DNA from: an uncultured Bryobacterales bacterium
GTDB lineage: Bacteria > Acidobacteriota > Terriglobia > Bryobacterales > UBA6623
Assembly (NCBI GenBank): GCA_958295955.1
Contig: OY282420.1
Location: 1,688,435 to 1,752,434 of the forward strand
Direction of reading: 5' to 3'
DNA length: 64,000 bases
In this document: positions 1 through 64,000 of the stretch, one piece after another
Layout of the letters: each line of letters opens with the position of its first letter
How positions within the stretch are numbered: position 1 is the first letter of the stretch
Notes under the pieces: model-generated
What the model saw: only the letters and a program-made list of their open reading frames with translations
Databases searched by the model: none
What the model was told of the DNA's origin: nothing
Made by a program: the position numbers and the translations under genes

Positions 1-41
1 CGGTCTTGTGTGGCACGCTTGAACCTCCGCCGCAGCCGGCG

Positions 42-2423
42 CTATTTTTTCAGCAGCCAGACTTCGGCTACCTGCGTGCCGCGTCCGTTGCCGCCGCGGC
101 CGGGCTCGCCGCGCCACGTCAAGGTCAAGCCGCCGTCGCCGGTCGCGCTTTGGGGGACGTCGAACTCCAGAGACTCGAAGGGGACAGGGCGTTCGAGCAG
201 CCCGTGAACCTCGGCGCCGTCGGCCTGGAGCTCGATGCGCACTTGCGGGCTGTCTCCGGCGTAAACGACGCGCACCCGGTACTGCGCTTCGGGGTCGAGG
301 CCGTCGTAGCGCAACTGAAGCGGCGCATCGTTCAACGCTTCCGCGTGACGCCACCAAGCCAGCGGCATGTCCATCCATTCGTCGCGGATGGCGAACCCGA
401 CGAGCGACGATTCCAGATGGGCCGGGTCATTCTCGTAGCCTTTGCCCCGGACGAGATGCGGCTGGCGGAGCAAATTGCCGAGATCGTCGTAGAAACCGCC
501 CGGTCCGGGGTTCGTGCGGTTGAGAACCGCTTCGATCACGTTCAGCCGGTCTTGCTCGGAAGCGAGCTTGCGGATATTGGCGAACTGTCCGCTCAGCCAG
601 ATGCGGTCGTTGAGCGGCATGTCGACGGTGTCGAGATTGGCGCCGCGTCCGACGCGGATCGCCTGGTAGCGGGGAACGCTGAGTTGCGCGCGGATGCTTT
701 GGTACAGCGCTTCGGCGAGCTCGAAGACGCGCGCCCGCCAGTCTTGCGAGATCGGCTGGGCGAGGCCGCGGTCGAGAGCGGCCTGCGCCAGATCAAGCGC
801 AAGCCGCGAGCCGATGACGGGCGCCCGGCGCAAGTGGCTCATGGCTTCGTCTTCGAGCGCGGTTTCGTAGAGCAGGCGGCTGCGGTTGTAGGCGTCGTAG
901 TAGGCGCGGTAGAGACCGTGCTGGAACCTCCAATTCAGCTTGAGTTGCGGCGATGCCGTCTTTTCCATCGACCGGAACCGGGCCAGCGTCGTGTAAACGC
1001 CTTCGTTCTGCGCCAGCGGCCCCCGCCAGTTCCGCTCGAGAGCAAGCATTCCCTGCGCCCACGAATCGGCGTAGTCCGGCCCGATAAAGAACCGCGAGTA
1101 GTCGCGCAGGATATCGACGACGTTCCGCTCCCGCTCCCAGCCGAGGGCGCTCCAGATGAACTTGTTGACGTCGTCGTGGTTGCCTTCGGAGTATGTCAGA
1201 AAGCCGACCGCGTACTCGTCGAGCAGGCGGTAGATGCGCGCCTGATCGACCGGGCGGGGGTTGATGACCTCGCGGGCCTCGGTAACGGCGTAGGCGAGGT
1301 CCCAGTCGGGAACCGGATACTGGCAATGCCGGCTGTGCGTGATGTCGGGGTAGCGCCGAATCGGATACTTCTGCGGAATGCGCCGCCGCAACTCCGGCAG
1401 GCCGACGCGTTGCTGCGGGCCGAAAACGATGCCGCCCAGCCACTCCGGCTGCTTGTCCATCAAGCCGTAAAATTCTTCCATCCATTCCGCGTTGAAGCTC
1501 TGCGGCGACATCCACATTTCGGCGTTCGGATGGTATTTTTTGAGCAGCGCCGTCTGCTGTTCGAGCAAATCGAACAGATGAACGGGCCGGGTGTGGCCGG
1601 GGTCGCCTCCGGGGACGAACACGTAGTCGATACGCGGCAGCCGCTTGTAAACCTCTGCCCATTCCTTGAGCGCAAATTCGATGTCTTTGGGGTCGCCGTA
1701 GTTTTCATCCAGGGCGGGGTACCAGATCCAGATATCCTGCCCGTATTCATCGCCGATGCGCGACTGCTCAGCCATCATGTCGATCTGCGGCAGCGGGAAA
1801 TGAGGGCTGTCGGCATCGTCGTCGGAGCGCGGCGGAATGATCTCGATGGCGTTCGCGCCGAAAAGCGCCAGCTCGCGGATGTACTGCTCCCACGTGGCGG
1901 CCGTCCAGGCGTCGTAGGAATTCGTCTTCGGGCGGTACCCGAGCTGGTGGCCGCGCAGGCCGGTCTCGGGCGTTGTGCTCAGGTTGAGAGGACGCGGCAG
2001 GCGGATGACGCCCGCGCGCATTTCGAGCTTGCGCAGCAAGTGGCCGACCCCGAACAGAACGCCGCGCGGGTCGGCGCCGCCGATGACGACGGCATTATCG
2101 CCGGTGCGCATGACGTAGCCCTCGGCGCCGGGCTTGTCGGCGGAGGCGAGATCGCGCGCGAACTCGCCGGCGAACTCCCGCGCCTTGGCGAGAGGACCCA
2201 CGGCGATGGCCGGCGCGCCGTCGGACGGCCACGATTGCCCTACGGGCAGGCGCACGGCGGTGCGCTTTTCGACCTCTTCGACGAGGGACCGGACGGCCTT
2301 GTTCGCGGCGCCGTCGAGCGATGCGGGCGCGACCACGACGGCTTGCGTCAGGTCGAGAGCCGCCAGCGGCAGCGCAAAGAGAATGGCAGGAATCGATTGG
2401 GCGGCTATTTGTCTGATTTTCAC
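42..2423 (-). CDS. secreted TIM-barrel glycosidase, alpha-glucuronidase/hexosaminidase-like
   Basis: This 793-residue protein probably hydrolyses a polysaccharide or glycoside in the periplasm. It begins with a Sec-type signal (hydrophobic run at residues 10-22), followed by an alpha/beta domain at about 25-135 of the type that precedes the catalytic barrel in GH20 and GH67 enzymes. A long barrel region follows from about 150 to 500, with motifs such as RGHQLGYRPKTNSYDAW and GNHDDVNKFIW, and a beta-rich C-terminus closes the protein. The start is the GTG at 2423, since no better in-frame start keeps the signal peptide. It is the last gene of the glycan operon on this strand, 31 bases after a Gfo/Idh gene. 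The barrel and the neighbouring sulfatase support glycan degradation. I could not assign the exact GH family or the catalytic acid residues, so the substrate is unknown. Confidence 0.6.
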   Translation of the reverse strand: MKIRQIAAQSIPAILFALPLAALDLTQAVVVAPASLDGAANKAVRSLVEEVEKRTAVRLPVGQSWPSDGAPAIAVGPLAKAREFAGEFARDLASADKPGAEGYVMRTGDNAVVIGGADPRGVLFGVGHLLRKLEMRAGVIRLPRPLNLSTTPETGLRGHQLGYRPKTNSYDAWTAATWEQYIRELALFGANAIEIIPPRSDDDADSPHFPLPQIDMMAEQSRIGDEYGQDIWIWYPALDENYGDPKDIEFALKEWAEVYKRLPRIDYVFVPGGDPGHTRPVHLFDLLEQQTALLKKYHPNAEMWMSPQSFNAEWMEEFYGLMDKQPEWLGGIVFGPQQRVGLPELRRRIPQKYPIRRYPDITHSRHCQYPVPDWDLAYAVTEAREVINPRPVDQARIYRLLDEYAVGFLTYSEGNHDDVNKFIWSALGWERERNVVDILRDYSRFFIGPDYADSWAQGMLALERNWRGPLAQNEGVYTTLARFRSMEKTASPQLKLNWRFQHGLYRAYYDAYNRSRLLYETALEDEAMSHLRRAPVIGSRLALDLAQAALDRGLAQPISQDWRARVFELAEALYQSIRAQLSVPRYQAIRVGRGANLDTVDMPLNDRIWLSGQFANIRKLASEQDRLNVIEAVLNRTNPGPGGFYDDLGNLLRQPHLVRGKGYENDPAHLESSLVGFAIRDEWMDMPLAWWRHAEALNDAPLQLRYDGLDPEAQYRVRVVYAGDSPQVRIELQADGAEVHGLLERPVPFESLEFDVPQSATGDGGLTLTWRGEPGRGGNGRGTQVAEVWLLKK

Positions 2424-2454
2424 GTTGTGTCCTGTATGCGGGTGCGGGAGTTGC

Positions 2455-3591
2455 TCATGCCGATTGCATCATTTCATCCCAAGTCACTTCGCGCCGGGCA
2501 TCCATGGCCATGCGTCCGAGGATGGCGGTCAGGGTGCTTTCGGCGCCGCGCACGATCGTGTTCTCAGGCTTGCTTTCGGCGATGCGCTTGACGAAAGACT
2601 CCAGCGCGTCCGTGGTGACATTGCGGGGAGACGCCTCCTCGAACGACTTGTCCCGGTCGATGTAGTGCTTCCAATACTCCGAGGCGGTCTCGATGACGCC
2701 CGTCTCGCCGAAATACTGTTCGTGTACGTGACGATAGAACGAAGGCGCCAGGGTGGTTCCGATGAGCGCTCCCTGCACGCCGTTCGCGAACAGGAACGAC
2801 ACGTTGCCGTGGTCGCGCATATCGCCGATCTTTCTGTAGTTACGGCCGCCGGCGCCGACAGCGGACGCGGGCCGGTTGCCGACGAACCAGTTCATCACGT
2901 CAATCAGGTGTACGTTATTCTCGACGATCAGGTCTCCCGACAGATCGTTCCAGACGTGCCAGCCCCGAATTTTTTCATCCGTGGTTTTCGGTTCCGTGAC
3001 CTGCGGCCTCTGGTTCCAACTCGAGCTCTTGATGAAGTGCAGATGCGCCAGGCGGATGGCGCCGATCGCGCCGGAGTCGAGCAACGCCTTGGCCTTGTGA
3101 TAGACCTGTCCGTAGCGCCGTTGAAATCCGATCGTGAGGTTCAGCTTGCGGTCGGCCGAGTCGGCAATCTTCATCATGCGCTTGCAGCCGGCGACATCGG
3201 GCATCGCGGGTTTTTCGATGTAAACGTGCTTGCCTGCGCGGACGGCGGCTTCGAGATGATCCGCATGCATGAAAACGGGCGTGGCGACGATCACGGCATC
3301 GACGTCCGACGCCAGGACGCTTTCCATGCTGCCGTTCATGGCCGGCTTGGCGCCCCGCTCCTCGGCTTCGGCGCGGGCCTGCCGCATGCGTTCGGAACGG
3401 AGGTCGCACACCGCGCTGAGCCGGGCCTCGGTATGGCTGACGAGATCGCGCATCAGGTTGCGGCCGCGGCCACCGCAACCGATGAGGGCTACGGAAACCG
3501 CCGAATTCGCCCGAGTGGATTGCGCGGTCGCGGCCGTTGCCGTTGCCGCGGCAAGCAGCGTCCGCCGGGATAGTTTGCTCCGCATGTTCAT
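2455..3591 (-). CDS. Tat-exported Gfo/Idh/MocA family oxidoreductase
   Basis: This is an NAD(P)-dependent oxidoreductase of the Gfo/Idh/MocA family, which oxidises or isomerises sugars and cyclitols. A twin-arginine signal (SRRTLL, residues 8-13, followed by an Ala/Thr-rich stretch) suggests export in folded form with its cofactor. The Rossmann motif is visible as ALIGCGGRGRNL (about 35-46), and the family signature EKP lies in HVYIEKPAMPD near residue 130. At 378 residues it is of normal length. The ATG at 3591 is preceded at 8 bases by GGGAG, a good ribosome binding site. It lies 18 bases after a second, divergent Gfo/Idh gene and before the glycosidase, so two oxidoreductases probably act on successive sugar intermediates. 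The real substrate cannot be read from sequence. Confidence 0.85.
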   Translation of the reverse strand: MNMRSKLSRRTLLAAATATAATAQSTRANSAVSVALIGCGGRGRNLMRDLVSHTEARLSAVCDLRSERMRQARAEAEERGAKPAMNGSMESVLASDVDAVIVATPVFMHADHLEAAVRAGKHVYIEKPAMPDVAGCKRMMKIADSADRKLNLTIGFQRRYGQVYHKAKALLDSGAIGAIRLAHLHFIKSSSWNQRPQVTEPKTTDEKIRGWHVWNDLSGDLIVENNVHLIDVMNWFVGNRPASAVGAGGRNYRKIGDMRDHGNVSFLFANGVQGALIGTTLAPSFYRHVHEQYFGETGVIETASEYWKHYIDRDKSFEEASPRNVTTDALESFVKRIAESKPENTIVRGAESTLTAILGRMAMDARREVTWDEMMQSA

Positions 3592-3609
3592 CGAGGGGTC
3601 TCCCTTCAG

Positions 3610-4656
3610 TTAGTCGATTTCGCCGGATGCCCGCAGAAGGGTCTCTTGCAAGATCAGTTCGTGATCGTAAGAATCCTTGAGCGGGCGGTCTTCCAGGATG
3701 GCTGAGGCCAACTCGTTCATGTCGCCGATATAGCGCGGCTGCGGCGGCAACTCGATCTGCTGCCAACCGGCCCGGTAGGGTCCGCGCGCTGCTCGCATAA
3801 AGACTTTCATGACGGGCGCGGGCTCCATCGGCTGGATAAAAAACGTACCGTCCGTGCCGATGACCTCGAAAGAGCGGTGGCCGCCGCTGCCGCCCATCTT
3901 GGCGGAACTGACGAGGATCGCCAGCGCCTTTTCGTATTCGAGCACGGCAAGGGTGTTGTCTTTCAGGTCGTCCGGCTCACCGGTGTCGTGGCGCAGCCAA
4001 CGGTTGACCTTGCGGGGCTTGCCCAGGAAGGCGACGACGCGGTCGACGACGTGGCCGCCGAGCTCGAACATCGAGCCGCCGGGATAACGGGCCTCGACTG
4101 CGCGCTGCTCGGGGCCGCGGTCGGAATTGATCGTGGCGCGGATCATGAAGACTTCGCCGAGCCAACCCTTGCGGTAGGCGTCGAGCGCGGCTTGAACGCC
4201 CTGGTGAAAGCGCCACATATAGCCGAGTTGTATCTTCTTGCCGCGCTTGCGGGCAAGCTCGACGAGAGCGCGGAACGGTTCGAGCTCGTTCGTAGGCGGT
4301 TTTTCCAGGTGCAGGTGCTTGCCCGCCTCGATGATTTTCGTTCCCCAGGGGATGGCGTCGCGGACTTCGCCCTCGAAAACGATGAGGTCGAGCGTAGGGT
4401 CGCCGAGCAAGGCGTCCATCGAAACCCAGCGCGGAGCGCGATCCCATTGCCAACCGGCGATGAACGCCTCGCGCGTGGCTCGGTCGGGCTCGCAGAACGA
4501 GACGACCTCGTATTTGGGGCTGGCGAACATCGCCTGCAGCTTGCCCCTGAGGTGGCCGTGCTGGACCCCGAGAATGCCCGTCCGCACCTTGCCCGCGGCG
4601 CCGGCGGCCGACGCCGGGAGCGCTGCGGATGCGGCCAGGAAAGTGCGGCGGGTCAT
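3610..4656 (-). CDS. Tat-exported Gfo/Idh/MocA family oxidoreductase (second)
   Basis: This 348-residue protein is a second Gfo/Idh/MocA oxidoreductase with a twin-arginine leader (TRRTFLAASAALPASAAG). The nucleotide-binding region is less classical than in its neighbour (RTGILGVQHGHLRGKL instead of GxGxxG), but the EKP signature is present (HLHLEKPPTNE, about residues 117-127), as is the C-terminal alpha/beta domain (GGHVVDRV). The ATG at 4656 has a strong AGGAGG site just upstream. It sits between the TIM-barrel isomerase and the other oxidoreductase in the same tightly spaced operon. I infer a periplasmic sugar-acid or uronate conversion. The degenerate glycine motif could mean altered cofactor binding or a tightly bound cofactor. 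Confidence 0.8.
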   Translation of the reverse strand: MTRRTFLAASAALPASAAGAAGKVRTGILGVQHGHLRGKLQAMFASPKYEVVSFCEPDRATREAFIAGWQWDRAPRWVSMDALLGDPTLDLIVFEGEVRDAIPWGTKIIEAGKHLHLEKPPTNELEPFRALVELARKRGKKIQLGYMWRFHQGVQAALDAYRKGWLGEVFMIRATINSDRGPEQRAVEARYPGGSMFELGGHVVDRVVAFLGKPRKVNRWLRHDTGEPDDLKDNTLAVLEYEKALAILVSSAKMGGSGGHRSFEVIGTDGTFFIQPMEPAPVMKVFMRAARGPYRAGWQQIELPPQPRYIGDMNELASAILEDRPLKDSYDHELILQETLLRASGEID

Positions 4657-4668
4657 AAGCTCCTCCTG

Positions 4669-5592
4669 TCAACGGGCGATCAACTGCGACAGATAGGCGG
4701 CGCTTTTGCGGACCGCCTCATCGACCGTCATCACGCCTTCGAAAGCCTGATGCACGGTAACGTAGCCTTCGTAGCCGATGGCGCGCAACGCGGCGAAAAC
4801 TCTCTCGAACTCGACTCCGCCGTCTTCCCATAAACCGATGTGGTCAACCCGCACCGGGCCGCGTTTCCAGGTGTTGACCGCGGTCTCGCCCGCGGGATTC
4901 AAGCGATGGTTCTGGACATATACGTTGAAAATCCAGGGGCGCACCTTTTCGATCGCTGCGCGGCCGTAGGGTTCGTCTGCAATCATCCAGTTGGCGGGTT
5001 CGTAGATGATGCCGAAATTCTCCCGGTCGATTTTTTTGAGGACATCGACTGAGCCGTCCACGGTTTCGAAAATACTGGCGTCGTGAGCTTGATGGGCGAG
5101 GCGGATGCTGCGTTCTTGCGCTTCATCGCAAGAGCGCTGCGCCCAGGCGATATCCTCCTCTTTTTTCATGCAGACGCGGATGAGATCGGCGCCGAAGACC
5201 GCGGCCAGATCGAGGTAAGGCGTGATGTTGCGCAGGCATTGCGGACCATCGTCGTTGTTCATCGGGATGGCGAAATCGCCCGTGACCATCGAGACGGCGA
5301 GTCCGGCGGCGCGGATCTTGGCGGCGTACTCGCTGACGGTTTCCGCGGGCGAGTGCGTGCCCGCGGTCGATGCGCGCATGCACAGGGCGCGGTACCCGTT
5401 GCTCTTGGCCGTGTCGATCAACTCGTCGATCGTCATCGACGATTCTTTCTTGTTGCTGAAGCTCTCGGCGACGCGCACCGACATGGCAAGCTTCATGCGC
5501 ACGGGGGAGGGTTCCGGTTCGGGTTCGGGTTGACTGCTGCATGCGCCGACTCCGGCGGCGGCGCACAGCCCGAAAAAATGCCGGCGATTCAT
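4669..5592 (-). CDS. Tat/lipoprotein sugar phosphate isomerase/epimerase-like TIM barrel
   Basis: The protein (307 residues) has the AP-endonuclease-2/xylose-isomerase-like TIM-barrel fold seen in sugar isomerases and epimerases. The N-terminus MNRRHFFGLCAAAGVGACSS combines a twin-arginine pair with a lipobox-like Cys at residue 18, so it is probably exported and lipid-anchored. Barrel features include SNGYRALCMRAST, VSMVTGDFAIP, IIYEPANW and VYVQNHR, where acidic and His side chains are placed to bind a metal. The open frame runs further upstream to 5940, but the ATG at 5592 has an AAGGAA site and starts the signal, so I chose it. It lies 35 bases after the DUF1501 gene. In this context it probably interconverts sugars for the two Gfo/Idh enzymes. 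Confidence 0.75.
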   Translation of the reverse strand: MNRRHFFGLCAAAGVGACSSQPEPEPEPSPVRMKLAMSVRVAESFSNKKESSMTIDELIDTAKSNGYRALCMRASTAGTHSPAETVSEYAAKIRAAGLAVSMVTGDFAIPMNNDDGPQCLRNITPYLDLAAVFGADLIRVCMKKEEDIAWAQRSCDEAQERSIRLAHQAHDASIFETVDGSVDVLKKIDRENFGIIYEPANWMIADEPYGRAAIEKVRPWIFNVYVQNHRLNPAGETAVNTWKRGPVRVDHIGLWEDGGVEFERVFAALRAIGYEGYVTVHQAFEGVMTVDEAVRKSAAYLSQLIAR

Positions 5593-5627
5593 AGTCGTTC
5601 CTTCATTCCGTTCCAAGCCGTTTCTCT

Positions 5628-7055
5628 TCAAGCCAGCATTTTCCGCACGACCTTGCCGGCGACGTCCGTCAGCCGGAAGTCGCGGCCCATGTGCCGGTAG
5701 GTGAGGCGCTTGTGGTCGAGGCCCATCGCGTGCAGCACGGTCGCCTGCAGATCGTGGACGTGAACGGGGTCTTCGACCGCCCGCAGCGCCAATTCGTCGG
5801 TTTTGCCGATGACCTGCCCGCCTTTGACGCCGCCGCCGGCCAGCCACATCGAAAACCCATTCGGGTGATGGTCGCGGCCGACCTTGTCGCCGACGTGCTT
5901 GAGTTGCCCCAGCGAGGTGCGTCCGAACTCGCCGCCCCACACGACCAGCGTCTCGTCCAGCAAGCCGCGTTCCTTAAGGTCTGCGATCAGCGCCGTGACC
6001 GGGCGGTCAGTGATGTCGCAGTTCTTCTTGAGTCCCTCGTCCAGATTCGTATGATCGTCCCAGGAAGCATGGATCAGCAACACGATGCGCACGCCTTTTT
6101 CGACGAGCCTTCGCGCCAGCAGACAGTTCGACCCGTAAGCGGCGGTCGGCTCCCGGCGGGCGCCGTATGCTTCCAGCACAGTCTCCGACTCATCGGAAAA
6201 ATCGAGCAGATCCGGCGCGGCCGCCTGCATGCGGAAAGCCAATTCGTAGCCGGCGATGCGGTCGGCGATTTGCCGGTCTCCGGTGAGTTCCAGATTTTCT
6301 TCGTTCAGCTTGCGCAGCGTGTCCAGGCTCAGGCGTTGCGCTTGCCGGGTCACTCCCTTGGGGTTCGACAAATAGAGGATCGGGTCGCCCGACTTGCGGA
6401 AAGGCACGCCGGCGTGGGTTGACGGCAGGAAACCGCTGGAAAAATTCGAGGCGCCGCCGCTCGCTCCCCGTCCCGAGCTCAATACGACGAAACCGGGCAG
6501 GTTTTGCGATTCGCTGCCCAAGCCGTAGGTCAGCCACGAGCCGATTGTCGGACGGCCGACCAGCGGGCTGCCGCTCATCAACAGCGACTGCCCCGGATGG
6601 TGGTTCACCTGATCGCTCTGCAGCGAGCGCACCAGGCAGATGTCGTCGGCGATCGTTTGCAGCCGCGGCAGATAATCGCTGATAGCCATGCCGCTTTGGC
6701 CGCACCGCGTGAAACGGCGCGGACTCGCCAATACCTTGGCCGTCGGCTTGATGAACGCGAGCTGCATTTCTTTCGTCAGCGAAGGGGGCAACGGCCGGCC
6801 GTGCCATTTTTCGAGGCCGGGCTTGGGATCGAAAAGATCCATCTGACTCGGAGCCCCGGCCATGAAAAGAAAGATCAGATTCTTTGCCTTCGGCGCGAAG
6901 TGCGGCGGGCGGGGCGCGAGTGGGTTGTTGCCGACTGCCGCCGACCGCCCTTCACGGCCCATGAGGTGCGCCAAGGCGGCCGAGCAGGCCCCGCCGGCGC
7001 AAGCATCCAGGAAATGCCGCCTCGTGCGGATGTTCCGGTACTGTTCGAAAGTCAT
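5628..7055 (-). CDS. DUF1501 domain secreted protein
   Basis: This 475-residue protein belongs to the DUF1501 family, whose fold is related to alkaline phosphatase/sulfatase-type enzymes and whose members are abundant in Planctomycetota, Verrucomicrobiota and Acidobacteriota. A twin-arginine-like leader (TRRHFLDACAGGACSAALA) begins at residue 11. Family motifs visible are FLFMAGAPSQMDLFDPKP near the N-terminus, VWGGEFGRTS and DHHPNGFSMWLAGGGVKGG near the C-terminus. It follows the PSD1 gene by 6 bases and thus forms the widespread PSD1-DUF1501 pair, seen again at 54283-58958. Its enzymatic role is not established; hydrolysis of a phosphate or sulfate ester is a plausible inference from the fold and the sulfatase two genes upstream. 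Confidence 0.88.
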   Translation of the reverse strand: MTFEQYRNIRTRRHFLDACAGGACSAALAHLMGREGRSAAVGNNPLAPRPPHFAPKAKNLIFLFMAGAPSQMDLFDPKPGLEKWHGRPLPPSLTKEMQLAFIKPTAKVLASPRRFTRCGQSGMAISDYLPRLQTIADDICLVRSLQSDQVNHHPGQSLLMSGSPLVGRPTIGSWLTYGLGSESQNLPGFVVLSSGRGASGGASNFSSGFLPSTHAGVPFRKSGDPILYLSNPKGVTRQAQRLSLDTLRKLNEENLELTGDRQIADRIAGYELAFRMQAAAPDLLDFSDESETVLEAYGARREPTAAYGSNCLLARRLVEKGVRIVLLIHASWDDHTNLDEGLKKNCDITDRPVTALIADLKERGLLDETLVVWGGEFGRTSLGQLKHVGDKVGRDHHPNGFSMWLAGGGVKGGQVIGKTDELALRAVEDPVHVHDLQATVLHAMGLDHKRLTYRHMGRDFRLTDVAGKVVRKMLA

Positions 7056-7061
7056 CTTCGG

Positions 7062-9590
7062 TCACTCACGGGTAAGAAATTCATCGAGGTTCAAAAGGAT
7101 GCGGCCGATGCCGACCCAGGCGGCGGCTTCGCCGGTGTCGATGCCGTCGAGCGCCGCCGGAAACCATGCTTTGGCCATCGCCGGGTCGGCTTCGAGCAAC
7201 TTTCGCTGGTGGACGAAATAGCCCAACATTTCTTCCCGCTCGCTCACGCGGGGCGCCCGCGCCAGGCAAAGTTTATAGGCATGGTCGAGACGTTCTGCGA
7301 ACGCGCCGGCGGGGGCTTCAGTCAAAATCCGCAGGGCCAGTCCCTGAGCGATTTCCCAGAACACCGGATCGTTCAACAGATTCAGCGCTTGCAGCGGCGT
7401 ATTCGAGCGCCCGCGCGTACAGGAGGCGACATTGCGCTCGCCAAGATCGAAGTTGGCCAGAAACGGGTACGGCGCAGTGCGCTGATAGTGGATGTAGAGG
7501 CCGCGGCGGTAGCGGTCGCCGCCCGCGCTCTCGTTCCATTTCACCGAGCCGGCATAGGCCAACTCGGCCACGCCGGCCGGCTGCGGCGGCCGGACGCTCC
7601 TGCCGCCGACGCGCGTATCCAGCAGCCCCGAGACGGCGAGCGCCGCATCCCGCAGGCTCTCGGCAGGCAGGCGCAAGCGCGTCTGGCGGGCGAGCAAACG
7701 GTTGCCCGGATCCTTGGCGGTTAACTCCGGACGGACATTCGACGACTGGCGGTACACGGCCGAGGTAACGATCAGGCGGTGAATGCGCTTCAGACTCCAA
7801 CCCGAGTCGATAAGCTCCGACGCCAGCCAATCGAGCAGGTCGGGATGGCTGGGCTTTTCGCCCTGGAAGCCGAAGTCGTTCGCCGTCGCTACCAGGCCGG
7901 AGCCGAAGTATTCCTGCCAGATGCGGTTGACCGCGACTCTTGCCGTCAAGGGATTCTCGGGCGAGGCGATCCAGCGGGCGAGATCGAGCCGCGTCGGCTG
8001 CGCTCCCGCGTAGCGCAGAGGAGGCAGCGCCGCAAGCGCTCCGGGGACAACCGGCTCGCCGGGCGCGTCCCATTCGCCGCGCTCGTGAAGGTGTGTCCGG
8101 CGGGGCTCCCGCGCTGCTTCGATGACGCGCGCGCGGCTCACGTCGGGAAAGGAATCCACGGCGGCGTTCAGTTCCTTTGCTGCGTCCCGGAACCCTGTCG
8201 CGGCATACTCTTCCTTGCCGGTCACGCGGCTGTAGTTGCGCAGAAACCACTCCGTAACAACATAGTCGTCGCGTTCGCTGCGCCGTTCGGGCGGCGTGCG
8301 CAGGATGCGTTGGCCGTTGTCGAGATAGAGGCCGATGATGTCCCAACTCGTATCCCACTGGTGCTCCACGCCGGGGTTGTCGGCGGCCCAGAGCATTTTG
8401 GCCTCCCAGGGCCGCTGCAACTCGCGCACTTTGTATTTCTTGTAGATTGCGGCAATCTTGGCGTCAAGCTCGGGCTTGGCCCGCAGATAAGGTCCGATTT
8501 CGCCCGGCAGCGGCGCGTCGATGTTGACTTCGTCCAGTTCGTTGAAAAAGGCGAAAAGGCGATAGTAATCGCTTTGCGGGATCGGATCGAATTTGTGGTC
8601 GTGGCAGCGCGCGCACTCGACCGACAGGCCCAGCCAGACCGTGGCGACCGTATTGGTGCGGTCAACCACTTCCTCGAAGCGGAACTGCTCGATAGCGACG
8701 CCGCCCTCTCGATTTTTCAGGGTATTGCGGTAGAAACCGGTAGCCACGCGCTGTTCGACGGATGCGTCGGGAAGAAGGTCTCCGGCGAGTTGCTCGAGCG
8801 TGAAGCGGTCGAACGGCATGTCGGCGTTGAGCGCGTCGATGACCCAGTGCCGGTAGCGCCAGGCATGAGGGCGCGCCAAGTCTTTCTCGTAGCCGTCCGA
8901 ATCCGCATAGCGCACCTGGTCGAGCCAGGGGGCGGCCCAGCGTTCGCCGAAGTGTTCCGATTGCAGCAGCCGGTCGACGAATTGCTCGTAGCCGGCGGCC
9001 GTTTCGGCGCCGTCCGCCGCGGGAGGGAGCCCCGTCAAATCGAGCGACGCGCGGCGCAGCAAAGTATGCGCGGGGGCTGCGGGAGACGGTTGGATGCCTT
9101 CGCGCTCCAACCGCGCCAACACGAAAGCGTCGATCGGATTGCGCGGCCAATCGTTCTGCTGCGTCTGCGGCACGGCCGGGCGGCGGTTGGGGCGGAAAGC
9201 CCAGTGCCCGCTGCGGGGCGGCGCCGCGATCTGCGCGTCGGACTCCCACTTCGCGCCCTGGTCGATCCATTCCCGGAACAGTTCGACCTGCTCGCGCGGC
9301 AGCGGCCGGCCGGGCGGCATGCGTTGCAAGCCGTCGAGGCCGTCGAGTCGTTTCATCAGCAAGCTTTGGGCGCTGCGGCCCGGCTCGATCGCCGGACCGG
9401 ACTTGCCGCCGTTCATTGCATCTTCCCGGCGGTCGAGCCGCAGACCGTTTTGCTGCAACGCGGGTCCGTGACACGCCATGCAATCCCGCGCGAGGATCGG
9501 TTCGATGTCTTCGGCGAACGACACTTCGCCTTGAGCGGCTGCCGGCGCAGCCGAAACGAGCAGACACAGCAGGATCCGGCGGAGTTTCAC
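7062..9590 (-). CDS. PSD1 protein: planctomycete-type cytochrome plus DUF1549/DUF1553
   Basis: This 842-residue secreted protein has a Sec signal (residues 1-19) and a PSCyt1 heme domain with CMACH at 37-41. DUF1549 begins around 150 (NPIDAFVLARLEREGI) and contains a second heme motif, CARCH, at 326-330. DUF1553 occupies the last third (ARWIASPENPLTARVAVNRIW). Such proteins are thought to be periplasmic heme proteins, but no activity is proven. An upstream open frame reaches 10400, but the GTG at 9590 starts the signal peptide and overlaps the stop of the sulfatase gene by four bases (GTGA), implying translational coupling. The next gene is DUF1501. The coupling to a sulfatase suggests a shared glycan-degrading role. 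Confidence 0.87.
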   Translation of the reverse strand: MKLRRILLCLLVSAAPAAAQGEVSFAEDIEPILARDCMACHGPALQQNGLRLDRREDAMNGGKSGPAIEPGRSAQSLLMKRLDGLDGLQRMPPGRPLPREQVELFREWIDQGAKWESDAQIAAPPRSGHWAFRPNRRPAVPQTQQNDWPRNPIDAFVLARLEREGIQPSPAAPAHTLLRRASLDLTGLPPAADGAETAAGYEQFVDRLLQSEHFGERWAAPWLDQVRYADSDGYEKDLARPHAWRYRHWVIDALNADMPFDRFTLEQLAGDLLPDASVEQRVATGFYRNTLKNREGGVAIEQFRFEEVVDRTNTVATVWLGLSVECARCHDHKFDPIPQSDYYRLFAFFNELDEVNIDAPLPGEIGPYLRAKPELDAKIAAIYKKYKVRELQRPWEAKMLWAADNPGVEHQWDTSWDIIGLYLDNGQRILRTPPERRSERDDYVVTEWFLRNYSRVTGKEEYAATGFRDAAKELNAAVDSFPDVSRARVIEAAREPRRTHLHERGEWDAPGEPVVPGALAALPPLRYAGAQPTRLDLARWIASPENPLTARVAVNRIWQEYFGSGLVATANDFGFQGEKPSHPDLLDWLASELIDSGWSLKRIHRLIVTSAVYRQSSNVRPELTAKDPGNRLLARQTRLRLPAESLRDAALAVSGLLDTRVGGRSVRPPQPAGVAELAYAGSVKWNESAGGDRYRRGLYIHYQRTAPYPFLANFDLGERNVASCTRGRSNTPLQALNLLNDPVFWEIAQGLALRILTEAPAGAFAERLDHAYKLCLARAPRVSEREEMLGYFVHQRKLLEADPAMAKAWFPAALDGIDTGEAAAWVGIGRILLNLDEFLTRE

Positions 9591-10996
9591 AAGCGCCTCG
9601 TTCGTTCGATCTCGTTCATGCGGCGGCGCAGCGCCCGGTCGAGCCGCTCGACGGCCTTGCGCACTTGCGGCCGCGGGTCGTCTATCAGATTGCGCCGCTC
9701 TCCGGGATCGCTGCTCAAATGATAGAGCTCGTCCATGCCCTCTCTGCTGTCGCGCACGAGCTTCCATTGCCGCGTGCGCCACATGCGTTGATCCGCCTTC
9801 TCGACGTGTTTCTGGTCGTACTCGGCGTAGAACGCCGTTCGCCACGGGATGCGTTTTTGCTCCAGCAGCGGCAGAAAGTTCTTGCCGCGGATGAGTATGT
9901 CTTCCGGCAATGCCGCGTCCGCCATGGCCAACAGCGTCGGAAACCAGTCGATATTCAGCACGACCGCATCGACCGTCAGCCCCGCGCCCAGGCGCCTCGG
10001 CCAGCGAACCGCCGCCGGAACGCGCAAAGAGTGGTCGTACATGTTGGCGCGCGGGCCTCGGTTGTCGGTCAGCAGCCAACGCCCGTTGCCTTTGTGCCAG
10101 AGCCCGTGATGGCTCAGATTGTAGCCGTGATCGCTGCTGAAGACGACGATCGTGTCCTCTGCCAAGCCCGTCTCGTCGAGAGCGTCGAGGATGCGGCCCA
10201 CGTTGCGGTCGACGCTCGCGACCGCCGCGAGGTATTCGCGCATCATGCGCTTGGCCCGCGCAACGTCGAGCTTGGGGTAGTCGCCTTGGGGCAGTATCGG
10301 GTCGAGAGCGCGGAACGGCCTCCAGTCCGCAGCGCTCAACGGCAGCCAGGTGCGGTCGCCGTCGGGCGTTCTGTTCGCGGTGTTGGCGTGCGGCGCCCAA
10401 TAGTGAACGTTGACCAGGAAAGGACGTTTCCCGTCCCGCGCCCGAATGAAGCGAACCGCCTCGTCCGTCAGAATGTCGGGCGTGTAGCCGCGAACGACTT
10501 TGCTCTCTCCGGCGGATTCGACCGTGGGATCCTTGGAAATCCCCGCTCCGTTGCGAAAGCCGTAAAACCGGTCGTAGCCGTTCCGGGTGGGCAGATATTT
10601 ATCGCGAACTCCGAGATGCCACTTGCCTATGAATAACGTCTCGTAGCCCGCCGCCTGCAATATCTTCGGCCACGTCGGAACCGCGGGGTCGAGGCCGTTG
10701 TCGGGTTCCGCGCCCGGATTGAGATAATCGGTGATGCCCAACTCGCTGCCGTAACGGCCGGTCATCAAGCCCGCCCGCGACGGGCTGCAAACCGGGGTTG
10801 TGGTGAAGGCGTTGGCAAGCGCCGCGCCTTCGCTGTAGAGGCGGTCGATGTTCGGCGTGCGCGCCTGGGCGTTGCCCAAGGCGCCGATGGTCCAGGCGGC
10901 CTGATCGTCGGCGTATAGAAAGACGATGTTCGGCCGCGGGACAGCCGTTCCTGCTATCGCCGCGCCCAGCAACACAAGACGGAGCCGGCGCTTCAC
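9587..10996 (-). CDS. secreted type I sulfatase
   Basis: This 469-residue arylsulfatase-type enzyme removes sulfate esters, probably from a polysaccharide, in the periplasm or outside the cell. A signal peptide covers residues 1-20. The metal-binding start NIVFLYADDQ is at 23-32. The modification motif CSPSR with AGLMTGR puts the formylglycine precursor at Cys70. A second metal/substrate block reads VFSSDHGYNLSHHGLWHKGN. The start is GTG at 10996, and a TACAAT box lies 15-20 bases upstream. It is the first gene of the seven-gene glycan operon and overlaps the PSD1 gene by four bases. The enzyme that would mature Cys70 to formylglycine is encoded at 46811-47824. Glycan specificity cannot be told from sequence. 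Confidence 0.92.
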   Translation of the reverse strand: MKRRLRLVLLGAAIAGTAVPRPNIVFLYADDQAAWTIGALGNAQARTPNIDRLYSEGAALANAFTTTPVCSPSRAGLMTGRYGSELGITDYLNPGAEPDNGLDPAVPTWPKILQAAGYETLFIGKWHLGVRDKYLPTRNGYDRFYGFRNGAGISKDPTVESAGESKVVRGYTPDILTDEAVRFIRARDGKRPFLVNVHYWAPHANTANRTPDGDRTWLPLSAADWRPFRALDPILPQGDYPKLDVARAKRMMREYLAAVASVDRNVGRILDALDETGLAEDTIVVFSSDHGYNLSHHGLWHKGNGRWLLTDNRGPRANMYDHSLRVPAAVRWPRRLGAGLTVDAVVLNIDWFPTLLAMADAALPEDILIRGKNFLPLLEQKRIPWRTAFYAEYDQKHVEKADQRMWRTRQWKLVRDSREGMDELYHLSSDPGERRNLIDDPRPQVRKAVERLDRALRRRMNEIERTRRL

Positions 10997-11010
10997 GGGT
11001 AACGCTCACT

Positions 11011-11016
11011 ATTGTA
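11011..11016 (-). promoter_or_regulatory. candidate -10 box for the sulfatase operon
   Basis: TACAAT on the minus strand ends 14 bases before the GTG of the sulfatase. No convincing -35 hexamer is seen at 16-18 bases upstream (TTTCAA is the closest). It lies in the only spacer of the operon large enough for a promoter (97 bases). Confidence 0.35.
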
Positions 11017-11093
11017 CGACAAGGGGCCTCAAATTGAAACCGAATCCGTCAATAGTGAAATGCGGTTTCATTTATTTTCGATACCGCTCTCCG

Positions 11094-12980
11094 TTAAAAC
11101 TCCGCAAGCGCTTTTTTGGCGAGGGCGGCCGCTTGCGGATAACTGCCGGCGGCGGCCGCCCGGTAGTGTCGGCGCGCCGCCTCGGCATCGCCGGCCGCTT
11201 TGTAGAGTCCGGCGAGATTGTAGTGAACGGCGCCGAGTCCGGGATCGATTTCGAGCGCCTTTTCGTAGATTGCCGCCGCTTCGTCGAAGCGGCGGAGAGA
11301 CACGAGAACCGCGCCGAGGTTGCCGTAGGCGTCGGCATAGCGAGGGTCGACGCCGATAGCGTTGCGGAGTTGCCGCTCGGCCTCATCCACTTCGCCCTTG
11401 TTGGCCAGCGCGACGGCAAGATTGTTGTATGAGGGGCCGTGGCCGGGGTCCGCGCGGATGGCCTTGCGGTAGCAGGCGACGGCGTTTTCCAGATCTCCCT
11501 TGAGATTCCAGGCCACCCCCAGGTTGTGCAGGATGAAAACGGACGACGGCGATTCGGCTGCCGCTATTTGGAAGTGCTCGACGGCCCGGTCGACTTGACC
11601 GGACTGCAAATAGCGATAGCCGAGGTCGATGCGCCTGGGCAGATCGCCCGGGGCGACTTCGAGTTGCTTCCTGAGCCCGGCAATTTGCGCCGCAACTTCT
11701 TTCGTCTGGAATTTCTCGGCCAGAATTGCGCGGTCGGCGGCTGTCGCCGGCAGCGCCTGAAGCCATAGATCGCCCATCTCCTGAGAGGTCTTCCAGCCGT
11801 AGGTCACGCGCTCGGGCGGCCGGCTCGGGTTGCGCGGGTTGTCGGCGGAGTTGTCGTAATGAAAGCGCGTGAACAGCACGCTGCCTTTGGGCAGGAACAC
11901 CGGTTGCTTGTAGCGGTATTCGTCCTGCCAGTCGAAGCTCCAATCGTCGATGCGCAACAGCGGTTGCCGCGACCCGCCGGGCAACTCGGCCCAGGCCGCG
12001 ACCGACTTGCCGAGATAATGGGCGTGGGCGTACACGTTCAGCACCTCGACATCGACGGGCAGCACGAAAGAGTCCTCCGTCCGATAGTTTTCGTCGCCGG
12101 CCGGGATGTCGATCGTGTTTTTTCCCAGCCTCAGAATGAAAGGCTTGCGGGACGGCGCGCGGTCGGTGAAATAGAGTCCCAGCGCCGCCCGGATCGTTTC
12201 CGGCTTGCCGGTCGGAACCATGTGCAGCTCGATCACCAGGTCCGTCCCGGGCTCCAACGTCCAGGCCATGTCCGGCGAACGGAGAACCGGTTGTTTGCCC
12301 GGCGTCCAACCGATCCAGTGCCCTTCGGGATCGAACACGGCGTCAAGCGCCATGCCGCCGGCGAACCCCGCTCCGTCGGTTAACGCATCTTGCGCCCGCG
12401 AGCGCCCGGAGCGGTCGAGCAGCATTCGCGCGTGATGCGTCAGGCTGGCGTTGCCGGGCCGGAATTCGAATCCGCGCACGAAACGGCGCTTGGCGACCGG
12501 GATGGGGATCACGAAGTTGTGGAAAATGTCGGGGCCGTCGGCGGGCACGGGAAACGCTTCGGGCATGGCGACGATGAGGTCGGGCGGGCCGAGCCGCCAG
12601 CCCGCGGTCCAGACCGGCTGCGGCGGCAGGTCGGCCGGGTCGCCTGCGGGCAGGTCGCCGGCGAGCCAGGCGAGAAGGGTCCGGCGCTGCGCGGGCGTCA
12701 AGCTGCGGTCGCCGGCGAATTCGCCGTGTCCCGCCGCCGGCGGCCAGGGCGGCATATAGCCGCTGCGCACAACGGCCTGGATGGACTTCGCCCGCTTGGC
12801 GACGTCCCCATAGCTCAGCAACGGGAACGGGCCGGCCTCGCCGGGGCGGTGGCAGCCGGCGCAGCGATTCCAGACGATGGGCGCGATGTCTCGGTTGAAC
12901 GTCGGCGCGGCGGCGGCCGGCGGCGCGGCAAGAGCCAAGGCTGCAAGCGGAAAGCCGGCGCAAAGGCCCTTCACGGCCAT
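11094..12980 (-). CDS. cytochrome c / PHM-like copper monooxygenase / TPR fusion
   Basis: This secreted protein (628 residues from the ATG at 12980) joins three modules. After a signal peptide (1-25) comes a heme-binding domain with CAGCH at 40-44. The middle, about 150-415, resembles the copper type II ascorbate-dependent monooxygenases (PHM/DBH). It shows a His-His pair at 182-183, His253, HAH at 319-321 and SQEM with Met402, in the order of the CuA ligands (HHM, H) and CuB ligands (HxH, EM) of PHM. Residues 430-620 hold four to five TPR repeats. A TTG at 13061 or ATG at 13040 would add up to 27 residues before the signal; I prefer 12980, where the signal begins. It follows a PSD1 gene closely. 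I infer oxidation of an extracytoplasmic substrate; the substrate is unknown. Confidence 0.8.
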   Translation of the reverse strand: MAVKGLCAGFPLAALALAAPPAAAAPTFNRDIAPIVWNRCAGCHRPGEAGPFPLLSYGDVAKRAKSIQAVVRSGYMPPWPPAAGHGEFAGDRSLTPAQRRTLLAWLAGDLPAGDPADLPPQPVWTAGWRLGPPDLIVAMPEAFPVPADGPDIFHNFVIPIPVAKRRFVRGFEFRPGNASLTHHARMLLDRSGRSRAQDALTDGAGFAGGMALDAVFDPEGHWIGWTPGKQPVLRSPDMAWTLEPGTDLVIELHMVPTGKPETIRAALGLYFTDRAPSRKPFILRLGKNTIDIPAGDENYRTEDSFVLPVDVEVLNVYAHAHYLGKSVAAWAELPGGSRQPLLRIDDWSFDWQDEYRYKQPVFLPKGSVLFTRFHYDNSADNPRNPSRPPERVTYGWKTSQEMGDLWLQALPATAADRAILAEKFQTKEVAAQIAGLRKQLEVAPGDLPRRIDLGYRYLQSGQVDRAVEHFQIAAAESPSSVFILHNLGVAWNLKGDLENAVACYRKAIRADPGHGPSYNNLAVALANKGEVDEAERQLRNAIGVDPRYADAYGNLGAVLVSLRRFDEAAAIYEKALEIDPGLGAVHYNLAGLYKAAGDAEAARRHYRAAAAGSYPQAAALAKKALAEF

Positions 12981-13071
12981 AATCCCAAGCAAGGCCCGAG
13001 CGCCAAGTCCATCGGCGGATTTGCGAGGCGGCAGCGGCATGGATAGCGGGGCGAAGGGCAATTCCGGGGGA

Positions 13072-15549
13072 CTACTCCCGAGTCATGAATTCGTCCAGAT
13101 TGAGGACGGCGCGGCTGAGCCGCGCCCACGCTTCGCGGTCGGAGCGGTTGCGCATGCGCTCCCAGAAAGTTTGCGCGCGGTCGCGCTCGGCAGGGCTTGG
13201 GGCGCGGCCGAGGGCGAGCCGCATCAGGCGGCTATAACGTTCGCCGAACGATTCCCCCGCTGCGGTCGTCACGCGGTGCGCCAGGGCTTCGGCCGCTTCG
13301 ACAAAAACTTCGTCGTTGAGCAGATTCAGCGCCTGGAGCGGCGTATTGGAGCGTTCGCGGCGGGAAACGCTGACCAAGGTCGAAGGCGCATCGAAGTTGA
13401 CCAGCATGGGGTAGGGCGAAGTGCGCCGGAAGAAAACGTACAAGCCGCGGCGGTAGCGTTCGGGACCCCGCTCGGCGTTCCAGGTTTTCTTGGCGTAGCT
13501 CAACTCGGAGATGCCGGCAGGTTGCGGAGGAAAGACGCTTTTGCCGCCGATCTTGGGGTAGAGCAGGCCGCTGACCGCCAAGGCGTTGTCGCGGAGCAAC
13601 TCGGCGGGGAGCCGCAGGCGGTTTTGCCGCGCCAGCCAGGCGTTGCGCGGGTCGCGTTCGTCGAGTTCGGGGCGCGCGCGCGACGATTGGCGGTACGTTG
13701 CGGAGGTGACGATCAGCCGGATCATTGCCTTGCGGCTCCAATCCAGGCGCACGAATTCCGTTGCCAACCAATCCAGCAGCGCGGGGTGGGAGGGCGGCTC
13801 GCCTTGCGCGCCGAAATTCTCGGCGGTTGAGACGAGGCCGCGCCCGAAGAGCTCTTGCCAAATGCGGTTGACCGCGACGCGGGCGGTGAGCGGGTTGCGC
13901 TCCGAGGCGATCCATTCGGCGAAGCGCAGCCGGGCGGGTTTCGATGAGTTGCCGATTTGCGGCAGAACCGCCGGCGCCGCCGGGCCGACTTCCAGGCCCG
14001 GAGCGCGGTAGTCGCCGCGCAGGGCGATATGCGTCGGGACGGGTTCGTTGCGCTCGACCATGGCGTAGGCGAGGGCGCGCTCGGGCAGGGCGGCAACGAG
14101 CTCGGCGAGCGCCTTGCGGGTTTTCTCGATGCGGTTTTTGACGGCCTCGTCTTTTTGGAAGTCCGGACCGCCGCCGCGCAGGAACCAATCCGTGACCTTG
14201 TCGCGCTCGATTGCAGTGAGCGCGTCCGGCGGCGCGCGCATCAGCCAGTCGGCGCGGTCGTTGGCGGCCCGCCATTCGGTGACGGAGTGGTCCCAGTCGG
14301 TGCGGGCGCCCGGATTGTCCATCGCTTCGATGATCCGCGTTCGCCACTCGGCCTGAAGCGCCGGGATGCCGTTCTCTGCGAGGAGGCGTTCCCGTTCGGC
14401 GCGGTAGGCGGGGTAAGCGCGCAGGTAGGGACCGAGCTCGCCCGGCAGGGGCGCCTCGATGTCGCGTTCCACCGAGTTGTTGAAGAAGGCGAAAAGCTCG
14501 TAGAACTCTTTCTGTGAAATCGGATCGTATTTGTGATCGTGGCATTGGGCGCAGCCGACGGTCAGCCCCAGCCAGGCGTTCGCCGCGGCGCTAACGCGGT
14601 CGATGGTTTCCTCGAAACGCTTTTCGGCATTGGGCACTCCGGCCTCGCGGTTTTTGATGCCGTTGCGCAGAAAGCCGGTGGCGACGCGCTGCTCGACGGA
14701 GGCGCCCGGCAGCAGGTCGCCCGCGAGTTGTTCGATGCTGAAGCGGTCGAAGGGCATGTCGCGGTTGATCGCTTCGATGACCCATTGCCGCCAGCGCCAG
14801 GCATGAGGGCGGTGGGGGTCGCGTTCGTAGCCGTCGCTGTCGGCATAGCGCGCGAGGTCGAGCCAGGGGAGCGCCCAGCGTTCGCCGAAATGCGGGGAGT
14901 CGAGCAACCGTTCGACCGTTTTCTCGTAGATTTGCGGGTCGCTGCCATGCACGTACGCGCCGCTCTGCTGCGGGTTCGGCGGCAGCCCGATGAGGTCGAA
15001 ATACAGGCGGCGAACGAGCGTATGCCTGTCGGCTTCGGGCGAGGGTTCGACGCCTTCGGCCTCGAGCTTGGCTTGAATGAAGCGGTCGATCGGGTTGCGC
15101 GGGGACGTCCGGCCGGCGAGCGCCGGGAGTTGGGGGCGCTCGGGACGGCGGAATGCCCAGTGGGTTCGCGCTGAGCCGGCGGCCGCGGATTTGCGGGGGG
15201 CGGCGGGCCAAGCGGCGCCCGAGGCGATCCACTCGCGCAGAACGGCGATCTCGCCCGGGGCCAGCGGGGCGCCCTCCGGCGGCATTCTGAAACCCGGCTT
15301 GCCGGCGGCGACGCGCGCGATGAGTTGCGAGGCGTCCGGATCGCCCGGCGCGATCACGGGCCCCGCATAGCCGCCCTTGAGCGCCGCCGCGCGGTCGTCG
15401 AGGCGCAGGCCGTTCATTTGCTGCGCCGAGCCATGGCAGGCGTAACAGCGGGCGTGGAAAATCGGCTCGATGTCGCGGAAAAAATCGACGGCCGGATAAG
15501 CGGGGAACGCCGCCAACAGCCCGCAACCGGCGAGCAGCCAGGGTCTCAT
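13072..15549 (-). CDS. PSD1 protein: planctomycete-type cytochrome plus DUF1549/DUF1553 (second)
   Basis: This 825-residue protein has the same architecture as the one at 7062-9590: a signal peptide (residues 1-20), CYACH at 35-39, a DUF1549 region with a second heme motif (CAQCH) and a C-terminal DUF1553 (AEWIASERNPLTARVAVNRIW). The open frame extends upstream to 15795, but the ATG at 15549 starts the signal, and the TATAAT at 15556-15561 lies just six bases before it, so the mRNA is probably leaderless. Its first ten codons and promoter are duplicated at 17250-17292. It is not next to a DUF1501 gene; instead the copper-monooxygenase fusion follows on the same strand with a small gap. Function beyond a secreted heme protein is unknown. 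Confidence 0.87.
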   Translation of the reverse strand: MRPWLLAGCGLLAAFPAYPAVDFFRDIEPIFHARCYACHGSAQQMNGLRLDDRAAALKGGYAGPVIAPGDPDASQLIARVAAGKPGFRMPPEGAPLAPGEIAVLREWIASGAAWPAAPRKSAAAGSARTHWAFRRPERPQLPALAGRTSPRNPIDRFIQAKLEAEGVEPSPEADRHTLVRRLYFDLIGLPPNPQQSGAYVHGSDPQIYEKTVERLLDSPHFGERWALPWLDLARYADSDGYERDPHRPHAWRWRQWVIEAINRDMPFDRFSIEQLAGDLLPGASVEQRVATGFLRNGIKNREAGVPNAEKRFEETIDRVSAAANAWLGLTVGCAQCHDHKYDPISQKEFYELFAFFNNSVERDIEAPLPGELGPYLRAYPAYRAERERLLAENGIPALQAEWRTRIIEAMDNPGARTDWDHSVTEWRAANDRADWLMRAPPDALTAIERDKVTDWFLRGGGPDFQKDEAVKNRIEKTRKALAELVAALPERALAYAMVERNEPVPTHIALRGDYRAPGLEVGPAAPAVLPQIGNSSKPARLRFAEWIASERNPLTARVAVNRIWQELFGRGLVSTAENFGAQGEPPSHPALLDWLATEFVRLDWSRKAMIRLIVTSATYRQSSRARPELDERDPRNAWLARQNRLRLPAELLRDNALAVSGLLYPKIGGKSVFPPQPAGISELSYAKKTWNAERGPERYRRGLYVFFRRTSPYPMLVNFDAPSTLVSVSRRERSNTPLQALNLLNDEVFVEAAEALAHRVTTAAGESFGERYSRLMRLALGRAPSPAERDRAQTFWERMRNRSDREAWARLSRAVLNLDEFMTRE

Positions 15550-15555
15550 GCCGCC

Positions 15556-15561
15556 ATTATA
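15556..15561 (-). promoter_or_regulatory. -10 box of PSD1 gene, leaderless start
   Basis: A perfect TATAAT on the minus strand is separated from the ATG at 15549 by six bases, so transcription should start at or next to the A of the start codon. No good -35 hexamer is seen. There is no Shine-Dalgarno site. Confidence 0.55.
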
Positions 15562-15649
15562 GACAGCGGCCCGCCAAGGAAGGGCCGATGAGCCGGCGGA
15601 CATTTGCGGATTTGGAGTGCGCGGCCAACAAGCGCCGCGCGAGGCGGGG

Positions 15650-15655
15650 TAAAAT
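15650..15655 (+). promoter_or_regulatory. -10 box of Sel1 gene A
   Basis: TAAAAT on the plus strand lies 11 bases before the ATG at 15667, giving a leader of about five bases. The same box is kept in the duplicated copy at 17380-17385. Confidence 0.4.
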
Positions 15656-15666
15656 GGCAATCCGCG

Positions 15667-17214
15667 ATGCAACACAAGGTGACTTTTCTGAACGCTGCGG
15701 TTCTGACCCTGGTATTCGTTGCCGCGGCGACGGCTCAATCGGCAGCGATCGAACAACTGCGTTTGGACGCGCAACAGGGAGACGCCGACGCTCAACTCAG
15801 CCTTGGAGGGATGTATTTCTGGGGCGAAGACGTCCCCCAGGACTACCGGGAAGCGTTGAAATGGTGCCGTCTAGCTGCAGATCAGGGACACGCCACGGCC
15901 CAATTCAACCTGGGGGTGATGTATGACAAGGGCGAAGGCGTTCCCCAGGACTACCGGGAAGCGTTGAAGTGGTATCGCCTAGCCGCAGATCAGGGACACG
16001 CCAAGGCCCAATTCAACCTGGGGCTGATGTATGACAATGGCGAAGGCGTCCCCCAGGACTACCGGGAAGCGGCCAAGTGGTACCGTCTAGCCGCAGATCA
16101 GGGAAACGCCACCGCTCAGTCCAACCTGGGGCTGATGTATGCCAACGGCGAAGGCGTTCCCCAGGACTACCGGGAAGCGTTGAAGTGGTACCGTCTAGCC
16201 GCAGATCAGGGACACGCCGACGCTCAAGTCAACCTTGGAGTGAGGTATGCCAGGGGCGAAGGCGTCCCCCAGGACTACCGGGAAGCGGCCAAGTGGTACC
16301 GTCTAGCTGCAGATCAGGGAGACTCCGGCGCCCAAAATTCCCTTGGGGTGATGTATGACACTGGCCGAGGCGTTCCCCAGGACTACCGGGAAGCGGTCAA
16401 ATGGTACCGCCTAGCCGCAGATCAGGGACACGCCAGCGCTCAACGCAACCTTGGAGTGATGTATTACGAGGGCGAAGGCGTCCCCCAGGACTACCGGGAA
16501 GCGGCCAAGTGGTTCCGTCTAGCCGCAGATCAGGGAGACTCCAGCGCCCAAAATTCCCTTGGGGTGATGTATGACACTGGCCGAGGCGTTCCCCAGGACT
16601 ACCGGGAAGCGGCCAAGTGGTTCCGCCTAGCCGCAGATCAGGGAACCGCTGCGGCCCAATTCAACCTGGGGATGATGTATGACGAGGGCCAAGGCGTCCC
16701 CCAAGACTACCGGGAAGCGCTGAAATGGTACCGTCTAGCCGCAGGTCAGGGAAACGCCAAGGCCCAATTCAACCTGGGGATGATGTATGACGAGGGCCAA
16801 GGCGTCCCCCAAGACTACCGGGAAGCGGCCAAGTGGTACCGTCTAGCCGCAGATCAGGGACACGCCACGGCCCAATTCAACCTGGGGGTGATGTATGGCA
16901 AGGGCGAAGGCGTTCCCCAGGACTACCGGGAAGCGTTGAAATGGTACCGTCTAGCCGCAGGTCAGGGACACGCCAAGGCCCAATTCAACCTGGGGCTGAT
17001 GTATGACAAGGGCCTAGGCGTTCCCCAGGACTACGTTCAAGCTCACAAGTGGGTTAACTTGGCGGCATCACAGGCTGCAGGGGAAAAAGCGAAAGACTAT
17101 CGCTCGACGAGAGACACAGTGGCGGAGAAGATGGCCCCTTCGCAAATCGCCGAAGCCCAGCAGTTGGCGCGGGAATGGCGCCCGAAGACTTGGGAGCAAC
17201 TGAAAATCAAATAG
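15667..17214 (+). CDS. secreted Sel1-repeat protein A (12 repeats)
   Basis: This 515-residue protein is made almost wholly of Sel1-like repeats, which form a TPR-like alpha-solenoid that binds partner proteins. A signal peptide covers residues 1-23 (ending AAATAQS). Twelve 36-residue repeats follow (residues 30-462; consensus AQFNLGVMYDKGEGVPQDYREALKWYRLAADQG). A 53-residue C-terminal cap ends in ARDTVAEKM-like helices and REWRPKTWEQLK. The frame is open from 15604, but the ATG at 15667 starts the signal and has a TAAAAT box just before it. It is divergent from the PSD1 gene and is the shorter copy of a tandem pair. Secreted Sel1 proteins often act in envelope or host-interaction roles, but nothing here shows which. 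Confidence 0.9.
   Translation: MQHKVTFLNAAVLTLVFVAAATAQSAAIEQLRLDAQQGDADAQLSLGGMYFWGEDVPQDYREALKWCRLAADQGHATAQFNLGVMYDKGEGVPQDYREALKWYRLAADQGHAKAQFNLGLMYDNGEGVPQDYREAAKWYRLAADQGNATAQSNLGLMYANGEGVPQDYREALKWYRLAADQGHADAQVNLGVRYARGEGVPQDYREAAKWYRLAADQGDSGAQNSLGVMYDTGRGVPQDYREAVKWYRLAADQGHASAQRNLGVMYYEGEGVPQDYREAAKWFRLAADQGDSSAQNSLGVMYDTGRGVPQDYREAAKWFRLAADQGTAAAQFNLGMMYDEGQGVPQDYREALKWYRLAAGQGNAKAQFNLGMMYDEGQGVPQDYREAAKWYRLAADQGHATAQFNLGVMYGKGEGVPQDYREALKWYRLAAGQGHAKAQFNLGLMYDKGLGVPQDYVQAHKWVNLAASQAAGEKAKDYRSTRDTVAEKMAPSQIAEAQQLAREWRPKTWEQLKIK
15754..17052 (+). repeat. 108-bp tandem repeat array, 12 units
   Basis: Twelve in-frame units of 108 bp encode the Sel1 repeats of protein A (the first unit has one extra codon). 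Units differ at scattered positions, mostly in the residues before AQ and around MYxxG. The string CCGTCTAGC recurs in nearly every unit, including its stop-like TAG out of frame. Confidence 0.92.
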
Positions 17215-17280
17215 ACCCGCCGGAGAAGCTCGGTCATGCGCCCGCGACGGCCCGCAACCGGCGAGCAGCCAAGGTCTCAT
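17068..17280 (-). other. chimeric 70-codon antisense frame made by the duplication
   Basis: The duplication placed the PSD1 promoter (TATAAT, 17287-17292) and its first ten codons (MRPWLLAGCG) upstream of sequence antisense to the end of Sel1 gene A. The resulting frame reads 70 codons before a stop and no longer encodes a full signal peptide or PSD1 domain. It could be transcribed, giving an antisense RNA to the Sel1 A 3' end or a short new peptide. I see no evidence of selection on it, so it is listed as a by-product rather than as a gene. Confidence 0.45.
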
Positions 17281-17286
17281 GCCGCC

Positions 17287-17292
17287 ATTATA
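17287..17292 (-). promoter_or_regulatory. orphan duplicated TATAAT box
   Basis: This is a copy of the -10 box of the PSD1 gene (15556-15561), again six bases before an ATG (17280), but now pointing into the 3' end of Sel1 gene A. It has no intact gene downstream. Confidence 0.45.
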
Positions 17293-17379
17293 GACAGCGG
17301 CCCGTTAGGAAGGTCCACTGAGCCGGCGGACATTTGCGGATTTGGAGTGCGCGGCCAACAAGCGCCGCGCGAGGCGGGG

Positions 17380-17385
17380 TAAAAT
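17380..17385 (+). promoter_or_regulatory. -10 box of Sel1 gene B
   Basis: TAAAAT, 11 bases before the ATG at 17397, is preserved from the copy upstream of Sel1 gene A. A very short leader is implied. Confidence 0.4.
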
Positions 17386-17396
17386 GACAATCCGCG

Positions 17397-20300
17397 ATGC
17401 AAAACAAGGCGACTCTTCTGAATGCTGCGGTTCTGGTCCTGGCATTCGTTGCCGCACTCGTAGTTTTCCATGCGCGCGGCGAGCTCGTCGTGAATGCTGC
17501 GATTCTGGTCCTGGCATCCGTTGCCGCGGCGACGGCTCAATCGGCAGCGATCAAACAACTGCGTTTGGATGCGCAACAGGGAGACGCCGCGGCCCAATCT
17601 TTACTTGGATGGGTGTATGAAAATGGCCAAGGCGTTCCCCAGGACGACCGGGAAGCGGCCAAGTGGTATCGCCTAGCCGCAGAGCAGGGAGACGCCGACG
17701 CTCAGTCCAACCTAGGGCTGATGTATGCCAAGGGCCAAGGCGTTCCCCAAGACTACCGGGAAGCGTTGAAGTGGTTCCGTCTAGCCGCAGATCAGGGACA
17801 CGCCGTGGCCCAATTCAACCTTGGGTTGATGTATGCCAATGGCAAAGACGTTCCCCAGGACTACCGGGAAGCGGCCAAGTGGTTCCGTCTAGCCGCAGAG
17901 CAGGGAGACGCCGACGCCCAATCCAACCTTGGATGGATGTATCGCTGGGGCAAAGGCGTTCCCCAGGACGACCGGGAAGCGGCCAAGTGGTATCGCCTAG
18001 CCGCAGAGCAGGGAAACGCCGCCGCTCAATTCAACCTGGGGCTGATGTATGCCAAGGGCCAAGGCGTCCCCCGGGACGACCGGGAAGCGGCCAAGTGGTA
18101 CCGTCTAGCTGCAGAGCAGGGATACGCCACGGCCCAATTCAGCTTGGGGGTGATGTATCACGAGGGCGAAGGCGTTCCCCAGGACTACCAGGAAGCGCTG
18201 AAGTGGTATCGTCTAGCCGCAGAGCAGGGAAACGCCGCCGCTCAGTCCAACCTAGGGCTGATGTATGCCAAGGGCCAAGGCGTTCCCCAAGACGACCGGG
18301 AAGCGTTGAAGTGGTACCGTCTAGCCGCAGAGCAGGGAAACGCCGCCGCTCAAGTCAACCTGGGGCTGATGTATGCCAAGGGCCAAGGCGTTCCCAAAGA
18401 CGACCGGGAAGCGTTGAAGTGGTTCCGTCTAGCCGCAGAACAGGGAAACGCCGACGCTCAGTCCAACCTTGGGCTGATGTATTTCCAGGGCCAAGGCGTT
18501 CCCCAAGACGACCGGGAAGCGTTGAAGTGGTTCCGTCTAGCCGCAGAGCAGGGAAACGCCGCCGCTCAAGTCAACCTGGGGCTGATGTATGCCAAGGGCC
18601 AAGGCGTTCCCAAAGACGACCGGGAAGCGTTGAAGTGGTTCCGTCTAGCCGCAGAACAGGGAAACGCCGACGCTCAGTCCAACCTTGGGCTGATGTATTT
18701 CCAGGGCCAAGGCGTTCCCCAAGACGACCGGGAAGCGTTGAAATGGTACCGTCTAGCTGCAGATCAGGGACACGCCGAAGCTCAATTCAACCTAGGGGTG
18801 ATGTATGACAAGGGCCAAGGCGTTCCCCAAGACGACCGGGAAGCGTTGAAATGGTACCGTCTAGCCGCAGATCAGGGAACCGCCAAGGCCCAATTCAACC
18901 TAGGGGTGATGTATGACAAGGGCCAAGGCGTTCCCCAAGACGACCGGGAAGCGTTGAAGTGGTTCCGTCTAGCCGCAGAACAGGGATACGCCGGCGCCCA
19001 ATCCAACCTGGGGGTTATGTATCACAAGGGCCAAGGCGTCCCCCAGGACTACCGGGAAGCGTTGAAATGGTACCGTCTAGCTGCAGAGCAGGGATACGCC
19101 GGCGCTCAATCCAACCTGGAGGTTATGTATGACAAGGGCGAAGGCGTTCCTCAGAACGACCGGGAAGCGCTGAAGTGGTATCGCCTAGCCGCAGATCAAG
19201 GAGACGCCGACGCCCAATTCAGCCTTGGAGGGATGTATCTCCGGGGCCAAGGCGTTCCCCAGGACTACCGGGAAGCGGCCAAGTGGTACCGTCTAGCCGC
19301 AGAGCAGGGAAACGCCGCCGCTCAAGTCAACCTGGGGCTGATGTATGCCAAGGGCCAAGGCGTCCCCCGGGACGACCGGGAAGCGGCCAAGTGGTACCGT
19401 CTAGCTGCAGAGCAGGGATACGCCACGGCCCAATTCAACCTGGGGGTGATGTATCACGAGGGCGAAGGCGTTCCCCAGGACTACCAGGAAGCGCTGAAGT
19501 GGTATCGTCTAGCCGCAGAGCAGGGAAACGCCGCCGCTCAGTCCAACCTAGGGCTGATGTATGCCAAGGGCCAAGGCGTTCCCCAAGACGACCGGGAAGC
19601 GTTGAAGTGGTTCCGTCTAGCCGCAGAGCAGGGAAACGCCGAAGCTCAATTCAACCTGGGGCTGATGTATGACAAGGGCCAAGGCGTTCCCCAAGACGAC
19701 CGGGAAGCGTTGAAGTGGTACCGTCTAGCCGCAGAGCAGGGAAACGCCGAAGCTCAATTCAACCTGGGGGTGATGTATGACAAGGGCCAAGTCGTTCCCC
19801 AAGACGACCGGGAAGCGTTGAAATGGTACCGTCTAGCCGCAGAGCAGGGAAACGCCGAAGCTCAATTCAACCTGGGGGTGATGTATGCCAATGGCAAAGG
19901 CGTTCCCCGGGACGACCGGGAAGCAGCCAAGTGGTTCCGTCTAGCCGCAGATCAGGGACACGCCACGGCCCAATCCAACCTAGGGGTTATGTATCACAAG
20001 GGCCAAGGCGTCCCCCAGGACTACCGGGAAGCGTTGAAATGGTACCGTCTAGCCGCAGATCAGGGATACGCCGCCGCCCAACGCAACCTTGGAGGGATGT
20101 ATGACAAGGGCCGCGGCGTTTCCCAGGACGACCGGGAAGCGCTGAAGTGGTTCCGTCTAGCCGCAGATCAGGGAGACGCCACGGCCCAATTCAACCTGGG
20201 GGTGATGTATGCCAATGGCCGAGGCGTCCCCCGGGACAACCGGGAAGCGCTGAAGTGGTTCCGTCTAGCCGCAGAGCAGGGATACGCCGCGGCCCAATTC

Positions 20301-20744
20301 AACCTTGGGCTGATGTATCGCCGGGGCGAAGGCGTTCCCCAGGACTACCGGGAAGCGGCCAAGTGGTTCCGTCTAGCTGCAGATCAGGGATACGCCGACG
20401 CTCAATTCAACTTGGGGCTGATGTATTACGAGGGCCAAGGCGTTCCCCAGGACTACCAGGAAGCGGCCAAGTGGTTCCGTCTAGCCGCAGAGCAGGGATA
20501 CGCCGACGCTCAATTCAACCTTGGGGTGATGTATGCCAAGGGCGAAGGCGTTCCCCAGGACTACCAGGAAGCGGCCAAGTGGGTCAACTTGGCGACCTCG
20601 CAAGCTGCGGGGGAAACAGCGAAGCGCCATCGCTCGGCGAGAGACGCAGTGGCGCAGATAATGACCCCTTCGCAACTCGCCGAAGCCCAGCAGTTGGCGC
20701 GGGAATGGCGCCCGAAGACTTGGGCGCAACTGAAAAGCAAATAG
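17397..20744 (+). CDS. secreted Sel1-repeat protein B (28 repeats)
   Basis: This 1115-residue paralogue of protein A arose by tandem duplication and then repeat growth. The signal region is itself doubled: the block LNAAVLVLAFVAA (residues 8-20) is repeated as VNAAILVLASVAA (32-44) around a short spacer, giving a 53-residue leader before the first repeat. Twenty-eight Sel1 repeats follow (54-1062), then a 53-residue cap like that of protein A (REWRPKTWAQLKSK). Repeats 8-9 and 10-11 are practically identical at DNA level, and repeats 5-7 match 17-19, so growth occurred by unequal exchange. The protein would form a very long alpha-solenoid scaffold. It is probably exported, but the doubled leader might instead anchor it. 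No partner is evident from neighbours. Confidence 0.9.
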   Translation: MQNKATLLNAAVLVLAFVAALVVFHARGELVVNAAILVLASVAAATAQSAAIKQLRLDAQQGDAAAQSLLGWVYENGQGVPQDDREAAKWYRLAAEQGDADAQSNLGLMYAKGQGVPQDYREALKWFRLAADQGHAVAQFNLGLMYANGKDVPQDYREAAKWFRLAAEQGDADAQSNLGWMYRWGKGVPQDDREAAKWYRLAAEQGNAAAQFNLGLMYAKGQGVPRDDREAAKWYRLAAEQGYATAQFSLGVMYHEGEGVPQDYQEALKWYRLAAEQGNAAAQSNLGLMYAKGQGVPQDDREALKWYRLAAEQGNAAAQVNLGLMYAKGQGVPKDDREALKWFRLAAEQGNADAQSNLGLMYFQGQGVPQDDREALKWFRLAAEQGNAAAQVNLGLMYAKGQGVPKDDREALKWFRLAAEQGNADAQSNLGLMYFQGQGVPQDDREALKWYRLAADQGHAEAQFNLGVMYDKGQGVPQDDREALKWYRLAADQGTAKAQFNLGVMYDKGQGVPQDDREALKWFRLAAEQGYAGAQSNLGVMYHKGQGVPQDYREALKWYRLAAEQGYAGAQSNLEVMYDKGEGVPQNDREALKWYRLAADQGDADAQFSLGGMYLRGQGVPQDYREAAKWYRLAAEQGNAAAQVNLGLMYAKGQGVPRDDREAAKWYRLAAEQGYATAQFNLGVMYHEGEGVPQDYQEALKWYRLAAEQGNAAAQSNLGLMYAKGQGVPQDDREALKWFRLAAEQGNAEAQFNLGLMYDKGQGVPQDDREALKWYRLAAEQGNAEAQFNLGVMYDKGQVVPQDDREALKWYRLAAEQGNAEAQFNLGVMYANGKGVPRDDREAAKWFRLAADQGHATAQSNLGVMYHKGQGVPQDYREALKWYRLAADQGYAAAQRNLGGMYDKGRGVSQDDREALKWFRLAADQGDATAQFNLGVMYANGRGVPRDNREALKWFRLAAEQGYAAAQFNLGLMYRRGEGVPQDYREAAKWFRLAADQGYADAQFNLGLMYYEGQGVPQDYQEAAKWFRLAAEQGYADAQFNLGVMYAKGEGVPQDYQEAAKWVNLATSQAAGETAKRHRSARDAVAQIMTPSQLAEAQQLAREWRPKTWAQLKSK
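17556..20582 (+). repeat. 108-bp tandem repeat array, 28 units
   Basis: Twenty-eight in-frame 108-bp units (3027 bp) encode the repeats of protein B. Higher-order structure is visible: a two-unit block (18317-18530) is repeated directly at 18533-18746 without differences, and a three-unit block (17991-18314) recurs at 19287-19610 with few differences. Confidence 0.93.
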
Positions 20745-20866
20745 ACCCGCCGGAGAAGCTCGGTCATGCGCCCGCGACGGTCCGCAGGACCGCAGCGGGG
20801 CTGCGATGGAATCCGCGCTGAGACACGAAGCGCCCTCTCGAAACGGTCCGCTATCCGCCGGCGCAT

Positions 20867-20872
20867 TATAAT
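20867..20872 (+). promoter_or_regulatory. -10 box of MFS gene
   Basis: A perfect TATAAT lies 27 bases before the ATG at 20900, with no clear -35 hexamer. It is just outside the duplicated segment, which ends at 20780. Confidence 0.5.
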
Positions 20873-20899
20873 GGCAACTTCGGCTCGCCGAGTCTCGCC

Positions 20900-22216
<1,317 letters not shown>

Positions 22217-22221
22217 GACGG

Positions 22222-23457
22222 CTACGCCGCGCGCAGGTCGCGGAAGCGTCTCGCCTTGCCTTGCCAACGCGGCAGCGCGCCCCGGTCGAGCGGACGGACC
22301 GGCGCGCGGATGCCGAATTCGTTGCGAATCTCCTGCCGGACCTTGCCGCAGACCGACGCCGCGGCCTCCAACTCGATATCCACCTCGTCCATTTGCCCCT
22401 CGCGGCGTGCGGTGATGCGGAATTCCGCGGTTCCGGCCACGCGGCGGATCACCTCCTCGATGGCCGCGGGATAGAGGTTGACGCTGCGCACCAGGATCAT
22501 CTCGTCGCAGCGCCCGAGAATGCCCCCTTCCAATAGCAACCCCTCGGCGACTCTGCGCGGGCGCACGGTATCGCCCGTTCGATAGCGGATCGCCGGGCAG
22601 CCCCAGCGGCCGAGGTTGGTCAGCACCAACTCTCCGGTCTCGCCCTCTTCCACGGGCTCCAGGGTCGCCGGGTCGAGGACTTCCGCGATGAACTCCTCTT
22701 CGTTGACGAACATGCCGCGGCCCTGCGGGCAGGGGATGCCGTAGGCGCCGATTTCGCTGGCGCCGGCGTGATCGTAGGGGACGGCGCCCCAGGCTTCGGC
22801 GATGCGTTGGCGCACCGCGGGGATGCTGCCGCCGGGCTCGCCGGCAAGAACCGCGCAGCGGACCGAGGAAGCGGCCAGGTCAATGCCCTCGCGCCGCGCC
22901 GTCTCCGCCAGATGCAAGGCGTAGGTCGGGGTGCAGAAAAGGGCCGTGCAGCCGGTGTCGAGCAAAATGCGCAGCCGGCGCGAGGAGTCGGCGCCGCCGC
23001 CGGGCACGGTCAGCGCGCCGCGCCGCGAAACGGCATCGAACGCCGACCAGAAACCGATGAACGGCGCGAACGAAAAGGCGAAGAAAGCGCGGTCGGCGCC
23101 GGTCACGCCGCAGGCGTCGAGCACCTTGGCCCAGCAGCGCAGCCACCATTCCCAGCTTTCGGCCGTGTCCAGGATGCGCAGCGGCGCGCCCGTGGTGCCG
23201 GAAGTCTGGTGGTAGCGCGCGTAGCGCTCCGGCGGATAGGTGAGGTTGGAGCCGAACGGCGGATTTTTTCGGGCATCGTCGGCAAGCTCCGCCTTGGCGC
23301 AGAGCGGCAGGCGGCGGAAATCGGCCGGCGAGTCCACGCGCGGCGCCGCTCCCAGCCGGTCCCGCTGGAAGTCGTTGGCCGCCAACACTGCCGACAGCAT
23401 CCGCCGCAGCCGGTCGAGCCGGTCGCAGATCTCAGGATTTGCTTCGAGAAGCGCCAA
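22222..23457 (-). CDS. PaaK-like AMP-binding ligase
   Basis: This 411-residue protein is a member of the adenylate-forming superfamily, closest in look to phenylacetate-CoA ligase. The ATP-binding loop reads YHQTSGTTGAP (about 82-92). Other core motifs are YDHAGASEIGAYG and AIRYRTGDTV, and a small C-terminal domain follows (MILVRSVNLYPAAIEEVIRR). It should activate an aryl or fatty acid as its adenylate and then thioester. The start is TTG at 23457, six bases after the stop of the FeoB channel gene, without a good ribosome site; an internal ATG (codon 20) is possible. It closes the iron-uptake operon. A siderophore-like acid or membrane-lipid role is possible but unproven. Confidence 0.78.
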   Translation of the reverse strand: MALLEANPEICDRLDRLRRMLSAVLAANDFQRDRLGAAPRVDSPADFRRLPLCAKAELADDARKNPPFGSNLTYPPERYARYHQTSGTTGAPLRILDTAESWEWWLRCWAKVLDACGVTGADRAFFAFSFAPFIGFWSAFDAVSRRGALTVPGGGADSSRRLRILLDTGCTALFCTPTYALHLAETARREGIDLAASSVRCAVLAGEPGGSIPAVRQRIAEAWGAVPYDHAGASEIGAYGIPCPQGRGMFVNEEEFIAEVLDPATLEPVEEGETGELVLTNLGRWGCPAIRYRTGDTVRPRRVAEGLLLEGGILGRCDEMILVRSVNLYPAAIEEVIRRVAGTAEFRITARREGQMDEVDIELEAAASVCGKVRQEIRNEFGIRAPVRPLDRGALPRWQGKARRFRDLRAA

Positions 23458-23463
23458 GCGAGC

Positions 23464-24849
23464 CTACTCGAACAGCCGCCAGACCTGCGCGACCGCGCAA
23501 CAGACGGCAAAGGCGACGGCCAAGGGCATGACGGCGCCGACCGCCGTCCACCTGCGGCTGCGGGTCTCTTTCCAGATGGTGACGATCGTGGTCGCGCAAG
23601 GGTTGTGCAGCAGAGAAAAGAGCATCAGATTGACCGCCGTGAGCAGCGTCCAGCCGTGTTGATCGACCAGAATGGCGCGAATGGCGTCGTAAGCTTCGAT
23701 CTCCGACATCATGCCGGAGCCCAAGTAGCACATTAACATGGTCGGGACCACGATTTCGTTGGCTGGAATGGCGATGACATAGGCCAGCAGGATGACGCCG
23801 TCCAAACCGATGGCGTGGCCGAGCGGGTTCAGCAAGCGGATGCAGTGATCGGCGAGGCTCGCTCCCCCGGCGTCGATGTTGGCCAGCAGCCAGATTACGG
23901 CGCCGGCCGGGGCGGCCGTCAGCATCGCCCGCCGCAGCACGAAAATCGTGCGGTCGATCAGCGAGGTATGCAGAATGCGCAGCACGCTCGGCCGGCGGTA
24001 GGGGGGCAACTCGAGCGTGAAAGCGGACGCTTCTCCCGCCAGGACGCTGCGCGAAAGCAGCCACGAAACCAGCAGCGTGAAACCGATTCCCAGCAGAACC
24101 ACGGCGACGACGGCGCCGGCCGCGGCAACGGAGGCGAACGCCGGAGGAAAGGCCGCGGCGACGAAAATTACGGCCAGCATGATGAGCGTCGGGAAGCGTC
24201 CGTTGCAGGGGACGAAATTGTTGGTCAAGATGGCGATCAGGCGTTCGCGCGGGGAGTCGATGATTCGCGTGGAGATTACTCCGGCGGCGTTGCAGCCGAA
24301 GCCCATGGCCATGGTCAGGGCCTGTTTGCCGTGGGCGCCGGCCTTGCGGAAAAGCCAATCCATGTTGAAGGCGACGCGCGGCAGGTAGCCGAGGTCTTCG
24401 AGGATGGTGAATACCGGAAAGAAAATGGCCATCGGCGGCAGCATGACGCTGACCACCCAGGCCAGGCCGCGATAGACGCCGTGCCAGAGCAGTCCCGTAA
24501 GCCACGCGGGGCTGCCGATTTGCTCGAACCAGCCTGCGCCGACGCCCTCGACCCAGAAGAAGAATTGCGCCAGCGCCCGCGAAGGCGCGTTCGCGCCCAG
24601 GATCGTCAGCCAGAAAACGACGGCCAGCAGCGCCAGCATGAGCGGGAGCCCCAGCCGGCGGGAAGTCACCACCCGGTCGATGCGTTGATCGAGGTCCCAT
24701 TTGCCGCCGGCGCCGGCGCGGACCGAGCGGTCGGCGATGGTCTGGGCGCTCGCATAGAGCGCGGTGACCATGCGGTCGCGGAAGTTTTCGCCGAGTTCTC
24801 CGCGCAGTTGGTCGCTGCGGTCGAGGATGGCTTGCGGGGTCGTATCCAT
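23464..24849 (-). CDS. feoB: FeoB membrane domain (ferrous iron channel), separate gene
   Basis: This 461-residue protein is the membrane half of the ferrous iron transporter FeoB without its G domain. It holds the two gate repeats: MGFGCNAAGVISTR and NNFVPCNGRFPTL in the first, and an equivalent block with AIPANEIVVPTMLM and LLHNPCATTIVTIWKE in the second. The Cys in FVPCNGR corresponds to the conserved pore region of FeoB. It starts eight bases after the separate G-domain gene, so both halves are made from one mRNA and must pair to act. In most bacteria these are one ~700-residue protein. Iron is the likely substrate because FeoA domains and DtxR regulators are in the same operon. Confidence 0.9.
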   Translation of the reverse strand: MDTTPQAILDRSDQLRGELGENFRDRMVTALYASAQTIADRSVRAGAGGKWDLDQRIDRVVTSRRLGLPLMLALLAVVFWLTILGANAPSRALAQFFFWVEGVGAGWFEQIGSPAWLTGLLWHGVYRGLAWVVSVMLPPMAIFFPVFTILEDLGYLPRVAFNMDWLFRKAGAHGKQALTMAMGFGCNAAGVISTRIIDSPRERLIAILTNNFVPCNGRFPTLIMLAVIFVAAAFPPAFASVAAAGAVVAVVLLGIGFTLLVSWLLSRSVLAGEASAFTLELPPYRRPSVLRILHTSLIDRTIFVLRRAMLTAAPAGAVIWLLANIDAGGASLADHCIRLLNPLGHAIGLDGVILLAYVIAIPANEIVVPTMLMCYLGSGMMSEIEAYDAIRAILVDQHGWTLLTAVNLMLFSLLHNPCATTIVTIWKETRSRRWTAVGAVMPLAVAFAVCCAVAQVWRLFE

Positions 24850-24857
24850 CCTGAAAT

Positions 24858-25676
24858 CTACTGCGCCCCCTCGATAGCCATGAGCCTGCCGCCCCGCTCC
24901 GCGGCCGCCGATTGCTCGGCGACGAGCCGGGTCAACTCGCCGGAGAGCAGCGCTTGACGCACCTTGTGGTCGCCGTCCAGCAGACGCAGCGCCACCCAGC
25001 GGGCGCTGGGCAGGCCGGGAGCGGCCTCTTCGATCATGGGCACGAGCTCGTCGAGGGCGCGGCCAAGCTCGGCGGGAGTTTCGGCGCGCGCCGGCGCCGT
25101 CGCCGTTTCGCCGGCAATGACGGCGGCGACCGCGGCCACCAACTCGGCCAGGCCCTGTTTCGTGCGGGCGACCGTCGGAACGGCCGGCACGCCCAGGTCG
25201 CGGGCGAGGCTGCGCACATCGACGCGCAGTCCCTTGCGCTCGGCCTCGTCCATCAGGTTCACGCAGACCACGGCGCGGTCGGTGATTTCGAGCACCTGGA
25301 GAACCAGGTTGAGGTTGCGTTCGAGAGCGGTCGCATCGACGACTACGATCGTGCAGTCGGGACGGCCGAACAGCAAGAAATTGCGGGCGATTTCTTCGTC
25401 TTGCGAGGCGGACAAAAGCGAGTAGGAGCCGGGCAGGTCGACCAGCTTGTAGCGCTTGCCTTGAAATTTGAAGCCTCCCTCGGCGCGGGTGACCGTCTTG
25501 CCCGTCCAGTTGCCGACGTGTTGGCGCAGGCCGGTCAGGGCGTTGAAAACCGAGGATTTACCGGTATTGGGGTTGCCGGCCAAAGCGACGACGTAATCGT
25601 GATTGCCGATCTCGACGCCCATCCGCGCCGGCCGGGCGTGCGCCGGGCAGTCGCCGCAATCGTGGGAGAAGCTCAT
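24858..25676 (-). CDS. feoB: FeoB GTPase domain, separate gene
   Basis: This 272-residue soluble protein is the N-terminal G domain and guanine-dissociation-inhibitor helical part of FeoB. The GTP-binding motifs are clear: GNPNTGKS (G1, about 33-40), a G2 Thr in GNWTGKTVTR, DLPGSYSL (G3) and NLMDEAE (G4). A Cys/His-rich N-terminus (HDCGDCPAH, residues 5-13) could bind metal or an iron-sulfur centre. The start overlaps the upstream DtxR-FeoA gene by four bases (ATGA). It gates or regulates the channel encoded next. A frameshift is unlikely, because both halves have their own start and stop and no residual coding is lost between them. Confidence 0.92.
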   Translation of the reverse strand: MSFSHDCGDCPAHARPARMGVEIGNHDYVVALAGNPNTGKSSVFNALTGLRQHVGNWTGKTVTRAEGGFKFQGKRYKLVDLPGSYSLLSASQDEEIARNFLLFGRPDCTIVVVDATALERNLNLVLQVLEITDRAVVCVNLMDEAERKGLRVDVRSLARDLGVPAVPTVARTKQGLAELVAAVAAVIAGETATAPARAETPAELGRALDELVPMIEEAAPGLPSARWVALRLLDGDHKVRQALLSGELTRLVAEQSAAAERGGRLMAIEGAQ

Positions 25677-26710
25677 GACGCAGACGCCTCAGGGTTCGGT
25701 TCCGCCGGCAGCAGGCGCACGCGGATGCGGTCGGCCTGCTCGCCGCGCAGGGCGATGACCGTGCCGCGGATGCGAAAGGCCCGCGGGTCGCCGAAGGTGT
25801 TTTCCAGCACGGCTTCCACTTTGGTCTGCGGAGTGAGCCCCAGATCGAGCAAGCGGCGGCGGGAAAAGCCCGTGCAGGCTTCATCCAACTCGATCACCTC
25901 GGCCCGGGCGCCGCGCGGCAAGCGGCTGAGGCGCAGCGCTTCCGCGGGCCGCATCGCCCCGGCCGGCGCGGGGACGGCCTGGATGTTGGCGGCGACCGCG
26001 GGCGCCAAGCGATGCTCGCTTTCGCCGTCGCTGACGACTACCCCGCGCCCGCCGGTCGCCAGAACCCGCACGATTTGGCCGGGCCGCAGGCCGGCGGCGG
26101 CGATCTGCCGGAAGATCACGTCGGGCTCGTCTTCGACGTGAACGATGCGCGCGTAGTCCCCGGCCGGCCATTCGCTCAAGCTGACGGCGTCGAGCGGAAC
26201 CATGAAGCCCTCGGCGGTCGGGATCGGGTCGCCGTGCGGGTCGTGCCGCGGGTGGCCCAAGTGGGCGTCCAACTCGGCGAGCTCCTCGCCGCCGAGACGG
26301 TGCTCGGCGCGCTCGGCGGCGCGGTGGATACGGCCCAGGGGCATGTTGGCGTCGTCGGAAAGATGGCGCTCCCAGAGGCGGTGGGCGCGCACGACCTGCA
26401 GCGCCCGCTTCTCGCCCTTGGGGGTCAGGCGGACGCCGCCGGTGACGCTCGCGATCGTTCCGGCGGTCTCCATGTGGGTCATCAACTCCAGAACGGCCTG
26501 CGGAGAAAGCCGGAGCGCTCCGGCCAGAGACTCCGGGGTTGCGGCCTTGGCGCGGTGCTGCCAGGCGAGGATATGTTTCAAGGCGTCTTCGAGTTGCGCC
26601 CGGCCGCGGTACTCCCCGCGGCGGCGCCAGAAGCGCCGCAAACCCTTTTCGAGGAAAAAGACGGCCGCGGCCGACAATACAACGAGCAGAAGAACGGCGC
26701 CGGAACTCAT
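25673..26710 (-). CDS. membrane-anchored DtxR-like regulator fused to FeoA domains
   Basis: This 345-residue protein has an N-terminal membrane helix (residues 4-20) followed by a basic stretch (EKGLRRFWRRRGEYRGR). A DtxR-like winged helix (about 38-110) comes next, then a DtxR dimerisation/metal region (about 115-165; HPRHDPHGDPIPT). Two SH3-like FeoA-type domains complete it (about 178-245 and 258-335). FeoA interacts with FeoB and DtxR proteins sense Fe(II) or Mn(II), so a single membrane-bound protein may link metal sensing to channel activity. It starts directly after the stop of the soluble DtxR gene and overlaps the FeoB G-domain gene. Whether the winged helix still binds DNA while tethered is unknown. 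Confidence 0.8.
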   Translation of the reverse strand: MSSGAVLLLVVLSAAAVFFLEKGLRRFWRRRGEYRGRAQLEDALKHILAWQHRAKAATPESLAGALRLSPQAVLELMTHMETAGTIASVTGGVRLTPKGEKRALQVVRAHRLWERHLSDDANMPLGRIHRAAERAEHRLGGEELAELDAHLGHPRHDPHGDPIPTAEGFMVPLDAVSLSEWPAGDYARIVHVEDEPDVIFRQIAAAGLRPGQIVRVLATGGRGVVVSDGESEHRLAPAVAANIQAVPAPAGAMRPAEALRLSRLPRGARAEVIELDEACTGFSRRRLLDLGLTPQTKVEAVLENTFGDPRAFRIRGTVIALRGEQADRIRVRLLPAEPNPEASAS

Positions 26711-27391
26711 TTACGCTCCACTTGGCGGGACCGCGGCCACATGGATTTCCGCCGCCACGCGCGTGCCCAGAGCGCGGATCTTTCCCTCGTCCGCGATCTG
26801 CAGCATCAACGGACCGTCAAACGGCCCGCGCTCGATCAAGCGCAGAGCAACGCCCGGCTTGATGCCGATCTCCGAGAGGTAGCGCAGCATCTCCGGGCTG
26901 CGGTCGGATACCTTGGACACGCGCACCCGGACGCCGACTTTCACTTCGAGCAGACAGTAGTCGCTGCGCTCGGGCATCGAGCCGTCCTTGCGCGGAATCG
27001 GATGGCCGTGGGGGTCGATTTCGGGGTTGCCGAGAGCCTTGGCGATGCGCTCCTCGAACGTTTCCGAGATGGCGTGCTCGAGCTTTTCGGCTTCGTCGTG
27101 AACTTCGTCCCAGTTATAGCCGAGCGAGTGGTGCAGAAAGAGCTCGATCAGGCGATGGTGGCGGATGATCTCCAGCGCGCGGTGGCGTCCGTGCTCGGTC
27201 AGGCGCGCGCCGCGGTGCTTTTCGTACTCGATCCAGGGAGGATCGGTCTGCGAAAGCTTTTTCAACATGCCGCTCACCGACGCCGGGGCCACCAACAGCT
27301 TCTCCGCGAGCGAAGCGGTGGACGCCCGCCCGCCGTCGCCGGCAATCTGAAAGATCGCTTTCAGGTAATCGTCAACCGCCTCAGTCGCCAT
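26711..27391 (-). CDS. DtxR/MntR-family metal-dependent repressor
   Basis: This 226-residue regulator has the full DtxR layout. A winged helix occupies residues 1-70, with a recognition helix in LLVAPASVSGMLKKLSQ. The metal-binding dimerisation domain at 72-145 includes HHRLIELFLHHSLGYNWDEVHDEAEKLEHAIS and DPHGHPIP, and a C-terminal SH3/FeoA-like domain spans 150-220. Fe(II) or Mn(II) would act as corepressor. A 16-base palindrome of DtxR type lies two bases before its ATG and a TTGACA promoter just above, so it probably represses its own operon, which encodes the iron transporter. The start at 27391 is fixed by the stop in the operator sequence upstream. Confidence 0.9.
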   Translation of the reverse strand: MATEAVDDYLKAIFQIAGDGGRASTASLAEKLLVAPASVSGMLKKLSQTDPPWIEYEKHRGARLTEHGRHRALEIIRHHRLIELFLHHSLGYNWDEVHDEAEKLEHAISETFEERIAKALGNPEIDPHGHPIPRKDGSMPERSDYCLLEVKVGVRVRVSKVSDRSPEMLRYLSEIGIKPGVALRLIERGPFDGPLMLQIADEGKIRALGTRVAAEIHVAAVPPSGA

Positions 27392-27392
27392 T

Positions 27393-27408
27393 TTTAGGCA
27401 TACCTAAA
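27393..27408. promoter_or_regulatory. DtxR-type operator
   Basis: A perfect 16-base palindrome TTTAGGCATACCTAAA matches the TTAGG-spacer-CCTAA pattern of DtxR/IdeR/MntR sites. It overlaps the predicted transcription start and lies two bases from the start codon of the repressor gene, a position suited to autorepression by blocking polymerase. Confidence 0.75.
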
Positions 27409-27411
27409 TCA

Positions 27412-27440
27412 AGGTTACGCTACCGCGAATCTGCTGTCAA
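27412..27440 (-). promoter_or_regulatory. promoter of the iron-uptake operon
   Basis: On the minus strand a perfect -35 box TTGACA (27440-27435) is followed after 17 bases by TAACCT (27417-27412). Transcription should start near 27405, inside the DtxR palindrome, giving a 14-base leader. This is the best sigma-70 promoter I see in the window. Confidence 0.7.
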
Positions 27441-27504
27441 TCGCAGTCGGCGGCGCGGGCGGCCCGCCCTGCCGCGCCGCGGCGGGATACGCCGCGGCGG
27501 CGGG

Positions 27505-31725
<4,221 letters not shown>

Positions 31726-31750
31726 TGCGTCCTCCGTAAGCTGGTTGCGC

Positions 31751-31783
31751 GGCCGCGCCGCCTGCAAAGCAAGCGGCGCGGCC
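31751..31783 (-). other. strong hairpin between rpoB and rpoC
   Basis: A perfect 11-bp inverted repeat (GGCCGCGCCGC) with an 11-base loop lies in the rpoB-rpoC spacer, upstream of the rpoC ribosome binding site. No T-run follows, so it is not a classical terminator. It could stabilise or mark a processing site in the transcript. Confidence 0.6.
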
Positions 31784-31837
31784 GCCGATTCTTCCCTGCC
31801 CCGCTTGCGGCGGCGGGGCTGAAAATCTCCATCGCGG

Positions 31838-36205
<4,368 letters not shown>

Positions 36206-36629
36206 CGTTCTGTTTTACTCCCGACCCGAGTCAGGCCGACCGGCGGCGGCCTACGGGTCCGTTGGTTAAGCCGGACGCCGTCTCGCGGCGGCGCATCTCC
36301 GCGCCGATTCGAAACGGCAATTCACCCGGGAAGAGCTCAAGAGATCCGAAAAAACGGCCGGATCTGCGGATCCAAGCCTGCGTGACGGAATCAACGACAA
36401 GGGGAAGACGCACCGTCCCCTTCCGTGTGCAGTCTTCCTCATCGATAAGTAGCTACTTTCGACAACCGTAGAGCACTCCGGCCGGCGGCGGCCAAGCGCA
36501 CCTGCACCCACAGCGGGGAGTTTAGCAAACTCCCGCGCTCGAAGGCAAGACCCGCGGCCGGACAAAAAAATCCGGCGGCGCCTGAAAAAATCAGCGGACG
36601 CATCGACAACCTGCAGGGCCGCCCGCCGC
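36206..36629 (-). other. rplL-rpoB spacer with inverted repeats and possible promoter
   Basis: This 424-base stretch holds no credible gene. Read towards rpoB it contains a 6-bp stem with a T7 loop (36557-36576), an 8-bp stem GGGAGTTT with a 3-base loop (36516-36534), a 12-base palindrome AAGTAGCTACTT (36447-36458), a bulged 11-bp stem (about 36402-36438) and a 7-bp stem whose loop ends in T6 (36342-36365). TTGCCT and TAAACT, 18 bases apart near 36520-36550, could be a weak promoter. In E. coli the same spacer carries an attenuator and an RNase III site, so a similar role is likely by analogy. None of the hairpins is a textbook terminator. Confidence 0.5.
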
Positions 36630-37007
36630 CTACTTGACCTCGACTTCCGCTCCCGCGTCAGCGAGCTTGGCCCTGATTTCTTCGGCCTCTTCCTTCGTAA
36701 CGCCCTCTTTGACGGCCTTCGGCGCGCTATCGACGAAATCCTTGGCTTCCTTCAGCCCCAGCCCGGTGACCTCGCGTACCGCTTTGATCGTCTTGATTTT
36801 GTTGGCGCCGAAGCCGGTCAGGACGACGGCGAACTCCGTCTGCTCGGCGGCCTCTTCCGCGCCGCCTCCGGCCGCGGCCGGGGCTGCCGCTACCGCCGCA
36901 GCCGCAGCGGAAACGCCCAAGTCCTCTTCCAACTTCTTTACCAAGTCAGCGGCTTCCATCAGGGTCAGGCCCTTGATCGATTCCGCGATTGCACTGATAT
37001 CCGCCAT
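36630..37007 (-). CDS. rplL: 50S ribosomal protein L7/L12
   Basis: This 125-residue protein is the L7/L12 stalk subunit that recruits translation factors to the ribosome. An N-terminal dimerisation helix region ([27 protein letters not shown]) is joined by an Ala/Gly-rich hinge (about 37-57) to the C-terminal globular domain ([29 protein letters not shown]). Three starts are possible at 37016, 37013 and 37007. The last has AAGGAG at the best spacing (eight bases), so I used it. It follows rplJ by about 90 bases and is separated from rpoB by a long spacer, the usual point of transcription control in this cluster. Confidence 0.96.
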
Positions 37008-37100
37008 GGTCATCACTCCTTCGGCTCAAAACTTCAAAAATTCCAGAACTGACTTCCGCCCCCCGTCTGCGAAGAGCGGCAAACCCCATCATCGGCCGCC

Positions 37101-37628
37101 TTACGCGGCGAATTTTCCTTCCTGAACGCCCTGATCGACGACGATCGAAAGATCGCGCGCGGGCGCGTTGATCACGCTCATCAAGCGCTGCGCCGGCGCA
37201 TTCAACAGGTACAGCAATTGCGCATAGACGCCTTCGCGGCCCGGCAGCTTCGACAACGCGTTGAGGGCGTCGATATCGAGCGCCCGCCCCTCGACCACGC
37301 CGGCCGTAAACGAGAACACTTCGTGGCTCTTGGCATAATCGGCGAGCGCCTTCAACAGGTCTATCGGGTCTTCGCCGGCAAAGGCCAGAGCGGTCATGCC
37401 GCGCTGCTCGGCCAACGGAGCCTCGAACGCCGTATCCTTCGCGGCCAGCCGGGCCAAGCGGTTGGGAACCACTCGGTAGCGCCCGCCCTTGCCGCGAATT
37501 TCGTTGCGCAGGGCTTCCGTGTCGGCAACGTTCAACCCTTCGAACTTGCAAATCACGACCGTCGGGGACTTTTCGAACTCGCCGCGCAGGGCGCCGAGCT
37601 CCCGCTCTTTGACCGCTTTCGTTTTCAT
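37101..37628 (-). CDS. rplJ: 50S ribosomal protein L10
   Basis: This 175-residue protein is L10, the base of the ribosomal stalk. The N-terminal rRNA-binding domain ([18 protein letters not shown], then VPNRLARLA) is followed by a C-terminal helix that holds L7/L12 dimers. The start overlaps the stop of rplA by four bases (ATGA), and GGGAG lies just before it, so the two are translationally coupled. Length and order are as in other bacteria. No leader sequence for L10 autoregulation is possible in the usual spacer because the genes overlap. Confidence 0.96.
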
Positions 37629-38332
37629 TGCGCCGCTCCCTGCTGCTTGTCGATGTCGGCGATGTTCAAAACCATCGACGGGCTCATCGTGGAACAGATC
37701 GTCACCTTGTTGACATAGCGGCCCTTTGCCGCGGACGGCTTCGCCTTGATCACCGCCAAGATCAACGCTTGAGCATTCTCGACGAGCTTGTCGTCGGCGA
37801 ACCCCAGCTTGCCGACAGGGGCGTGGACGACCGCTCCCTTGTCCACGCGGAACTCCACTTTGCCGGCCTTGATCTCATGAACCGCGTTGGTCACGTCCAT
37901 CGTCACGGTGCCGGTCTTCGGGTTGGGCATCAGCCCCCGCGGCCCCAGTATGCGGCCCAGCTTGCCGACGAACTTCATCATGTCGGGCGTGGCGACGACG
38001 GCGTCGAAACCCAGCCAGTTCTCTTTCTGAATCCTGGCGATGACGTTTTCACCGCCGACAAAATCGGCCCCGGCCGCTTCGGCCTCTTTTGCCTTTTCGC
38101 CTTGCGCGATCACCAGCACCCGCCTCGTTGCCCCCAAGCCGTGCGGCAGCACGGTAGTGCCGCGCACCATCTGGTCGGCGTGGCGCGGGTCGACGCCGAG
38201 ATTCATATGCACCTCGACCGTCTCGTCAAACTTCGAAATTTTGTTTTTCTGAAGCAGCGAGATCGCTTCCGGCAACACGTAAGCGCGATCTTCGATTTTG
38301 TCCGCGAACGCGCGGTACTTCTTACCCGCCAT
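37625..38332 (-). CDS. rplA: 50S ribosomal protein L1
   Basis: This 235-residue protein is L1, which binds 23S rRNA at the exit-site stalk and often represses its own operon. Typical segments are [44 protein letters not shown] and [19 protein letters not shown]. The ATG at 38332 has an AAGGTGAT site. It follows rplK by 83 bases, a spacer that could hold an L1 binding site, although I cannot identify one with confidence. It overlaps rplJ by four bases. Confidence 0.97.
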
Positions 38333-38415
38333 AAATCACCTTGGTCCGAACGGCCCGCGCAACATCGAAAGCGCTGCTTCCGCTGTCCGCGGAGCCTCCC
38401 ACGGAAATGGAATTC

Positions 38416-38847
38416 CTATTGTAGCACCTCGACGCCCATGCTGCGGGCGGTCCCTTTGACGCACTCCGTCGCCTGCTCGACGGTGTTGCAATTGAGGTCG
38501 GGCATCTTTTGCCTGGAGATTTCCTCGACCTGAGCGAACGTCAACGTCCCCACCTTGTTGCGGTTGGGCTCGCCGGAGCCTTTCGCCAGGTTCGCGGCGC
38601 GCTTGATCAGCACGGCGGTCGGCGGCGTTTTCGTAACGAACTCGTAGGTTCGATCGACGAAAACGGTAATCACCACGGGCACGATCAGCCCGTCCAGCTC
38701 GGGCTTGGACGTCCGCGCGTTGAACGCCTTGCAGAAATCCATGATGTTGATGCCCGCCTGACCGAGCGCCGGACCCACCGGGGGCGCCGGGGTCGCCTTG
38801 CCGGCCATAACCTGGAGCTTCACCTGCCCCTGTATTTTTTTCGCCAT
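38416..38847 (-). CDS. rplK: 50S ribosomal protein L11
   Basis: This 143-residue protein is L11, part of the GTPase-associated centre with 23S rRNA. The N-terminal domain has the proline-rich [24 protein letters not shown] region where thiostrepton acts, and the C-terminal RNA-binding domain ends with [22 protein letters not shown]. The ATG at 38847 follows an AAGGGAT site. It lies 38 bases after nusG, the conserved order nusG-rplK-rplA. Confidence 0.97.
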
Positions 38848-38885
38848 CGTTTCGATCCCTTCAAGCCCGCCGCGGCCGCCCGGCG

Positions 38886-39791
38886 CTAGCTTTCTTTCTC
38901 CACCTGAAAATACTCCAACTCGACCGGGGTCCCGCGCCCGAAGATCGTCACCATCACTTTCACCGTGCTGCGGTCTTCGTTGACCTCCTCGACGGAGCCG
39001 CTGAAGCTGGCAAACGGCCCGTCGACAATCTTGACGCGGTCGTTGCGCGAAAACTCCATCTTCGGCCGCGGCCGTTCCGCCGACACGATCTGGCGGTGCA
39101 GAATCTGATTGACCTCATCGGCCGTGAGCGGCTGCGGATCGTGGCCGCCGCCGACAAAGCCCGTCACGCGCGGCGTGTTCTTGACCACGTGCCACAACTC
39201 GTCATCGAGCGCAAGCTGCACCAGCACGTAGCCCGGATAGAGCAGCCGTTTCGTCGTCACCTTTTTACCGTTGCGCATTTCGATAACGTCTTCGGTGGGA
39301 ATGAGAATCTCGCCGACTCTTTCGGCGAAACCGAACGAGTCGGCGCGCGTCCTGAGACTCTCTTTCACCTTGTTCTCAAAACCCGAATAGGTGTGAATGA
39401 TGTACCAATCGATGTCCGGAGCATCCTTGGGAGCCTCAGCCGCACCGTTGACTGCATCCTCAGTATCGGCGGACTGCCCGCCCGGTACCAGAAATTCGGA
39501 TCGACCCCGCTGCCGCGGGTCTTTATATCGATCGAATTCATTCTTTATAGAATCGACAGGCTGGCCTGCCTCCAATTTCTCCCGAACATATTCCAGCGGC
39601 CGACGCCAATTATTTTGGACAGTACTGAGCGCAACCCCCATTGCCGACGCAATCTCTTCGGGAGACTCGCCGCGAGTCAGTCTGGTAAGTCCATCCGCTC
39701 GCGTGGCTGCGTCTTGGTGGCCGCGACCGGATTCATCACGAATAAGTTGCATCAACTTTTTTTGGATGTTTTCGCTGTTGCTCTGGCTCAC
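38886..39791 (-). CDS. nusG: transcription factor NusG with helix-turn-helix-like N-terminal extension
   Basis: The last ~175 residues are a standard NusG: the NGN domain starts at [19 protein letters not shown] (about residue 127), and the KOW domain holds [20 protein letters not shown] near the end. NusG binds RNA polymerase and couples it to Rho or the ribosome. The first ~125 residues are not part of NusG. They include [19 protein letters not shown] followed by [17 protein letters not shown], which reads like a helix-turn-helix, then a low-complexity linker. The GTG at 39791 has a GAGGA site at good spacing and lies 18 bases from secE, so the long form is probably real; there is no start near the NGN domain. 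Function of the extension is unknown. Confidence 0.9.
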
Positions 39792-39809
39792 GGTTCTTTC
39801 CTCGATTCC

Positions 39810-40049
39810 CTACGTAAACGACTGGTAGAGCATCCTCTGTCCCCAAGCCAGCACGTAATCGACGATGCCGAAATAAACGGCAAAGGCGAACACCGTCACC
39901 AGCACGACCATCGTGGTCGCCCGCACCTGCTCGCGGCCCGGCCAGGTCACGAGCCGCAATTCCCTCATGACGCCGTCGAGGTGGCTGCGTACGCGGTCGG
40001 GAAGACCGGCCTTTGCCTGCTGCTTCTTGAGTGACTTGTCCTTGGCCAT
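39810..40049 (-). CDS. secE: preprotein translocase subunit SecE
   Basis: This 79-residue protein is the single-span SecE subunit of the SecYEG translocon. A cytoplasmic helix (LDGVMRELRLVTWPGREQVRATT) carries the conserved WP motif, followed by one membrane helix (about residues 47-68). The ATG at 40049 is preceded by AAGGGAT. It lies between tRNA-Trp and nusG, as in many bacteria. Confidence 0.95.
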   Translation of the reverse strand: MAKDKSLKKQQAKAGLPDRVRSHLDGVMRELRLVTWPGREQVRATTMVVLVTVFAFAVYFGIVDYVLAWGQRMLYQSFT

Positions 40050-40078
40050 GTTTGCGCTATCCCTTCTCGAGCTTTCCG

Positions 40079-40095
40079 CCGCCCGCGCCGGGCGG
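40079..40095 (-). other. hairpin between tRNA-Trp and secE
   Basis: A perfect 7-bp inverted repeat (CCGCCCG) with a 3-base loop lies between the 3' end of tRNA-Trp and secE. No T-run follows. It may mark RNA processing of the tRNA from the secE transcript. Confidence 0.4.
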
Positions 40096-40126
40096 CCCTG
40101 CCGCTGCCGCCGTAAACCTGGAAAAC

Positions 40127-40200
40127 TGGCAGGGGCGGAGGGAATCGAACCCCCATTGGCGGTTTTGGAGACCGCTGGTTTACCGTTAACCGACGCCCCT
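40127..40200 (-). tRNA. tRNA-Trp (CCA anticodon)
   Basis: Read on the minus strand the sequence folds into a cloverleaf. The 7-bp acceptor stem is AGGGGCG/CGCCCCT, the D arm GGTT/AACC, the anticodon arm GCGGT-CTCCAAA-ACCGC with anticodon CCA, and the T arm contains GGTTCGATTCC. The discriminator G and the CCA end are encoded (40127-40130). It lies between rpmG and secE. Confidence 0.95.
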
Positions 40201-40222
40201 CGATCCGCCGGCTCTTCTTAGC

Positions 40223-40375
40223 TTACTTCACTTCGCGGTGGAGCGTATGCTTGCGGAGCCTCGGCGAGTATTTCATCATCTCCAGCCGCCCCTGCTGCTT
40301 TTTCTTGTTCTTGGTCGTCGTGTAGTTCCTGTCCTTTGTTTCGGTGCATTGCAAGGTCACGATTTCTCTCGGCAT
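40223..40375 (-). CDS. rpmG: 50S ribosomal protein L33
   Basis: This 50-residue protein is L33 of the large subunit. It shows the family core [23 protein letters not shown] and the C-terminal [14 protein letters not shown]. Only one of the usual four zinc-ligand cysteines is present (Cys10), so it is the zinc-free type. The frame is open to 40483, but ATG at 40375 has a GAGGAG site and gives the normal N-terminus. It lies between tuf and tRNA-Trp. Confidence 0.95.
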
Positions 40376-40397
40376 TTTCCGCTCCTCTCGATTTCCT

Positions 40398-41588
<1,191 letters not shown>

Positions 41589-41631
41589 CTCGTCCCCCCT
41601 CTTACTGACTCAAAGCTCTTCGCGGAATTGC

Positions 41632-41718
41632 TGGTGGACGGGGAAGGATTCGAACCTTCGTAGGGCGTAGCCCGACAGATTTACAGTCTGTTGCCTTTGA
41701 CCGCTCGGCCACCCGTCC
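41632..41718 (-). tRNA. tRNA-Tyr (GTA anticodon)
   Basis: On the minus strand the sequence gives a type II tRNA with a long variable arm. The acceptor stem is GGACGGG/CCCGTCC, the anticodon arm ACAGA-CTGTAAA-TCTGT with anticodon GTA, and the T loop has GGTTCGAATCC. Discriminator A and CCA are encoded (41632-41635). It lies just upstream of tuf. Confidence 0.95.
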
Positions 41719-41877
41719 GCAATGCTTCTTAGTTGACCGGACCGCTCAAACGGAACCCTCGCAATCGATCCGCCGCGCCCGGCGCGGCCGCGCCGCAAGA
41801 CCGGCGGCCCGACCCAATATTCAGCATACTCCACCGGGCAGTGGGGCGCAATGCCGTCAAGGATGCGCGGAAAGAAA

Positions 41878-42879
41878 CTAACCGGCGGGCGGCGGCGCGG
41901 CGGGGATCGCGTCGATGATTTCGCGCAGGATGTCGTCCTCTGTCCGCCCTTCGGCGTGGGCATCGAAGTTGAGGATGATGCGGTGCCGCAGAGCCGCCAG
42001 AGCCAGCTCTCTCACGTCGTCGGTGCTGACGTTCAGGCGGCCGCGTATGAAGGCGCGCACCCGCCCGCACTGCACCAGCGCCTGGGCGCCCCGCGGCGAA
42101 CTGCCGTAACGGATGTATTTCTTCGATACCGCGTGGGCTTCGGCGTGCTCGGGCTGCGTCGCCAACACCAGACTGATCGCGTAATCGCGAACATGCGGGG
42201 CCACCAGGACCTCGGCGCAAGCGCCGCGCAGGTCGAGAATCTGATCGCGCGTGAGCGCCGCCTCGACCACCGGCTTGCGGGGCGAAGCCGTGCGGTCGAC
42301 GATGGCCGCCAACTCGTCGCGCGCGGGATAAGTCACCAGTATCTTCAGCAGAAAGCGGTCCAACTGCGCTTCCGGCAACGGGTACGTGCCCTCCATCTCA
42401 AGCGGGTTCTGCGTGGCCATAACCAGGAACGGCTGGTCGAGCCGGTGCGTGGTGGTGCCGCTGGTGACGGTCCTCTCTTGCATTGCCTCGAGCAACGCCG
42501 ACTGCGTACGCGGGGTCGCGCGGTTGATCTCGTCCGCCAGGACAAGGTTCGAAAAGATCGGGCCGGGGTCGAAGCGCAGCGCCTTGGAGCCGGTTTCGTC
42601 GCTGTCCATCACCATGCTGCCCAGGATGTCGGCCGGCATCAAGTCCGGGGTGAACTGGATGCGCGAATAGTCCAGATGCAGCGCTTCGCCCAGGGTGCGC
42701 AGCAATGTCGTCTTGCCCAGTCCCGGAACGCCCTCCAACAGCACGTGACCGCCGGCCAGAAGAGCCGTCAGAACACCCTCGACCACATTTTCGTGGCCGA
42801 CGATTACCTTGTGGATTTCGCTGCGGACACTTTCCAGTTGGGCCGTTGCGTCCCGGACATAGGATTCGGTGCCTATCAT
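41878..42879 (-). CDS. MoxR-family AAA+ ATPase
   Basis: This 333-residue ATPase is of the MoxR type, chaperones that help mature metalloenzymes or envelope complexes. Walker A is GVPGLGKTT (about 50-58), Walker B is NLVLADEINRATPRTQ, and sensor and lid regions follow (ATQNPLEMEGTYPLPEAQLDRF). It starts directly after the stop of the membrane protein gene. The DUF58 and von Willebrand genes that normally follow moxR are absent; tRNA-Tyr lies next instead. The partner protein is therefore probably the upstream membrane protein. Confidence 0.92.
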   Translation of the reverse strand: MIGTESYVRDATAQLESVRSEIHKVIVGHENVVEGVLTALLAGGHVLLEGVPGLGKTTLLRTLGEALHLDYSRIQFTPDLMPADILGSMVMDSDETGSKALRFDPGPIFSNLVLADEINRATPRTQSALLEAMQERTVTSGTTTHRLDQPFLVMATQNPLEMEGTYPLPEAQLDRFLLKILVTYPARDELAAIVDRTASPRKPVVEAALTRDQILDLRGACAEVLVAPHVRDYAISLVLATQPEHAEAHAVSKKYIRYGSSPRGAQALVQCGRVRAFIRGRLNVSTDDVRELALAALRHRIILNFDAHAEGRTEDDILREIIDAIPAAPPPAG

Positions 42880-44349
42880 CTAGTTCCCGTTCTTTCTCAA
42901 GACCTCGAAATAATTCTGAATATACGCGCGGTACTCCACCGGGATTTCGTCGCGGCTGACGTCACCGCCCCGGTCGGCATGGCTTGTCGTCCGGTTGTTG
43001 AAGGGCACGGCGGCGGATTGCTCGGCGAAGCGCGTCTCGACGGTGACCTCGCCGGTCATGTTTTCGGCGCGCTCCATGAAGAGTTCCTCGAGCTCTCCCA
43101 TGACCTGCATCCGTTCGGCGTCGGCCAATTCCTTCGAGCCCTCGTTGCTGCCCGCGGCCGAGGCATTCTCGCCGCTGCCGGGTTGTTCGTTGGAATCTTC
43201 GCCGCCCTGCCCCGGCGATTGGCCGGCATCGCCGGTTTGGTCCGTCGGCTCGCCGCCTTCCATCTCGGCATTGGCGGATTGCTCGCCCGGCATATCCGAT
43301 TCGCCTTCGCCGGGCTCGCCGCTTTCGGCGCTCTCCTCGCCCGCGGGCTTGCCCTCGTCGCCGCCGGGCTCGCCGCTTTGATTCGAAGCCATGTCGAAGG
43401 TCTCGATCATGTTCTCGAACGCTTGCTTGAGCTTATCGAGCAGGCTTTGCGCCTCGTCGCTCCAGTCGTCTTCCGGGGGGGACGCGGAATCGTCTTGCGG
43501 GCCGGCTTCCTCGCCCGCCTCGGAGTTGTCATCGAGTCCCTCGGAGGGATTCTCGAACAACGGCTCGCCGCCTTCGATATCTTCCGCCGGATTGACGGCC
43601 AGCCCCTCGACCTCGGGTTTCCATTCGGGATCGTCGGGGGGCGGCTGGAATTCCTCTGCGGGCAACGGGGCCGCGGCGAGCGGCGTCTCGGCCTCTTCGC
43701 CGGCCGGCGCCTCGGCGGAATCCTCTGCAAGCGCCGCCTCGTCCTGCTCTTCGCCGGCGGCCGCGGGGCGCTCGATGACGGCTTCGCGGCGCCGATTCCA
43801 ATCCTCGCCGAAAAGCGCCGCCATGACCACCGAGGGCAGCGGCGGCTGCAGCGAAAACTGCGGCTGCAAAATAGCGCGGACACCGAGCAACAGCAGGCCG
43901 GCAACGGCAAGCATCATGGCCGCGCGAACGGTCGGCGGCGATTCTTCGGGGAATACGGACTCCAAACTGACCGTCGCAGCCGCCTTGCGGGCCTGCTCGT
44001 ATTGGATGCCGGAAAAGAGACCGGCTGCTCCGGCGGTTCGAAAATGGTAGGCGGTAGCGAGCCGATCTTCAAGCCCCCAGCGACTGTCCACCAGTTGCGC
44101 GATCGCATAGGCGTCGGGCTCGAACTCGCGCCGCCGGTTCCAGGCCAGATAGAGGCCGAGGGAAGCGACCAGCAGCACCAGCAGAAAGGGGAAGAAATCG
44201 GCGCCGAAAAACAGCAGTCCGCAGACGCCGCCCAGCAGGAAAGAAAACGCCAGGAACCGCTCGCGCCTGGAGATTTGGGCGGCGACTCTTCGGTGGCCGC
44301 GGTCGACAACAGACTCGACCGTGCCTGAATTTGCGGGGAGAGCGGCCAT
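42880..44349 (-). CDS. membrane protein with acidic low-complexity region, MoxR partner
   Basis: This 489-residue protein has two close hydrophobic helices near the N-terminus (about 32-68) and a third near 162-180. The rest to about residue 420 is strongly acidic and Gly/Ser/Glu/Pro-rich (many EE, GE, SGE runs), and a more ordered C-terminus ends the protein. The layout resembles DUF4175-like membrane proteins found next to moxR. A TATAAT box at 44373-44378 lies 23 bases upstream, so this is the first gene of a two-gene operon. Specific function is unknown. The acidic region could be a flexible arm or a metal-binding tail. Confidence 0.7.
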   Translation of the reverse strand: MAALPANSGTVESVVDRGHRRVAAQISRRERFLAFSFLLGGVCGLLFFGADFFPFLLVLLVASLGLYLAWNRRREFEPDAYAIAQLVDSRWGLEDRLATAYHFRTAGAAGLFSGIQYEQARKAAATVSLESVFPEESPPTVRAAMMLAVAGLLLLGVRAILQPQFSLQPPLPSVVMAALFGEDWNRRREAVIERPAAAGEEQDEAALAEDSAEAPAGEEAETPLAAAPLPAEEFQPPPDDPEWKPEVEGLAVNPAEDIEGGEPLFENPSEGLDDNSEAGEEAGPQDDSASPPEDDWSDEAQSLLDKLKQAFENMIETFDMASNQSGEPGGDEGKPAGEESAESGEPGEGESDMPGEQSANAEMEGGEPTDQTGDAGQSPGQGGEDSNEQPGSGENASAAGSNEGSKELADAERMQVMGELEELFMERAENMTGEVTVETRFAEQSAAVPFNNRTTSHADRGGDVSRDEIPVEYRAYIQNYFEVLRKNGN

Positions 44350-44372
44350 TCGGCAGGGGAAGGCTTCTATCC

Positions 44373-44378
44373 ATTATA
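44373..44378 (-). promoter_or_regulatory. -10 box of the MoxR operon
   Basis: A perfect TATAAT on the minus strand starts transcription near 44366, 17 bases before the ATG at 44349. TTATCT, 17 bases upstream, is a weak -35. No Shine-Dalgarno site is seen. The rest of the 292-base divergent spacer holds nothing else I can assign. Confidence 0.55.
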
Positions 44379-44641
44379 GCGTTTTATCCAATACAAGATA
44401 AGGCTGAAGCAGGGGGAAGCATTGGGCCGGGGGCGGGGCAAGCCGCGGGCGCCGGCAGGGGCCGCGGCGCACTCCGCCGGCCCCTTCGCCGCGCAACTCC
44501 GAGCCCGCCTGCTCGACCGCCGACTCACCCGCCCTCTGCTACACTCCTTATGCCCGCGGCGCCTACAGCCCCGCTTCAGACTCATTTTTCGAGCGGAATA
44601 GAGGCTCCTCGCCGCAGAACGCATAGATTCGACCGCGCGCC

Positions 44642-45496
44642 ATGAGATTCCCGCTATCGCCTCGCGCCGGCCGCGTATTCCCGGCCGCAATCGCGGCCGT
44701 ATTCTCGGCCTGCGCCCAAACCCCAAGCGAGCTTACCGTGAGCGATGCCGCGACCTCGTTGCAGCGCGGGGATTTCGAGGAAGCGATTCGCGCCGCCAAC
44801 GGCTTGCTCGCAGCCGAGACTCCCAACCTCGCCGCGTATTGGGTGCGCGCGAGGGCTTACGAGCAGTCCGGTAATTTCGCCGCGGCGATCGAGGATTACG
44901 CGAAGCTGCTCGAATACCGCCCCGGCGACCCGCAAATCCACAACGCCATCGGGGCCGCCGCCTTCAAGAACGCCGATATCGAACGCTCGATCGAAGCCTT
45001 CGACGCCGCAATCGAGCAGGAACCCGCGCAGGAACCGCATCACTGGCAGCGCGGCATCTCGTACTACTACGCCGAACGCTTCGCGGAGGGCGAAGAGCAA
45101 TTTCAAATGCACCGCGCCGTCAATCCGCAAGACGTCGAAAATGCCGTCTGGCACTTTCTCTGCGCGGCGCCTCTGATCGGAACCGTCAATGCCCGCGCCC
45201 GGCTGATTCCCATCGACAACGACGCCCGCGCGCCCATGATGGAGATTTACGGCCTGTTCCGCGGCGAAGCGAGCGCGGACGACGTGATCGAACGGGCTCG
45301 CAAGGCGCCGTCGCCCGACGAACTCACCGGACAGATGTTTTACGCGCACCTCTATCTGGGGCTGTATCACGAAGCCCACGGCCGCGCGGCGGCCGCCGCC
45401 GAGCACATCGCCAAGGCCGTGCGCGACTACCCCGTAAGCCATTACATGGGGCACGTGGCGCGGGTTCACCAGCAGATCCGCAACCGCGGCAAATAA
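44642..45496 (+). CDS. TPR lipoprotein
   Basis: This 284-residue protein has a signal with a lipobox-like end (AVFSAC, Cys24), so it is probably anchored in a membrane. Three to four TPR-type helix pairs cover residues 33-145 (SLQRGDFEEAIRAANGLLA, ARAYEQSGNFAAAIEDYAKL and similar), and another pair lies near 235-265. The middle has HWQRGISYYYAERFAEGEEQF, a motif seen in stand-alone tetratricopeptide proteins. It is divergent from the MoxR operon and lies before an acyl-CoA dehydrogenase gene without overlap. It is likely a protein-binding scaffold; the partner is unknown. Confidence 0.75.
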   Translation: MRFPLSPRAGRVFPAAIAAVFSACAQTPSELTVSDAATSLQRGDFEEAIRAANGLLAAETPNLAAYWVRARAYEQSGNFAAAIEDYAKLLEYRPGDPQIHNAIGAAAFKNADIERSIEAFDAAIEQEPAQEPHHWQRGISYYYAERFAEGEEQFQMHRAVNPQDVENAVWHFLCAAPLIGTVNARARLIPIDNDARAPMMEIYGLFRGEASADDVIERARKAPSPDELTGQMFYAHLYLGLYHEAHGRAAAAAEHIAKAVRDYPVSHYMGHVARVHQQIRNRGK

Positions 45497-45574
45497 CCTC
45501 GGCGTCTTGCTCTCCGCTCTCCACCGGCCGCGCCGGCAGCCCGGCGCATCGGTGGTACGATAGCGCCAATCCTC

Positions 45575-46777
45575 ATGAACTTCGAATACTCACCGAAAGT
45601 CAAAGACTTGCAAGCCCGTCTGAGCGCCTTCATGGACGCGCACATCTACCCCAACGAGGCAAAATTCCGCAGTCAGATCGACGCCGGCGACCGCTGGGAG
45701 CATCCGCCGATCCTGGACGAGCTCAAAGCGAAGGCCCGCGCCGAGGGTCTCTGGAATCTTTTCCTGCCCGACAGCGAGCACGGCGCCGGTCTGACCAATC
45801 TCGAATACGCGCCGCTGTGCGAAATCATGGGCCGCGCGTCTTTCGCCTCGGAGGTTTTCAATTGCTCGGCGCCCGATACCGGCAACATGGAAGTGCTGGT
45901 CCGCTACGGCACGGACGAGCACAAGGAGAAGTGGCTGAAACCGCTGCTCAACGGCGAAATCCGCTCCTGCTTCTCGATGACGGAGCCGGACGTGGCTTCT
46001 TCGGACGCGACCAATATCCGCTCGCGCATCGTGCGCGATGGCGATGAGTACGTCATCAACGGCAAAAAATGGTGGTCTTCCGGAGCGGGCGACAAACGCT
46101 GCAAGCTGTCGATCTTCATGGGCAAGACCAACCCGGACGCCGCGAAGCACAAGCAGCAGGCAATGATTCTTGTTCCGCTGGATACGCCCGGCGTGAAGAT
46201 CGAGCGCATGCTGACCGTGTTCGGCTACGACCATGCCTCGCACGGCCACGGCCAGATCACCTTCACGGACGTGCGCGTACCGGCGTCGAACCTGCTGCTG
46301 GGCGAGGGGCGCGGTTTCGAGATCGCCCAGGGACGCCTCGGCCCCGGCCGCATCCACCACTGCATGCGCTCGGTCGGCATTGCCGAGCGCGCTCTCGAAG
46401 CGATGTGCAGGCGCGCCAAGTCGCGCACCGCGTTCGGCAAGACCCTCGCGGAGCACGGCGCGCTGCGCAAGGACATCGCCGATTCGCGGATGGAAATCGA
46501 GCAGACGCGCCTGATGGTGCTGAAAGCCGCCTACATGATGGACACCGTCGGCAACAAGGTTGCGCGCCAGGAGATCGCCCAGATCAAGGTTATCGCGCCG
46601 AACATGGCCTTGCGCGTGATCGACCGTGCGCTGCAGGCGCACGGCGCGATGGGCGTCTGCCAGGACGCCTTCCTGGCCGGCGCGTGGGCAAGCCAGCGCA
46701 CGCTGCGCCTGGCCGACGGGCCGGACGAAGTTCACCGCGAGACGGTCGCCAAGCTGGAGCTGCGCAAGTACGAGTAG
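45575..46777 (+). CDS. acyl-CoA dehydrogenase (ACAD10/11-like)
   Basis: This 400-residue FAD enzyme oxidises an acyl-CoA to the 2,3-enoyl form. The N-terminal helical domain ([18 protein letters not shown]) is followed by the substrate/FAD motif [16 protein letters not shown] (about 127-142), a middle beta domain and the C-terminal helical domain with SKRTAFGK-like sequence ([15 protein letters not shown]) and [16 protein letters not shown]. The VASSDATNI form is typical of the ACAD10/11 branch. There is no ribosome site at the ATG at 45575; TACGAT about 20 bases upstream could be a -10 box. It converges on the formylglycine enzyme gene. Confidence 0.93.
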
Positions 46778-46783
46778 CCGCCC

Positions 46784-46799
46784 GCGGCGCAAGCGCCGC
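46784..46799. terminator. hairpin between convergent genes
   Basis: A perfect 6-bp stem GCGGCG/CGCCGC with loop CAAG lies between the converging stops of the acyl-CoA dehydrogenase and the formylglycine enzyme. A short T-rich run (CTTTATTT) begins only nine bases later on the plus strand, so termination is uncertain. Confidence 0.3.
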
Positions 46800-46810
46800 A
46801 GGAGCCGCCT

Positions 46811-47824
46811 TTATTTCTTGCGACCCGCGCCCCCCGCGTCGCGGACGCAGCGGAAGCCCAGGTTCGCCGTCGAGCTGTCCGGGGTATTCGAGGTGCGCGC
46901 CGCGACGCGGTAGCGGTTGCAGTAAGAGGCGTGGCAGAGGAACGAGCCGCCTTTCATTACCCGCGCCTCGCCGCCGGGCGGGCCGACCGGATTCGATTTG
47001 GTCGCCGTGACGTGATACGCGGGATGAAACCAGTCGGCGCACCATTCCCAGACGTTGCCGGTAATCGAATAAACGCCGTAGCCGTTGGGCGGAAACGCAT
47101 CGACCGGAGACGTGCCCTTGTAGCCGTCCGCGCCGCTGTCTTCCGCCGGAAAACGCCCCTGCCAGACGTTGCACAGATGTTTGCCGCCGGGTTCCAGCTC
47201 GCGGCCCCAGGGATAGGCGTTCTGCTCCAGCCCTCCGCGCGCCGCGTACTCCCACTCGGCCTCGGTAGGCAGGCGCTTTCCGGCCCAGCCGCAGTAGGCC
47301 GCGGCGTCGGCGTGGGAGACGTGCGTGACCGGGTGCTCCCGGCGCCAAGCGATGCTCGAATGCGGACCTTCCGGGCGCGCCCAGTAGGCGCCGGCGACCT
47401 TGCACCACCACTCGTGGCCGGCGACCGTATCGTCCACAAGCTCGTCGTACGCGCCTTCGGGAATCTGATTGCGGAAAACGAACGACCAGCCGAACCGCTC
47501 CGCTTCGGTCTTGTACGCGGTTGCCGCGACGAACTCCCCGAATGCCTCGATCGTCACCGGAAACGTGTCGATGTAGAACGGATCGACGTGAACTTCGCGC
47601 ACCGGACCCTCGCCGTCGGCGGGAAATCCCAAATCGGTCTCGGTACCCATCAAAAACCTTCCGCCGTCGAGCGCGGTCATCCCTTCGACGGAACCCTTGT
47701 CGGCCTTCCGGCGGCGCTCCGACAACACCCGCGACTCGGCCAGAACCCGCGCGCGGTCGATGCTCGGCAGGCAGCAGGGGTGCGGGCCGGCTAGCGGCAG
47801 CGGCGCCGCGATCTTGCTGCCCAT
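46811..47824 (-). CDS. formylglycine-generating enzyme
   Basis: This 337-residue protein is a true formylglycine-generating enzyme, which oxidises the Cys of CxPxR motifs in sulfatases. The FGE-sulfatase domain spans about 47-326 (GRFLMGTETDLGFPADGEGPVR, WEYAARGG, ITGNVWEWCADW). The catalytic pair that binds copper is present as Cys297 and Cys302 in GGSFLCHASYC, with the five-residue spacing of human FGE Cys336/341. The ATG at 47824 has a GAGGAGG site and overlaps the last base of the parvulin stop (TAATG). Its likely client is the sulfatase at 9587-10996. There is no signal peptide, so it acts in the cytoplasm before export. Confidence 0.93.
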   Translation of the reverse strand: MGSKIAAPLPLAGPHPCCLPSIDRARVLAESRVLSERRRKADKGSVEGMTALDGGRFLMGTETDLGFPADGEGPVREVHVDPFYIDTFPVTIEAFGEFVAATAYKTEAERFGWSFVFRNQIPEGAYDELVDDTVAGHEWWCKVAGAYWARPEGPHSSIAWRREHPVTHVSHADAAAYCGWAGKRLPTEAEWEYAARGGLEQNAYPWGRELEPGGKHLCNVWQGRFPAEDSGADGYKGTSPVDAFPPNGYGVYSITGNVWEWCADWFHPAYHVTATKSNPVGPPGGEARVMKGGSFLCHASYCNRYRVAARTSNTPDSSTANLGFRCVRDAGGAGRKK

Positions 47825-48738
47825 TACCGCCTCCTCGTCACGACCGCGGCATCGATGGCAGCGTTGTCCTCCACCGCCGCGCGTTCGCGGAGCTTGTCGA
47901 CAGCGGTCTCCAGCGCCTGCGTCCGGCGGTCGTTCATCAACTGTTCTTCGATCGCGGAGGCAACTTCCTTGAGCGGCTGCAAGCCCTCGGGCCTACGGTC
48001 GATGAGCTTGGCGATGTGAAAGCCGAAGACGGTTTGGAAGACCTCGCTCGTCTCGCCGACCTTCATCTCGAAGACCACGTCTTCGAACTCGGGAACCATC
48101 CGCCCGCGCGGGAACCAGCCCAGGTCGCCGCCGTTGCCGGGACAATCGGACTGCTCGTCGGCGATGTCCTCGAACACGCGCCCGGCCCGCAGCTCGGCAT
48201 ACAGCTTGTCGATGGCTTCCCTGGCCTGCTCTGCGCTCACGTCCTTTTCCACGTGCTTGACGATGTGCGCGGCGCGCAGGGTTTCCGGCGTCTTGAAGCG
48301 CGCCTTGTTCTTGCGGTAGAACTCCGCGACTTCCCTCGGCTTCGGCGGCCGCGCCTTGGCGGTGATGCGGCCGATCAGCGCATCGACCCGCAGCCGCGTC
48401 TCGACCTCGCTGCGGAGTCGGTCTTCGTCGATGTCCGCTTCCTTGAATTTTTCCTCGCCGCCGTAGCGTTCGACCGCCTCGGCGAATGCCTTGCGCACAT
48501 CCTCTTCAGGCAGGGGCGCGGCGTCTCTCAAGGCTTCCTGCCGCAGCAGAGTCTGCTCGATGACGTTTTCGCGCGCCCACTCGACGGCGCGCTGCTCGAT
48601 GGCCTCCGGCGTGAGGCCGTATGTCTGCTGCTCCTGCTCGGACAATTGACCGAAACGCTGCCGCAGGCTCTCGGCTTCGCGCGCCAGCACGGCATCGTCC
48701 ACTTTTTCGCCGTTTACGACCAGGCCCATGCCGGTCAT
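47824..48738 (-). CDS. parvulin-type peptidyl-prolyl isomerase, no signal peptide
   Basis: This 304-residue protein has an N-terminal helical chaperone region (SurA/trigger-like, about 10-130) and a parvulin domain (about 136-240). The latter shows RAAHIVKHVEKDVSAEQA, the signature GGDLGWFPRGRMVPEFEDVVFEM and TVFGFHIAKLIDRRPEG. It helps fold proteins by Pro isomerisation. No signal peptide is present with starts at 48738 or 48729, so unlike most PpiC proteins it is probably cytoplasmic. It is coupled to the formylglycine enzyme (stop and start share a base), suggesting a role in keeping sulfatases or other exported clients unfolded for modification. Confidence 0.85.
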   Translation of the reverse strand: MTGMGLVVNGEKVDDAVLAREAESLRQRFGQLSEQEQQTYGLTPEAIEQRAVEWARENVIEQTLLRQEALRDAAPLPEEDVRKAFAEAVERYGGEEKFKEADIDEDRLRSEVETRLRVDALIGRITAKARPPKPREVAEFYRKNKARFKTPETLRAAHIVKHVEKDVSAEQAREAIDKLYAELRAGRVFEDIADEQSDCPGNGGDLGWFPRGRMVPEFEDVVFEMKVGETSEVFQTVFGFHIAKLIDRRPEGLQPLKEVASAIEEQLMNDRRTQALETAVDKLRERAAVEDNAAIDAAVVTRRR

Positions 48739-48813
48739 TGTAACCGTCGCCGCCGGACGGTTGCCCGCCTGTTCCGGCGCCGCGATAATAGTCTTTCGTA
48801 GCGGGGAACAATC

Positions 48814-49533
48814 GTGAGCATTCAATCGCAACTTGTCGCATACGCCGACGGCGGCCAGGTCATGGAAGGCTACATGGCCTGGGACGATGCGGCTTCGGGC
48901 GAGCGCCCCGGCGTAATGATTGCTCATGCCTGGGCGGGGCGGGGCGAGTTCGAATGCCGGAAAGCCCGCGACCTCGCCGCGATGGGCTACGTCGGTTTCG
49001 CGCTCGATCTCTACGGGAAAGGCGTATTGGGATCGAGTCCCGAGGAAAACGCCGGCCTGATGCAGCCCTTCCTCGACAACCGCGCCAAGCTGCAGCGCCG
49101 GATGACCCAGGCGCTTGAACTGACGCGGTCGCAAGAGCCGGTCGATGCCTCGCGCGTTGCCGCAATGGGCTTTTGTTTCGGCGGGCTCTGCGTTCTCGAC
49201 CTGGCGCGGACCGGCGCGGACCTGCGGGGAGTCGTCAGCTTTCACGGGCTGTTCCATCCCGCCCCCAACATTTCCGGGCGGAAGATCCGCGCCAAGGTGT
49301 TGGCCCTGCACGGTTGGGACGACCCCATGGCCACGCCCGATCAGGTCGCCGCGCTCGGCCGGGAGTTGACCGCCGCCGGCGCCGACTGGCAAATCCACGC
49401 CTACGGCCGGACAACGCACGCGTTCACCAATCCGGCGGCGAACAATCCCGCCGCGGGCACGGTTTACAGCGCAAGCGCCGACAGGCGTTCGTGGCAGGCG
49501 CTGCGCAATTTCCTAAGCGAAACCCTGGCTTGA
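48814..49533 (+). CDS. dienelactone hydrolase family protein
   Basis: This 239-residue alpha/beta hydrolase belongs to the dienelactone hydrolase family. The nucleophile elbow is GFCFGG with a Cys nucleophile (about residue 118), and the acid and base of the triad are in HGWDDPMATP and RTTHAFTNP. It would open lactone or ester bonds of small molecules. It starts at GTG with a GGGGA site and is divergent from the parvulin gene. Real substrate unknown. Confidence 0.88.
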   Translation: MSIQSQLVAYADGGQVMEGYMAWDDAASGERPGVMIAHAWAGRGEFECRKARDLAAMGYVGFALDLYGKGVLGSSPEENAGLMQPFLDNRAKLQRRMTQALELTRSQEPVDASRVAAMGFCFGGLCVLDLARTGADLRGVVSFHGLFHPAPNISGRKIRAKVLALHGWDDPMATPDQVAALGRELTAAGADWQIHAYGRTTHAFTNPAANNPAAGTVYSASADRRSWQALRNFLSETLA

Positions 49534-49589
49534 GCTATGCCCGCAAGCAGCGCGGCAGAGCGTGCTACGATGCAACCGAGGTCGAATGA

Positions 49590-49913
49590 ATGTCAGAGTT
49601 GGCGCAGAAAAATTGCATTCCCTGCCGGGGCGGCGTACCCCCGCTCGAGGGAGAGGAACTTGCGGGCTTCGCCGCGGAGACGCCGCAATGGACCGTCGTT
49701 GACGGCCGCCGTATCGAGCGCGAGTTGACCTTCCCCGATTTTCGCCGGGCGCTCGACTTCACCAACAAGGTCGGCGAGTTGGCCGAACAGGAAGGCCATC
49801 ACCCCGACATCTACCTGGCTTGGGGCAAAGTCGGCATCCGGATCTGGACCCACAAAATCAATGGATTAACGGAGTCCGACTTCATCCTTGCAGCCAAAAT
49901 CGATCTTCTATAA
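49590..49913 (+). CDS. 4a-hydroxytetrahydrobiopterin dehydratase
   Basis: This 107-residue protein is pterin-4a-carbinolamine dehydratase, which regenerates pterin cofactor. The active-site region EGHHPDIYLAWGKVGIRIWTH (about 66-87) carries the His-His-Pro motif and second His. The N-terminal part includes CIPCRGG, a possible metal-binding or redox pair seen in bacterial members. The ATG at 49590 follows TACGAT by some 20 bases. No aromatic amino acid hydroxylase lies nearby, so it may serve another pterin enzyme, such as a molybdopterin-related one. Confidence 0.92.
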   Translation: MSELAQKNCIPCRGGVPPLEGEELAGFAAETPQWTVVDGRRIERELTFPDFRRALDFTNKVGELAEQEGHHPDIYLAWGKVGIRIWTHKINGLTESDFILAAKIDLL

Positions 49914-50008
49914 CCGCAGCAAGGCCGCTCGCCGGCAGGGGATTCGGGCGGCCATGCCGTCCGCTATAGTAGGATGTATTGCCCGCGCAGCGTCAATCGC
50001 GCCTGAGC

Positions 50009-51631
50009 ATGAAGAATTTTCGCTGGTTGCTGCTGATCGCCGCGGTTGTTGCGGCGTCGTCGATTGTGGGCGGGCGTTTCGGCCGGCGCATCGGCACCAA
50101 CGGCAATCTCATCGAAACGGGTCCGCTCGAAACCTACCTCGCCCGGGTCGAGCGCCTTACGCGGCTGCTCGACGACCGTTTCATGAACCCCATCGACTGG
50201 GACAAGACCATTTATTCCGGCGCGATCCCCAGCATGCTGGCGACGCTCGACCCGCATTCGACGTTCTTCGACCCGCAAGCATTTCAGAAAATGCGCGAGG
50301 AGCAGCGTGGCAGTTACGCGGGCGTCGGCATGCAGATCGACAATTTCCGGCGGCAGACCGTGGTCGATTTCCCCTTCCCGGACACGCCCGCGTTCGAGGG
50401 CGGCGTACTGCCCGGCGACATTATCGAAATGGTCGACGACCAATCGACCAAGGGGCTCAATGTAGTCGAGGTGGCTTCGCGGGTGAAAGGGCCGTCGGGG
50501 ACGAGCGTCCACCTCAGCTTGTCGCGCGAGGGAACCGACGGTTGGATTGAGCTCGATCTCGAACGCGCGAATATCCCGCGGCTGACGGTCCCGATTCGAA
50601 CAGTTTTCGATGGAAAAATCGGCTACCTGCGGGTGGAAAGCTTCGGCGACACGACCATTCTCGAATTGAACCGCGCAGTGGACGACCTCGAAGAGCGCCG
50701 GATCGAAGGTTTGCTGCTCGACCTGAGAGACAACAAAGGGGGGCTGCTCACCGCCGGGGTACACATGGCCGGGCGGTTTCTGGACGAGGGCGTCAGCGTG
50801 GTATCGCACCGCGGACGCGCCTCGCGGGAACGCAGGTACGACTCCCAGGCAGGCAGCGGAGCCTCCCGCTACCCGATGGTGGTGCTGGTCAACTGCAATT
50901 CGGCGTCCGCGTCCGAGATTGTCGCCGGCGCTCTGCAAGACCACGGCCGCGCTCTGATCGCCGGGACGACCACGTTCGGCAAGGGCTTGGTGCAATCGGT
51001 ATTCGCCCTGCCGGAATCGACCGGAATGGTGCTGACGACAGCGCGCTATTACACGCCGAGCGGCCGTTTGATTCAACGTCCCTATGAAAACATTTCGCGC
51101 AACGAATACTACGGCAATCCGTGCAGCGACCGCTACCGTCCCACTCAAGGGCCGGCCAGATTGACCGACAACGGCCGCAAGGTTTATGAGCGCGGCGGGA
51201 TTACTCCCGACGTGCGCATCGACGAGCCGCGCTTGACGCCGGCGCAATCGGCGATTCGCCGCGGGCGCAGCGTCGAGCGGTTCGTGGCCAAGCTGCGGGC
51301 TTCCGGGCACGCAATGACGCGCGGCCAAAGCCCCTCGCCCGAGTTGCTGTCGCGCCTGGAAGATTTTCTCGTCAGCGAAAGCGTCGTCGAAGACAGAAAG
51401 AAGCTGGTCGAGGAACGCGCTTTCCTGAAGCGTTCGCTGACGACCCATCTGCACATCTCGTACTTCGATTATTACGAAGGCTTGCGCGTTTTGGCGGCAT
51501 TGGACCCCGTCGTGCGGCAGGCTCGATCGCTGCTGGGAACCGCCGAACGCTTGCTGCGCGGCGAAGTGGACGCGCTGTCTCAGTACGAATCGCAGTTCGA
51601 CGCCCCCCCGTTCTCGCCCGCGGCTCAATAG
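50009..51631 (+). CDS. S41 carboxyl-terminal processing protease
   Basis: This 540-residue protease is a CtpA/Prc-type enzyme of the envelope. A signal/anchor helix (residues 5-20) is followed by an N-terminal helical region, a PDZ domain (about 100-185; GVGMQIDN, GGVLPGDIIEMVDDQ) and the S41 catalytic domain. The Ser-Lys dyad is Ser300 in NSASASE and Lys325 in TTFGKG, with the same 25-residue spacing as Ser430/Lys455 in E. coli Tsp. A C-terminal helical tail (about 440-530) completes it. The ATG at 50009 starts the signal; an upstream ATG at 49979 would add ten residues. It degrades or processes C-termini of periplasmic proteins. Confidence 0.93.
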   Translation: MKNFRWLLLIAAVVAASSIVGGRFGRRIGTNGNLIETGPLETYLARVERLTRLLDDRFMNPIDWDKTIYSGAIPSMLATLDPHSTFFDPQAFQKMREEQRGSYAGVGMQIDNFRRQTVVDFPFPDTPAFEGGVLPGDIIEMVDDQSTKGLNVVEVASRVKGPSGTSVHLSLSREGTDGWIELDLERANIPRLTVPIRTVFDGKIGYLRVESFGDTTILELNRAVDDLEERRIEGLLLDLRDNKGGLLTAGVHMAGRFLDEGVSVVSHRGRASRERRYDSQAGSGASRYPMVVLVNCNSASASEIVAGALQDHGRALIAGTTTFGKGLVQSVFALPESTGMVLTTARYYTPSGRLIQRPYENISRNEYYGNPCSDRYRPTQGPARLTDNGRKVYERGGITPDVRIDEPRLTPAQSAIRRGRSVERFVAKLRASGHAMTRGQSPSPELLSRLEDFLVSESVVEDRKKLVEERAFLKRSLTTHLHISYFDYYEGLRVLAALDPVVRQARSLLGTAERLLRGEVDALSQYESQFDAPPFSPAAQ

Positions 51632-51700
51632 CCCTCCGCGGCGGGCCGATTCTTTTTTCGCCGGCGGCCGCGCCGCCGTGTCGGGCTATCCTGGGATGCG

Positions 51701-53071
51701 ATGTCCACGTTAGCCGAGTATGTCCGCTCGAACGGCGGGCGATTCGAAAACGAATTGTTCGAATTTCTGCGCATTCCGAGCATCAGCACACTTCCCGATC
51801 ATCGCGCGGATATGCTTCGCGCCGCCGAGTTCGTCTCCGGCAAGCTGGCGGCCGCCGGGCTTGAAAACGTGGAAGTCATCGAGAATGCCGCGGGCAGGCC
51901 GTTGGTTTACGGCGATTGGCTGCATGCTCGGGGCAAGCCGACGGTGCTCTTTTACGGGCATTACGACGTGCAACCGGTCGATCCGCTCGAGCTTTGGGAG
52001 TCGCCGCCGTTCGAGCCGACCGTGCGCAACGGCAGCGTGTACGCGCGCGGCGCGGCGGATGACAAGGGGCAGTTCTATGCGCACGTCAAGGCGGTCGAGG
52101 CGCTGCGCGCGATGCACGGGGAATTGCCCGTTAACGTCAAGTTCCTGATCGAGGGCGAGGAAGAGGTCGGCGGCGAGGCGATCGAGGCTTATCTGGCGGC
52201 CAACGGCGAAAAGCTACAAGCCGACGTTGCTTTGGTATCGGACACCGCCATGTACGCGCCGGGCATACCGACCATCTGCACCGCTCTGCGGGGCATGGTC
52301 TATATGGAGTGGCAAGCCCGCGGGGCCGCGCGCGACCTGCATTCGGGACTCTACGGCGGCGTCGCTCCGAATCCGCTGTTCGGGTTGATCGAAGTTCTCG
52401 CGCAGTGCAAGGACGCCGAGGGGCGGGTGCTCATCCCCGGGTTCTACGACGATGTCGAAGCGCCGTCCGCGAAGGAAAAGGCAAGCTGGGCGGGCCTGCC
52501 CTTCGACGAGGCCGCTTATCTCCGCGACGAAGTGGGTTCGACCGCTCTGACCGGCGAGCCGGGCTTCTCGGTGTTCGAGCGCATCGGCGCGCGCCCGACC
52601 TTCGAGGTCCACGGCCTGCCCGGCGGCTTCACGGGTCCCGGCGCGAAGACGGTGATCCCCGCAACTGCCGCGGCAAAGGTCAGTACGCGGCTTGTGCCGC
52701 ATCAGGACCCCGTCAAAATCCTCGCCGGCATCGAGGCTTTCGTCTCCGCGCGCGCGCCGCAAGGAGTCGCGATCGAGATCCGCGAGATACACTCGGCGCC
52801 GGCGAGCCTGGCGGACCCCGATCACCCGGCGATCGCCAAGGCGGCTCAGGCGCTTGGCGGCGTGTGGGGCCGCGAAACGGTGTACGTCCGCTCGGGAGGG
52901 TCGATCCCCATCGTCGGCGAATTCCAGAAACGGCTGGGCATTCCGACCATCCTGATGGGCTTCGGCCTGCCCGATGACGGCCTGCATTCCCCGAACGAAA
53001 AATTCAGCCTCGAAAACTTTCACAAAGGCATTCTGGCGACGGCTCGGTTCCTGGAGCTTTTGCAGGCGTGA
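51701..53071 (+). CDS. M20 family dipeptidase
   Basis: This 456-residue protein is a di-zinc M20 peptidase of the PM20D/dipeptidase type. Metal-binding motifs are visible as FYGHYDVQPVDP (about 85-96), GAADDKGQFYAH (about 118-129) and the catalytic Glu pair in IEGEEEVGGE. The lid/dimerisation domain is in the middle (SGLYGGVAPNP). No signal peptide is present, so it acts in the cytoplasm on dipeptides or acyl-amino acids. It overlaps the MFS exporter gene by four bases (GTGA), so the two are coupled. Confidence 0.93.
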   Translation: MSTLAEYVRSNGGRFENELFEFLRIPSISTLPDHRADMLRAAEFVSGKLAAAGLENVEVIENAAGRPLVYGDWLHARGKPTVLFYGHYDVQPVDPLELWESPPFEPTVRNGSVYARGAADDKGQFYAHVKAVEALRAMHGELPVNVKFLIEGEEEVGGEAIEAYLAANGEKLQADVALVSDTAMYAPGIPTICTALRGMVYMEWQARGAARDLHSGLYGGVAPNPLFGLIEVLAQCKDAEGRVLIPGFYDDVEAPSAKEKASWAGLPFDEAAYLRDEVGSTALTGEPGFSVFERIGARPTFEVHGLPGGFTGPGAKTVIPATAAAKVSTRLVPHQDPVKILAGIEAFVSARAPQGVAIEIREIHSAPASLADPDHPAIAKAAQALGGVWGRETVYVRSGGSIPIVGEFQKRLGIPTILMGFGLPDDGLHSPNEKFSLENFHKGILATARFLELLQA

Positions 53072-54264
53072 GCCCGGTCAACCGCAATCGGCTGGCGTCC
53101 GCGTTGGCCTACGTGGTCGCTCTGGGTCCCTTCTCGATCGATACCTATCTGCCGGCGATCCCCCGCATCGCGCGGGAATTCGCAGCGGATATCCAGCTTG
53201 TCGAAGCGTCGATCAGCACGTTCCTGCTCGGGCTGGCGGTCGGCCAACTCATCGGCGCGCCGATGTCCGACCGCATCGGCCGCCGTCCGACCGCTTTTCG
53301 GGGCCTGACCGTCTTCGTGCTCGCCGGAGCGGGGATTTTCGTCTGCCGGTCGACCGCGCAACTGCTCGCCTTGCGGTTCGTGCAAGCGGTCGGCGCGGGT
53401 TTGACGATCGTCAACGCGGCCGCCGTCGTCAGCGACCTTTTCAAGCCGCGGGACGTCGCGCGGATGTTCAATACGATCGCCTTGATTCTGATGACGGCGC
53501 CGCTGGTTGCGCCCGTAGTCGGAGCGGTTCTGCTCGAGTTGCTCGGCTGGCGGTCGGTGTTCGCCTTTCTGGCGCTATACGGCGTCGGCGCGGCGGTCAT
53601 CTTTGCGCGGCTGATTCCGGAAACCGTAAAGGTTGAGAAAAACTCCGACGGCTTCGCCGCAATCGCGGGTTCCGCCGCGCGCTCGTTCGCCGCGGTGCTC
53701 TCCCGCGGCCGCGCGATGGGCTTCACGCTGTGCGGCGGCTTTGCGGCCGGCTGCATGTTCGTTTATTTGCAGGACTCGGCATTCGTTTACATGGATACGC
53801 TGGGCGTCTCCGCCGGGCTGTTCCCGGTGGTCTTCGGCGCGAATATCGTGACCATGATCGCCTTCAACCGGTTGAACCGGATTCTGCTGAGAACCCGCGA
53901 GCCGCAGCGGATTGCGCTCTGCGGCTGCATCGTTCAGGTTTCGATGTGCCTGCTGTTGTTGGCCGCCGCGCTGCCGGCGGAACCCACGCTCGCCCTGGTC
54001 ATGCCGCCGATCATGTTCGGCGTCGGCTGCGTGACGCTCATCATCGGCAACTGCATGGCCTGCTTTCTGGCGCATTTCCCCGAGAATCGGGGAGTCGCTT
54101 CCGGCATTGCCGGCAGCATCCAGTTCGCCTTGGGCGGAACGCTGGGGGCAACGGTCGGCGCCGTGCATGACGGGACGCTGGTCACGACGGCCACCGGGAT
54201 GCTGCTGAGCGCCTGCACGGCGCTGGCCTTCCTGGTCGGAACGGCGCGCAAGCCCGCCGCGTGA
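53068..54264 (+). CDS. Bcr/CflA-family MFS efflux protein
   Basis: This 398-residue membrane protein with 12 predicted helices belongs to the drug:H+ antiporter (Bcr/CflA) branch of the MFS. The signature GLAVGQLIGAPMSDRIGRRPTAF lies at about 72-94, and the helix-1 motif FSIDTYLPAIPRIAREF near the N-terminus. It starts at GTG overlapping the stop of the peptidase gene. The coupling suggests it exports a small peptide-like or toxic compound related to the peptidase product. It converges on the DUF1501 gene with 18 bases between stops and no terminator visible. Confidence 0.9.
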   Translation: MSPVNRNRLASALAYVVALGPFSIDTYLPAIPRIAREFAADIQLVEASISTFLLGLAVGQLIGAPMSDRIGRRPTAFRGLTVFVLAGAGIFVCRSTAQLLALRFVQAVGAGLTIVNAAAVVSDLFKPRDVARMFNTIALILMTAPLVAPVVGAVLLELLGWRSVFAFLALYGVGAAVIFARLIPETVKVEKNSDGFAAIAGSAARSFAAVLSRGRAMGFTLCGGFAAGCMFVYLQDSAFVYMDTLGVSAGLFPVVFGANIVTMIAFNRLNRILLRTREPQRIALCGCIVQVSMCLLLLAAALPAEPTLALVMPPIMFGVGCVTLIIGNCMACFLAHFPENRGVASGIAGSIQFALGGTLGATVGAVHDGTLVTTATGMLLSACTALAFLVGTARKPAA

Positions 54265-54282
54265 CTTTCCTGCCCAGGAGCG

Positions 54283-55749
54283 CTAGGCCAGAATCGCCTT
54301 CACCACCTTGGCGGGCTCGACGCCCGTCAGCTTGGCGTCGAGCCCCTGATGCCGGTAGGTGAAACGTTCATGGTCGATGCCGAACAGGTGAAGAATCGTC
54401 GCCTGGTAGTCGCGGATATGCACCGGGTCTTTGACGATGTTGTACGAGAACTCGTCGGTTTCGCCGTAAACCGTTCCGCCCTTCACGCCGCCGCCGGCCA
54501 TCCACAGGCTGTAGCAGCGCGGGTGGTGGTCGCGGCCGTAGTTGGCCGGCGTGAGCTCGCCCTGCGAGTAGATCGTGCGCCCGAATTCACCGCCCCAGAT
54601 GACCAGCGTGTCTTCGAACAGGCCGCGCTCCTTGAGGTCTTGCACCAGCGCCCAAGCGGCGTTATCCACGTCGCGCGCCTGGTGAGGGAGCACCAGCGGC
54701 GCGTTATTGTGAACGTCCCAGCCGCGGTGGTAAATCTGCACGAACCGCGTGCCCCGTTCGATCAGCCGCCGCGCCATCAAGGCGGCATTTTGGAACTTGC
54801 CGGGCTTGCGCGCTTCGTCGCCCCAGCGCTTCCAGGTGCTTTCGGGCTCGCTGGAGAGGTCGCTCATTTCCGGCACGGAGGTTTGCATGCGGAAGGCCAT
54901 CTCGTATTGCTCGATGCGCGCCAGCGTCGCGGGGTCGCCGATGCGCTCGTGCTGCATCTTGTTGAGATCAGAGAGGCCGTTGAGCATTTCCCGGCGCACG
55001 GTCTGCGGGACGCCGTCGGGGTTGTTGACGTAGAGCACCGGTTCGGCGCCGGCGCGCAGGCCGACTCCGGCATATTCGGGCGACAGGAATCCGGCGCTCC
55101 AGAGCTTGGCGGAAATGGCCTGCTGCCCCGACTTCGGATGGCTCTTGACCGCGTTCATCACGACAAACGTCGGCAAGTCGCGGTTCATCGTGCCCAGGCC
55201 GTAGGCAATCCAGGAGCCGATGCACGGACGGCCCGGAATCTCGCGGCCGGTCTGGATAAACGTGATGGCCGGCTCGTGGTTGATGGCGTCGGTGTTCATC
55301 GAGCGGACGATGGCGAGGTCGTCGACCATTTCCGCTGTTTTCGGCAGCAATTCGGAGATCCAGGCGCCGCTTTGGCCGTGTTGCTTGAACTTGAAAACCG
55401 ACGGCGCGATGGGAAAGCGCGACTGCCCCGAAGTCATCGTGGTCAGGCGCTGCCCTTGGCGGATCGAGTCGGGCAGGTCTTTGTCGTACCAATTTTTCAT
55501 GGCCGGCTTGTAGTCGAGCAGGTCCATTTGCGGCGGCGCGCCCATCATGTGCAGGTAGATGCAGCGTTTGGCCTTCGGCGCGAAGTGCGGCAGATGGGGC
55601 AGTCCGCCGGAGACGCGCTCGGAAGGCGTTTTGCCGGCGGCCTCCTCGCCGAGCATGGAGGCCAAGACGAGCCCGCCGATGCCGTTGGCGCCGCGGCGGA
55701 AAAACTGTCGGCGCGTTTCGATGCGGATCGCTTCTTCTATCGGCTGCAT
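54283..55749 (-). CDS. DUF1501 domain secreted protein (second)
   Basis: This 488-residue protein is a second DUF1501 member, with a twin-arginine-like leader (ETRRQFFRRGANGIGGLVLASML, residues 11-33). Family motifs are YLHMMGAPPQMDLLDYKP near the N-terminus, VIWGGEFGRTIYSQ and GRDHHPRCYSLWMAGGGVKGG near the C-terminus. It follows the PSD1 gene by two bases, the same pairing as at 5628-9590. The pair may form an exported complex. Enzymatic function is not established, and no sulfatase is adjacent here. Confidence 0.88.
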   Translation of the reverse strand: MQPIEEAIRIETRRQFFRRGANGIGGLVLASMLGEEAAGKTPSERVSGGLPHLPHFAPKAKRCIYLHMMGAPPQMDLLDYKPAMKNWYDKDLPDSIRQGQRLTTMTSGQSRFPIAPSVFKFKQHGQSGAWISELLPKTAEMVDDLAIVRSMNTDAINHEPAITFIQTGREIPGRPCIGSWIAYGLGTMNRDLPTFVVMNAVKSHPKSGQQAISAKLWSAGFLSPEYAGVGLRAGAEPVLYVNNPDGVPQTVRREMLNGLSDLNKMQHERIGDPATLARIEQYEMAFRMQTSVPEMSDLSSEPESTWKRWGDEARKPGKFQNAALMARRLIERGTRFVQIYHRGWDVHNNAPLVLPHQARDVDNAAWALVQDLKERGLFEDTLVIWGGEFGRTIYSQGELTPANYGRDHHPRCYSLWMAGGGVKGGTVYGETDEFSYNIVKDPVHIRDYQATILHLFGIDHERFTYRHQGLDAKLTGVEPAKVVKAILA

Positions 55750-55751
55750 GG

Positions 55752-58700
55752 CTATTTATTCAAGACCTCGTCCAAGTTCATCAGCTGGTTCGCCAACATG
55801 GCGTAGGCGGCGGATTCGACCGGCGGAAGTTCCGGATCGGGCGGCGACTCGCCCGTTGCCAGGATGGCGCGGGCGTCGCTTTCGTTTGCGCCGTAATAGG
55901 CGAGCAGTTTGTCGAAGCTGCGTTTCGCGGCGCCGGCTTCGCTGCGGTTGAAGCCGCGCGACAGCAGGCGGATGGTCATGAAGCCGAGCCGGGAATCGAA
56001 ATCGTCGCCCGCCTGCTTCATTGCCGACTGCGCGAGCCGGCGCGCGGCTTCGACGAATTGCACGTCGTTCATCGTGACCAGCGCCTGCAGCGGCGTGTTG
56101 GTGCGCTCGCGGCGCACGATCGAGTGCTCGCGCGTCGGGGCGTTGAAGACCTGCATCGACGCCGGCGGGGCAGCCCGTTTCCAGAAGGTATAGAGACTGC
56201 GGCGGTAAAGCTTTTCGCCGCTGTCGCGCTCGTACTTCTTGGTGTTGCTGGAGGGCATGGCCACCGAAGACCAGACGCCGTCGGGCTGATAGGGCTTCAC
56301 GCTCGGGCCGCCGATCTTGCGCACCAGCAGGCCGCTTGCCGCAAGCGCGATGTCGCGGATCGTCTCGCCGTCCATGCGGAAACGGGGGCCGCGCGACAGC
56401 AAGCGGTTTTCCGGGTCTTTCTCCAGCTTCTCGGGGGTTGACCGCGCCGACTGCCGATAGGTCGCAGACAGCAGCATCGTCTTGATCAGGCGCTTGACGT
56501 CCCACCCGGATTCGCGGAAATCGACCGCCAGCCAATCGAGCAGCTCGGTATGGGACGGCGGCTCGCCTTGCGCGCCGAAATCGTCGCTGGTGCGCACGAG
56601 CCCGGTTCCGAAGATCTCTTGCCAGTAGCGATTGACGGCGACGCGGGCGGTCAGCGGGTTGGCGTCGTCGACGATCCATTGGGCGAGGCCGAGCCGGTTT
56701 TTGGGGAACCCATCCGGCATCGCGGGCAAGAAACCCGGCGTGTCGGCAGTGACGCGGTCCCGCCGCTGATCGTACATGCCGCGGAACAGGACATGCGCCT
56801 CGGGATCCTTCCCGGGCGCCTCCTGCATGACGTGGGTCACCGCGCCGCGCCGTCGGATTTCGCGTATTTCACGCTCCATCGCGGCCCGTTGGGAAGCGAG
56901 GCGCTTGTATTGGGCATCGTTCAAGGTCAGATAGCGCAGCCGCAGGATTTCATTTTGCTCGGCGGTCAGATCGGCGGGCGGCACGGTTCGGGCGGCGTCG
57001 AGAAGCGCCCAATCAGCGATGACCTTGGCTTCTTCCACTGAGAGCACGCGGTTGAAAATGCGGAAGTCGGCAATTGCGCCGCCGCTGAAGTAGCGGGACT
57101 TGTACGAACCTTCCTCGTCGCCGGCAACGTAGCCTCGACCGAGGGAGATCGGCCGGTCGTTGCCTATCTCGCCCTTGAGCGCGGTGAAGTATTCGCCGCC
57201 CTGCACGGGCAACTCGGCGCCGTTGACGTAGAGGTTCAATCCCGCGCGCTCGGCCGAGCCGTCGTAGGTCACCGCGATATGCGTCCAGGCGCCGGTTTCG
57301 AGACGCCGTTGATTGTTGGGTCCCAGCGAAATCGTCGACGCTTTGCCGTCTTCGACCCCCTTCATGCGGAAGTTGATCTGGCGGTCGTTGAGGGTGATCG
57401 ACCAGCCGCGCATCTTGTTTTCGGGGTCCGTCTGGTCGGCAACGATGAAGTCGCCGTCGCGCTCGTCGGGGTGGTAAACCCACAGGGTCATCGAAAACGG
57501 CTTGCCGCGCTCAATGCCCGACGGCGGCAATTCCACCACGCCTTCTTCTCCAAAATGGAACGCCGCCATGTTCGCCGCCGGCCCTTCGCCGGATACGACC
57601 CCGGACGGCAGCGCCAACGGCGCGCTTGCGCCTCCGCGCGTCACCTGCGCCGGGCCGGCCGCCATCGTTTCGGTCTTGGCGTCGAGCGGCATCGTCAACG
57701 AACGGTAGCGGCGCTTGGCGACCCATGCGTCGAACTTCCCGTTCGGCGCGTCGAGGGCGTCGGTCAGCGCGGTCTCGACGGAGCGCATCTTGTCCACCAG
57801 CTTCCGGTAGCGGCTCCGCTCTTCCCTGCGCGGAACGATCATGATCGGCGGCGTATCGGAGACGTTGCCGTCCATCACGTACTGCGTGGTGTTCCGAAAG
57901 AACGCCGTCAGGCGGTAGAAGTCCTTTTGCGTGATGGGATCGAACTTGTGATCGTGGCAGGTGGCGCAGCCGACCGTCAGACCGAGGAATACGGCGCCGG
58001 TGGTGTCGGCGCGGTCTTTGGCGTAAATGACTTCGAACTCTTCGGGGATCACGCCGCCTTCGTTCGTCGTGGCGTTGCAGCGGTGGAAGCCGGAAGCGAT
58101 GAGTTGATCGAGCGAAGGATCGGGCAGCAGGTCGCCGGCGATCTGCTCGACGGTAAAGCGGTCGAACGGGAGATTGCGGTTGTAGGCGTCGATGACCCAG
58201 TCGCGGTAAGGCCACATCTCGCGGTAGTTGTCGATATGAATGCCGTGGGTATCGGCGTACCGCGCCGCGTCGAGCCAATAGCGCGCGCGGTGCTCGCCGT
58301 AGCCGGGCAGGGCGAGCAGACGGTCGAGATAGCGCTCGTAGGCGCCGGGGGCTTCGTCGTCGAGGAACGCCTGCAAATGACCCGGCTCGGGCGGCAGCCC
58401 GGTGATGTCGAGCGCGGCGCGGCGGGCCAGCGCGGGGCGGTCGGCCTCGGCGGCCGGGGTCAGCCCCTCGGCTTGCAGCCGGGCGAGGATGAAGTTGTCA
58501 ATCGGATTGGCCGCCCATGTCCCGTCGCCGGCTGGGGGAACATCGGGCCGAACCGGCGGCTCGAACGACCAATGCCCCGTCCATTCGGCGCCTTGGTCGA
58601 TCCAGGCGCGCAGCTTGTCGATTTGTTCGGGCTCGAGCTTCTTGTGCGAGTACTCGGGCGGCATCCGGCGCGCCGCGTCGCGGTGCGTGATGCGCTGGTA

Positions 58701-58958
58701 AATCAGGCTCGCCTCGGCGTCGCCGGGCACGACCGGCTTGCCGTTTTCACGCTCGGCGAAAGCGCCGCCCTTGAGATCGAGACGCAGGTCGGCGAGCCGC
58801 GTCGCGGGGTCGGGGCCGTGGCATTGGAAGCACGCGTCGGAGAGCAGCGGACGGACTTCGGTCTGAAAGTCGACCCGCGCGAGCGGGGGCGCCGCAAGCG
58901 CCGGCGCGGTTAACAGAAGCGCAACGAAAGCGGCAAGGCGGAACCCGGATACACTCAT
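55752..58958 (-). CDS. PSD1 protein with LamG-like domain
   Basis: This 1068-residue secreted protein is a larger PSD1 form. A signal peptide (1-22) is followed by a PSCyt1 heme domain with CFQCH at 43-47, DUF1549 (NPIDNFILARLQAEGL) with a second heme motif (CATCHDHKF), and a concanavalin/LamG-like beta-sandwich at about 480-660 (KPFSMTLWVYHPDERDG, WTHIAVTYDGS, LYVNGAELP). DUF1553 comes at the end (AQWIVDDANPLTARVAVNRYW). The LamG-like part is the piece that could bind a glycan. It is preceded by TATAAT at 58968-58973 and pairs with the DUF1501 gene downstream. Function beyond secreted heme/carbohydrate-binding protein is inferred. Confidence 0.87.
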   Translation of the reverse strand: MSVSGFRLAAFVALLLTAPALAAPPLARVDFQTEVRPLLSDACFQCHGPDPATRLADLRLDLKGGAFAERENGKPVVPGDAEASLIYQRITHRDAARRMPPEYSHKKLEPEQIDKLRAWIDQGAEWTGHWSFEPPVRPDVPPAGDGTWAANPIDNFILARLQAEGLTPAAEADRPALARRAALDITGLPPEPGHLQAFLDDEAPGAYERYLDRLLALPGYGEHRARYWLDAARYADTHGIHIDNYREMWPYRDWVIDAYNRNLPFDRFTVEQIAGDLLPDPSLDQLIASGFHRCNATTNEGGVIPEEFEVIYAKDRADTTGAVFLGLTVGCATCHDHKFDPITQKDFYRLTAFFRNTTQYVMDGNVSDTPPIMIVPRREERSRYRKLVDKMRSVETALTDALDAPNGKFDAWVAKRRYRSLTMPLDAKTETMAAGPAQVTRGGASAPLALPSGVVSGEGPAANMAAFHFGEEGVVELPPSGIERGKPFSMTLWVYHPDERDGDFIVADQTDPENKMRGWSITLNDRQINFRMKGVEDGKASTISLGPNNQRRLETGAWTHIAVTYDGSAERAGLNLYVNGAELPVQGGEYFTALKGEIGNDRPISLGRGYVAGDEEGSYKSRYFSGGAIADFRIFNRVLSVEEAKVIADWALLDAARTVPPADLTAEQNEILRLRYLTLNDAQYKRLASQRAAMEREIREIRRRGAVTHVMQEAPGKDPEAHVLFRGMYDQRRDRVTADTPGFLPAMPDGFPKNRLGLAQWIVDDANPLTARVAVNRYWQEIFGTGLVRTSDDFGAQGEPPSHTELLDWLAVDFRESGWDVKRLIKTMLLSATYRQSARSTPEKLEKDPENRLLSRGPRFRMDGETIRDIALAASGLLVRKIGGPSVKPYQPDGVWSSVAMPSSNTKKYERDSGEKLYRRSLYTFWKRAAPPASMQVFNAPTREHSIVRRERTNTPLQALVTMNDVQFVEAARRLAQSAMKQAGDDFDSRLGFMTIRLLSRGFNRSEAGAAKRSFDKLLAYYGANESDARAILATGESPPDPELPPVESAAYAMLANQLMNLDEVLNK

Positions 58959-58967
58959 TCCACCGCG

Positions 58968-58973
58968 ATTATA
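58968..58973 (-). promoter_or_regulatory. -10 box of PSD1/DUF1501 operon
   Basis: TATAAT on the minus strand, part of GTAGTATAAT, ends nine bases before the ATG at 58958, giving a leader of about three bases. No Shine-Dalgarno site is present. Confidence 0.5.
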
Positions 58974-59038
58974 CTACCGCGCTCGCGCGCCGCCGGCGAT
59001 TGCGCGCCGAATGTGGGTATATTTTGCGGCAGCTCGAG

Positions 59039-59932
59039 CTATTCCCGTTTTTTGAGGCGCCGCACTCTGCGCCTCATATCCCTGCGCTCGTCCTCGATCT
59101 CCTTGGCAAACGCTTCCGCCCGCTTTTTCAACTCCGCGTCTTCGGATTCAAGGTAGGACTTGGTCCATTGCTCGGCCCGCTCGATCAGCGCCAAGCGAAT
59201 CTTCGGATCGTCGACCCGCTTGCGGCTGAAGACCAGCGAAATGTCGAGCAGGATTTTGGCCACGGCAAACCGCGCGTCGTCGTTGGCGATCGTCACCGGA
59301 CCGGCGGCGAAGGCGGCTTGCGCTTTCTCGGCGAATTCCGCGCCTTCGCCGAAGCCGCAGAACTCGGTGGCGGCGAGCGCGAGTCCGCGCAGAACGGTGC
59401 GCTCCGAGGCGGTTTCGACTTGCTCCATGGCGATATCCTGGCCCTCGCTTATGCCTTCGATGACCGGGGGCACGGTCGCGGCGGCCGGCGGGAACGGGAA
59501 CCGGCAGATCACGTCGTCCGTTCCCCAGGCCGTATCGAGGTCGCCGAGCGATTCCGTCAACTCGATCGCGAACTGGCGCGCCTCGCGGTTGATCTGCTGC
59601 AGCAGAGGCTCATAGCTGGGGCGCAGCTTGGGGCTCTCTTCGATGGCCGCGCGGTAGGCGTCGCCGACTTCCATATAGCCGCGCGAGAGACCCATGAGCA
59701 GAACCGTGCGCCAGACGCGCGCGCGTTCCTTGAGCGGGGTCTCGCGGGAGGCCACGGTGTCGAGCTCGGCCGACATTTTGGAAAACTCCCCGCGGTCGTA
59801 GTAGAAACCGGCGTTGTCCCAGTGCCACTCGGGCGAACCGCCTTTCGGCGGGGCAGGCCCGGTGTTGCAGCCCAACACCCCCGCGAGGGCGGCAACCGGC
59901 GCCAAATAGAAAATCATTCGGGAAACTGACAC
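59039..59932 (-). CDS. lipoprotein of unknown function, helical
   Basis: This 297-residue protein has a signal with a lipobox (LAGVLGC, Cys22), then a Gly/Pro-rich linker and a mainly helical body with TPR-like stretches (GFYYDRGEFSKMSAELDTV, DAYRAAIEESPKLRPSYEPLL). The C-terminus is a highly charged helix (FAKEIEDERRDMRRRVRRLKKRE). It is a single gene between the PSD1 operon and the divergent dehydrogenase gene. No catalytic motif was recognised. It may be a cell-envelope scaffold. Confidence 0.7.
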   Translation of the reverse strand: MSVSRMIFYLAPVAALAGVLGCNTGPAPPKGGSPEWHWDNAGFYYDRGEFSKMSAELDTVASRETPLKERARVWRTVLLMGLSRGYMEVGDAYRAAIEESPKLRPSYEPLLQQINREARQFAIELTESLGDLDTAWGTDDVICRFPFPPAAATVPPVIEGISEGQDIAMEQVETASERTVLRGLALAATEFCGFGEGAEFAEKAQAAFAAGPVTIANDDARFAVAKILLDISLVFSRKRVDDPKIRLALIERAEQWTKSYLESEDAELKKRAEAFAKEIEDERRDMRRRVRRLKKRE

Positions 59933-60046
59933 TTCAAGAACCTCATGCCTACAGCGATGGCCGGCGCCGCGATTGCCGCGGCGGCAACGCTTCCGCCCGA
60001 CGGGTCTTTATCATCTTAGCGGATTCGCTCGGCGGAAGTCGGCGGC

Positions 60047-60052
60047 TAAAAT
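60047..60052 (+). promoter_or_regulatory. -10 box of dehydrogenase gene
   Basis: TAAAAT ends ten bases before the ATG at 60063, with AGGAA between them as a weak ribosome site. A leader of only a few bases is implied. Confidence 0.4.
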
Positions 60053-60062
60053 CGTAGGAACC

Positions 60063-63044
60063 ATGTCTTTGCGTCCGCTGCCGGTTCTACTCGCCTTGTT
60101 TGCTTTGTCGGGGGCGTCTTGCACGTATTGGAAGCCGATTCCGGCGGAGGGCTTCGACGTTGCCGAAGGTCTGGAGATGACGCTCTGGGCCGCGGAGCCG
60201 CTGCTGGTCAACCCGACCAACTTCGATATCGACGAGCGCGGGCGCATCTGGCTGATCGAGTCGGTCAACTACCGCAGCGATCTCAAGCGCAAGCCGAAGA
60301 ACGATCCGACGGGCGACCGCATCGTGATCCTCGAGGATACGGACGGAGACGGCCGCGCGGATACGCGCAAGATTTTCGATCAGCGGCCGGACATGCTGGC
60401 GCCGCTGGGGATATCGGTATTCGGCAACAAGGTGCTGGTTGCGCAATCGCCCGACCTGATCGTTTACGTCAAAGACGAGAACGACAACATCGTCGGCAAG
60501 GAAACGCTGCTCACCGGCTGGGGCGGCGCCGACCACGATCACGGCCTGCATGCGGTCTTGTTCGGACACGACGGCCGCTACTACTTCAACTCGGGAGACC
60601 AAGGCTTTTCGACGACGGACAAGTCGGGCAAGCAGCACCGCAGCAGCCGCGAAGGCCCGTATTACGCCGCGACCGTACAGCGCATGAACCCCGACGGCTC
60701 GGATTTCTCGGTGCTGGCGCACAATGCGCGCAATCCGTACGAGATCGCCCTCGACTCCTTCGGCTCGATCTGGCAAACCGACAACGACGACGACGGGAAC
60801 AAATGGACGCGCCTGCTCTACATCGTCGAGGGCGCCAACTACGGCTACTGGGGGCCCGGCGGCCGCCGCTGGCGCGAGGACAAGGGAACGCATTTCCACG
60901 CGGAGCGCCCCGGGACGATGCCTTTCGTGGCGCGGACGGGGCCGGGCTCGCCGGCCGGTCTGACGTTTTACGAAGGCGATCTGCTGCCCGAGAAATACCG
61001 CGGGCAGTTGCTGCATGCCGAGCCGGGCAAGCGCCTGATTCAGACCTTCTTCGTCGAGCCGTCCGGCGCCGGATACACGATGCGGCACGAGAACACGGTC
61101 GCCACCGTACACCCCGACTTCCGGCCCAGCGACATCGCAGTCGCTCCCGACGGCTCGGTCTTCATCGCCGATTGGAACGACCCCGCGGTCGGCGGCCACA
61201 ACATGCAGGATATCGAGAAAGGGCGCATCTACCGCCTGGCCCCCGCGGGGCATGTCCGCTCGATTCCGCAACTCGATCTCGAGACGGACGAAGGTCTTGC
61301 GGCGGCGTTCGGCTCGCCGAACCAGGCAACGCGGGCGCGCGCTTACCAAGAGCTGCAACTGCGCGGCAACGACGCCCGGGAAATGCTGCTGGCGATCTGG
61401 CGCAGCCCTTACGTGACGATGCGGGCGCGCGCGCTGTGGCTGGCGGCCCCAATGGGCGCCGCAGGCGAGGCCGCTCTGGAAGAAGCGCTCGCCGACGCGG
61501 ACCCCCGGTTCCGCGTCCTCGGTCTGCGCGCGGCGCAATTTCACGGCATGGATGCCGTCGGCCGCGCCAGGGCGCTGACGCGCGATCCTTCGCCGCACGT
61601 GCGCCGCGAAGCCGCGCTCCTGCTGCGCGGGCTCGACCCCGCCGACAGAGTCGAGCCCTGGCTGGAGTTGGCCGCAGGATACGACGGGCAAGACCGCTGG
61701 TATCTCGAAACGCTGCGCATCGCCGCGACCGGAGCGGAAGACCTGATGTTCGCGGCGCTGCGCGCGCAGCATCCCGACTGGAACGACGCGGTTGCCGATC
61801 TCTACTGGGTGCTCCAGGCGCCCAGCTCGATAGCGTATCTGAGGCAAGTCTTGCGCAACCCCTCTCTGCCCCTGGAGCAACGGGCCGCAGCGCTGGAGGC
61901 ATTGGGCTGGCAGCCGGCGGAGGAGGCGGCGCTGACGGTCTCCCGACTGGCCGGCGACCCCTCGGTCGAGCCGCAGTTGCGCAAGCGCGGACTCTATTTC
62001 CTGGGCAAGCAACTCTACAGCGAATGGAGCGCGTACCGCCGCAACGCCGCGGCGCTCGCCGCGGTCGGCCGCGCGCTCGAAGACCCCGGCCTGCGGCAGG
62101 ACGCTCTGGAGTTGGCAACCCTCCTGGCGGACCGCGCGTTCGGCCCGCAACTGCTGCAGCTTGCGCGCGACGACAAGCTGGATGAGGCTTCGAGGAAATC
62201 GGCGCTGGAGGCCCTCGGCGCGCTCGGCGGCGAGTATCTTCCCGCGTTGCGCGCAGCGGCGCTTGCCGGGCCGGACGCCTTGCGCATTGCAGCCATAAAC
62301 GGCCTGGGCGCGGCGCGGCCCGCGGATCTGGACGCAACGCTGCAACAGATCGTTCTGTCCGCGGCGGCCAACGAAGTCCGCAGCGCGGCCCTGCGGGTCT
62401 TGGGCCGCCGGCCGTCGGGACTGCATGCGATCCTCGACATGGAAGAATCGCTGGACCTGCCCGCCGAGTTGAGGACGGTGGCGGCGGGCATGGTTCATGC
62501 GAGCCGCGTTGCGGCGGTTCGCGAACGCGCCGCGGCGATTCTCCCCGCGCCCGCGAGCAGGAACAATCGCAAGATCGTTCGCGCGCGCGCCATCGTCGAG
62601 GCGGTCGGAGACGTCGAGCGCGGCCGCGCGGTTTTCAACCGCAAAGACGGCGCCGACTGCGCGAAGTGCCACTCGCTCGAACCCGGCGAGGAACCGGTCG
62701 GGCCGAGCCTGGCGGCGATCGGCTCAAAATACGCCAAGGAAGGCTTGTTCGATTCGATCCTCAACCCCAGCGCGGGCATCGCGCCCGAGTATTATTCGTG
62801 GGTGCTCGACACGACAACCTACGGGCTGGTGACCGGCGTATTGGCGGAAGACTCCGGCGAGCGGGTCGTTGTGCGCACGGAAACCGGCGACGAGATTCGC
62901 TTGGAGCCTTCCGAAATTTTAGAGCGCCGCCAAAGCAGGCTGTCGATCATGCCCGAAGACCTGATCAACGCGATGACCGAGCAGGAATTGATCGACCTGC
63001 TCGAATTCCTGGCGACGCTGCGCGAAGAGACGGCGGGCCGTTAG
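60063..63044 (+). CDS. PVC-type membrane dehydrogenase: beta-propeller, HEAT repeats, cytochrome c
   Basis: This 993-residue protein matches the PVC-type membrane-bound dehydrogenase layout. A lipobox-like signal (LSGASC, Cys19) anchors it, and a six-bladed propeller of PQQ-sugar-dehydrogenase type fills about 30-400 (GRIWLIESVNYRSDLKR, DTDGDGRADTRKIF, FIADWNDPAVGGHNMQDI). HEAT-like helical repeats follow (about 420-830), then a C-terminal cytochrome c domain (CAKCH near 868). It should oxidise a sugar or alcohol outside the membrane and pass electrons to its own heme. The frame is open from 59973, but the ATG at 60063 starts the signal. A ThuA-like or sugar partner gene is not adjacent. Confidence 0.88.
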   Translation: MSLRPLPVLLALFALSGASCTYWKPIPAEGFDVAEGLEMTLWAAEPLLVNPTNFDIDERGRIWLIESVNYRSDLKRKPKNDPTGDRIVILEDTDGDGRADTRKIFDQRPDMLAPLGISVFGNKVLVAQSPDLIVYVKDENDNIVGKETLLTGWGGADHDHGLHAVLFGHDGRYYFNSGDQGFSTTDKSGKQHRSSREGPYYAATVQRMNPDGSDFSVLAHNARNPYEIALDSFGSIWQTDNDDDGNKWTRLLYIVEGANYGYWGPGGRRWREDKGTHFHAERPGTMPFVARTGPGSPAGLTFYEGDLLPEKYRGQLLHAEPGKRLIQTFFVEPSGAGYTMRHENTVATVHPDFRPSDIAVAPDGSVFIADWNDPAVGGHNMQDIEKGRIYRLAPAGHVRSIPQLDLETDEGLAAAFGSPNQATRARAYQELQLRGNDAREMLLAIWRSPYVTMRARALWLAAPMGAAGEAALEEALADADPRFRVLGLRAAQFHGMDAVGRARALTRDPSPHVRREAALLLRGLDPADRVEPWLELAAGYDGQDRWYLETLRIAATGAEDLMFAALRAQHPDWNDAVADLYWVLQAPSSIAYLRQVLRNPSLPLEQRAAALEALGWQPAEEAALTVSRLAGDPSVEPQLRKRGLYFLGKQLYSEWSAYRRNAAALAAVGRALEDPGLRQDALELATLLADRAFGPQLLQLARDDKLDEASRKSALEALGALGGEYLPALRAAALAGPDALRIAAINGLGAARPADLDATLQQIVLSAAANEVRSAALRVLGRRPSGLHAILDMEESLDLPAELRTVAAGMVHASRVAAVRERAAAILPAPASRNNRKIVRARAIVEAVGDVERGRAVFNRKDGADCAKCHSLEPGEEPVGPSLAAIGSKYAKEGLFDSILNPSAGIAPEYYSWVLDTTTYGLVTGVLAEDSGERVVVRTETGDEIRLEPSEILERRQSRLSIMPEDLINAMTEQELIDLLEFLATLREETAGR

Positions 63045-63241
63045 CCCAAGTTCAACAGGGGCGAGGTCAAGCCGTTGGAGGAGCGGCAGGTTGCATCGAC
63101 AGAAACGCGAACAGAAACGCGAAGATTGCGGAGAGGAGCCAAGCACGCCCCGGCAGAGTCCGCGGTAAAGTCACGGCGCTCACTCTCCGGTTCACTCTCC
63201 GCTTCGCAGGCAGCCGGTTTCGGTCGGGAATCCGCGAAGAA

Positions 63242-63272
63242 TAAAAAACGGGCCCCGATTGCTCGGGGCCCG
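63242..63272 (-). terminator. Rho-independent terminator of the barrel gene
   Basis: A perfect 10-bp stem CGGGCCCCGA/TCGGGGCCCG with loop TTGC is followed on the minus strand by six Ts. It lies 32 bases after the stop of the TonB-receptor-like gene. The rest of the 260-base spacer (63045-63304) holds nothing I can assign. Confidence 0.9.
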
Positions 63273-63304
63273 CATGCGGTTTGGTTTGGTTGTCGCCGTT
63301 GCGC

Positions 63305-64000
63305 CTAGAAGGTTATTCTCAGGCCCAACTGCATGATGCGGCGGCTGTTGGGCAGCGTCGAGGTGACGAGGCCGAAGTTGCCCGAGCCGAGCGAGCCGTT
63401 GGGAATCTGGAACGCCGGCGTATTCGTGAAGTTGAACGCCTCCCAGCGGAACTGGGCGCGCCAGTTCTCGCCCCAATAGAAGTTCTTGGCCAGCATCAGG
63501 TCGAAGTTGCCGCGCCAGGGGCCGCGGATTCCCGGCAGCGTGCGCGAGGCATTGCCGAGAGTGTATTGGTCAGGGGCCGAAAAGGCGCCTTCGCTCAGCC
63601 AGTTCAGGCCGATGACGCTTTCCGCCGCCTGTCCCTGGTTGGCCGCCGCGAAGGACTGACCGGTAAGATTCGGCCGCAGCGTGATGCCGGCCGCCACGTC
63701 GCCGCGCAGGTTCGGGCCGCCGTCAACCGTGACGCCCATGTACCCGCCGCTGCGCAACATGCCGACCGTGGCGAGTTGCCAGCCGCCCAGCATGCCGTCG
63801 ACGATCTTGTTCCAGCTTCCGCCCCACTTCCGGCCGCGGCCGAAGGGCAACTCGAAGATCGGCGCCATCACAATGCGATGCGGCAGGCGGTTGACCGAGC
63901 TCGAGCGCTCGTTGGCGAAGTCGAAGATATTCTGCGGGTTGTCGTTGTCGCCGAACGTGTCGGCGTCGCCGATGAAGCGGATGTTGTCGATCCACTGCGT
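63305..64000 (-). CDS. TonB-dependent receptor-like outer membrane protein, C-terminal part
   Basis: This is the last ~231 codons of a gene that enters from beyond the window. The sequence has the alternating pattern of an outer-membrane barrel and the end of acidobacterial TonB-receptor-like proteins (NIFDFANERSSSVNRLPHRI, FELPFGRGRKWGG, GGWQLATVGMLRSG, PWRGNFDLMLAKNFYWGENWRAQFRWEAFNFTNTPAFQ). It ends in Phe (LGLRITF), the signal for the BAM complex. Such proteins usually have a carboxypeptidase-regulatory-like N-terminal domain, which is outside the window. They transport or bind large substrates such as glycan fragments. The frame has no start near 64000, so it is truly incomplete. Confidence 0.85.
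   Translation of the reverse strand, partial: TQWIDNIRFIGDADTFGDNDNPQNIFDFANERSSSVNRLPHRIVMAPIFELPFGRGRKWGGSWNKIVDGMLGGWQLATVGMLRSGGYMGVTVDGGPNLRGDVAAGITLRPNLTGQSFAAANQGQAAESVIGLNWLSEGAFSAPDQYTLGNASRTLPGIRGPWRGNFDLMLAKNFYWGENWRAQFRWEAFNFTNTPAFQIPNGSLGSGNFGLVTSTLPNSRRIMQLGLRITF

Follow-up and report, generated by a model that had tools for sequence, protein, structure and literature searches.

A heme-fused, PHM-like copper protein of a Bryobacterales bacterium represents a widespread bacterial family

Introduction

Copper monooxygenases of the type of PHM (peptidylglycine alpha-hydroxylating monooxygenase) occur in animals and other eukaryotes, in which they use ascorbate in the formation of amidated peptide hormones and noradrenaline. 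The catalytic core of PHM contains conserved disulfides, and three of its residues, Arg240, Asn316 and Tyr318, anchor the carboxylate of the substrate. The related dopamine beta-hydroxylase (DBH) carries a DOMON domain N-terminal of its core. Lytic polysaccharide monooxygenases (LPMOs), copper enzymes of a fold unrelated to that of PHM, have mononuclear copper and receive electrons from a separate donor protein; one such donor, cellobiose dehydrogenase, carries heme. PHM is widespread in eukaryotes according to a 2022 structural survey, and belongs with PNGase F to a common Pfam clan with a double jelly-roll fold (PMC8812541). It requires ascorbate, and its CuH site is formed by His107, His108 and His172 (PMC6123673). 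The use of cellobiose dehydrogenase as LPMO reductant (PMC5987398), in which a heme-bearing protein donates single electrons to a copper monooxygenase, offers a functional parallel to the protein described here.

We analysed a gene in a 64,000-nucleotide stretch of DNA from an uncultured Bryobacterales bacterium (hereafter, the window), which encodes a protein with a cytochrome c domain, a PHM-like copper domain and a TPR tail. In our assessment it is probably a two-copper monooxygenase of the PHM/dopamine beta-monooxygenase (DBM) superfamily that is exported and draws its electrons from the attached heme instead of from ascorbate.

Results

The gene occupies 11094-12980 of the window on the minus strand, as delimited by its open reading frame and by its relatives, with an ATG at 12980, coding sequence at 11097-12980 and the stop codon at 11094-11096; the product has 628 amino acids. 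An in-frame TTG at 13061, upstream of the ATG, leaves the start slightly open, and the ATG start yields what by eye is a clean signal peptide. This putative Sec-type signal (residues 1 to ~24; 12909-12980) consists of a hydrophobic stretch and then AAAA, ahead of PTFNRD, which would place the mature N terminus at about Pro26-Thr27 rather than at a His, and the protein is predicted to be exported. An earlier note on the window had proposed that a covalently attached cytochrome c, a PHM-like copper domain and a TPR tail follow one another in this protein. That make-up is right, and the residue numbers given with it agree with the translation (C40-A-G-C43-H44, HH182-183, H253, HAH319-321 and SQEM399-402). 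The TPR array covers residues ~450-610 (11150-11633) and is readily recognised (Pfam TPR_1, E 1e-23, and others). It also dominates general searches: with the whole protein as a single sequence, the PDB returned TPR proteins only, a profile of aligned cores being needed to reach PHM, and an NCBIfam scan gave only TPR-type models, all below their cut-offs.

Residues ~26-125 (12606-12903) form a predicted mono-heme cytochrome c domain, assigned from a Pfam Cytochrome_CBB3 match of the window protein (E 1.4e-4, under the Pfam cut-off) and from its invariant heme residues. The heme-c motif CAGCH contributes C40, C43 and H44, and M76, in the motif MPPW, is the candidate sixth ligand of the heme iron. 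Both the CXXCH motif and Met76 are invariant across all 69 relatives examined (46 + 23). In the AlphaFold2 model, the cytochrome part is of low confidence (pLDDT ~30-58), and on its own it gave no significant fold match.

The middle of the protein, residues ~130-410 (11751-12593), is a PHM-like two-lobed beta domain according to Foldseek, VIA and profile searches of the PDB. A profile built from 46 family sequences had only two significant matches in the PDB, PHM (E 1e-12) and DBH (PDB code 4ZEL; E 3e-5), followed by cytochrome c (E 0.03) and hydrazine synthase (E 0.11), both on the heme part. In the alignment between profile and PDB entry, all six copper ligands of PHM fall on six ligands of the family, each of them invariant. 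His182-His183 (12432-12437) and His253 (12222-12224) align with the VHH and LQVH motifs of PHM and correspond to its CuH ligands His107/His108 and His172, while His319 and His321 of HAH (12018-12026) and Met402 of SQEM (11775-11777) align with HTH and SDEM and correspond to the CuM ligands His242/His244 and Met314. This invariance and the alignment with PHM rule out a chance pattern of His residues. As to Pfam models of the two monooxygenase lobes, proposed in the earlier note as a check, the C-domain model Cu2_monoox_C (PF03712) matches the window protein at the margin of its cut-off of 23 bits (E 4e-4 and 20.3 bits in the Pfam scan, 23.3 bits in a genome-wide search), and the N lobe went unrecognised. 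Across the family, 32 of the 46 members match PF03712 and six match PF01082 (E 0.01).

A structure was predicted with AlphaFold2 from an input of six sequences, namely the window protein and those of five other loci (mean pLDDT 67.7; mostly 70-95 over the copper domain, lower in some of its loops). Foldseek with the predicted core found PHM at E 4e-12, and VIA-align superposed it on PHM (PDB code 3MIB) with Z 20.7 over 262 residues at 3.7 Å and on DBH with Z 19.9, the next fold being of the PNGase type (Z 8.6). The two-lobed beta fold, on which the earlier assignment depended, is thus present in the model. As for LPMOs, which were covered by the general Pfam scan, it is PHM that the fold search puts on top. 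The middle domain is a true relative of the PHM/DBM copper core, with good support for both its predicted fold and its metal sites.

The window protein differs from its structurally characterised relatives in what surrounds this core. PHM (PDB codes 1PHM, 1OPM and 3MIB) has the same two-lobed beta fold and the same six ligands in the same order and at aligned positions; the identity is ~15%, the window protein has a cytochrome c domain and TPRs in addition, and no PAL was seen among the best 25 of its 31 Pfam matches. DBH shares the copper core, has an extra domain N-terminal of it and, unlike the window protein, has neither a CXXCH cytochrome nor TPRs. The conserved disulfides of the PHM core have no counterpart in most of the family, the copper domain being free of Cys in 33 of 46 sequences. 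By fold, sequence and ligands the protein is a member of the PHM/DBM superfamily; by its substrate residues (see below) it is not PHM, and it represents a variant with a fused cytochrome c.

The family was aligned as 46 cores, 29-64% identical to the window protein, whose numbering is obtained by adding 23 to the column residue. Just 22 columns are invariant, and these include C40, C43, H44, M76, H182, H183, H253, H319, H321 and M402. A further 23 sequences, taken from the phylum of the genome (G552) that holds locus L013, all likewise have these ten heme and copper residues; this second sampled group has no overlap with the sample of the host phylum. In profile searches, 88 of the 396 genomes sampled from the host phylum (E <= 1e-20) and 58 of the 149 sampled from the second group were found to encode the cytochrome-PHM core. 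Within the class, 71 of 200 genomes had a match to PF03712, a model blind to the heme, and the eight best places (L047 and L050-L056) all encode a CXXCH domain. The host genome itself (4.58 Mb in 3 contigs) has two further members, one of 460 amino acids, 44% identical over residues 8-432, and one in a 731-codon frame with ~280 residues ahead of the core. The closest relatives outside it, in Bryobacterales MAGs (L009-L012), are 57-63% identical over their length. Heme fusion is therefore the rule of the family, and the description of the protein as self-contained and new needs correction, since a large bacterial family has the cytochrome c joined to a PHM-like domain as its usual layout. Our searches of the open-licence literature turned up no experimental study of bacterial fusions between cytochrome c and PHM, an absence that is not proof. 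A search of plasmids returned a single heme-less PHM-like protein, a putative lipoprotein of Nonomuraea gerenzanensis (L119:5641-6969) with the six copper-ligand motifs and without cytochrome c, which is unannotated in the gene table of the collection.

In a tree of the 46 cores, a single branch of 31 rows (support 100/98) unites the proteins with TPR tails, the window protein among them. L105, which had been labelled as TPR-tailed from the length of its tail alone, lies outside this branch, and its tail is not TPR-like. Another locus has a single frame of 1248 amino acids (L100:5662-9408) with two complete cytochrome-PHM cores in tandem and a TPR-like stretch after each.

Proteins of the second group (L129-L137 and others) have the same core with all ten metal-binding residues; they differ from the window protein in that they combine redoxin, cytochrome c and PHM-like domains, with the redoxin at the N terminus, and most are without the long C-terminal tail. 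An N-terminal redoxin-like domain is present in 16 of the 23 proteins from this group, and in the host phylum the core gene has a free-standing redoxin-like gene beside it at L090, L093, L094, L101, L102, L103 and L117. That redoxin is fused in one group and adjacent in another argues for a working partnership. It is also consistent with an enzyme of the same class in which the heme does not feed the coppers, and the cytochrome instead carries electrons away or docks the protein to a respiratory chain, while the coppers obtain their electrons from a separate soluble donor or from the redoxin; the Nonomuraea protein indicates, moreover, that a copper core can exist without heme. We regard this arrangement as unlikely, given that every fused member examined has the heme domain and that the residues of this domain are conserved as strictly as those that bind copper, a pattern suggestive of a shared redox role.

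Three of the redoxin-like partners (L090:9334-9942, L101:6903-7598 and L103:8853-9389) have, rather than CXXC, a CPIS motif with one Cys and a late VGC motif. The copper protein may have a part in handling copper or thiols. Partners that could handle metal or thiols, together with the absence of the substrate-anchoring residues of PHM, would suit a two-copper protein without monooxygenase activity that, for example, oxidises, stores or senses copper with its redoxin partner. We consider this improbable: three His in one lobe and two His and a Met in the other are the catalytic arrangement of PHM and DBM, and all six are fixed.

A second recurrent neighbour is a TonB-dependent receptor. Of 44 core genes, 20 have such a receptor-like gene no more than 5 kb away, against ~10% expected from the 31-54 such receptors per genome (binomial p 4e-9, for loci that are non-independent, L009-L012 being close kin and some loci holding several cores). 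In L009 the receptor-like gene encodes a CarboxypepD_reg domain plus a beta-barrel. A receptor gene stands directly upstream of the copper gene at L009:4850-7894, L010:4808-7843 and L012:4746-7832, and these receptors are mutually 87-90% identical, compared with 66-70% for the copper proteins. The host genome encodes an 82% identical receptor relative at G000:C1:3524845-3527817, unlinked to the copper gene, and one redoxin-like gene, likewise away from it.

In the window, the copper gene is part of a co-directional run on the minus strand. Upstream, 92 bases before the ATG, is a gene for a PSCyt1-PSCyt2-PSD1 protein (13072-15795), and downstream, 98 bases past the stop codon, a sulfatase gene (9587-10996), followed by genes for a second PSCyt1-PSCyt2-PSD1 protein and a DUF1501 protein (5628-9593) and for an AP_endonuc_2 (xylose-isomerase-like) TIM barrel and two Gfo/Idh/MocA oxidoreductases (2455-5535). 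The PSCyt1-PSCyt2-PSD1 (DUF1549/DUF1553) proteins resemble the window protein in having a small cytochrome c domain; unlike it, they have no PHM-like domain among their Pfam matches. Elsewhere in the window, another pair of genes on the minus strand resembles those for PSD1 and DUF1501 proteins (55752-58958 and 54283-55749), and two tandem genes on the plus strand (15604-17214 and 17397-20744) encode proteins of 536 and 1115 amino acids that by eye are nearly all Sel1-like repeats.

In Verrucomicrobia, PSCyt and sulfatase genes are often neighbours, and a role in carbohydrate metabolism has been suggested for them, their function being unknown (PMC5615132). This, and the co-directional run itself, several members of which have relatives near the copper gene in L009 (both oxidoreductases and the DUF1501, PSD1 and TIM-barrel proteins), would fit a glycan-active hydroxylase. 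Such an enzyme would hydroxylate a sugar, possibly sulfated, that the sulfatase, the Gfo/Idh/MocA oxidoreductases and the isomerase would then process. It is a narrower form of the dicopper monooxygenase favoured here and does not compete with it. We nonetheless judge it improbable, since among the other loci inspected L009 alone has several of these neighbours together, and no carbohydrate-binding domain is present among the best 25 of the 31 Pfam matches of the protein. L009 also lacks the sulfatase, and a conserved glycan operon was rejected on this pattern of neighbours. The glycan setting in which the earlier note had placed the gene is weak, although genes for a sulfatase, sugar dehydrogenases and a sugar isomerase do neighbour it.

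PHM is the closest solved relative, and an enzyme that hydroxylates peptidyl-glycine to make amidated peptides is nevertheless very improbable, because the equivalents of Arg240, Asn316 and Tyr318 are Tyr317, Asp404 and Trp406, unconserved in the family (the residues observed at the first position do not include Arg, and of 46 sequences only two each have Asn and Tyr at the others), and because no PAL-type domain is found among the best 25 of the protein's 31 Pfam matches; peptide amidation as such was rejected on the anchoring residues.

Discussion

The reading that we favour, an exported dicopper monooxygenase with its own heme donor, can be set out as a sequence of steps. His182, His183 and His253 would form CuH and His319, His321 and Met402 CuM, in two beta-sandwich lobes, and the full complement would be two coppers and one heme c. 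CuM would bind and activate O2 beside the substrate, and a C-H bond would be hydroxylated. The cytochrome c would take single electrons from a periplasmic or respiratory donor and pass them to CuH in place of ascorbate, and the TPR tail may dock partner proteins. That a heme rather than ascorbate is the donor is plausible and agrees with the invariance of the fusion. The hydroxylation itself is read from the copper sites, since the PHM substrate-anchoring residues that were checked are not kept; judging by those positions, the substrate is probably not simply peptidyl-glycine. Against this mechanism stand the low confidence of the modelled cytochrome part, which by itself matched no fold, and the fact that, in the host, both the relative of the TonB-dependent receptor and the redoxin-like gene are unlinked to the copper gene.

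PHM-type copper sites are thus common in bacteria, and there they come with a built-in heme; this cytochrome c-fused variant occurs widely and, to judge from the open papers searched, has gone unstudied. More tentatively, with the odds slightly against us, we suggest that the family constitutes a large class of bacterial enzymes that hydroxylate C-H bonds with two coppers and receive both electrons straight from respiration through the fused cytochrome c, with no need for ascorbate. If the heme does feed the coppers, these proteins would provide an ascorbate-free and spectroscopically readable version of the reaction, in which the long-debated electron path from CuH to CuM of PHM and DBM would be directly observable through the heme spectrum. 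It would also point to an unknown extracytoplasmic oxidative step in these bacteria.
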